DNA of 34,783 nt from Chloroflexota bacterium (GTDB lineage Bacteria; Chloroflexota; Anaerolineae; JAAYEA01): positions 1 to 34,783 of the forward strand of contig JAAYEA010000378.1 in NCBI GenBank assembly GCA_012689325.1. The letters run 5' to 3'. This document shows positions 1 through 34,783 of the stretch, in pieces; position 1 is the first letter of the stretch; each line of letters opens with the position of its first letter. The notes beneath the pieces are model-generated. The model did no database searches. It was not told the DNA's origin and worked only from the letters and a program-made list of their open reading frames with translations. A program made the translations under genes and the position numbers.

Positions 1-1729
<1,729 letters not shown>

Positions 1730-1890
1730 GTCCCCCGAGTGTGGTGATGGTTGGTGTCGACACCGGCTCCCCGCCCGCCGGAAGTCAGCGCAGGACGAGA
1801 TGCCGAGTCGCGGCATGTTGGCGAACTGGTCATATTCTCCACAGAATCGAGGAACGCGCAAACGCCCTGATGGCTTGCCACTTCACTGAG

Positions 1891-1902
1891 CAGTGATCAC
1901 TG
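1891..1902. promoter_or_regulatory. 12-bp perfect palindrome CAGTGATCACTG
   Basis: A perfect palindrome preceded by CACTGAG, so that CACTG/CAGTG half-sites alternate three times between 1884 and 1902. It lies about 160 bp upstream of the helicase start. It could be an operator for that gene, but no promoter is clear and it may be chance. Confidence 0.25.
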
Positions 1903-2186
1903 GGGGAGCAGTACACGTCACGTCGCGGGCGCCGGCTGCTGGCTGTGGGGCGAGGCCAGACTCGGCGTTCTCTGTGGGGCTGTTTTCTGCCCGTGGGTTG
2001 GCTCACGGGGCACTCGTCAATCTGCCCGGTGGTTCGTTCGCACGCCAGTCCAGGGATGCGTCCCAGGTGCCTTTGCCGCGCGGCTGTTGGCTTCGCCCAC
2101 GCATGTGGGGATATGCGAGGCAGCTGTGCCTCCACATGCCCGGTAGAGGGGTCTTCCCTATGGGGATCTCCGGATGGCCGCCGAAC

Positions 2187-2200
2187 TTGCCACGTGGCAA
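2187..2200. repeat. TTGCCACGTGGCAA palindrome, copy 1
   Basis: Perfect 14-bp palindrome, 16 bp with its flanking C/G pair. It lies in non-coding DNA 61 bp from copy 2, in the same phase as the other dispersed copies. Confidence 0.9.
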
Positions 2201-2247
2201 GGCGGCCGGTTGGCTGTCGCACGCGCGTGAGCGTGCGGCCCGGCGTC

Positions 2248-2261
2248 TTGCCACGTGGCAA
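2248..2261. repeat. TTGCCACGTGGCAA palindrome, copy 2
   Basis: Perfect 14-bp palindrome in the same non-coding stretch as copy 1. The sequence between the two copies is not itself repeated. Confidence 0.9.
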
Positions 2262-2409
2262 ACCATCGGAGCCTTCGAACACGTGGGTCCCGGTCAACCG
2301 CGTCCGATAGCGGCCATTGGGCCGGACCTCGCCTCTCGTCGCCCACTTCCGGGGTCCCCTCAAGGCCGTCGCCTGTTACGATTGCCCCTCCCTTTCCTGA
2401 ACGCGGAAG

Positions 2410-3090
2410 AGGCCCCGATCCATGGCCGCCTGGATGGGGTTCCCCGGCGGTCGGGATCAATGCGGCCTCGACCCTGCACACGGCGTTGCAGAGGGATTGT
2501 GCGTGGGCATCATCAATCTTCTTCCCCGGTACAGGATGCGCGATGGCGGTTTTCGCGGGTCCGCTTGCGGCGCCCTGGGAGCCTCCGCCGTCTCCACCAT
2601 CATCCGCTTCCGCGGCGTTCCTTCCTTCAGGTCCGCCATCCCCGGCGATGGCGCGAAAACCAGCGTCCCCGCAGTGGCCACCCACGCTCCGTTGATCGTC
2701 CTGCCCCTCGCCCGCGGCTCGGCGATCTCGGCATAGACGTTCGCGTGCGCCCGGTGGTCGGGGCCCAGTTCCCGCGCAAAGGGCACCTCGTCCGCGTCCA
2801 CCGAGATGGCCTCGCGCTCCCCCGTGGTGCCCCGGAAATGCACGTGGCTCCGGTAGGCCCCCTTCGGCGAGGGGCGGACCTTGATCAGCTCGGTGCCCCC
2901 GAGAGGCGCTCTTTCGGGTACGGGTGGCCCTCCACCAGCGGACGCAGGCGGCTGGACGAGAACTTTTGCGCCTGGTCCCACGTGGGCTCGGTGAAGACCA
3001 CCGTCGCGCTATGGGTGATGGCAAAGTGCAGGATCCGGTAGATGGCGTAGGTGGAGATGCGGGCCTGGGAGCACTGCTGGATGCATATGC
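2410..3090 (-). pseudogene. Decayed terminase large subunit plus start of next gene
   Basis: Read leftward, this matches the intact terminase at 15531-17273 closely. It begins at the codon for residue 42-43 (CIQxCSQARISTYAIYR), continues to the VDADE segment (residue 142), then jumps directly to the GPDHRAHAxVY segment (residue 494), so about 350 residues including Walker B, zinc ribbon and nuclease are deleted. One base is missing near 2897 (ggggg where the intact gene has ggcgg-type spacing), which shifts the frame. After the terminase end (LYRGR, near 2530) the similarity continues into the equivalent of the gene at 17280 (shared GGGTCGAGG and GATCCCG blocks). It is therefore a syntenic remnant of a related phage, not a random hit. 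Its left limit is approximate. Confidence 0.85.
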
Positions 3091-3100
3091 TCTGCATCGA

Positions 3101-4645
3101 CTAGCGTTTACCCAGAATACCCGCTATCTCCTCGAACGGCGATAGGTACTGCACGCCCACGATCTGACCGTCCTCGCCAATCTCAATGTTCTGGAACACG
3201 GCCTGGGCCAGAGCTCGCTGATCTTCTGGCGTCGCCTGGTCCCACGTCTCCGGCAAGCAGGCCAGCATCCCCACCACCGCGTCGAACCGTTCCATCGGAA
3301 CCTTGCCATGTGGCAAAAGTGACGCCTGCCGGCGCGCCTGGGCGATCTCCGCGGCGATCTCCCGCCGCTTGGCCGAGAACTCGGCCTCGCTGATGATCCC
3401 CTTGGAGCACATGCGGATGAACCCATCGGCTTCGATCTCCAAGGTACTTATCCGGCACCCGAGCTCCACGCGCCGCTTCTCGTTGGCGTCTCCTTTGACG
3501 ATACGCTCGTACTCGGATCGCAGCGCGGGCACCTGCTCGGGCACCACCCGGATCTGGGCCAGCCGCGCCCGCACCTGGCGCATGATGTCCTCGGCGCGGT
3601 AGTGCTTTAGCTGATCCTGCCCCTGGTGCTGGACGCAGTAGTAGACGTATATCCGCGTTCGCACCGATGAGCTGGCCTCATAGTAGGCGCCCGTGAGCCT
3701 GACGCCTCTCTGCCATAGCAGGCCGGAGAGGGGGAACACGCGCCCGGAGGTCCTGGCGCGGCGTTGCCCCAGCCGCTCTTGCGCGTCCTGCCACTGTTCT
3801 TCGGTTATCAGCGGCTCCCAGTCGCCCTGTCCCACAATGCCGAACGCGGGGCTTACGAGCCTGCCCGCGTAGAACGGATTGGCGAGGATGTTCCTGACGG
3901 TGAGCCGCATCCAGCCATTCGCCCCGCGTCTCGGACTGCGAATCCCCTCGCTGTTGAGCTGCTGGGCGATCTCCCCCGGGTTCAACCCATCGGCGAACAG
4001 GGCGAATATCCGCTTGACGACCTCGGCTCGCTCGGGATCTATCTCAATCCCCGCGTTGGTTTTGCTCCCGACCGAGGCCTTGACGTTGCAGTAGCCCGTG
4101 GGGGCCGACGCGCTCCACCCGCCAGCCTGCAACTTGGCCGCCTTGCCCTTCCTGCTCTCCTCGCGCAGGTTCATGACGTACCCCTGTGCGAGCACCTGTT
4201 GCAGGGTCCTGCTCATCCACCCGGTGTAGGTGGTGGAATCCACCTGGAGGTTGGCGGCACGGATGGAGACGCCGAACGCGGACAGGCGCTCCTCGGCCTG
4301 GAGCGCTTCGAGGAGGTTGCGCCCGAACCTGTCCCACTTGTGGATGGCCAGGTGGGAGAACAACCCCGCCTCGGCGTCGGCGAACATCTGGAGGTACTCA
4401 TCCCGCCCGGCCTCGCTGGTACCCGAGGCGATGTCGGTGTACTCGCGGTGCACGACCATGCCGGAGGGCTCGACCAGGGCGCGCATGATCTCCATCCGTT
4501 GCGCGGGGACGCCAAACTCGGGGTGCTGCAAATCCTCGCTGCTCACCCGGTAGTAGATGCCCCATGCCCGCGCTGGTTCCGACTTGCGTCGAACGGTGGT
4601 CTTTGCGATAGTAGACACGGTAGTTGGCTCAAACCTCCCGGTCAA
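3101..4645 (-). CDS. Large serine recombinase (phage integrase)
   Basis: This 514-residue protein would catalyse integration and excision of the element. The resolvase domain carries YYRVSS, with the catalytic serine at about residue 35, and HKWDRFGRNLLEA. The recombinase domain follows (RKGKAAKLQAGGWSASAPTGY; INxxGIRSPR-like helix-turn region), then a zinc-ribbon region and a C-terminal coiled coil (about residues 375-440). The ribbon is degenerate: where relatives have a CxxC pair, this one reads SGLLWQRGVRLTG. The TTG at 4645 overlaps the preceding gene; a GTG at 4618 is an alternative nearer the conserved domain. The stop codon is only about 10 bp from the terminase remnant, so an attachment-site junction may lie at that point. 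A 14-bp palindrome lies inside the gene. Confidence 0.92.
   Translation of the reverse strand: MTGRFEPTTVSTIAKTTVRRKSEPARAWGIYYRVSSEDLQHPEFGVPAQRMEIMRALVEPSGMVVHREYTDIASGTSEAGRDEYLQMFADAEAGLFSHLAIHKWDRFGRNLLEALQAEERLSAFGVSIRAANLQVDSTTYTGWMSRTLQQVLAQGYVMNLREESRKGKAAKLQAGGWSASAPTGYCNVKASVGSKTNAGIEIDPERAEVVKRIFALFADGLNPGEIAQQLNSEGIRSPRRGANGWMRLTVRNILANPFYAGRLVSPAFGIVGQGDWEPLITEEQWQDAQERLGQRRARTSGRVFPLSGLLWQRGVRLTGAYYEASSSVRTRIYVYYCVQHQGQDQLKHYRAEDIMRQVRARLAQIRVVPEQVPALRSEYERIVKGDANEKRRVELGCRISTLEIEADGFIRMCSKGIISEAEFSAKRREIAAEIAQARRQASLLPHGKVPMERFDAVVGMLACLPETWDQATPEDQRALAQAVFQNIEIGEDGQIVGVQYLSPFEEIAGILGKR
3303..3316. repeat. TTGCCATGTGGCAA palindrome, copy 3
   Basis: Same palindrome with T for C at the centre, inside the integrase gene, where it is read as LPHGK on the minus strand. 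Confidence 0.9.
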
Positions 4646-4817
4646 GCGAGGCTAGACCGTCCTTCGGCATCCCCTCGTCAAGCCACCCCAGCACGTTGGC
4701 CAGGGCCTGCTCGTTGCAGGAGCGCAGGGCCGCCCGGATACGCACCCTCACCCACCACAACCGGAGTCTGTTCCACCATCCCCTCATGATGTCGTCGTGA
4801 TCGTCTGACTTTGGCAT
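4629..4817 (-). CDS. Small basic protein, possible recombination directionality factor
   Basis: A 62-aa protein with a Trp/Arg-rich centre (WWNRLRLWWVRVRIR) and an acidic end. It has a good ribosome site (AGGAG, 7 nt before ATG) and its 3' end overlaps the integrase reading frame by 17 bp, so the two are probably translated together. Directionality factors of serine integrases are commonly small, basic and encoded nearby, but they share no reliable motif, so this is inference from size and position. A LexA-like palindrome lies just upstream. It could equally be a small membrane-active or regulatory protein. Confidence 0.6.
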   Translation of the reverse strand: MPKSDDHDDIMRGWWNRLRLWWVRVRIRAALRSCNEQALANVLGWLDEGMPKDGLASLDREV

Positions 4818-4832
4818 GTTTTCTCCTGTGAA

Positions 4833-4846
4833 AGAACAAATGTTCT
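4833..4846. promoter_or_regulatory. LexA-like operator AGAACAAATGTTCT
   Basis: A dyad containing GAAC-N4-GTTC, the form of the SOS box known from Gram-positive LexA proteins. It lies 16 bp upstream of the 62-aa gene that precedes the integrase. A weak promoter, TTGGCA at 4854-4859 with a poor -10, would place the box in the spacer. If it is bound by LexA, DNA damage would induce the excision genes. Confidence 0.5.
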
Positions 4847-4857
4847 AATCATCTGCC

Positions 4858-4888
4858 AAAAAAACCCCCCATAGATATGGGAGGGTTT
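4858..4888 (-). terminator. Rho-independent terminator after the repressor gene
   Basis: Read on the minus strand, AAACCC pairs with GGGTTT and CCCAT with ATGGG around a 4-nt loop, with one bulged base, followed by seven T. It lies 10 bp beyond the repressor stop and would separate repressor transcription from the integrase operon. Confidence 0.75.
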
Positions 4889-4897
4889 GCCAAAAGA

Positions 4898-5248
4898 CTA
4901 TGGTCTGTTGGCGCGACGCTGGTAGCGGATGTAGTCCAGGACGCGATCTAGCTGCTCCCGGTCCATGTCCGCAAGGTTGGCGCGAATCTCCTCGACCAGG
5001 TGGCGCTCCGGCTCTCCGGTCACGACGGGCTTGTCCAGCAGCGAATCGACGGTGGTGCCGAGGGCTCGGGCGATGGCGGCGGCGGTGTTCAAGGTGACGC
5101 TCCTGCGGACCCCGCACTCCAACTTGGAAATGAGCCCTCGGTCCACGCCGGCAATGTCGGCGAGGTCTTCCTGTCGCAACCCCGCGGCCTCTCGCAGCTC
5201 TTTCAGCTTGTGCCTGTCAACAGTGGTGGTGCTCTTTGATCGGGTCAT
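4898..5248 (-). CDS. XRE-family lysogeny repressor-like regulator
   Basis: A 116-aa protein with an XRE helix-turn-helix at residues 13-70 (LKELREAAGLRQEDLADIAGVDRGLISKLE) and a short helical tail. It lacks the LexA-type self-cleavage domain of lambda CI, so any induction would work by another route. The ATG at 5248 is chosen because GGAG lies 7 nt upstream and a near-consensus promoter lies just behind it; the frame stays open further upstream but that part overlaps the promoters. It faces away from the structural operon, as a phage repressor does, and ends at a strong terminator. Confidence 0.85.
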   Translation of the reverse strand: MTRSKSTTTVDRHKLKELREAAGLRQEDLADIAGVDRGLISKLECGVRRSVTLNTAAAIARALGTTVDSLLDKPVVTGEPERHLVEEIRANLADMDREQLDRVLDYIRYQRRANRP

Positions 5249-5285
5249 GTTGGCTCCAACTCTGCTGGATAGAACTCCTGACCAA

Positions 5286-5314
5286 AGTATAGCATAGCTC
5301 TGTGATCCTGTCAA
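5286..5314 (-). promoter_or_regulatory. Repressor promoter
   Basis: On the minus strand TTGACA (5314-5309), a 17-bp spacer and TATACT (5291-5286): close to the sigma-70 consensus, 38 bp before the repressor ATG. Confidence 0.85.
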
Positions 5315-5329
5315 CATGGCACGTGGGTC

Positions 5330-5359
5330 TTGACAAGCCGCCACAGAATGTGTTAAACT
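5330..5359 (+). promoter_or_regulatory. Rightward early promoter, divergent from repressor
   Basis: TTGACA at 5330-5335, an 18-bp spacer and TAAACT at 5354-5359. Its -35 box and that of the repressor promoter form an inverted repeat separated by 15 bp, so one dimeric regulator bound between them could control both. This is the geometry of a lysis/lysogeny switch. Confidence 0.65.
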
Positions 5360-5378
5360 TGCTCTTATAGATGGCGCA

Positions 5379-5546
5379 ATGTCACAAGAACTACGTAGGC
5401 CGCTGATAGTCGTCAGGATCGTTGTGCAGTACCAGGCTCGCCTCGCCGAGGATACCGCAGCCCCGGCGAGGGATGACCCGAACACCCTGACCAGCGGTTT
5501 GCCCCCGAACTGGTCAGGGACGATGGTCGCGCCGGCCCCCGGGTAG
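5379..5546 (+). CDS. Possible 55-aa early protein
   Basis: The only sizeable frame in the short transcript that would run from the rightward promoter to the terminator at 5620. It starts MSQELRRPLIVVRI and ends in a Pro/Gly-rich tail. There is no clear ribosome site and no motif; it is not a Cro-like helix-turn-helix protein. The transcript may instead act as a non-coding leader or small RNA. Confidence 0.3.
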   Translation: MSQELRRPLIVVRIVVQYQARLAEDTAAPARDDPNTLTSGLPPNWSGTMVAPAPG

Positions 5547-5576
5547 CCCACGCCCGGGCAATCGCCGGCGACTGTG

Positions 5577-5620
5577 AAGGCCCGTCAGGTTTCCCCTCTC
5601 CTTTCCCTGACGGGCCTTTC
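5577..5620 (+). terminator. Strong rho-independent terminator
   Basis: A perfect 13-bp stem (AAGGCCCGTCAGG with CCTGACGGGCCTT) around a 16-nt loop, followed by TTCCTTTTCC. It would end transcription from the switch promoter after about 250 nt, before the main operon. Confidence 0.85.
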
Positions 5621-5640
5621 CTTTTCCTCCGTTTCCAGTT

Positions 5641-5654
5641 TTGCCACGTGGCAA
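5641..5654. repeat. TTGCCACGTGGCAA palindrome, copy 4
   Basis: Perfect copy in non-coding DNA between the terminator and the main operon promoter. Confidence 0.9.
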
Positions 5655-5741
5655 GAAAAAAGCAAGCCCCCGACACCCGCTCCGGGTTTGCCCACGGCTC
5701 GGCTTTCCCAAGCGTCACTTGGCCGTGAGGGCCGCTGGTGG

Positions 5742-5770
5742 TTGCGTAACGGGCGTGCGTGTAGTATAAT
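5742..5770 (+). promoter_or_regulatory. Promoter of the main rightward operon
   Basis: TTGCGT (5742-5747), a 17-bp spacer and a perfect TATAAT (5765-5770), 67 bp before the first ParB-like gene. No other convincing plus-strand promoter is seen for the following 27 kb. Confidence 0.75.
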
Positions 5771-5837
5771 GTGATTACAAACAAGCGGTAATGTACTACT
5801 ACAAGCCAAGCAGGGCTGTGGCGAAAGAGGTCACGAG

Positions 5838-6908
5838 ATGACGGTGCGGGACGCCGGCGAGGTCATCAGCATCACCGACCTGGTGCCGGACGAGCACAAC
5901 GCGAGGGTCCATAGCGCGCGAGGTGTGGGCCTGATCGCCGACGGCATGGGCAAGGTCGGCGCGGCCCGCTCCATCGTGATCGATGAGGGCTGCCGGGTGT
6001 TGGCCGGGAACGCCACGGTGCGGGCTGCGGCTCAGGCGGGGATCTCGCGCATCCTGGTGGTGGATGCCGATGGCCGGACCCTGGTGGCGGTCCGCCGGCG
6101 GGGCCTGGATGAATCCGGCAAGCGAGCGCTGGCCTACTACGATAACCGCACCGGGGAGCTGTCGAGCTGGGACCCGGAGCAGATCGCCGCCGATGCCGCG
6201 CAAGGGCTGCCGGCCATGAGCGAGCTCTTTTCCGAGGCGGAGCTCGCCGAGATCCTCAGCAGGGCGGAGGTCCAGGCGGCCACGCCCGAGGCAACGGAGC
6301 CGGGAGCAGAGGAGGCCGTGGCGCCTGAGAGGGAGCCCCAGGAGCCGGATCCGCTGGGCAAGGTCCTGTCCAGGCTGCTGGTGAGGCCGACCTGGAACCG
6401 GAAGCGGACGGTGTCCTTCCTCTCCATCCGCAAGTGGAACGCCGCCACCAAGGCCGCCGACCTGGCGGCGCTGACGGCGGCGAAGGACGAGTGCGGGCCC
6501 GACCTGGTGGAAACGGTGGCCACCGACGTGGTGGAGCACCTGCGCCCGCTGTTGGGGACCTGCTCGGGCTTGTGGATCGCCACGCCGCCCCCGGGCTACC
6601 ACAGCGGCGGGCCCCACCTGGCCACCGAGGCGGCCAGGGTCGTGGCGGCCAGGCTGGGCTGCGCGCGGGTGCAGGCCTTCGCCGACCGACCGCGGAGCTC
6701 CCGCAGCCACCCCCGCCATTTCCAGGAGCGGGGCGAGCTGGCGCTATGGCCCGAGGTTCCGGAGGGTCCCTGCCTGTTGCTGGACGACATCGCCACCACG
6801 GGGACCACCATCGAGGAATGCGCGCGGCTACTGCGGCGCGGGGAGCTGGTCCTCCCGGTGGTGTGGCTGTACGAGACGGGTCTCGACGCCGCGGCGCCTG
6901 GCATATGA
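5838..6908 (+). CDS. ParB-like domain fused to a phosphoribosyltransferase
   Basis: A 356-aa two-domain protein. Residues 1-140 are a phage-type ParB N-terminal domain (LVPDEHNAR; VLAGNATVRAA in place of the GHGRLxAA box; AYYDNRTGELSSWDPEQI). After a Glu/Pro-rich linker (about 145-180), residues 190-350 look like a type I phosphoribosyltransferase of ComF kind, with the PRPP-binding loop CLLLDDIATTGTTIEE at about 312-327 (Asp316, Asp317). Stand-alone ParB-like proteins near terminase genes are common in phages; this fusion is unusual. The first 130 residues are about 90% identical in DNA to the gene at 7277. AGAGG lies 8 nt before ATG. The 3' end overlaps the opposing gene by 81 bp. The substrate base is unknown. 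Confidence 0.85.
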   Translation: MTVRDAGEVISITDLVPDEHNARVHSARGVGLIADGMGKVGAARSIVIDEGCRVLAGNATVRAAAQAGISRILVVDADGRTLVAVRRRGLDESGKRALAYYDNRTGELSSWDPEQIAADAAQGLPAMSELFSEAELAEILSRAEVQAATPEATEPGAEEAVAPEREPQEPDPLGKVLSRLLVRPTWNRKRTVSFLSIRKWNAATKAADLAALTAAKDECGPDLVETVATDVVEHLRPLLGTCSGLWIATPPPGYHSGGPHLATEAARVVAARLGCARVQAFADRPRSSRSHPRHFQERGELALWPEVPEGPCLLLDDIATTGTTIEECARLLRRGELVLPVVWLYETGLDAAAPGI

Positions 6909-7211
6909 GACGGTGTAGCAGGTGCCGCCCCGGGGCCGGCCATCGTAGCAGGCGACCAGGAGGTCGGCCAAGTCGACCATCTGCCGGTCTCTGATCAGGG
7001 GCGCCGCCCGCCCGTACTGATCGTAGGCGGGCCGGATGACGAGCTGGGGAATGTCGTGGGCTTGGGCGTACCGGGCCACCTGGGCATCGAAGCCGGCGGC
7101 GCCGCCGTGCACCCAGACGGCGCCGGGGAACTCGGCGGCCAGGGCGGCCAGCTCCCGCTCATCGGTCACGCGATCTCGGTGGCCTGTGAAAGTGACGTTG
7201 ATACCACTCAT
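6828..7211 (-). CDS. SLOG-like (Rossmannoid nucleotide-sensing) protein
   Basis: A 127-aa protein with a strand-turn start (NVTFTGHRD), a VHGGAAGFDAQVARYA loop-helix and a C-terminal RDRQMVDLADLLVACYDGRPRGGT segment. This is the pattern of the SLOG/YspA-like families thought to bind or process nucleotide-derived ligands; the exact subfamily is uncertain. ATG at 7211 is chosen because a near-perfect promoter ends 7 nt before it, implying a leaderless message. It is the only minus-strand gene inside the rightward operon, tail-to-tail with the ParB-phosphoribosyltransferase gene, and seems to have been inserted between the two ParB copies. Confidence 0.75.
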   Translation of the reverse strand: MSGINVTFTGHRDRVTDERELAALAAEFPGAVWVHGGAAGFDAQVARYAQAHDIPQLVIRPAYDQYGRAAPLIRDRQMVDLADLLVACYDGRPRGGTCYTVSYARRRGVETRLVQPHHREDQLPAPQ

Positions 7212-7218
7212 TGTGTTG

Positions 7219-7247
7219 ATTATACCACATGAACTCGGGCCGGTCAA
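7219..7247 (-). promoter_or_regulatory. Promoter of the SLOG-like gene (leaderless)
   Basis: On the minus strand TTGACC (7247-7242), a 17-bp spacer and TATAAT (7224-7219). Seven nucleotides separate the -10 box from the ATG, so transcription should begin at or next to the start codon. Confidence 0.8.
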
Positions 7248-7276
7248 GGCCCCAGTGCGGCGAAGGAGGTCGCGAG

Positions 7277-7933
7277 GTGACGACGCAGGACGCCGGCGAG
7301 GTCATCAGCATCCACGACTTGGTGCCGGACGAGCGCAACGCCAGGCGGCACAGCGAGCGGGGCGTGGGCCTGATCGCCGACGGCATGGGCAAGGTTGGCG
7401 CGGCCCGCTCCATCGTGATCGACGAGGCCGGCCGCATCCTGGCCGGGAACGCCACGGTGCAGGCCGCGGCCCGAGCGGGGATCTCGCGCCTCCTGGTGGT
7501 GGACGCCGACGGCCGGACCCTGGTGGCGGTTCGCCGGCGGGGCCTCGACGAGCCCAGCAAGCGGGCGCTGGCCTACTACGACAACCGCACCGGGGAGCTG
7601 TCGGATTGGGACCCGGAGCAGATCGCCTCCGACGCCGCGCAGGGCCTGCCGGCCATCCACGCGATCTTTACCGACGCCGAGCTGATGCAACTCATGGGCC
7701 AGGCTGAGGTCGCCGGGGCCGGCTTGGGGACGGAGAGCAGGGCGGCATACGCCTTCCTCGATGCGATGGACGCCGGCGAGGTGGAGCGGGCTGCCCCGGC
7801 GGCGCCGCGGCGAGGCTACCCCCTGGCCATCGTGCTGGACCACGACGAGTACGCGACCTGGGTGGCGGCCAAGGAGGAGATCGGCGTGAAGGATGACAAG
7901 CAAGCGCTGCTGGCGCTGTTGAGGATGGTCTAG
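7277..7933 (+). CDS. ParB-like protein, second copy
   Basis: A 218-aa paralogue of the gene at 5838: the ParB-like region matches almost residue for residue through WDPEQIAxDAAQGLPA. The C-terminal part differs, ending in a short domain with VLDHDEYATWVAAKEEIGVKDDKQALLALL that does not resemble a phosphoribosyltransferase. The GTG at 7277 is preferred over the upstream ATG because it aligns with the ATG of the first copy and has AAGGAGG 6 nt before it. Two bases separate its stop from the next gene. The role could be DNA binding or nicking during packaging or replication; this family is not well defined. Confidence 0.85.
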   Translation: MTTQDAGEVISIHDLVPDERNARRHSERGVGLIADGMGKVGAARSIVIDEAGRILAGNATVQAAARAGISRLLVVDADGRTLVAVRRRGLDEPSKRALAYYDNRTGELSDWDPEQIASDAAQGLPAIHAIFTDAELMQLMGQAEVAGAGLGTESRAAYAFLDAMDAGEVERAAPAAPRRGYPLAIVLDHDEYATWVAAKEEIGVKDDKQALLALLRMV

Positions 7934-7935
7934 CG

Positions 7936-8571
7936 ATGGCGGCTGTTGGGGGGCACTGGCTCAAGTCAGCGCAGGGGACGCGGTTTGTGACGGCGCCGGG
8001 CCCTCGCCGCGGCGCGCTGGAGGGTTTGCACCGCACGCTGCTGGGCCTGGCCGGCGATGACCCGACGCCGTATGACGAGTATGGCCACCGGGAGAGTCGC
8101 GAATATGGGGCCTACATCCTGGCCGATGGGACGACAGGGCGGATCGATGGAGAGAAAGCGGACAGCTGCATCGTCATCCCGGACGACCTCATCAACCGCC
8201 TGGCCGGCGCCCATTTCGTGCACACCCATCCCTCCGGCGGCTCGTTCAGCCTGGATGATGTCCTCCTGGCGCAACGCGCCAAGGTGGGCAGCCTGGCGGC
8301 CGTGGGCGTGGACGCCGGCGGGCGCAGGTGGCGGTACACCGTCCGGCCGGGGCCCGGGGGCTGGAAGCATCGCGACGCATACATAAGCGCCAGGGCCGAG
8401 GTCGAAAAGGAGGTCTACCGCCGGGGTTGGATCCGGCTCGACCTGGCCAGAGCGGCCGGAAGGGCAGACAAGACCTTCAAGACCGCGCTGGAGATCTGGC
8501 ATCGGGACCAGGTGATGAAGCGGCTGGCCGCCAGGACCGGCCTGGAGTACACGCGAGAGAGGATACGATGA
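7936..8571 (+). CDS. Tagged protein 1: JAMM-type metallopeptidase-like
   Basis: A 211-aa protein beginning with the shared tag (MAAVGGHWLK). Its body has the JAMM/MPN+ signature: Glu56 in EYGAYILADGT, then HTHPSGGSFSLDD with His96, His98, Ser105 and Asp108 as expected for zinc binding. JAMM enzymes cleave isopeptide or peptide bonds, often at the end of ubiquitin-like or sulphur-carrier proteins; phage versions process tail or host proteins. The target here is unknown. Its stop overlaps the ATG of a 36-aa basic protein (ATGA), a pairing repeated at 10753/11333. The tail of the protein is basic and helical. Confidence 0.8.
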   Translation: MAAVGGHWLKSAQGTRFVTAPGPRRGALEGLHRTLLGLAGDDPTPYDEYGHRESREYGAYILADGTTGRIDGEKADSCIVIPDDLINRLAGAHFVHTHPSGGSFSLDDVLLAQRAKVGSLAAVGVDAGGRRWRYTVRPGPGGWKHRDAYISARAEVEKEVYRRGWIRLDLARAAGRADKTFKTALEIWHRDQVMKRLAARTGLEYTRERIR

Positions 8572-8678
8572 TGGCAACCAAAAAGGGCGGATTCACCATC
8601 GACAAGACCGACCGCGGCCCCCGCTATGGCCCCGAGCAGGAGCGCAAGCGGCCGAGCAAGCCCAAGAAGGGGAAGTGA
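8568..8678 (+). CDS. 36-aa basic protein with conserved KRPSKPKKGK tail, copy 1
   Basis: Starts MMATKKGG and ends KRPSKPKKGK. It overlaps the JAMM gene before it by 4 bp. The last 33 bp are identical in DNA to the end of the 36-aa gene at 11333, although the front halves differ. Both copies follow a JAMM gene and stop 3 nt before the ATG of the next gene, so this tail DNA (aagaaggggaag) may also serve as the ribosome site for the following gene. It might be a substrate or partner of the JAMM protein, or a small nucleic-acid-binding peptide. Confidence 0.65.
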   Translation: MMATKKGGFTIDKTDRGPRYGPEQERKRPSKPKKGK

Positions 8679-8681
8679 CGG

Positions 8682-9929
8682 ATGCTTGACGTGTATTGGG
8701 GCGAGTTCATGATCTCGCCGTTCCCCCTGGAGTGGGCGGGCGACCAGTGCTCGCACGCCTGCGTCTACTGCTTCGCCAACCTCCAGAAGAAGCATGGCGC
8801 CCAGGACCGCCGGCAGGCACAGATCCAGTCGGACATGCGGCTGCTGGCCAACTACCACACGCGCCACGCCTGGGCCGCCTACCTGCTGCGGGAGGGGTAT
8901 CCCGTGCTCCTGAGCAACCGCACGGACCCTTTCAGCAAGAACAACCACCAGCAGGCCCTGGCCGTGATGCGCGTGATGCACGAGATGGGCATCCCCATGA
9001 GCTTCCAGACCCGCGGCGGCTATGGGATCGAGGACGCCCTGGCGTTCCTCTCCCCCTCCTGTTGGTACGTCTCCATTGAGACGATGGACGACGACCTGGG
9101 CCAGCGCCTGAGCCCCGGCGCGCCGGCGCCCAGCGAGCGGATCCGGCTGATCCGGCGGCTGCGGGAGGCGGGCCACGTCGTGGTGGTGGGCTTCAACCCC
9201 TGCGTGCCGGAGTGGCAGCCCGACCCGGAGCCGCTGCTGAAGGCGGTCAAGCAGGCCGGCGCCTGGGGCGTCTGGATCGCCTCCCTGCACCTGGGCAGGC
9301 GCCAGGCGGCCAACCTGACCGACCACCAGCGGGAGGTCGTGGGCGAGGAGCTGCTCGGCCGGGTCGTGGGCAAGCGGCAATACAGCGAGATCGACAAGGC
9401 CGCCTACCTGGCGGCGGACGACTGCGCCCGCAGCCTGGGCCTGGAGGTCTACGCGTCGAGGCAGCCCTTCCCCTCGCGCTACTGGGAGCCGTCCCACGCC
9501 CTCTACCCCAAGCTCTTCCCCACCCACCAGGACGTGATCAACCACGCTTTCGCGCAGGGCTGGGACCAAACCAAGCCGCTGAGCTTTGAGGAGGTCTGGG
9601 AGGTCATCGGCGGGCAGTTCCCCGCCGGCGTTGGCCCGCTGGACAGCTACCTGGGCTCCACGGCGCACAACATCTGGCACGACCACCAGGTGCCGACGCA
9701 GATGACCTACAAGCAGCTCCTGGCGCTGGCCTGGATGGAGCCCCGGGTGGAGTTCTGCCTGGCCCGCGGCTACAGCTTTGCCTACGCCCTGCAGGAGACC
9801 GAGACGGGCTACGAGATGATGAAGGACGACCAGGACATGATCAAGATCGTCTTCGTGCCCGAGGCCACGCCGGCATGGTATGAGCTCGTTACCTCAGAGC
9901 CCCAGGAGACGGCACAGGATGGCGGCTAG
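8682..9929 (+). CDS. Radical SAM protein
   Basis: A 415-aa protein with the iron-sulphur motif CSHACVYC (Cys23, Cys27, Cys30; CX3CX2C), a TDPFSK segment, an FQTRGG strand and a WYVSIETMDDDL strand. These resemble the spore photoproduct lyase-like and related radical SAM families, with a C-terminal part I cannot assign. Such enzymes use S-adenosylmethionine to start radical chemistry on DNA, RNA or peptides. It sits inside the array of tagged genes, and its last 11 bp overlap the start of the next one. Possible roles are nucleic-acid repair or modification, or modification of the tagged proteins; the sequence does not decide. Confidence 0.85.
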   Translation: MLDVYWGEFMISPFPLEWAGDQCSHACVYCFANLQKKHGAQDRRQAQIQSDMRLLANYHTRHAWAAYLLREGYPVLLSNRTDPFSKNNHQQALAVMRVMHEMGIPMSFQTRGGYGIEDALAFLSPSCWYVSIETMDDDLGQRLSPGAPAPSERIRLIRRLREAGHVVVVGFNPCVPEWQPDPEPLLKAVKQAGAWGVWIASLHLGRRQAANLTDHQREVVGEELLGRVVGKRQYSEIDKAAYLAADDCARSLGLEVYASRQPFPSRYWEPSHALYPKLFPTHQDVINHAFAQGWDQTKPLSFEEVWEVIGGQFPAGVGPLDSYLGSTAHNIWHDHQVPTQMTYKQLLALAWMEPRVEFCLARGYSFAYALQETETGYEMMKDDQDMIKIVFVPEATPAWYELVTSEPQETAQDGG

Positions 9930-10398
9930 TGGGGGACATTGGGTAAAAGGATCCTCTGGGGCGGTGACCTTTGCCGCGGAGGGCGGTGGCCCGGGCGGCA
10001 GCAGCCGGCCCACACCAAACAAGCCGATCCCCGACAAGCTCTGGCAAGAGTATTACCCCAAGGGCGTCTTTGAGAACGTTGTCGGTGGCGCGCAGGAGGC
10101 TTACGGGCGCCCACACGACTGGCTCGATACCATTGACGCGCCGAACGCCTATGAGGCGGCCAAGAAGTTTGGGCAGGGATGGTGGAGGGATGGGCCGCGC
10201 AAAGTGCGGCGCCTGCTGGGAGACACGCCCATCAACCGTTTCATTTTCGAGGCTGCCCGCGGGACCAAGGCCTTCGAGGTCTGGAGCGCGGGAGGTGGCA
10301 CGAACAAATGGTATATAACCGAGACACCCCGCACGTGGCCTCGCGCCCGGGGCAAGAAGGGCGTGCCCCTGTGGTCACAGGTGAATAAGGGTCGTTGA
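9919..10398 (+). CDS. Tagged protein 2, unknown body
   Basis: A 159-aa protein beginning MAASGGHWVKGSSG. The body is Trp/Tyr-rich (LWQEYYPKG; WWRDGPRKVRRLLGDTPINRFIFEAARG) and ends with a basic stretch (WPRARGKKGVPLW). The start is set by the tag and by AGGAG 11 nt upstream; a longer frame upstream lies inside the radical SAM gene. About 30 bp around this start are identical to the start of the next gene (10411-10441), indicating recent copying. I do not recognise a family. Confidence 0.8.
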   Translation: MAASGGHWVKGSSGAVTFAAEGGGPGGSSRPTPNKPIPDKLWQEYYPKGVFENVVGGAQEAYGRPHDWLDTIDAPNAYEAAKKFGQGWWRDGPRKVRRLLGDTPINRFIFEAARGTKAFEVWSAGGGTNKWYITETPRTWPRARGKKGVPLWSQVNKGR

Positions 10399-10417
10399 TG
10401 AGGTTTGGAGGCACAGG

Positions 10418-10741
10418 ATGGCGGCTAGTGGGGGACATTGGACCAAAGCGAGCACGTTCGTCCGTTCCTCTTTTTCGGATGAGCTGGATGCGTCGGAGCG
10501 CAGAAGGCGAGCACAAGAGCAAGAGATGGCGGCCGCGGCCAAGGCCCACGGCGCCCGGTACAGGGTAGACATCTCGGAGTACGGCGCCACCACGTATCGC
10601 CGCTACGTGATCACCACCAAGGACGGCCGCCGGCGGAGCTTCACCAACCCGGATGAGGCCCAGCAGTTCATCAAGGACCTCGGGGCGCTGCAACCGAAGG
10701 GCGAGCGCTGGCAACCCGGCATCCCGATCAAGTGGGTCTAG
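10418..10741 (+). CDS. Tagged protein 3, small unknown body
   Basis: A 107-aa protein, MAASGGHWTKAST, then an acidic/basic helix (DELDASERRRRAQEQEMAAA) and a compact beta-rich part with RYVITTKDGRRRSFTNPDEAQQFI, a pattern of strand pairs followed by a helix that resembles the body of the protein at 13135. TTTGGAGG lies 10 nt upstream. Function unknown. Confidence 0.75.
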   Translation: MAASGGHWTKASTFVRSSFSDELDASERRRRAQEQEMAAAAKAHGARYRVDISEYGATTYRRYVITTKDGRRRSFTNPDEAQQFIKDLGALQPKGERWQPGIPIKWV

Positions 10742-10752
10742 GGGGGCAAGGC

Positions 10753-11352
10753 ATGGCCGCAACAGGAGGGCATTGGAGCAAGAGCGCCAGGGGCAGCCTG
10801 GATTGTCGGCCGGCCGGCGGCCAGCTGCAGCATCAGAGAATCACCGAGTTTGCGCCCCACGACGCCGCGCTCATCGAGGGGACGCGGCGCCATGGCAAGG
10901 AGATGGGCTATCTCATCTTTGCCGATGGGACCGTGTCGAAGGCGGTCACGGGGGGCCAGACGTCGATCAGCACCGCGAAACTGCGCCAGGTGACGGGGCT
11001 GCAATCCACGGAGGGCGGCGTGTTCACCCACACGCACCCGGCCCACAAGGAGGTGCCCTCCACCCTCTCGCCCGCCGACATCGCCTTCGCGGCCTATCAC
11101 AACCTGGCGGAGATCCGGGCGGTGGCGCTCACCGCAAGCGGCAAGGTGAAGGTCTACAGCATGAAGCGCGGCCCCAAGGGCTGGCCGTCGCCATCGGAGA
11201 TCAAGTACGACCACAAACACTTTACCCGGCAGCTCAACGCCCGGGCCCGGGCCGTGGGGATGGGCGACGCCGAGTGGTACAAGGCACACGAGGTCTATTG
11301 GCAGGAATACGCCAAAGCATGGGGGTTAACCTATGAAGAGCACTGGCAGTAA
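10753..11352 (+). CDS. Tagged protein 4: second JAMM-type protein
   Basis: A 199-aa protein beginning MAATGGHWSK. Like the protein at 7936, it has a Glu (Glu50) before GYLIFADGT and the metal motif HTHP-x9-SPAD with His93, His95, Ser106 and Asp109. The rest of the two sequences differ, so they are distant paralogues. A 36-aa basic gene overlaps its end. The start is placed at the tag; an in-frame ATG 21 bp upstream overlaps the preceding gene and is less likely. Confidence 0.78.
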   Translation: MAATGGHWSKSARGSLDCRPAGGQLQHQRITEFAPHDAALIEGTRRHGKEMGYLIFADGTVSKAVTGGQTSISTAKLRQVTGLQSTEGGVFTHTHPAHKEVPSTLSPADIAFAAYHNLAEIRAVALTASGKVKVYSMKRGPKGWPSPSEIKYDHKHFTRQLNARARAVGMGDAEWYKAHEVYWQEYAKAWGLTYEEHWQ

Positions 11353-11443
11353 CAAGGGTGGCCGGCCTCCGGCCATCGACGACCGGGAGATCCTGAAGGG
11401 CCCGCCGCCCAAGCGGCCGAGCAAGCCCAAGAAGGGGAAGTGA
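11333..11443 (+). CDS. 36-aa basic protein with conserved KRPSKPKKGK tail, copy 2
   Basis: Begins MKSTGSNKGGRPPAIDD and ends with the same ten residues as the gene at 8568; both are exactly 36 aa. It starts 20 bp inside the JAMM gene. Its ribosome site is weak, so translation is likely coupled. The spacing from its tail to the next ATG is the same as in copy 1. Confidence 0.6.
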   Translation: MKSTGSNKGGRPPAIDDREILKGPPPKRPSKPKKGK

Positions 11444-11446
11444 ACC

Positions 11447-11791
11447 ATGGCCGCAAGTGGAGGACATTGGGTCAAGGCCTCGGGGGGCAGGAACCCGCGC
11501 TTCGCGGCCCAGGCCGATGGCGACTTTGGTGCGATGCAGAAGCGGGCGCACACCGTGGCGACGGGCGCCCGGGCCGAGCGCAGGAAGCTGCTCATGGCGG
11601 AGCGGGCGTGGCGACGGGAGGTCGCGGAGCCCACGCCGGACGGCGCCCTCCCGCGGAACCGGTCCTATGGCAGCCGCACCGACTATGAGAACCTGCATCA
11701 GAACGCCGGTCGGGAGCGTTCCAGGCGCCTGCGGGCCGTCGAACGGCGGGCCAGGCAGATCCTGTCCGGCCAGCGGTCGTGGCTAGACTAG
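11447..11791 (+). CDS. Tagged protein 5, basic helical body
   Basis: A 114-aa protein, MAASGGHWVKASGG, then an Arg/Ala-rich, probably helical body (AERRKLLMAERAWRREV; RERSRRLRAVERRARQIL). The charge suggests nucleic-acid or capsid contact, but there is no known motif. Confidence 0.75.
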   Translation: MAASGGHWVKASGGRNPRFAAQADGDFGAMQKRAHTVATGARAERRKLLMAERAWRREVAEPTPDGALPRNRSYGSRTDYENLHQNAGRERSRRLRAVERRARQILSGQRSWLD

Positions 11792-11792
11792 C

Positions 11793-12194
11793 ATGGCGGC
11801 GAGCGGTGGCCACTGGAGCAAGGGAGCCGGCGGAGCGACGTTCGTCGCCTCGCCGCCCAAGGCGTCCTCGCCGGCTCCACCCGCAGCGCTGGCCAAGACG
11901 CTGGGGGAGATCGAGCGTCTCTCCCAGACCGCCCGGGCGCGGCGAGAAGGCGCCAGGGATGCCAGCCTGAGGGCCCTGCGCCCGGCGGACGCCGACTGGC
12001 TTTCCCAGGACGAGCGCAACCGGCTCGACAGATTGCAGGGGCAGGCCGCCATCCTGGGGCGCCAGGTCTTTGGCACCAGCCAGGAGCGCGTGGCACTGAA
12101 GCGCGCCCTGCGCGCCGCCGGCGTGACCTTTGACCACAACGCCCCTCTGGCCACCTTGCAGCGGCTGGTGGCCGGCCTGAAGGCCCGGAGGTAG
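11793..12194 (+). CDS. Tagged protein 6, unknown body
   Basis: A 133-aa protein, MAASGGHWSKGAGGATFV, a Pro/Ala linker, then two helical segments (LGEIERLSQTARARREG; DERNRLDRLQGQAAILG). One base separates it from the gene before it and there is no clear ribosome site, so coupled translation is likely. Confidence 0.75.
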   Translation: MAASGGHWSKGAGGATFVASPPKASSPAPPAALAKTLGEIERLSQTARARREGARDASLRALRPADADWLSQDERNRLDRLQGQAAILGRQVFGTSQERVALKRALRAAGVTFDHNAPLATLQRLVAGLKARR

Positions 12195-12197
12195 ACG

Positions 12198-12641
12198 ATG
12201 GCCGCGAGCGTTGGGCATTGGGTCAAGGGGACCGGAGGCGCTCCGTTCGTGGCGCCCTCGGGCGACTTTCATCGGGCCCAGGATGGCTTCGAGACCAGCC
12301 GCACGGACGCGACGCCTCCCGGTTACCAGGACATCACCGAGGACGTCAGCACCGGCGTCTGGGAGGTCAAGGCCGAGGCGCCCAAGGTGGGCACCAGGTT
12401 CGTGGCCAAGAACCCTGGCTCGGGCTGGTACCTGAATCCCGACGATGAGGGGCCGCGCACCTACCGGGTGGATCGCTGGATCGTGACGGGTCATCGCCGG
12501 CTGAAGGCCGGCTGGACCGTGACGATGGATCGGGAGGGCGGCGCCAGGTGGCAGGCGGAGCGGGGCAAGAGGTTCGATCAGGTGGCCAAAGAGTGGCACC
12601 AGGACAACGCCCGGGTGTATGGGCGGGGCCCAGGAGGATAG
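12198..12641 (+). CDS. Tagged protein 7, beta-rich body
   Basis: A 147-aa protein with the one variant tag, MAASVGHWVKGTGG (Val for Gly5). The body is rich in strands and aromatic residues (GVWEVKAEAPKVGTRFVAK; GWYLNPDDEGPRTYRVDRWIV; GWTVTMDREGGARW). GGAGG lies 6 nt upstream. No family recognised. Confidence 0.75.
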   Translation: MAASVGHWVKGTGGAPFVAPSGDFHRAQDGFETSRTDATPPGYQDITEDVSTGVWEVKAEAPKVGTRFVAKNPGSGWYLNPDDEGPRTYRVDRWIVTGHRRLKAGWTVTMDREGGARWQAERGKRFDQVAKEWHQDNARVYGRGPGG

Positions 12642-12644
12642 CTG

Positions 12645-13145
12645 ATGGCAGCGAGCGGAGGGCATTGGACCAAGAGCGCCAGCGGCCGGGCGATGTACCG
12701 CACGGCCGGCGGGGAGATCGGCGGCGCGCAGTGGATCGGCGAGGCCGTCAACAAGTGGGGCGCGACGATGACCATCACCGACATCCGCAGCGCCCTCGAC
12801 AGGGAGACGGACACCGGCTACAGGGAGAAGCTGCAACAGCGCGAGAAAGAGCTCAGGCTCAAGGTTGAGGAGCTGAAGCAGCGGGCGGAATCCCAGCCGC
12901 TGCGGGGGCTGGAGACCTTTGCCCCGGGCCAGATCTTCATGGATGCCGCCGGCAGGGTTCACAGGATGAAAGCCAAGTCGGGCAAGACGGCGCTCCTGGA
13001 GCCCCTGCTGTCCGGTTTCCGGCAGCCCCTGAGGTGGGGCAAGCCGGAGAGGGTGCGGTTTGCTTCCACGCAGGGGCGGCCCGTCGACGTGGCCACCATC
13101 GAGTTCATGCGGGGCAAGTTTGCGGAGGGCGCGAATGGCCGCTAG
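12645..13145 (+). CDS. Tagged protein 8, coiled-coil body
   Basis: A 166-aa protein, MAASGGHWTKSASG, then ITDIRSALDRETDTGYREK and a charged coiled coil (LQQREKELRLKVEELKQRAE), then a globular end. The coiled-coil part resembles the bodies of phage proteins that count insertions in nucleotide-binding loops, but this is weak. Its last 11 bp overlap the start of the next tagged gene. Confidence 0.75.
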   Translation: MAASGGHWTKSASGRAMYRTAGGEIGGAQWIGEAVNKWGATMTITDIRSALDRETDTGYREKLQQREKELRLKVEELKQRAESQPLRGLETFAPGQIFMDAAGRVHRMKAKSGKTALLEPLLSGFRQPLRWGKPERVRFASTQGRPVDVATIEFMRGKFAEGANGR

Positions 13146-13503
13146 TGGAGGGCATTGGAGCAAGGGCGCCGGCGGGGCGGTGTTCGTGGACAGGACCAGC
13201 CCCTACCGGATCACGCAAAGCTCGTCCGGCCAGTTCTGGGTGAGCAACAAAACCCGTCGCGATTCCGCGGGCAGCTCGGTCACGGTGATGACGGCCAGCA
13301 GTCGCGAGGAGGCCGAGCGCTGGGTGGCCGCCCAGGCCAAGGGGGAGCGCACGCGACGACGCCACAAGGAGGCGGAGCGCCGCCAGATGATGATGGACGA
13401 CATCCGGCAGGGCTTCTATCGCAACATCCCGCTGAGCATGATCGCCGACGGCTCGCTGCGGAGGACGCTGGCCAGACTGCGCAAGCAGGGAGAGGACGTG
13501 TGA
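13135..13503 (+). CDS. Tagged protein 9, unknown body
   Basis: A 122-aa protein, MAASGGHWSKGAGGAVFV, a strand-rich part (YRITQSSSGQFWVSNK; SVTVMTASSREEAERWV) and a basic helix (ERTRRRHKEAERRQMMM). The strand-then-helix order resembles the protein at 10418. A longer upstream frame overlaps the gene before it and is rejected because the tag marks the start. Confidence 0.75.
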   Translation: MAASGGHWSKGAGGAVFVDRTSPYRITQSSSGQFWVSNKTRRDSAGSSVTVMTASSREEAERWVAAQAKGERTRRRHKEAERRQMMMDDIRQGFYRNIPLSMIADGSLRRTLARLRKQGEDV

Positions 13504-13504
13504 G

Positions 13505-13852
13505 ATGGCCGCCACGGGCGGGCACTGGGTCAAGGGGGCCGGCGGATCCCGGTTTGTGGGAGGCGTGCAGGCGGTGAGGAGGGAGGATGCGGGGCGCGGC
13601 AAGCGCAAGGTGGAGATTGCGCCTTATACGTGGCAGGACGAGCCCAAGGGGATGCGCAGCATCTGGGGATACGTCGCCGGCATCTTTGCGCGCTACAACC
13701 GTGATTCCGGTCAGCTCGAATACGCAGCCAGCCCGCAGACGCTGGGATATTACGGCATGACAGAGTCCAGGGCCCGCGACCTGATCGCCCGCTGGAACAG
13801 GGGCGAACGGTGGGTGGCCCGCGATGCCATGACCACGGAAGGTGAGAAATAA
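13505..13852 (+). CDS. Tagged protein 10, unknown body
   Basis: A 115-aa protein, MAATGGHWVKGAGGSRFV, then a Tyr/Trp-rich body with IWGYVAGIFARYNRDSGQLEYAASPQTLGYYGM. GAGAGG lies 12 nt upstream and one base separates it from the gene before. No family recognised. Confidence 0.75.
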   Translation: MAATGGHWVKGAGGSRFVGGVQAVRREDAGRGKRKVEIAPYTWQDEPKGMRSIWGYVAGIFARYNRDSGQLEYAASPQTLGYYGMTESRARDLIARWNRGERWVARDAMTTEGEK

Positions 13853-13864
13853 GCGAGGTAGCCG

Positions 13865-14323
13865 ATGGCCGCAGCAGGTGGACACTGGAGCAAAAGCCGA
13901 GGGGGCGCCCTGATCTTCAAGGGCGCCAGCGGCGAGATCGCCAGCGGCAAGGTCGCCGGCGTGGGTGGGCAGGCCGCCGCGCCCGGGGCCTCTCGCGAGG
14001 CCATGTCCAAGCGCTATGACCAGCTCTCGGCCAGGTACAACAAGATGGTCGATCGCTGGGGCAGCCTGACGATCGAGCAGCAGTGGGCCGCGAAGGACAA
14101 GCTCGATGCGCTGGATCGGGAGATGAAGGGGCTCTGGCGTCGGATGGAGGCCCGGCAGAAACCCGCCAAGACGGGATTGGAGCGGGCCGAGGAGGAGTAC
14201 CGCAGGGCGAAAGCCGCCTGGGATCGCGCCGGCTGGAACCCCAGCGATGCCGTAGTCAAGCGCTGGCACAAGGCCCAGGAGACGATGCGCCGGGCCCGCT
14301 TGGAATCGGAGCAGGGTAGCTAG
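13865..14323 (+). CDS. Tagged protein 11, helical body
   Basis: A 152-aa protein, MAAAGGHWSKSRGG, then mostly helix: KRYDQLSARYNKMVDRW, KDKLDALDREMKGLWRRME, ERAEEEYRRAKAAWDRAG. It is likely a helical bundle or coiled coil. GAGG lies 8 nt upstream. Confidence 0.75.
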   Translation: MAAAGGHWSKSRGGALIFKGASGEIASGKVAGVGGQAAAPGASREAMSKRYDQLSARYNKMVDRWGSLTIEQQWAAKDKLDALDREMKGLWRRMEARQKPAKTGLERAEEEYRRAKAAWDRAGWNPSDAVVKRWHKAQETMRRARLESEQGS

Positions 14324-14343
14324 GCGCAGAAACGAGGTAGACG

Positions 14344-14790
14344 ATGGCAGCAAGCGGAGGGCACTGGGTCAAGGGAGCCGGCGGGGCGAGCTTTGTGCAG
14401 ACAGGCAAGGCGAGCTTCACGCCGGTCGCTGGCTTGCGGAGGAGCGGGGCCGTGTCAAAGGAAGCTGCGCGCATGGCCGGAGAGGATTACGCGCAACCCG
14501 TCTACAGGTCCATAGCGCGAGACATCGAGGTCCGTATGGCGGCCCAAAGGCAAGGCGTCCAGAACGCGGGGCTGTCCACCGCCGACGCGGAGCGGTATCT
14601 GCGAGGCGTTTGGTCCACCGAGGCCGCGGGGCAGAGAAGGTTTCGTGACGAACTGCGCGCCCAACTGGGCGCCTGGAGGCGTGGGGCGAGGGTCACGGCG
14701 GGGCCATCGGCCCGCAGCGTAGCGCAAGTGTTGAGCGGGCTGAAAACCGCCCGAGACAACTTGAGGCGACTGAAACAGGCCGGAGGTTAG
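14344..14790 (+). CDS. Tagged protein 12, unknown body
   Basis: A 148-aa protein with the tag closest to consensus, MAASGGHWVKGAGGASFV, then a helical body (SKEAARMAGEDYAQPVYRSI; FRDELRAQLGAWRRGA; RSVAQVLSGLKTARDNLRRL). It is the last gene of the array; the terminase small subunit starts 3 bp after it, so the array is tied to the packaging operon. Confidence 0.75.
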   Translation: MAASGGHWVKGAGGASFVQTGKASFTPVAGLRRSGAVSKEAARMAGEDYAQPVYRSIARDIEVRMAAQRQGVQNAGLSTADAERYLRGVWSTEAAGQRRFRDELRAQLGAWRRGARVTAGPSARSVAQVLSGLKTARDNLRRLKQAGG

Positions 14791-14793
14791 TCA

Positions 14794-15525
14794 ATGGTGC
14801 CTACTGAATGGGAACGTCAGCCCGGCGAGCCGAGCCGCTGGTACGACCGTTTCGTGCGCTACTACCTGCGCGCCGAGGGCGAGCGGACGCTCTTGGGCGC
14901 CTATCGCCGGTGGCTGTCCGTGGAACGGCCCGAAACGGCCCGAAAGAGCCCGATCACGGGCGCCCCCGGCAGCTGGAAAAAGCACTTTGAGGAATGGCGC
15001 TGGAAGGAACGCGCCGAGGAGTATGACGTCGAGCTCCGGCGGCTGGACGGGGTCCAGTGGGAGAAGCACCGCAAGGAGGTCCGGGATCGGAGCTGGAATG
15101 CCTCGGGCCGGCTGTGGGACAAGGTCAACGCCATGCTGGCCTTCCCAGTCTCGGAGCAGCAGGTCGAGCAGGATGGGCAATCGATCACCATCTCGCCGGC
15201 CCGCTGGACGTTTCGCGACGCCGCGTCCGTGGCGGAGACCGCGGACCGGCTGGGGCGCCTGGCGGTGGGGCTGCCCACGGAGTACACCGAGGCCAAGGTC
15301 GAGGGCGAGGTGGAGGTCACCCACGAGGGCGGGGGAAAGACGCCGTGGTGGGAAGTCCTGGACGAGGCCGGCCTGGACGCGGCCATCGGCCGGGTGGAGC
15401 GGGCGGACGTTCCCCCACAGGACACCGGCGACGATGACGACGATTGGGACGAGGCCGCGCCGCCCGTCCCGGGCGCGCAGGCTTCTGACGACGGGCCCAG
15501 CTCTGACGATGAGGGCGAGGAATAG
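14794..15525 (+). CDS. Putative terminase small subunit
   Basis: A 243-aa protein directly before the large subunit. The N-terminal half is Trp/Arg-rich (PSRWYDRFVRYYLRAEGERTLLGAYRRWL; SWKKHFEEWRWKERAEEYD), the pattern of DNA-recognition subunits that bind packaging sites. The C-terminal tail is very acidic (DDDDDWDEA; SSDDEGEE), which may contact the large subunit or imitate DNA. GGAGG lies 8 nt before ATG. The assignment rests on position and composition more than on a diagnostic motif. Confidence 0.7.
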   Translation: MVPTEWERQPGEPSRWYDRFVRYYLRAEGERTLLGAYRRWLSVERPETARKSPITGAPGSWKKHFEEWRWKERAEEYDVELRRLDGVQWEKHRKEVRDRSWNASGRLWDKVNAMLAFPVSEQQVEQDGQSITISPARWTFRDAASVAETADRLGRLAVGLPTEYTEAKVEGEVEVTHEGGGKTPWWEVLDEAGLDAAIGRVERADVPPQDTGDDDDDWDEAAPPVPGAQASDDGPSSDDEGEE

Positions 15526-15530
15526 GCAAT

Positions 15531-17273
15531 GTGGCGATTGGCGCCGATAACCTGCTGGTCTGGATGTACGCCCAGCACTTCACGACCCCCAAGGGCGACG
15601 ACGTCCGCTGGCAACGCTGGCTGGCCGCGATCTATCGCGACACGACCACGGACATGTGCATCCAAAAGTGCTCCCAGGCCCGCATCTCCACCTATGCCAT
15701 CTACCGGATCCTGCACTTTACCATCACCCATAGCGCGACGGTGGTCTTCACCGAGCCCACGCGGGACCAGGCGCAAAAGTTCTCCTCAAGCCGCCTGCGC
15801 CCGCTGGTGGAGCAGCACGAGTACCTGAGGAAGCGCCTCTCGGGCGGCACCGAGCTGATCAAGGTCCGCCCCTCGCCGAAGGGAGCCTATCGCAGCCACG
15901 TGCATTTCCGGGGCACGACGGGGGAGCGGGAGGCCATCTCGGTGGACGCGGACGAGATCGTGGTGGACGAGGTGGACGAGTCCAATGCGCCGGTGGTGGC
16001 CAGCATGGAGACCCGCCTGATCGCCTCCAAGTGGAAGCGGCGGCTGTTCATCTCGACGCCCTCGGTGCTCCGGTACGGGATCAACGCCTACTGGGCCATC
16101 TCGGACCAGATGACCTGGCTGTGGCGGTGCCCGCGGTGCAGCCGCGAGATCGACCCGGTGGCCGACCACTACCGCATCATCGACCTGGAGCGCCGGCGCT
16201 ACGTCTGCTACCACTGCGGCAAGGTGCTGGACAAGGCCAGGATCAACACGGATCCCCAGCTCTCGGGGTGGGTGGCCAAGCGGCCGGGGGCGGCCATGCG
16301 GGGCTACCAGATCACCCAGGCCATGATGAACTATGTGACCGTGGACAGCCTGGTGGAGGCGCAGGCCCTCCAGAAGCCGCGCAAGTTTGAGAACTACTGG
16401 CTGGGCATCCCCTCGGACGAGGGCGTGGGGCAGGTGACCCGGGCGATGATCGAGGCCAAATGCTGGCTCTCCCGGCATCCGCGCAGCCCCCAGGCGGTGG
16501 GCCGGCGCCGGGCCATGGGGGTGGACCAGGGCGACCGCATCTATGCCGAGGTCTCGGAGATCGACGAGGCCACGGGCCGCTCGCACATCGTGGACCTGCC
16601 CACCACGCGAAGCTGGGAGGACCTGTACCGCCTGATGAACCAGCACGAGATCGAGTGCTGCGTCATCGACGCCCGGCCGGAGGTGCGGCTGGCCCGCAAG
16701 ATGGCCCACGACTTTCCGGGGCGGGTCTTTTGCTGCGAGTACACCAACGTGCACGAGCCCGTCCGCTGGACGACGGAGGAGCGGTATTTCATCCAGGCCA
16801 ACCGCACGCAGGCCCTGGACGCCGCGGCCGAGGACATCGCCGCGGGGACAACCCAGCTCTACTGGCCCAGCGACGACGGGATCGACTGCGAGGGAGGCGG
16901 CTCGGGGGGAAACCCGCGGGAGGTCATCGGGGGCTTCATCCAGCACTGGGAGAACGAGCGCCGGCTGGAGCCCGAGAAAGCCGACGACCTGCCGACCTGG
17001 AAGGAGGTCGGGCCCGACCACCGGGCCCACGCCGACGTCTACCGCAAGATCGCCGAGTCGCGGATCCGGGGCAAGCCGATCAACGAGCTGTGGGTGGCCA
17101 CGGCGGGGAGCCGGGTCTTTACGCCCTCGCCGGCCCTGGCGGACCTGCAGGACCCGCAAGAAGGCTCCCTCAGCAGCCGGCTCTTCCAGGCGCCGGAGGA
17201 GGAGCTGCCCGCGGCGCCAAAGGCGGACCTGGGCCGGCCACCGGCCAAGACACTGTACCGGGGAAGGGGATAA
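15531..17273 (+). CDS. Terminase large subunit (GpA-like)
   Basis: A 580-aa DNA-packaging motor. The ATPase region has an unusual Walker A-like KCSQARIST (residues 46-54; Arg where relatives have Gly) and a Walker B IVVDEVDE (Asp146, Glu147). A zinc ribbon follows (CPRC at 200-203, CYHC at 226-229), then a nuclease domain beginning MGVDQGDRIYAEV (about 325) with CVIDARPEVRLAR. The GTG at 15531 is used because no ATG lies in this frame nearby. A broken relative lies at 2410-3090 and keeps the same odd Walker A, so the variation is a lineage feature and not a recent mutation. Confidence 0.9.
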   Translation: MAIGADNLLVWMYAQHFTTPKGDDVRWQRWLAAIYRDTTTDMCIQKCSQARISTYAIYRILHFTITHSATVVFTEPTRDQAQKFSSSRLRPLVEQHEYLRKRLSGGTELIKVRPSPKGAYRSHVHFRGTTGEREAISVDADEIVVDEVDESNAPVVASMETRLIASKWKRRLFISTPSVLRYGINAYWAISDQMTWLWRCPRCSREIDPVADHYRIIDLERRRYVCYHCGKVLDKARINTDPQLSGWVAKRPGAAMRGYQITQAMMNYVTVDSLVEAQALQKPRKFENYWLGIPSDEGVGQVTRAMIEAKCWLSRHPRSPQAVGRRRAMGVDQGDRIYAEVSEIDEATGRSHIVDLPTTRSWEDLYRLMNQHEIECCVIDARPEVRLARKMAHDFPGRVFCCEYTNVHEPVRWTTEERYFIQANRTQALDAAAEDIAAGTTQLYWPSDDGIDCEGGGSGGNPREVIGGFIQHWENERRLEPEKADDLPTWKEVGPDHRAHADVYRKIAESRIRGKPINELWVATAGSRVFTPSPALADLQDPQEGSLSSRLFQAPEEELPAAPKADLGRPPAKTLYRGRG

Positions 17274-17279
17274 CCAAAC

Positions 17280-17540
17280 GTGTTGATACTCACCCTCCAT
17301 TTCCGTCACAACGCCACCCGCCGGGTCGAGGTGGAGTCGATCCCGGCCGCGGAGGCCTACGTGCAGGCGGGCAAGGACCGCGGTCATTTCACCTTTGCCC
17401 TGGGCAAGGGGCAGACGGAGCAGATCACGGCCTCGCGCCTGGAGGTCTGGGATGTGCGGGAGGCCCCGGCAAAGACCTACTCCAGCCGCCGGATGCGCCC
17501 CCGGGTGGCCACGGACGCGCTGTTCGGCGAGGAGGAATAG
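17280..17540 (+). CDS. Small protein after terminase, unknown
   Basis: An 86-aa protein starting at GTG (MLILTLHFRHNATRRVEVESI), with strands first and a basic, Tyr/Arg-rich end (KTYSSRRMRPRV). It lies 6 bp after terminase, and a decayed copy of its beginning follows the broken terminase near 2500, so the order is old. It could be a head-completion or packaging accessory protein. Confidence 0.6.
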   Translation: MLILTLHFRHNATRRVEVESIPAAEAYVQAGKDRGHFTFALGKGQTEQITASRLEVWDVREAPAKTYSSRRMRPRVATDALFGEEE

Positions 17541-17542
17541 AG

Positions 17543-17848
17543 ATGAAAGCTGAAACTGCCGCCCTGCGCAAGGGCCGCAAGCCGGCGCCCCAGCCAATTA
17601 CCTTCGAGGCGCTACTGGACTGGTGCCACGGAAGGCGAGTATGGCTCAAGCCCGCCAAGGGTAACGACGGGTGGCTGGCCATTGGGCTGGTGGGTGACTG
17701 CTGCATAGCGGAGGCCGGGGACACGCTCGGGGAAGCCCTGCTGTACCTGCGGGAAGAGATGGACCTGTGGGAGGACATCGCGCAGTTCGCCCGCGAGGAC
17801 GCCAAGGCTGGAGCCGGAGGGGAGAATGGAAACGCAGGAGCGCTATGA
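17543..17848 (+). CDS. Small HicB-like-fold protein
   Basis: A 101-aa protein with LLDWCHGRRVWLKPAKG, WLAIGLVGDCCIAEAGDTLGEALLYLREEMDLWED. The strand-turn-strand followed by GDTLGEAL-helix resembles the HicB/UPF0150 partial RNase H fold, but it lacks a DNA-binding tail. It looks like a paralogue of the next gene, with which it overlaps by 23 bp. Confidence 0.55.
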   Translation: MKAETAALRKGRKPAPQPITFEALLDWCHGRRVWLKPAKGNDGWLAIGLVGDCCIAEAGDTLGEALLYLREEMDLWEDIAQFAREDAKAGAGGENGNAGAL

Positions 17849-18194
17849 GGTGGCCAGCCCCGAACCCACGCACCCGGGGGGCCTGATCGGGGCCATGGGA
17901 GCGGCGGAGGCCATCGCCTGGTGCGAGGAGCACGACGCCTGGCTCTTTCACCAGCGCGGCCGGTGGATGGTGCAGGTCTGCTGGGGCGCGGTGGTCGTCC
18001 ACGAGACGGGCCCCAGCCTGGTGGACGTGATACGGCGCCTCAAGGATAGCCACTATGCACGGTTTTGCCATGCTGGAAGCGATCCAGCGCGTTCGCCAAG
18101 AGCTAAGCCGCGTCGCCCACGTCTGCAACGCTGTGCTCGACCCACTGGCCGAGTGATTTGCCGCGTGATCATTGACATAAAGCAGAAGGAGTAG
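17826..18194 (+). CDS. Small HicB-like-fold protein, paralogue
   Basis: A 122-aa frame. Residues 1-77 align by eye with the preceding protein (AIAWCEEHDAWLF, RWMVQVCWGAVVVHETGPSLVDVIRRLKD). After residue 77 the protein turns into an Arg/Pro-rich stretch that looks out of frame, while a helical 33-aa frame starts at 18055 in another phase. A frameshift or missing stop near 18050 is possible. Confidence 0.5.
   Translation: METQERYEVASPEPTHPGGLIGAMGAAEAIAWCEEHDAWLFHQRGRWMVQVCWGAVVVHETGPSLVDVIRRLKDSHYARFCHAGSDPARSPRAKPRRPRLQRCARPTGRVICRVIIDIKQKE
18055..18156 (+). CDS. Possible 33-aa helical protein nested in the preceding gene
   Basis: Begins MHGFAMLEAIQRVRQELSRV and ends VLDPLAE. It has AAGGAT 8 nt upstream and reads as a regular amphipathic helix, unlike the overlapping frame. 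It could be a separate tiny gene or the original C-terminus of the gene at 17826. Confidence 0.4.
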   Translation: MHGFAMLEAIQRVRQELSRVAHVCNAVLDPLAE

Positions 18195-18197
18195 CCT

Positions 18198-19985
18198 ATG
18201 TCGCCACGGATGCCCGCCTGGGCCACCAAGCTGATCGAGGATCACCTCTCGCGGCCCATCGCCGCGCAGGTCCTGGAGATCATGCGCGAACAATGGGCGG
18301 AGGTCTCGCCCGGCTCAGAGGTCCACGGCCCCACCACTAGCGCCTCCCGTCCGCGCTCCGCGGCGGAGATCGCCCTGGCGCAGCCCACCGCCGGGGCGGA
18401 GACCAGCGCTGGGGGCAAGCCGCCGCAGGGCGAGCGGAGCCGGGCCGGCGATGCCGGGCCCTATGGCGTCGCCGGGCTGGGGGCGCCGGATGAGGCCGTG
18501 AGCTGGGAGCAGAAGGAGCTGATGCTCAAGCACTATCTGGTGCGCTTCTGCCTCGACGTGCGCGCCATCCCGCTGATCCTGGTCTTTCGCAACGAGGCCG
18601 GCCAGGGCTGGGACATCAAGGTGCAGGACGACAACGAGCAGGTCCAGCAGTTCGTCCGCGCCGCGCTGCAACGCGTCCTCCTGCGCCTGGTCCGCGAGGC
18701 GCAGACGGCCCGCTTTCACGGCTTCTACGCCGGCGAGAAGGTCTGGACCACCGCCTCGGCCCAGGAGCTGGGGCTGGAGGGCGACCGCACCTACAACGTG
18801 CTGGACAAGGTCAAGGGCAACCACCCCAAGACGGTGAAGCTCCTGCGCGACGAGAAAACGGACCAGTTCGACGGCTACGAGCAGAACGCGCCCGGCGTGG
18901 CCAAGCCGATCCGGATCCCCGCGGCGAAGGCGTTCGTCTACACCTACCGCAAAGAGTTCGGCAACCTCTACGGCCGCGGCCTGGCCGAGGTGATGTTCAC
19001 CCCCTGGTGGTGGCTGGAGTTCATCTGGCGGGCCCTGATGCGCTACATGGAGCGGATGGGGACGCCGGTGGCGGTCTGCTACGCGCCGCAGGGCGAGAAG
19101 GTCGCCGACGCCTCCGGCACCATGCGGGATGCCATGGACATCGGCCTCAACCTGGCCATCGACGTGGGCCGCTCCAACGCCGTGGTGCTCCCCTCCACGA
19201 GCCACGCCGCCGAGGAGGGGGGCGGGCCCAAGTGGCGGCTGGAGTACCTGCAGGATTCCGGCGTCGCCGCCCAGTTCGAGGGCGTGCTCGCGCGCCTGGA
19301 GACGGCGCTGATCCGCGCGGCGGGGGAGCCGGACCAGGTGATCGGCCAGCAAGCCCAGGGGCACACGGGGGCCTACGCGGCCTGGAAGGTGCCCGCCGGC
19401 ATCTTTGAGCAGACGCTGGAGCTGGACCTGGCCGAGTTCACCGAGCACCTCAACGCCTACCTGCTGCCCGACCTGGGGCGCTGGAACTATGGCGAGCGCT
19501 ATGGGCGCCGCGGGATGATCTCCGCCACAGTGGTGGGGATGGACAGCTCGGCGCTGGAGCGGCTGATGACGGTGCTGCCCGCGCTGCTGGCCAAGCCCGA
19601 GGGCGACTACATCGACGCGCTGGAGGCGTTCCGCCAGGCAGATCTGCCCGTGCTCTCGGACCAGGAGATCGAGGCGCGCAAGGCGGAGCGGCAGGCGCTG
19701 GTGGAGGCGTTCCAGCAGCAAGCGGCGGCCGGGGCCCCCACGGCCGGGGCGGGCGGCGCCCAGCGGCCCAGGGCCGGCGTGACGCCCATCGCCGGGGCCG
19801 AGCTGACCAACGCCGAGTTCCTCCGCTACGCGGCGGAAAAGATGATGGCCGCGGACGGGTTCATCACGATCCAGGGGCGCTCCGCGGCGGAGTTTCAGGA
19901 GAAGGCGCGCCTCTTGGCCGAGGCCGGCGTGCCCACCGATTGGCCGGTCCACCACGAGTGGATCGGCGCAGAGGAGGAGGGATAG
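18198..19985 (+). CDS. Portal protein (DUF935/Mu gp29-like)
   Basis: A 595-aa protein that would form the dodecameric DNA entry ring of the head. Features are EVMFTPWWWLEFIWRALMRYMERMGTPVAVCYAPQG, the QQAQGHTGAYAAWKV segment and LNAYLLPDLGRWNYG, all in the order seen in DUF935 portals. An Ala/Gly-rich, low-complexity region lies at residues 505-535. GAAGGAG lies 9 nt before ATG. It is followed by only a truncated minor-head-like gene, with no capsid or protease gene after it. Confidence 0.85.
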   Translation: MSPRMPAWATKLIEDHLSRPIAAQVLEIMREQWAEVSPGSEVHGPTTSASRPRSAAEIALAQPTAGAETSAGGKPPQGERSRAGDAGPYGVAGLGAPDEAVSWEQKELMLKHYLVRFCLDVRAIPLILVFRNEAGQGWDIKVQDDNEQVQQFVRAALQRVLLRLVREAQTARFHGFYAGEKVWTTASAQELGLEGDRTYNVLDKVKGNHPKTVKLLRDEKTDQFDGYEQNAPGVAKPIRIPAAKAFVYTYRKEFGNLYGRGLAEVMFTPWWWLEFIWRALMRYMERMGTPVAVCYAPQGEKVADASGTMRDAMDIGLNLAIDVGRSNAVVLPSTSHAAEEGGGPKWRLEYLQDSGVAAQFEGVLARLETALIRAAGEPDQVIGQQAQGHTGAYAAWKVPAGIFEQTLELDLAEFTEHLNAYLLPDLGRWNYGERYGRRGMISATVVGMDSSALERLMTVLPALLAKPEGDYIDALEAFRQADLPVLSDQEIEARKAERQALVEAFQQQAAAGAPTAGAGGAQRPRAGVTPIAGAELTNAEFLRYAAEKMMAADGFITIQGRSAAEFQEKARLLAEAGVPTDWPVHHEWIGAEEEG

Positions 19986-20618
19986 ATGCCCATCAGTCCG
20001 TTCTCTTCGTTCTCCTGGCGGCACGGCGGACATCGCCATGGGCAAGGCCGCCGCCCACCCAGCCCAAGTAGGAGCGCGATGCCGCATCGGATGAGCCTGG
20101 AGCCATCCACCCGCCTGATCCCAGCCGTGGCGCTGGACTGGGGCGACCTGGCCGACGGGCTGACGCCTCACGGGTTCGCGTCCTTCGCCAAGCCCATCTG
20201 CGGCGCTAGCAGGCGGAAGACGAATTTCGTCGCGGCCTTGCCGCCGACCGGCGGGCGCGGCTGCGAGCCTCTCACCGGGCGCCTGGAATGGCGCGCTGAC
20301 CGCTATGGCAAGTCGCTGACCAAGGCGTTCCAGATGGGCCTGGCCGCGGGAGACGATCTTCAGGACATGATCACCATTCAGCCCGGGCCCAACTCTGAGA
20401 CGCATGGCCAGGTCCGCCCGACCCGCTGGGGGACCTGGGCCCGGGAGCAGTACGAGCACGGCTTCAACCCGCCGATGCCGCCGGCCCATCGCGGCGAGGG
20501 GTCTGGCAATTGCCATTGTGTTGTGCACCAGACGCCGGCACGCCTGCCAACCATCGCAGAGATGGCCAAGGCGGTGGCGAAGGGACCGATGGGGGACAAG
20601 TCGAAGGAGGGCGCATGA
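19986..20618 (+). CDS. Truncated minor-head-like protein
   Basis: A 210-aa protein starting directly after the portal stop. The N-terminal 100 residues are low complexity and basic. The end has HRGEGSGNCHCVV, like the HPNCRC end of Mu gpF/SPP1 gp7 head morphogenesis proteins, which normally follow the portal gene and are larger. It may be a reduced version that keeps only the C-terminal part. Its stop overlaps the ATG of the next gene. Confidence 0.5.
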   Translation: MPISPFSSFSWRHGGHRHGQGRRPPSPSRSAMPHRMSLEPSTRLIPAVALDWGDLADGLTPHGFASFAKPICGASRRKTNFVAALPPTGGRGCEPLTGRLEWRADRYGKSLTKAFQMGLAAGDDLQDMITIQPGPNSETHGQVRPTRWGTWAREQYEHGFNPPMPPAHRGEGSGNCHCVVHQTPARLPTIAEMAKAVAKGPMGDKSKEGA

Positions 20619-21655
20619 CCATTTCGCGGACTATTGGGCTCTACAAGGGCGTCCACTATCACGGGCCGCTGGGGCGGCCCCGGTTCATGGTGATGCAGGA
20701 TCCCAGCATCGAGGACGTGGCGACGGCGCGCCTGGCCGTGGGCGCCGACTGCCTGATCGCGGTGCGGTGGTACCACTGGCCGCAAGACCTCTCCAACCCC
20801 CTCGCCAACGCCCGGCAATGGTTCTACCAGCACCAGGGCCAGATGCAGCAGATGGCCAAGCTGGGGCGGGTGATCTTTGCCGGGTACAACGAGATCGCCA
20901 AGGAGCAGGCCGAAGCCTACGCCGCTTTCGAGCTGGAGCGCTGGCGGCTCATGCACGAGGCGGGCTATGGCGCGGGCCTCTTCAACTTTTCCGTGGGCAC
21001 GCCGGACGAGGCGACCTGGCCCAGGTATCAGCGCGTGCTGGAGGCCATGACCGACTCCGACGTGCTGCTCTTCCACGAGTACGGCACGGACTGGGAGGAC
21101 CTCGGCAACGACTGGCACGTGCTCCGCTTCGCCCGGCCCGAGTTTCGCCGCTACATCCGGGGCCAGCGCATCGCCGTGGCGGAGATCGGCGCGGACCACC
21201 TCGACGACCCGGGCCTGCCCATCGAACGCCGAGGGTATGCGGGCTGGCGACGGTTTCTTGCGCCGGAGCAGTTCATCCTCTGGCTGGCCCGGTTCGGCGA
21301 GCTCTACGACGTCGCGGCCCAGGAGCTGAAGGCGGATGGGGTGACCTTCGAGGGCGCCGCGGCCTACCAGGCCGGCCTCCCCGGCGACGACTGGTGGGCG
21401 TTCGACGTGACGGGCATCTGGCCCGCGGTGACGGCGCTCTATGCCAATCAGCCGCCGGCCCCCGAGCCACGCCTGCCGCTCCCCGAGGATGAGACGGCGA
21501 CGGACGCCGCCAAGCTGGCGGAGAAGTGCAGGTGGTGGCTGGAGGAGGAACAACGCGAGAGAGAGTCTGGCAACGACGCTCGCGCCAACGACATCCGCCT
21601 GAGCCTGATCCAGTTGCTCTACCGGCTAGAGAACAGCCTGAAAGGAGCCCCATGA
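20615..21655 (+). CDS. TIM-barrel glycoside hydrolase-like protein
   Basis: A 346-aa protein with the features of a retaining glycosidase barrel: strands such as DCLIAVRWYHW and RVIFAGYNEIAKE (Glu93 after Asn92, the usual acid/base), FHEYG (Glu155) and RIAVAEIGAD (Glu190, possible nucleophile). The C-terminal 50 residues are charged and helical. It overlaps the genes on both sides (ATGA). In a phage it could cut cell-wall or capsule glycan; the substrate is unknown. Confidence 0.6.
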   Translation: MTISRTIGLYKGVHYHGPLGRPRFMVMQDPSIEDVATARLAVGADCLIAVRWYHWPQDLSNPLANARQWFYQHQGQMQQMAKLGRVIFAGYNEIAKEQAEAYAAFELERWRLMHEAGYGAGLFNFSVGTPDEATWPRYQRVLEAMTDSDVLLFHEYGTDWEDLGNDWHVLRFARPEFRRYIRGQRIAVAEIGADHLDDPGLPIERRGYAGWRRFLAPEQFILWLARFGELYDVAAQELKADGVTFEGAAAYQAGLPGDDWWAFDVTGIWPAVTALYANQPPAPEPRLPLPEDETATDAAKLAEKCRWWLEEEQRERESGNDARANDIRLSLIQLLYRLENSLKGAP

Positions 21656-21912
21656 GCCTATCTATCGCGGACACATCCCAGGGCGTGTTCTTCTTCTGCG
21701 ACGAGGCGACGGCAGATGTCGTCAGGCCGCAGGTCATCAACCAGTCTACCTTCCGGGACCTCAAGGGCAATCCAGCCCTGCCCCCTGGAATCTACTTTAT
21801 CATCCTGCCCGACGCCGCCGAGGCCGAGCCCGAGGTGAACCCCGTGCCCCTGCCGCCATTCGAGATCAACGAGGAGGCGATGCTTGAGCGAGTACGCGCA
21901 GCCCATCGTTAA
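21652..21912 (+). CDS. Small unknown protein
   Basis: An 86-aa protein, MSLSIADTSQGVFFFCDE, with a strand-rich middle (PPGIYFIILPD) and an acidic end. ATG at 21652 overlaps the stop before it and follows AAAGGAG. It overlaps the next gene by 29 bp. No family recognised. Confidence 0.6.
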   Translation: MSLSIADTSQGVFFFCDEATADVVRPQVINQSTFRDLKGNPALPPGIYFIILPDAAEAEPEVNPVPLPPFEINEEAMLERVRAAHR

Positions 21913-22561
21913 GCTAGAGATCGGGGCGGGGGAGCACCCCTGCGAGGGCGGGTTCATCCACAACGACCTGGCTGCGTATCCCCACATCGAGCTGGTGGGC
22001 GACGCGGCGGAGCTGCCCTTGCCCTCGGACAGCCTACACTTCATTCGGGCGATGCACGTGTTCGAGCACTTTTCCCCGTTCAACGCCACCTGCACGCTGC
22101 GGGAATGGCGGCGGCTGCTGGTCCCCGAGGGCGTGCTGGAGCTGGCCCTGCCCAACGGCGAGCTGCTGGTCTCCCTCTGGGCGACGGGCCAACTGCCCTA
22201 CGCCAACCTGATCCGCGACCTGCTGGGCCTGCCGCCGCCCGAGGTCCTGATCCCCCCGGAGCGGGAGGCGCGCCGCCAGTTCGCCACGCACGGGTGGTCC
22301 ACCGAGTTCCGCAAGTACATCTATGCCCAGACGGCCTTTTTGCCATGTGGCAAAATCGAGACCGCGCAATCGCACCGCTGGGCCTACGCCCCTCGGGAGA
22401 TGGAGCGGCTCCTCTCCGAGTTCGGCTTTCACCGCATCCACGTCAAGATCGATGGGACGGCGCTGCACATCTGGGCCAGCAAGGAAGCGATTCGACCGAT
22501 GGTGGGATTCGAGCAGATCAAGAGCGTGTTTCGGGGCGAGGCCATCGCCCCAGGGGAATAG
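21884..22561 (+). CDS. SAM-dependent methyltransferase
   Basis: A 225-aa class I methyltransferase with motif I LEIGAGEHP (residues 11-19), the acidic residue in FIHNDLAAYPHIELVGDAAELP, and MHVFEHFSPF followed by WRRLLVPEGVLELALPNGE. The start is TTG at 21884, with GAGGAGG 7 nt upstream. It opens a run of glycan-type genes, so the likely target is a sugar or lipid headgroup. A 14-bp palindrome lies inside it, read as LPCGK. Confidence 0.8.
   Translation: MSEYAQPIVKLEIGAGEHPCEGGFIHNDLAAYPHIELVGDAAELPLPSDSLHFIRAMHVFEHFSPFNATCTLREWRRLLVPEGVLELALPNGELLVSLWATGQLPYANLIRDLLGLPPPEVLIPPEREARRQFATHGWSTEFRKYIYAQTAFLPCGKIETAQSHRWAYAPREMERLLSEFGFHRIHVKIDGTALHIWASKEAIRPMVGFEQIKSVFRGEAIAPGE
22340..22353. 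repeat. TTGCCATGTGGCAA palindrome, copy 5
   Basis: Copy with central T, inside the methyltransferase gene; symmetry extends to 18 bp (22338-22355) with two more T/A pairs on each side. Confidence 0.9.
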
Positions 22562-22570
22562 GGAGAAACC

Positions 22571-22759
22571 ATGTCAAAGGAAGTGACTGCTATTCGTCGC
22601 CTGCTGGGCCTGGCACTGGCCCTCGGGTGTTTTCTGTACCTTGAGCACATGGCGCCCACAGGGGGTCACACCAATGCCGAGATTATCCGCGTAGTCGTGG
22701 TGACGCTCTGTATGTGCGTGGGGCTGACCGAGGTATTTCTGCCCAGTAGGGAGGACTAG
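22571..22759 (+). CDS. Small membrane protein
   Basis: A 62-aa protein with two hydrophobic segments (LLGLALALGCFLYLE and IIRVVVVTLCMCVGLTEVFL), short polar ends, and both termini probably on the same side. It could be a holin-like or accessory membrane protein. Confidence 0.6.
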   Translation: MSKEVTAIRRLLGLALALGCFLYLEHMAPTGGHTNAEIIRVVVVTLCMCVGLTEVFLPSRED

Positions 22760-22760
22760 C

Positions 22761-22913
22761 ATGACGGTAAAGAAGGTCCCCTGCGAGGTGTACTCGCGGA
22801 TCGTGGGCTACTTTCGCCCGATCCGCAACTATAACAAGGGCAAGATCCAAGAGTTCCGGGATCGGGTCACCTACGAGACGCCGAGTCAGGCGCACCTGGA
22901 AGAGAGGCGGTAA
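22761..22913 (+). CDS. Stand-alone glycyl-radical domain of anaerobic ribonucleotide reductase
   Basis: A 50-aa protein, MTVKKVPCEVYSRIVGYFRP, then NYNKGKIQEFRDRVTYE. This matches the extreme C-terminus of class III ribonucleotide reductase NrdD, where the glycine of the RVxGY motif (here Gly16) carries the radical. The catalytic barrel and the Cys-rich zinc site are absent. By analogy to YfiD/GrcA, which replaces the damaged C-terminus of pyruvate formate-lyase, it could repair or replace the host NrdD tail. Short NRDD-type proteins exist elsewhere, so it may also be a small regulator. Confidence 0.65.
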   Translation: MTVKKVPCEVYSRIVGYFRPIRNYNKGKIQEFRDRVTYETPSQAHLEERR

Positions 22914-22916
22914 CGC

Positions 22917-23924
22917 ATGGCCCGGGTAGCGCTGTCACATCGTCATTACCCCTTATCCGTGGCCCGCTTCTTTCGCGCCGCGTTCGAGCGACTGGGCCAC
23001 GAGGTGCTGACCATCGGCCCGTTCGAGCCGTCCATCCCCTGGCAGCAGGACACGGACTATTCGCAGTATTGGGACGTGCCGACCATCGAGCTCTTCACCG
23101 CTCCTGGCGCGGCCTCCTACCCCATGGAGCGGGCCCGCGCAGAGGGGCTGGAAGCCTGGAAGCCCGACGCCCTGGTGATGATTGACGCCGGCTTTCACCT
23201 GGCCGGGGGGTGGAACAAGGTGCCCATCGCCCTGGTGGCGACGGACCCCCATTGTCTCTTTGGTTACGGGGAAACGGCCAAGTCGTGCAACGCCTTCTTC
23301 GTGATGCAGGAGCACTACCTGCACCGCTACCTGGAAGGCGCGGGACAAGCGGGCTGCTGGCCGCCCCCGGAGTGGCTGCCCTACTGCTACGATCCGCAGG
23401 TGCATTACTGGACGCCGGGGGTGGAGCCCGAGTACGACGTGGCCTTCGTGGGCGTGCTCTACCCGGAGCGTGAGCGGATGTTGCGCGCCCTCTCCGACGC
23501 CGGCCTCAAGGTGCTGGCCCGCCAGGGGGTGCTCTACGAGGAGGGGACGGCGCTCTATGCCCGGGCCAAGGTGGCGCTCAACCTGTCGAGCCGCCTGGAC
23601 CTGCCCATGCGCTTCTGGGAGGGCCTGGCCTACCGCCGGCTGGTGTTCACCAACCGGGTGCCCGACCTGGCCCTGCTGGAAGGGCAGGGGTGCCATCCCT
23701 ACATGCACTACATCCCCTACGAGAGCACCTACGACGAATCGAAATCGCCCGCGGCCTGGGTGATCCCAGACCTGGACGACCTCATCGCCAAGCTGCGCCT
23801 CTACTGCGGCGACGCCTGGGAGGAGGAAGGCCAGCGCATCGCGGACGCCGGCTACGTGTGGGTGCAGCCGCATACCTACGAGGCGAGGGCCAAACGCATC
23901 CTGGAGAGCCTGGGGGTGAAATGA
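22917..23924 (+). CDS. CgeB-like glycosyltransferase
   Basis: A 335-aa protein with two Rossmann-like halves: MARVALSHRHYPLSVARFFRAAFERLGHEVLTIG at the start and DVAFVGVLYPERERMLRALSDAGLKVL in the second half, then VALNLSSRLDLPMRFWEGLAYRRLVFTNRVPDL, the GT-B donor-binding region seen in CgeB-type and group 4 transferases. It overlaps the next gene by 4 bp and is part of the glycan block. Confidence 0.75.
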   Translation: MARVALSHRHYPLSVARFFRAAFERLGHEVLTIGPFEPSIPWQQDTDYSQYWDVPTIELFTAPGAASYPMERARAEGLEAWKPDALVMIDAGFHLAGGWNKVPIALVATDPHCLFGYGETAKSCNAFFVMQEHYLHRYLEGAGQAGCWPPPEWLPYCYDPQVHYWTPGVEPEYDVAFVGVLYPERERMLRALSDAGLKVLARQGVLYEEGTALYARAKVALNLSSRLDLPMRFWEGLAYRRLVFTNRVPDLALLEGQGCHPYMHYIPYESTYDESKSPAAWVIPDLDDLIAKLRLYCGDAWEEEGQRIADAGYVWVQPHTYEARAKRILESLGVK

Positions 23925-24748
23925 GCAACGAAGAGCTGTATTGCATTTCGTCCTACGAGCGCGTGCTGGAGACGGCCAAGGCCCAGGGCTACCGCTTTGT
24001 GACCTTTGGCGAGTATGACCCGGCCGGCGGCAAGCAGATCATCCTCCGCCACGACATCGTCAGCTCGCCAAGCCTGGCACGGACGCTGGCCGAGATCGAC
24101 GCCGAGCACGGGGTCACGAGCACCTTCTGCGTCATGCTCGACAGCGCGCTCTACAACCCTCTGTCGCCGGAGGACGGTGCGGCGCTGTGCGACATCGCCG
24201 ACCGCGGGCACTGCCTGGGTCTGCACCTGGATGCCAACGCATGGTACGCGGAAGACCGGGACTATTCGCGCATCGACGCCTGGCTGGACCATGGGCAGGC
24301 GATCCTCGGGATGTTCGGCCAGGCCAAGCCGCTGGTCGTCTCCTGGCACTCGCCCGGCCGGCTCTTCCGGCTCTGGGCGCAGGGCTGGCGTCCTGCGCGG
24401 AGGCTCAACGCCTTGCACCGCTGGTTCTGTCGGGACGGCATCACCTTCATCTCGGACAACCACTGCCGCTACTCGCCGAGCCAGCTCTGCGAGCGGCTGG
24501 CCCAGGGGACGGAGCATATCCAGCTCCTGCTGCATCCCCTGATCTGGACGGTGGGCGGCGCGGACATGCGGGCGATCCTGGCGCACTTTTGGAGGCACCA
24601 CGTCCGCGACCGCGAGCGCTTCATGATCCGCACCAACCGGGTCTATCGCGGCGATTTGCCACGTGGCATGAGCTCGGGGGCCGAGAACGCGCTGGACTGG
24701 TTCTGCCAGTGTCTGGAGGCGGAGATGCAACAGGGAGGGCCGCGCTGA
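23921..24748 (+). CDS. Polysaccharide deacetylase-like protein
   Basis: A 275-aa protein with IILRHDIVSSP (the Asp of the NodB motif), STFCVMLDSALYNPLS and HCLGLHLDANAWYAED, which correspond to NodB-like metal and acid residues, and a later WHSPG segment. It probably removes acetyl or related groups from a surface sugar. Metal-binding residues are only partly conserved, so activity is uncertain. A palindrome copy lies near its 3' end. Confidence 0.7.
   Translation: MSNEELYCISSYERVLETAKAQGYRFVTFGEYDPAGGKQIILRHDIVSSPSLARTLAEIDAEHGVTSTFCVMLDSALYNPLSPEDGAALCDIADRGHCLGLHLDANAWYAEDRDYSRIDAWLDHGQAILGMFGQAKPLVVSWHSPGRLFRLWAQGWRPARRLNALHRWFCRDGITFISDNHCRYSPSQLCERLAQGTEHIQLLLHPLIWTVGGADMRAILAHFWRHHVRDRERFMIRTNRVYRGDLPRGMSSGAENALDWFCQCLEAEMQQGGPR
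24656..24669. repeat. TTGCCACGTGGCAT palindrome, copy 6
   Basis: Copy with a 12-bp perfect core (TGCCACGTGGCA) and one mismatch at the outer base, inside the deacetylase-like gene, read as DLPRG. Confidence 0.8.
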
Positions 24749-25443
24749 TGCTCCTTTCCGTCTTTCTCCGCGTGCTGGACGAGGCCGAGATGCTGCCGGG
24801 GTGCCTGCGCCGACTGGAGGGGGTGGCCGACGAGGTGATCCTGGTGGACAGCGGGAGCTCCGACGCCACGGTGCGGATCGCCCTGGACTGGGGGGCCCGG
24901 GTGCTACGCTGGAAGGGCGGCTCCGCCTCCCAGGAAGTGCTTTTCACGCCGGAGGGCCCCATCTACAACCTGGCGCTCGACGCCTGCCAGGGCGACTGGG
25001 TGCTGCTCACGGCCGCCGACGAGCGCCTCTGCCAGCGGGCCATGGGCCAACTGCGGGCGTTCCTCGCCGCGGCCCCGCAGGACAACGTGGCGCTCTGGGG
25101 CGTCCATCTCGTGCTCCCCGGCCACTACGCCAGGGCCTGGCTCTCCCACATCCCCGGGCGGCTGGTGCGCCGCACCGCGTTCCGCTTCGATCCCCAGGCC
25201 GTCATGGACCAGTCCTTCCCCCTGGTGGGCAACGGCCAGGTGGCCCGGCCGGATATGGCCATCCTGCACCACTACTACCACAACCGTCACGCCAAGCTGG
25301 AGCGCTACTACCGCCTCAAGGGCAAGCCCCTCGACACCGTGGCTGAGGACATCCGCCGGGAGCAGGCCGCGGCGGACCTGGCGCCCTGGCCCAGCGGCTG
25401 CGGCCCGACCTGCGCGCGCTGCTTTCTGAATGGAGGATCCTAG
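24748..25443 (+). CDS. Family 2 glycosyltransferase (WaaE-like)
   Basis: A 231-aa protein, MLLSVFLRVLDEAEMLPGCLRRLEGVADEVILVDSGSSDATVRIA, then AADERL and LVRRTAFRF. The VDSGSSD nucleotide-sugar motif and the short length fit LPS-core type GT2 enzymes. It overlaps the deacetylase gene by one base. Confidence 0.8.
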   Translation: MLLSVFLRVLDEAEMLPGCLRRLEGVADEVILVDSGSSDATVRIALDWGARVLRWKGGSASQEVLFTPEGPIYNLALDACQGDWVLLTAADERLCQRAMGQLRAFLAAAPQDNVALWGVHLVLPGHYARAWLSHIPGRLVRRTAFRFDPQAVMDQSFPLVGNGQVARPDMAILHHYYHNRHAKLERYYRLKGKPLDTVAEDIRREQAAADLAPWPSGCGPTCARCFLNGGS

Positions 25444-27129
25444 ATGACCCGACCGCTTCCCAAGCCGTTCCTCGGCATCATGCACGACTGGTCCCTGGTG
25501 GACCCCCAGCGCCCCGGGTGGGGCCATGTGGACGCCTGGATGTGGTGGACGCCCAGGCAGGTCAACCCGGCCCGCGGGCAGTACAACTGGTCCGTGGTGG
25601 ACAGCTACATCGACGCGGCGCGGGCACAGGGCAAACAGGTGGCCCTGAGCCTCGTCCCCCTCACCGGCGCGCCCCATGGCGACGGGACGCCCGACTGGGT
25701 GTACCAGCTGAACGGGATCGTCCCCTGGGAGGGCCGAAGCAACTCGGGCTACAGCTACAAGTACCCGCGCTGGAACGACGATCATGGCATCTGGGACCCC
25801 TGGTTCTGGGAGCTGATCGCGGCCTTTGGCCAGCGCTACGACGGCGACCCGCGGGTGCACAGCGTCTGGATCGCCACGCTCCTCTACGGCGAATCCGTGA
25901 CCACCGTGCCGGGCGGGGGCGAGCTGGGGCACAACCCGATCCGCTTCGTGGACAACTGCCTCGACCGCTACCATGCCGCGTTCCCCCACACGCCGCTGAT
26001 CCCGCTGCTCACGGGCAACTCGGATCGGCTGCGGCTCTGCCACAAAGCGTGGAGCCTGGGCATGGCCGCCGGCTTCAACGGGCTTTGCGGCGACGCCAAC
26101 AACCAGGTCCAGCACAAGCCGACCGAGGGCGCCGGCCTCATGCAGATCGGCCACGCGGCGGTGGCGCAGGGCCTCCCCATGAAGTGGGAGCACGCCTACA
26201 ACGGGGTCTCCCAGGGCGAGACCATGGCCGCCATCGCCGCCTTCCTCGCCAACGGCGGGACGGTGCTGGACCTGCCGGGGCGGGGCGCGCCCGATGATCC
26301 CCATCTGGACACCCTGGCCGCCATCCCGGGCCTGTGGGAGTGGACCTGGCAGATGATGCAGGTGCCCGTGACCCAGCGGGGCGTCTGGTTTGCCCGGAAC
26401 ACCAAGAACCCGGGCGGGGTGGACCAGCCCGGCGTGCTGGCCGACTGGGAGCACGGCTATCCCGGCCCCTGGGAGGCGCACATCACCACCAACGCCACCT
26501 GCTACGCGCCCAACTCGGCGGAGTGGAAGGCCGCGCCGCAGGCGCTGACGAGCACGCTGGAGGGCTACCTCGGCCTCGGGCGCTGCGAGGAGGGGCTGGA
26601 GATCACGCTGGACCTGCCGGCGGGAGAGTACGCGGTGCAGGCGATCCTGGCGAAGGACGACGATCCGGGCTGGCAGATGCTGAACGTCCAGTCTCTCGTC
26701 ACGTCGCCGGGGACCATCAGGTACGCGGCCCCGTGCTGGGTGCATCGCGTGACGGCAATCCCCGCGGCCACCGAGGAGCCAGGGGAGCCGGACCCCCCCG
26801 AGGAGCCGGGCGAGCACGAGACCGCGCTGGCGGCGAAGGTGGAAGCGCTGGCCGCGGACGTGGCCGCCTCCCGGGCCCAGGCGGAGCAGGCGGGCGAGGC
26901 CCTGGCGACGCTGCACACGGACCTGGCCGCGCTCACAGACAAGGTGGCCACCATGCTCGACACGGTGGCGGCGCTGAACCAGGACCAGGCGACGCACGAG
27001 GGCAAGCTGGCCGATCTGGAGCAGGACCTTCAGGGGCTGGGGAGTCGGATCGTCTACCTGGAGAGCCTGCTGCGCGAGGACCTGCGGGCCAAGATCGAGG
27101 ACATCCGCGACCTGTTGGGCGAGGTATAG
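25444..27129 (+). CDS. Glycoside hydrolase-like protein with coiled-coil tail
   Basis: A 561-aa protein. Residues 1-330 look like a TIM barrel of the GH42/beta-galactosidase kind (GIMHDWSLVDP; WMWWTPRQVNPARGQYNWSVVDSYIDAA; VWIATLLYGESV; MKWEHAYNGV). A beta-rich module follows (ITLDLPAGEYAVQAIL), then a Pro/Glu linker (about 445-460) and a long coiled coil (KVEALAADVAASRAQAEQAGEAL onward). Coiled-coil ends are common in trimeric tail-fibre or depolymerase proteins, so it could be a virion depolymerase, but no tail genes are seen nearby. Confidence 0.65.
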   Translation: MTRPLPKPFLGIMHDWSLVDPQRPGWGHVDAWMWWTPRQVNPARGQYNWSVVDSYIDAARAQGKQVALSLVPLTGAPHGDGTPDWVYQLNGIVPWEGRSNSGYSYKYPRWNDDHGIWDPWFWELIAAFGQRYDGDPRVHSVWIATLLYGESVTTVPGGGELGHNPIRFVDNCLDRYHAAFPHTPLIPLLTGNSDRLRLCHKAWSLGMAAGFNGLCGDANNQVQHKPTEGAGLMQIGHAAVAQGLPMKWEHAYNGVSQGETMAAIAAFLANGGTVLDLPGRGAPDDPHLDTLAAIPGLWEWTWQMMQVPVTQRGVWFARNTKNPGGVDQPGVLADWEHGYPGPWEAHITTNATCYAPNSAEWKAAPQALTSTLEGYLGLGRCEEGLEITLDLPAGEYAVQAILAKDDDPGWQMLNVQSLVTSPGTIRYAAPCWVHRVTAIPAATEEPGEPDPPEEPGEHETALAAKVEALAADVAASRAQAEQAGEALATLHTDLAALTDKVATMLDTVAALNQDQATHEGKLADLEQDLQGLGSRIVYLESLLREDLRAKIEDIRDLLGEV

Positions 27130-27137
27130 GAGGAGCG

Positions 27138-29009
27138 ATGAGGATCACCCCGAGCGTGGCCATCGTCATCCCGTGCTACAACCACTGGGAGCTGACGCGC
27201 AACGTCCTGACGGACATTCGCAACCTGACCACCTATCCCGACTATCGCGTGATCGTGGTGGATGACGGCTCCAGGGACCACACGGCGGGATACCTGGAGA
27301 CGGAGGCGCGAGAGCTGGGCCTGCGGCTGGACGTCATCACGCAGCCGAACCGGGGCTTCAGCTCCGCCGTGAACCGGGGGATCGTCTGCGCCCTGGCCCA
27401 CGGCGACGAGTACATCCTCCTCTTGAACAACGACGTGGAAATCTGGGAGGGCGAGTGGCTGGACCGCCTGGTGGCCCCGTTGGAGGGGAGCCGCCAGGGG
27501 AGCGCGTTGCCCAGCCTGCTGGTGGGCGCGGACTATATCGACTACAACGAGGCGACCCGGGTGGACGGCCAGATCGTCCCCTACGTGGGCGGCTGGTGCA
27601 TGATGATGCCGCGGTCCCTGCCCGCTGACATCGGCCTGTTCGACGAGGCCTTCAACCCGGCGTTCTACGAGGACGTGGACTATTCGGCGCGGGCCGCGCA
27701 AGCGGGCTACCGCCTGCTCGGGCTGGGGGAGGATTCTGTGGGGATCCACCATCTCTACTCCAAGACGGCGACGGACGGTCACCTGGACATCCCCGCGCTC
27801 CATGCCAAGAACGGGCCGCTGTTCCTGGACAAGATCAGGGCGATGCGGGGGACCGCCAGCCCCTCGGCAGCGCCCAAGCCCACGGCGCCGCGGCCCAAGA
27901 TCGCCTTCTACTGCTACTCTAACATGGTCTTTGACGATTCGTACCTCGACAACCAGGGCCTCGGCGGGGCGGAGTCGGCGCTGGTGCAGCTCTCCCGCGA
28001 GCTGGTCCGCCAGGGCTGCGAGGTGACCATCTTCAACCGGTGCCCCAGTCCATCGTCGGTGCAAAACGGCGTGACCTATCGCTTCAACACGGACCCCATC
28101 CTTTTCGAGGAGGAGTGGGACGAGCTGGTGCTGTTCCGCGAGGGCGTCCCGCTGGAGTTCTGGCAACAGGTGAAGGCCAAGCGGAAGGTGTTCTTCTCCA
28201 CCGACCAGTACACCAACATCCAGTTCCCCTGGCCGACGCACGTCTTTCCCTACGTGGATCAGATCGTGTGCATCAGCCCCTATCATCGCCAGTTCATGCT
28301 GGAATACTGGGGGGCGCCGGAGGCCAAGACGACCTACACCAACCTGGGCGTCCACTGGCCCGACTATGCCGGCGTCGCGGCATGGAATGCCGGCCCCAAG
28401 CGGCCCTACCAGTTGATCTATGACAGCGTGCCCACCCGGGGCCTGGCGCACCTGGCCGACATTTTCCCGCGCATCCGGCGAGCGGTACCCCATGCCGAGC
28501 TGGTGGTGACGGCCGACTTTTCGCTCTGGGGCTCTATGCCAGGGAACGAGGGCTACAGGGCCATGTTCGCACAGATGCCCGGCGTGCGCTTCGTGGGCAA
28601 GGTGCCACGGCGCGAGCTGATCCGGCTGCAAAAGGAATCGAGCCTGCACGTGTTCCCCTGCGACCACCACGTGGAGATGCCCGACTTCCTGCCGCCCTGC
28701 ACCAGCGACGGCGAGCTCTTCTGCCTGGCCTCGCTGGAGTGCCAGGCCGCGGAGACGCCCACGCTGGCCACGCCCATCGGGGCGCTGCGGACCACGGTGG
28801 AATCGGGGGCCTCGGGCTGGCTACTGGAAGGGGAGCCGGGGTCTGCGGAGTTCAACCGCGAGTTCGCCGACATCGCCATCGAGCTCCTGACGACGGATCG
28901 GCGCGAGCTGGAGGTGGCCGCGGCGTACGCCCGCTGGAGGGCGAAGGCGCATTTCTCCTACGAGGTGATCGCCAAGAAGTGGATCGAGAGGATGCGAAAT
29001 GGGCGATGA
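27138..29009 (+). CDS. GT2-GT4 fusion glycosyltransferase
   Basis: A 623-aa protein with two catalytic halves. The N-terminal family 2 domain has VAIVIPCYNHWELT, VVDDGSRDHT, LLLNNDVEIWEGEW and the FYEDVDYSARA acceptor motif. After an Ala/Pro linker (about residue 245), the C-terminal GT-B half has GLGGAESALVQLSRELVRQG and a later SLECQAAETPTLATPIGALRTTVESGASGWLLEG. Such fusions make two linkages of a repeat unit. AGGAGG lies 6 nt before ATG. Confidence 0.85.
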   Translation: MRITPSVAIVIPCYNHWELTRNVLTDIRNLTTYPDYRVIVVDDGSRDHTAGYLETEARELGLRLDVITQPNRGFSSAVNRGIVCALAHGDEYILLLNNDVEIWEGEWLDRLVAPLEGSRQGSALPSLLVGADYIDYNEATRVDGQIVPYVGGWCMMMPRSLPADIGLFDEAFNPAFYEDVDYSARAAQAGYRLLGLGEDSVGIHHLYSKTATDGHLDIPALHAKNGPLFLDKIRAMRGTASPSAAPKPTAPRPKIAFYCYSNMVFDDSYLDNQGLGGAESALVQLSRELVRQGCEVTIFNRCPSPSSVQNGVTYRFNTDPILFEEEWDELVLFREGVPLEFWQQVKAKRKVFFSTDQYTNIQFPWPTHVFPYVDQIVCISPYHRQFMLEYWGAPEAKTTYTNLGVHWPDYAGVAAWNAGPKRPYQLIYDSVPTRGLAHLADIFPRIRRAVPHAELVVTADFSLWGSMPGNEGYRAMFAQMPGVRFVGKVPRRELIRLQKESSLHVFPCDHHVEMPDFLPPCTSDGELFCLASLECQAAETPTLATPIGALRTTVESGASGWLLEGEPGSAEFNREFADIAIELLTTDRRELEVAAAYARWRAKAHFSYEVIAKKWIERMRNGR

Positions 29010-29310
29010 TGACCGCCTGCGCGAGCTGGTCTCCCGCAAGCTGCACAAGCTGATGGGCTGCCTGGCCGAGGAGCGGGAGCGGTGGTTCTTCCACCAGTTG
29101 TACATCCGCTGCGACCGCTGCAAGGAGATCGTGCCCATGGAGCGGGCGGCGCTGCTGGTGGACGGGCCCAAGTTCGGCATCACGGTCCACCCGGCCCACG
29201 GCTCGGAGACGCTGGAGATGACGCTGGACGAGTGGCGCTCGGTGCTCTGCGAGGCGTGTAGAGAAGTCACAGGTCCAACGTCGAAGGGCGAAGGTCAGGA
29301 GGGGAAATGA
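28999..29310 (+). CDS. Small zinc-ribbon-like protein
   Basis: A 103-aa protein with CDRC and CEAC pairs 45 residues apart, suggesting one zinc site, and a charged N-terminal helix (RLRELVSRKLHKLMGC). It overlaps the gene before it by 11 bp. The role is unknown; it may be regulatory. Confidence 0.6.
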   Translation: MGDDDRLRELVSRKLHKLMGCLAEERERWFFHQLYIRCDRCKEIVPMERAALLVDGPKFGITVHPAHGSETLEMTLDEWRSVLCEACREVTGPTSKGEGQEGK

Positions 29311-29516
29311 GGTTGCTGAAACAGACCCTGGTGGCGGTTGCGGCGGCAGGATGGGGAGCTGTCACGATGGCTACATACACTTGCTGCGCGCATGGATACT
29401 GCGTTTTGCCAGACACGCGGTGTGGGGTTGGAGACACCGCCCAAATTGTCCTAGTCGGCCTGGGCATCCTGGTACTGGGCTGGGTCGTGGGTGCCAAGGA
29501 GAACAAGCAGGAGTGA
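29307..29516 (+). CDS. Small membrane protein, holin-like position
   Basis: A 69-aa protein with two hydrophobic stretches (TLVAVAAAGWGAVTMA and AQIVLVGLGILVLGWVVGA) joined by a Cys-containing loop. It lies just before a lytic transglycosylase, where holins are often found. Confidence 0.55.
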   Translation: MRLLKQTLVAVAAAGWGAVTMATYTCCAHGYCVLPDTRCGVGDTAQIVLVGLGILVLGWVVGAKENKQE

Positions 29517-29518
29517 CC

Positions 29519-29641
29519 ATGAAAGAGCTGCTGGACATCCTGGGCGGGATCATGGACGCGGCGCTGGCGCTATGGATCGGGACGGTTTTTGCCATGTGGC
29601 AAATCGTGGCAAGGAACGTCGGGCGGAGGCTGTGGAAGTGA
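29519..29641 (+). CDS. 40-aa membrane protein, possible holin
   Basis: MKELLDILGGIMDAALALWI, one membrane segment, then a basic end (RNVGRRLWK). Its stop overlaps the GTG of the transglycosylase (GTGA), so it is probably translated with it. A palindrome copy lies inside, read as FAMWQ. Confidence 0.55.
   Translation: MKELLDILGGIMDAALALWIGTVFAMWQIVARNVGRRLWK
29589..29602. repeat. TTGCCATGTGGCAA palindrome, copy 7
   Basis: Copy with central T, inside the 40-aa gene; symmetry extends to 16 bp (29588-29603). Confidence 0.9.
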
Positions 29642-30114
29642 CGGAATCCCTCGTAGCCCTGGCCATTGCCGCGGCGACGCTGATGGGTCAGCCGCCCGAC
29701 GTGTTCTGCCGCCTGGTGGGGGAAGAGAGCAACTGGGACGAAAAGGCGGTGAGCCCGTCCGGGGCCAAGGGACTGTGCCAGATCATGCCGGAGCCGTGGC
29801 GCTGGCATCCCGAGGACCCCTTCGACCCCGCGACCAACCTGGGCAAGGGGGCCTGGATCCTGGCGTGGAACCACAACTATCGCCTGGAGCGGGGCGTCAC
29901 GGGCCGCGAGGCGATGCTGCAAGCCGTGGCGAGCTACAACCTCGGCCACGGCAAGGTGAACAAGCTGCTCCGCAAGCATGGCGACGGCTGGCTGAAGGCG
30001 CTCCCCGAGCGGGTGCGCCAGTACGTGGAGGCCGTGGTAGGCGACTATGGCCTGGTGGATGAAGCGGCCGAGGGTGCCGCTCGTGGATTAGAGACAGGGA
30101 GGACAAACGGATGA
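29638..30114 (+). CDS. Lytic transglycosylase (phage lysin, SLT type)
   Basis: A 158-aa protein with the SLT core: GEESNWDEKAVSPSGAKGLCQIMP (catalytic Glu30) and AVASYNLGHGKV. It cleaves peptidoglycan between N-acetylmuramic acid and N-acetylglucosamine. The GTG at 29638 overlaps the gene before it and has GGAGG 9 nt upstream; the longer frame is in shadow DNA. With the two membrane genes before it this looks like a lysis cassette. Confidence 0.8.
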   Translation: MTESLVALAIAAATLMGQPPDVFCRLVGEESNWDEKAVSPSGAKGLCQIMPEPWRWHPEDPFDPATNLGKGAWILAWNHNYRLERGVTGREAMLQAVASYNLGHGKVNKLLRKHGDGWLKALPERVRQYVEAVVGDYGLVDEAAEGAARGLETGRTNG

Positions 30115-32027
30115 CCGAATCACCAATCCAGTATTTCCCGACCGCGTTCGAGACCTGGAACGCCGAGGCGCAGGCGGTGCTGTCCTACGTGACCATCTCG
30201 CCGGACGGCATTGACGTGGGCTGCGGGCGCAGGTCGCTGCACCAGGCGATGTTCCGGGTGGACAAGAACCCGGCGGTGGAGCCTGACCTGGTGGCCGACG
30301 CGCAGGACCTCTCCGCTGTGCCCACGGCCAGCTATGACTATTACTGGTCCTCGCACAACATCGAGCATTGCCCGGACACGGCGGCGGTGCTGCGTGAGGC
30401 GGCGCGGGTGGTCAAGCCGGGCGGCTACGTGGTGCTCATCATCCCCGACCAGCGCTACACCGCGGGGCGCGATCCAACGCATGTCCACGAGTGGCTGCCG
30501 GAGGAGTACATCGGCGCGTGGGCGCGGCCGGCCGGCCTGCAACTGGCCGACTTTGGCGTGGCGGGCCGGGAGTGGTCCTTCCGCGTGGTGTATCAGGTGG
30601 CCGGCGCGCACGGCGAGGGGATCACGCAACCCCTGGCGCCGGAGGAGGAGATCATCCGGGCGGGCCTGGCCGAGCTGAACCCGGCCCCCCGCGACTGGGC
30701 GATCCACCCCCTGCGGATGCTGGCCATGTCGGATCACCCGCGGCTGACCACAGGCTTCGGCACGGTGCTCAAGCAGCTCTGCCAGGGCTTTCACCAGGCG
30801 CTCTTTGACCTCTCCGTGCTGGGGACGTGGGAGTTCCGCGGCTCCACCCCGGGCGAGTTCCCCTACTATGTGGAGCCCGTCTGCCCGCACGACTATTTCG
30901 GCCTCCAGAAGCTGCGCTCGTTCATCCAGGAGCGGGCGCCGGAGGTGTTCTTCTCCCTGGCCGACCCCTCGACCCAGTGGACGCGGCTGCAAGCGCTCAT
31001 CCCTGGCTTTGGCGCCTCGGTGAAGGTCCAGGGCTTTCGACCGCCTTGCCCCATCGTGATGTACATGCCCATCGAGGGCTATCCCATCGCCGAGCCATAC
31101 CTGGAAGTGATCCGCACGGTGCAGTCGACGGGGGGCCGGGTGGTGGTCTACACCCAGTGCCAGGCCGACCAGGTGCAGGAGGAATCGGGCGGCGAGCTGA
31201 CCGTGGACTGGGCCTATCACGGCTCGAATCACGGCCCATTCCGCCCCTATCCCGACGCGGAGCGGGCCCGCCTGCGCGAGCTGGTGGGGTGGGACGACCG
31301 CTTCGTGGTGATCAACGTGGCGCGCAACAAGCGGACCAGCCGCCAGCCCGAGTACATCAAGGCCGCGGCCATCCTGAAGGAGCTGGGGCACACCGACGTG
31401 CTGTTCTATCTGCACTGTGACCCCAGCGATGAATACGGCATCCAGAACATGCAAGGCTGGGACCTGGAGCCGCTGGCCCGCCGGGCCGGGGTGTTCGGCC
31501 ACACCGGCGACGACTTCAAGCAGAACATCGTGCTCTTCCCGCCGTCCAAGCTGGACCAGACCCACGGCGTCCCCTTGCACCGCCGCCAGCAGCTGGCCGA
31601 GGCGTCCACCAACCCCAACCTCAGGCGGGGGATCGCCATGGAGAACCTGAGCTTCATTGACCGGCTGAACCTGGGCGACATCTACATGGACGCCAGCTCC
31701 GTGCAGGGCTTCGGCCTGCCGGCGGTGGAGGCGGCGCGCTGCGGCCTGCCCCTGTTCGTCACCGATGACCAGTTCACCCGGCGGGAGATCCTGGGGGAGG
31801 CGCCGCGGTGGATGAAGCCGGCGAGCACCGACACCTGGCAGACCGGGGCGACGCTTCACCTGGTCACGGCGGAGGAGATCGTCAAGCAGGTCCTCTGGGC
31901 CAAGGCGAACCCGGCCGCGCTGGCGGAGATGCGCCAGGCCAGCATCGAACGGGCCGCGCTGCTCACCTGGAAGCCGACCCAGGACAAGTTCGTGCGGATC
32001 GTCAAAGAGGTCGCCGGACACGAATAA
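30111..32027 (+). CDS. Methyltransferase-glycosyltransferase (GT4) fusion
   Basis: A 638-aa protein. Residues 30-190 are a class I methyltransferase (IDVGCGRRSLH; SSHNIEHCPD; LREAARVVKPGGYVVLIIPD). The C-terminal half is a GT4 transferase (VVINVARNKRTSRQPEYIKAA; MDASSVQGFGLPAVEAARCGLPLFVTD). It overlaps the lysin by 4 bp and is followed directly by a 25-bp repeat array. Such fusions cap or methylate polysaccharide chains. Confidence 0.85.
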   Translation: MTESPIQYFPTAFETWNAEAQAVLSYVTISPDGIDVGCGRRSLHQAMFRVDKNPAVEPDLVADAQDLSAVPTASYDYYWSSHNIEHCPDTAAVLREAARVVKPGGYVVLIIPDQRYTAGRDPTHVHEWLPEEYIGAWARPAGLQLADFGVAGREWSFRVVYQVAGAHGEGITQPLAPEEEIIRAGLAELNPAPRDWAIHPLRMLAMSDHPRLTTGFGTVLKQLCQGFHQALFDLSVLGTWEFRGSTPGEFPYYVEPVCPHDYFGLQKLRSFIQERAPEVFFSLADPSTQWTRLQALIPGFGASVKVQGFRPPCPIVMYMPIEGYPIAEPYLEVIRTVQSTGGRVVVYTQCQADQVQEESGGELTVDWAYHGSNHGPFRPYPDAERARLRELVGWDDRFVVINVARNKRTSRQPEYIKAAAILKELGHTDVLFYLHCDPSDEYGIQNMQGWDLEPLARRAGVFGHTGDDFKQNIVLFPPSKLDQTHGVPLHRRQQLAEASTNPNLRRGIAMENLSFIDRLNLGDIYMDASSVQGFGLPAVEAARCGLPLFVTDDQFTRREILGEAPRWMKPASTDTWQTGATLHLVTAEEIVKQVLWAKANPAALAEMRQASIERAALLTWKPTQDKFVRIVKEVAGHE

Positions 32028-32102
32028 TGTCCGGTGCGCCGGACATAAATAGCGTCTGGTGCGCTGGACTCAAGTAGTGTCCAGTTCGCCGGAGACAAGT
32101 AG
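32028..32102. repeat. Three tandem 25-bp hairpin repeats
   Basis: Three exact-length units, starting at 32028, 32053 and 32078, each ending in TAG. The first holds the palindrome TGTCCGGTGCGCCGGACA; the second and third are diverged versions (GTCTGGTGCGCTGGAC; TGTCCAGTTCGCCGG), and G-U pairs keep a hairpin possible in unit 2. They begin right after a stop codon and end 11 bp before the next ATG. They may be a mobile-element scar, an RNA-stability element or a protein-binding site. Confidence 0.8.
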
Positions 32103-32113
32103 AGGAGTGGTGC

Positions 32114-32389
32114 ATGAGCGACGAAACAGGTCTGAGGATGATGGGCGTGCGGCCCGAGGGCGAGCAGAAGGCCGGCCGCGTGAACATGGCGCTATCGAGC
32201 CTGCAACGGGCCAGCGTGGCGCGTCTGCGCGCCTCCATCGAGGCGCTGCTGGACGAGCCGCAGGCCCAGGTGGCCCTCTCGGTCCTCCACCACGGCACCA
32301 TCGAGATCACCGTGCGCGACGGGCGGGCCGTGGAGATCTCGCCGCGTACCTCCCTGCGGCGAGGGAAGGAGCTGGACGGGGATGAATGA
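32114..32389 (+). CDS. Small YezD/DUF2292-like protein
   Basis: A 91-aa protein with a helix (SLQRASVARLRASIEALLDE) and a strand pair, HHGTIEITVRDGRAVEISPRTSLRRGKEL, the pattern of DUF2292 proteins. It is a paralogue of the gene at 32599. GAGGAG lies 9 nt upstream, partly in the repeat. Function unknown. Confidence 0.6.
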   Translation: MSDETGLRMMGVRPEGEQKAGRVNMALSSLQRASVARLRASIEALLDEPQAQVALSVLHHGTIEITVRDGRAVEISPRTSLRRGKELDGDE

Positions 32390-32612
32390 CGCGCCGGCCA
32401 ACGTCCTCACCCAGGCCCCCGCGCCCCGTAATGACCACCTGGCCACGACAGGGTGCGTTCTCACCGTGCTGAGGTGGGGGGTGCTGGGCTTGTGCTGTCT
32501 GCTCTTTGCGGGGATCCACATACAACTGGCGCCGGGCCTCATGCTCGTGCCGACGGTGCCCGAACTGGTCTTGACCGGCACGAGCTGGAGGGAGAAATAT
32601 GGAAGAGACTAG
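32382..32612 (+). CDS. Small membrane protein
   Basis: A 76-aa protein with one strong hydrophobic segment (VLTVLRWGVLGLCCLLFAGIH) and a second weaker one. It overlaps the genes on both sides and so belongs to this operon. Confidence 0.55.
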   Translation: MNDAPANVLTQAPAPRNDHLATTGCVLTVLRWGVLGLCCLLFAGIHIQLAPGLMLVPTVPELVLTGTSWREKYGRD

Positions 32613-32973
32613 AGAGCCCCTGAAGAACCCGGTCACCGCCTCCGTCTGGAAAGGGCTGCCGGACGTGGCGAAGGAGGCCATCGGCATGATCGTGGAGGCC
32701 GCGGGCGCCGGGCACCTGGAGATGTATAACGGGATCATCGCCATCGCCGTGCGCCAGTGCCACGCCGTGACCATCAACCCGACGGCGGAGCTGCGGCCCG
32801 GCCACGAGATCATGCGCGGGCAGGGCGGCCGGCTCCACGACGCGCTGCGCGACCGCGCCTATGCCGATGGCGCGGGGCCCGCCCAGCCCGACCCCGCGCC
32901 CGCCTCCGGCCAGCGCGCCAAGATGTTCGACAGCCGCCACGTGCTCCGCAGGAGGGACGACCAGGGGCGCTAG
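32599..32973 (+). CDS. DUF2292-like paralogue with extended tail
   Basis: A 124-aa protein with GIIAIAVRQCHAVTINPTAELRPGHEI, matching the strand pair of the gene at 32114, then a Pro/Ala/Arg-rich tail. It is the last intact gene of the rightward operon. Confidence 0.55.
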   Translation: MEETREPLKNPVTASVWKGLPDVAKEAIGMIVEAAGAGHLEMYNGIIAIAVRQCHAVTINPTAELRPGHEIMRGQGGRLHDALRDRAYADGAGPAQPDPAPASGQRAKMFDSRHVLRRRDDQGR

Positions 32974-33006
32974 GGCGCCTAACACCGGCCTGGCCAGGCG
33001 GCCTGG

Positions 33007-33378
33007 GTGGCGCGGGGGGCCCAGGGGCCACGGGCGGGACGGCGCCAGTCCGCGACGAGCAGCGGCGGAAGGGCCCTGGAGGCGTGGACTGCCGAGAGCC
33101 CCGCTCCCAAGCTGGGCTTGGACATCGTGGCGGTGGCCAGCCGGTTCACGCGGCTGGAGAAACGGGGCAGCTATTACGTGGGGCCGTGCCCCTTGCACCC
33201 CGAGGCGTAGCACTCCTTCGCCGTCGGTCGCCATTCTGGCAAAGGGGGGAGGTGGTTCTGCTTCCACGAGTACCGTGGCGGCGACGCCGTCTCGTTGTAT
33301 GCCGAGGTCAAGGGGCTGTCGTACCGCCAGGCGTGGGGGGAGCTGCGCGGAGAGCAGGGCAGGAACGGGGGCCAGTGA
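33007..33378 (+). pseudogene. CHC2 zinc-finger (primase-type) gene with in-frame amber stop
   Basis: The frame reads IVAVASRFTRLEKRGSYYVGPCPLHPEA, then TAG at 33208-33210, then HSFAVGRH, WFCFHEYRGGDAVSLYAEV and LSYRQAWGEL. This is a DnaG-type CHC2 zinc-binding domain: CPxH, the SFxV strand and the GGD helix start are all in order. Only one nonsense codon breaks it. The start is uncertain (GTG at 33007). Many intact genes here end in TAG, so general readthrough is unlikely; a decayed replication gene fits better. Confidence 0.75.
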
Positions 33379-33399
33379 GGGCTGCGCATCCTGGCGGTG

Positions 33400-33429
33400 G
33401 TGACCGTCTATGTCGGGGTGTGATATACT
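33400..33429 (+). promoter_or_regulatory. Promoter of the ribbon-helix-helix gene (leaderless)
   Basis: GTGACC, an 18-bp spacer and TATACT (33424-33429), with 7 nt to ATG, the same spacing as the SLOG-like gene. Confidence 0.6.
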
Positions 33430-33436
33430 CCCCCAC

Positions 33437-33673
33437 ATGACCCCGGAACGCATCCCCCGTCACGACGATGAGCGGCTATATCAACCCAAGATACACAGCA
33501 AGCACACACGGGCCTTGCGCCGCCTCAGCCTGGAGACCGGCGCGCCGATGACCGTGCTGGCGGATCAGGCGCTGGAGGAGTTCGTGGCACGATACCCAGG
33601 GTGTGACTCACGAGCGCTTCCCCAGACGCGCCCCGGCTCATCCTCAGAGGTTCTGCAACAGGGCTGCGAGTAG
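33437..33673 (+). CDS. Ribbon-helix-helix-like DNA-binding protein
   Basis: A 78-aa protein with a strand and two helices, YQPKIHSKHTRALRRLSLETGAPMTVLADQALEEFV, a pattern close to CopG/Arc-type proteins such as antitoxins. The ATG at 33437 is preferred over an upstream one because it lies 7 nt after the -10 box. No toxin partner is seen, but the region after it is short of clear genes. Confidence 0.65.
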   Translation: MTPERIPRHDDERLYQPKIHSKHTRALRRLSLETGAPMTVLADQALEEFVARYPGCDSRALPQTRPGSSSEVLQQGCE

Positions 33674-34138
33674 GAGCGTGACACGGCACGGCATGACACG
33701 ACGCGTGCAAGTCACTGGCAGACCAGCCCACCCGCCCATCCGGTCATCGATGCCCTACCAGGCGCTGCTGCCGGTGTATGACGTGTCGCGAGATGCGTAT
33801 CAGCGCCATCGCCTGCGTTTCCCGACGAACGATGCTTTGGCATGATTTGCATTTGACAATGGGTTATGGTGCGTTATACTACCATCAGTAGCGGGAAGCG
33901 TATGATGAAGATAGCGGTTTTCTTGCGGCATGTGAATGTTGCTATCATACTGAATTTGAAATAATCGTTCGTTGGAATTCTGCGGTGCCCTGTTCGCCAG
34001 AACTGTCTCGCCGAAAGCGCAGAAACCCATGCCCCGATCGCGTCAAGTCCATACGTGCACACGCGCCACAGCGCCGCCCAGGTTGGATGGGTGGTGGCTG
34101 TGGCGTTTGGTTTGAGGGAGCACAAAAGGAGTTAGTAG
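33674..34138. other. Non-coding, GC falling to the right
   Basis: No convincing gene. GC content drops from about 33840 on, which may mark the end of the phage-like part. It holds a good promoter at 33853 and a GATAGC/GCTATC inverted pair near 33910-33950 that is too weak to call a terminator. Confidence 0.55.
33853..33880 (+). promoter_or_regulatory. Promoter-like sequence
   Basis: TTGACA (33853-33858), a 16-bp spacer and TATACT (33875-33880). It points to the secreted-protein gene, which would give a leader of about 250 nt. Confidence 0.6.
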
Positions 34139-34744
34139 ATGAAGTGCTTCAAACTGACCAGCATGTTTTTGTTCTTGTTGACCACGATAACTTTTGGTTC
34201 TGCTGCCGATTCGTTGGATGAAGCGCAAATTCGCGGTGGCTCTTGCGTCATCACTGAAGGCATATCGGAGAGAGCAAGTCTTGCTGGCGCAGTCAGCTAC
34301 GAATATTCGAGTTTGAGAGATGATGTATTCTTGAGATCAGATGGATCCGCTGCCCGGTACGAAGAGTTCTCTGTTCGCAATACGGGTTTCGAGCCCATTG
34401 ACAGTGAAGCCTGGTGCTTTTATTGGGGCAGAGACGCCTACAGTCATATCTTTGCCAAGGACGCAAGTGGTTACCTTGATGTGAATTACGTCGAGGATTA
34501 TTCGAATGAATACGGCTGGGGATTATGCGTAGAGGTGTTTTTCCGCCAAGCGATCGAGTACGGTGAGGTGTACACGTATGCGCTTGGCATTACCATAGAT
34601 AATCATCACAAGGTTCAGAATGATGTGATTGATGCTGAATGGTGGGTCCGGTCACGTGTCGACGGCCAGACAATTCACCCGCTTGAGGCCTTTTGTGGCC
34701 AAGTAATTCACCCACCCCGCGGCCAAGGAATTCACCCAGGCTGA
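34139..34744 (+). CDS. Secreted protein, end altered by repeats
   Basis: A 201-aa frame with a signal peptide (MKCFKLTSMFLFLLTTITFGSAA) and a beta-rich, Tyr/Asp-rich body (SYEYSSLRDDVFLRSDG; WCFYWGRDAYSHIFAKD). AAGGAG lies 9 nt before ATG. AT content is higher than in all other genes here. The last 25 residues (from VDGQTIHPLEAF) are encoded by the repeat array, so the original C-terminus has probably been replaced. Function unknown. Confidence 0.65.
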   Translation: MKCFKLTSMFLFLLTTITFGSAADSLDEAQIRGGSCVITEGISERASLAGAVSYEYSSLRDDVFLRSDGSAARYEEFSVRNTGFEPIDSEAWCFYWGRDAYSHIFAKDASGYLDVNYVEDYSNEYGWGLCVEVFFRQAIEYGEVYTYALGITIDNHHKVQNDVIDAEWWVRSRVDGQTIHPLEAFCGQVIHPPRGQGIHPG

Positions 34745-34783
34745 GGGGGTTTTGGCCAAGTAATTCACCCACCTCACGGCCAG
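34664..34783. repeat. Repeat array GGCCAAGTAATTCACCC, 57-bp period
   Basis: Units starting GGCCA(A)G and holding AATTCACCC begin at 34664, 34697, 34721, 34754 and 34778. Spacings alternate 33, 24, 33, 24, so the true period is 57 bp made of two half-units. It continues past the window edge. The spacers are not unique, so it is not a CRISPR array. It overlaps the 3' end of the secreted-protein gene. Confidence 0.8.

What the first reader, a model, noticed from the sequence alone, without database searches (positions are those of the whole stretch)
7936..14790. Twelve genes share a short N-terminal tag (MAAxGGHWxK) with unrelated bodies
Genes at 7936, 9919, 10418, 10753, 11447, 11793, 12198, 12645, 13135, 13505, 13865 and 14344 all begin MAA, then GHW and Lys at fixed positions, often with GxGGxxFV after. 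Positions 1-3, 6-8 and 10 are identical in all twelve. The bodies differ in size (107-211 aa) and apparent fold: JAMM, coiled coil, helical, beta-rich. The array ends 3 bp before terminase. A common address label on diverse cargo fits, as in T4 internal proteins, which carry a capsid-targeting N-terminus. Docking to a shared partner or shared processing are alternatives. I do not know a described system of this form.
Basis: partly seen in the sequence, partly recalled or inferred. Interest (0 to 1): 0.92.

Follow-up and report, generated by a model that had tools for sequence, protein, structure and literature searches.

The report
Shared address tag on phage effectors
A prophage carries twelve mostly unrelated small genes that all begin with the same short peptide, and the same kind of peptide sits on toxin-like enzymes beside the DNA-packaging genes of several other unstudied phages, so it is probably a shipping label that loads proteins into the virus particle for injection into the next host.

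Summary
In detail: twelve ORFs at 7936-14790 share MAAxxGHWxK. Positions 1-3, 6-8 and 10 are invariant. Synonymous sites in the tag are saturated while the peptide is kept, so selection acts on protein. Bodies are unrelated except two JAMM-motif proteins.

The same genome holds a second array. Comparing the two shows bodies gained, lost, reordered and re-joined at the tag, so these are cassettes.

Searches found tagged genes in five further viral lineages (L016, L019/L039/L040, L104, L184, L151). All with adequate flanks sit beside a radical SAM gene, usually just upstream of terminase. Tagged bodies there include ADP-ribosyltransferases (three phages), a kinase-like domain and NUDIX; the sister array adds a GNAT. 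Homologues of the kinase, ART and NUDIX bodies are annotated as particle-associated in Yersinia phage fHe-Yen8-01. This supports a late-made, virion-packaged, injected effector set sharing one N-terminal address, functionally like T4 internal proteins.

New point: across these lineages head and terminase modules differ, but the radical SAM protein is always present. It is either the tag's partner or modifier, or a linked passenger. Packaging itself is inferred, not shown. Verdict: real, new variant of a known kind.

The parts
7936..8571 (+). Tagged gene W01 (211 aa), tag 7936-7989; JAMM-motif body (E56, H96xH98, S105xxD108)
   Evidence: (Prok-JAB E 0.03, below cut-off); tag disordered in model
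8568..8678 (+). 36-aa ORF overlapping the end of W01, tail KRPSKPKKGK; untagged
   Evidence: near-identical in L011 (tail differs: KRRDKSKKGK)
8682..9929 (+). Radical SAM protein (415 aa), CxxxCxxC, PA0069/Rv2578c-like; no other invariant Cys
   Evidence: the only family shared by all tag-bearing lineages compared
9919..10398 (+). Tagged gene W02 (159 aa), body unknown
10418..10741 (+). Tagged gene W03 (107 aa), body unknown
10753..11352 (+). Tagged gene W04 (199 aa), second JAMM-motif body
11333..11443 (+). 36-aa ORF overlapping the end of W04, same tail KRPSKPKKGK; untagged
   Evidence: identical in L009
11447..11791 (+). Tagged gene W05 (114 aa), body unknown
11793..12194 (+). Tagged gene W06 (133 aa), body unknown; absent from the sister array, where its 5' flank and tag are joined to the W07 body
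12198..12641 (+). Tagged gene W07 (147 aa), tag variant MAASVGHWVK, body unknown
12645..13145 (+). Tagged gene W08 (166 aa), body unknown
13135..13503 (+). Tagged gene W09 (122 aa), body unknown
13505..13852 (+). Tagged gene W10 (115 aa), body unknown; order with W11 swapped in L009
13865..14323 (+). Tagged gene W11 (152 aa), body unknown
14344..14790 (+). Tagged gene W12 (148 aa), body unknown
7229..7933 (+). ParB-like gene directly upstream of W01 (homologues beside the radical SAM gene in L016, L019, L151)
14794..15525 (+). Terminase small subunit, 3 bp after W12
   Evidence: phrog_6299, E 1.2e-4
15531..17273 (+). Terminase large subunit, GpA type
   Evidence: phrog_675, E 2.9e-76
18198..19985 (+). 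Mu-type portal protein
   Evidence: phrog_113

Best explanation
The first 10 to about 18 residues are a transferable N-terminal sorting tag. The phage makes a set of small effector or host-conditioning proteins late, from the same operon as terminase. The tag (core MA[A/S]xGGxW, then K in most lineages, then a Gly-rich linker) is recognised during assembly and brings each protein into the virion interior. From there they would be ejected with the DNA and act on the next host, including its defences. Each gene is a cassette (ribosome site + tag + body), so bodies can be gained, lost and shuffled by recombination at the tag. Shown: the tag, its protein-level conservation, its independence of the body, cassette shuffling, recurrence in other phage lineages beside terminase, and effector-type bodies. 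Inferred: packaging, injection and the identity of the binding partner.
For: Protein-level selection on the tag (pS 0.74, pN 0.12). Residues 1-26 lie outside the predicted fold of W01. Sister array in the same genome: W06 missing with a crossover inside the tag, a new GNAT-like tagged gene inserted, W10/W11 swapped, and tags more divergent at silent sites than their own bodies in several pairs. Other lineages carry tagged genes: L016, L019/L039/L040, L104 x3, L184 x2, L151 x4, one of them among tail genes. Tagged bodies include ADP-ribosyltransferases in three phages (PF03496 E 9e-12, 3e-9, 1.4e-14; the L151 one matches solved ARTs), NUDIX (1e-12), kinase-like and GNAT. Homologues of the tagged NUDIX, kinase and ART bodies lie in Yersinia phage fHe-Yen8-01 proteins annotated as phage-particle-associated, near its large terminase. 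Operon spacing is 1-20 bp or overlapping, apart from two gaps that hold the 36-aa ORFs, and runs into terminase. Late synthesis of host-directed enzymes makes most sense if they travel in the particle (inference). T4 precedent: internal proteins are diverse defence proteins sharing only a capsid-targeting sequence (PMC3012670). P1 DarB has one too (PMC9024508).
Against: No virion proteomics for any tag-bearing phage. 'Particle-associated' for the Yersinia homologues is a GenBank annotation; no paper on it was found. Head modules differ among tag-bearing phages (window GpA terminase and Mu-type portal; L016/L019/L184 share a phrog_64 portal block; L104 phrog_3990 capsid; L151 phrog_145 portal and phrog_37569 capsid), while the tag core stays the same, which is awkward for a tag that binds one capsid part. 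Most bodies in the window have no recognisable function.
Confidence: 0.58

Rival explanations
1. The tag is the substrate or recognition site of the neighbouring radical SAM enzyme, which modifies the peptide (for example at W8 or K10). The modified N-terminus is then the functional signal or activity.
For: The radical SAM protein is the only family found in all tag-bearing lineages compared (mostly 35-46% identity between lineages) while terminase, portal and capsid types differ. Unbiased tag searches returned no convincing tag without it where the flank was present. Tag presence is clustered on its tree (0 of 500 shuffles as low). The invariant Trp-x-Lys recalls the Trp-Lys C-C crosslink of darobactin, a radical SAM product (abstract of PMC9055067).
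Against: No invariant cysteines beyond CxxxCxxC in 8 sequences, so no sign of the auxiliary cluster domain that I know to be usual in peptide-modifying radical SAM enzymes. Nearest families are PA0069/Rv2578c and photolyase-like. Many phages have this enzyme, often beside ParB, but no tag. L151 tags have S or G, not K, at position 10.
Confidence: 0.14
2. The tag docks the proteins to a shared partner inside the infected cell rather than into the particle, for example an assembly of anti-defence or takeover proteins, possibly including the radical SAM or ParB protein.
For: Recurrent linkage to the radical SAM and ParB genes; head modules differ.
Against: Late, terminase-linked operon position is ill suited to takeover of the producing cell; homologues of the bodies are annotated as particle-associated elsewhere.
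Confidence: 0.14
3. The tag is a shared proteolytic processing site, cut off during head maturation.
For: T4 capsid-targeting sequences are cut during maturation (Mullaney and Black title in the reference list of PMC9024508).
Against: The related L016 head block (terL, portal, MuF-like protein, scaffold, major capsid) shows no separate protease gene.
Confidence: 0.06
4. The conserved 5' ends are a DNA or RNA element (recombination site or translation enhancer) and the peptide is incidental.
For: Recombination did occur within the tag; a GGAGG-type ribosome site precedes several genes.
Against: Synonymous sites are saturated while amino acids are kept; the same peptide core recurs in phages of very different GC content (0.47 to 0.67).
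Confidence: 0.03

Closest known systems
T4 internal head proteins (IPI, IPII, IPIII, Alt) with the capsid-targeting sequence
   Same: Diverse unrelated proteins sharing only a short N-terminal sequence; counter-defence or ADP-ribosyltransferase activities; variable set (PMC3012670; Alt as packaged ART from PMC5512222)
   Different: Different peptide as far as known; no separate maturation protease in the related L016 head block; genes arrayed beside terminase with a radical SAM gene; up to 12 in one cluster; other head types
Phage P1 Dar system (DarB N-terminal capsid-targeting sequence)
   Same: N-terminal region directs defence proteins into the head (PMC9024508)
   Different: Large proteins added in a stepwise pathway; no common short tag on many cargos was described in the passages read
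Polyvalent proteins of phages (ART, ParB and other effector domains in large packaged proteins)
   Same: Overlapping domain set; homologues of the kinase, ART and NUDIX bodies in Yersinia phage fHe-Yen8-01, Dolphis and Mecenats66; DdrB-like ParB domains also occur
   Different: Here mostly separate small proteins, each with its own tag, instead of one fused polypeptide
MuF polymorphic toxins
   Same: Constant N-terminal delivery part, variable effector part, head-module location (PMC5576092)
   Different: MuF is a folded domain; tagged proteins have no MuF hit
Encapsulin cargo-loading peptides
   Same: Short peptide sorts enzymes into an HK97-fold shell (PMC8346489, PMC11866011 abstracts)
   Different: Phage context; shell partner unknown

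Membership tests
T4-type internal proteins with capsid-targeting sequence | Short conserved N-terminus on otherwise unrelated proteins | tested here: met
T4-type internal proteins with capsid-targeting sequence | Sequence homology of the tag to T4 targeting sequences | not tested
   No T4 sequence was compared; no similarity is claimed
T4-type internal proteins with capsid-targeting sequence | Cleavage of the tag by a prohead protease | tested here: inconclusive
   No separate protease gene in the L016 head block; the window's own capsid genes were not identified
T4-type internal proteins with capsid-targeting sequence | Presence in the virion and injection | not testable with these tools
   Only indirect: homologues of tagged bodies annotated as particle-associated
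Polyvalent proteins | Several effector domains fused in one polypeptide | tested here: not met
   Window genes are 107-211 aa with at most one recognisable domain each; the L184 NUDIX+kinase protein is an exception in another lineage
MuF polymorphic toxins | N-terminal MuF domain | tested here: not met
   No MuF hit in tagged proteins
Radical SAM peptide-maturation (RiPP) system | Radical SAM enzyme with CxxxCxxC adjacent to the peptide genes | tested here: met
Radical SAM peptide-maturation (RiPP) system | Auxiliary cluster (SPASM/Twitch) domain in the enzyme | tested here: not met
   Only three invariant Cys in the 8-sequence alignment
Radical SAM peptide-maturation (RiPP) system | Modified peptide product | not testable with these tools
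   Needs mass spectrometry

The most novel reading that the evidence does not exclude
The tag is a post-translationally modified sorting signal: the conserved radical SAM enzyme alters the GGxW(xK) peptide, and the modified N-terminus marks effectors for loading. That would explain why tag and enzyme stay together while head modules change.
Probability: 0.12. Interest if true: 0.95.

Novelty: new variant of a known kind. Interest (0 to 1): 0.78.

Why it matters
A short tag that can be searched for gives a way to list virion-delivered effectors, including many small proteins with no recognisable domain, in uncultured phages. It would be another phage shipping code besides that of T4, carried by several head types. 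It also raises a testable question about what the conserved radical SAM enzyme beside terminase does.

Tried and rejected
Tag as an ordinary part of one domain: rejected (bodies unrelated, tag disordered in the W01 model, homologous bodies without tag). DNA repeat: rejected. Tag by tblastn in 50,697 phage records: no match at E 10, so the tag is absent there or too short to detect. A remembered 'PAGxPxGGQWT' motif of other prophage proteins was tried as a possible relative: no match, not pursued. Bacterial and archaeal genomes (84,980 species): 28 DNA matches, all judged chance from the reading frames. A looser tag scan returned MATKGGAWDK in six contigs, an internal stretch of a longer reading frame in most of them; rejected as chance. 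Fold search with the W01 model: no significant match; profile search of the PDB likewise; so JAMM rests on the motif. The W07 model was too poor to use. The host phylum was not named by the tools.
Full report
OBSERVATION. The twelve ORFs exist as described. Residues 1-3, 6-8 and 10 (M A A.. G H W. K) are identical in all twelve. Codon counts show free use of synonymous codons at these positions (A2: three codons, A3: four, G6: three, H7: two, K10: two), giving a synonymous difference of 0.74 and a non-synonymous one of 0.12 over codons 2-10, against 0.59 and 0.72 over codons 21-60. The peptide is therefore conserved as protein. The corresponding DNA pattern occurs 25 times in the 5.3 Mb genome, 24 of them in three contigs, with a control count of 0, and not at all in 59 related genomes. 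Bodies have no detectable similarity to each other except the 7936 and 10753 genes, which share the JAMM residues E, HxH and SxxD.

SISTER ARRAY. Contig C429 of the same genome (L009) carries ten tagged genes and C493 (L011) two more, with a ParB gene, a 7936 orthologue, a new cargo and the radical SAM gene in the same order as the window, apart from the new cargo. Comparison of the arrays shows W06 lacking; the orthologue of W07 has the 5' flank and the first 30 bases of W06 (flank 97%, tag bases 100% identical) and then the W07 body, so the crossover lies inside the tag. A new GNAT-like tagged gene sits between W08 and W09. W10 and W11 are swapped. In several orthologous pairs the tag is more divergent at silent sites than its own body (for W07, 0.51 against 0.03), as expected if tags are exchanged between neighbours. 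The arrays are thus sets of cassettes joined at the tag. The L009 array is followed by genes that do not look like phage genes and its last tagged gene is shortened, so it may be a prophage remnant or a misassembly.

OTHER PHAGES. Exact DNA patterns for the tag in 2.9 million viral contigs returned real tagged genes in L016/L038, L017/L019, L039 and L040, then three adjacent ones in L104. Those contigs with adequate flank have a radical SAM gene within a few genes. L040 starts about 100 bases before its tagged gene, so its upstream neighbour is unknown. In L019, L039 and L040, which have closely similar flanking genes, the tagged gene occupies three different slots (before ParB, between ParB and radical SAM, before the small terminase gene) and has a different body each time. 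Searching from the radical SAM protein added L184, with MAASGGTWTK and MAASGGIWVK, and L151, with four MASKGGSWK genes, one about 12 kb away among tail genes. Homology of the L151 tag to the window tag is likely from position and pattern but not proved.

CARGO. Outside the window tagged proteins carry ADP-ribosyltransferase domains (L104 E 9e-12, L184 3e-9, L151 1.4e-14), NUDIX (L184 1e-12), a kinase-like domain with G-loop, DxxxxN and DNG-like motifs by inspection (L104, L184), and GNAT (L009, 2e-5). The kinase, ART and NUDIX bodies have homologues in Pseudomonas phage Dolphis, Morganella phage Mecenats66 and Yersinia phage fHe-Yen8-01. In the Yersinia phage record the protein with the kinase and ART matches and the separate NUDIX protein are both annotated as particle-associated, six and four genes before the large terminase. 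The Dolphis and Mecenats66 proteins and the Yersinia NUDIX protein do not begin with the tag; the N-terminus of the 2,146-aa Yersinia protein was not read. So the tag is not an intrinsic part of these domains.

HEAD MODULES AND RADICAL SAM. The window has a GpA-type large terminase and Mu-type portal. L016, L019 and L184 share a portal/MuF-like/scaffold/capsid block. L104 and L151 have other capsid families. An all-against-all comparison of the regions shows the radical SAM protein as the only family present in every tag-bearing lineage. ParB-like proteins are found in five of the six lineages if the two arrays of this genome count as one (window/sister array, L016, L019, L151, L184); the L104 contig begins about 900 bases before its radical SAM gene. 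On a 36-sequence tree tag-bearing enzymes are clustered, with two changes needed and no shuffle of 500 as low, but the deep branches are unresolved. Many phages have the enzyme without the tag. So the enzyme has a role beyond the tag, yet the tag has not been seen without the enzyme where the flank could be read.

MECHANISM. I commit to a sorting tag for virion-carried effectors (0.58). Steps shown: tag, selection, modularity, recurrence, effector-type bodies, terminase-linked operon. Steps inferred: binding partner, encapsidation, injection, action in the next host. The main tension is that the tag core is constant while head parts are not. Either the partner is a conserved component such as the radical SAM or ParB protein, or the enzyme modifies the tag, or the partner is a head protein I could not match across lineages. 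T4 offers the closest working precedent (PMC3012670).

LIMITS. Tag searches used exact DNA patterns with fixed start context, so diverged tags will have been missed. Many loci are contig fragments. Evidence for particle association of homologues is annotation only. The W01 model is of moderate quality (mean pLDDT 67.6, four sequences) and gave no fold match.

Noticed in passing
window 8568-8678 and 11333-11443, + strand: Each JAMM-motif gene is followed by an overlapping 36-aa ORF; the two share the tail KRPSKPKKGK but little else. Counterparts lie in L011 and L009. Possible enzyme-partner pairs.
   Followed up: partly
L104 5095-5313 and L205 7324-7596 (- strand): Small Lys-rich ORFs (72 and 90 aa) with basic tails lie between the tagged genes and the small terminase gene.
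   Followed up: no
window 2457-3097, - strand: Pieces of a terminase large-subunit gene similar to the one at 15531 lie next to a serine recombinase (3101-4645), suggesting a prophage edge or remnant.
   Followed up: no
window 5838-6908 and 7229-7933: Two closely similar ParB-like N-terminal regions, one fused to a phosphoribosyltransferase-like domain, with a YspA-type SLOG gene (6828-7247) on the opposite strand between them.
   Followed up: no
L063 11190-11957, L064 11210-11956: Protein directly after the radical SAM gene (ParB-like in L063) begins MA[GS]Q.W.KNKKG[FY]M, faintly like the tag.
   Followed up: no
L009 1-11206: Second tag array is followed by genes that do not look like phage genes and its last tagged gene is shortened.
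   Followed up: partly
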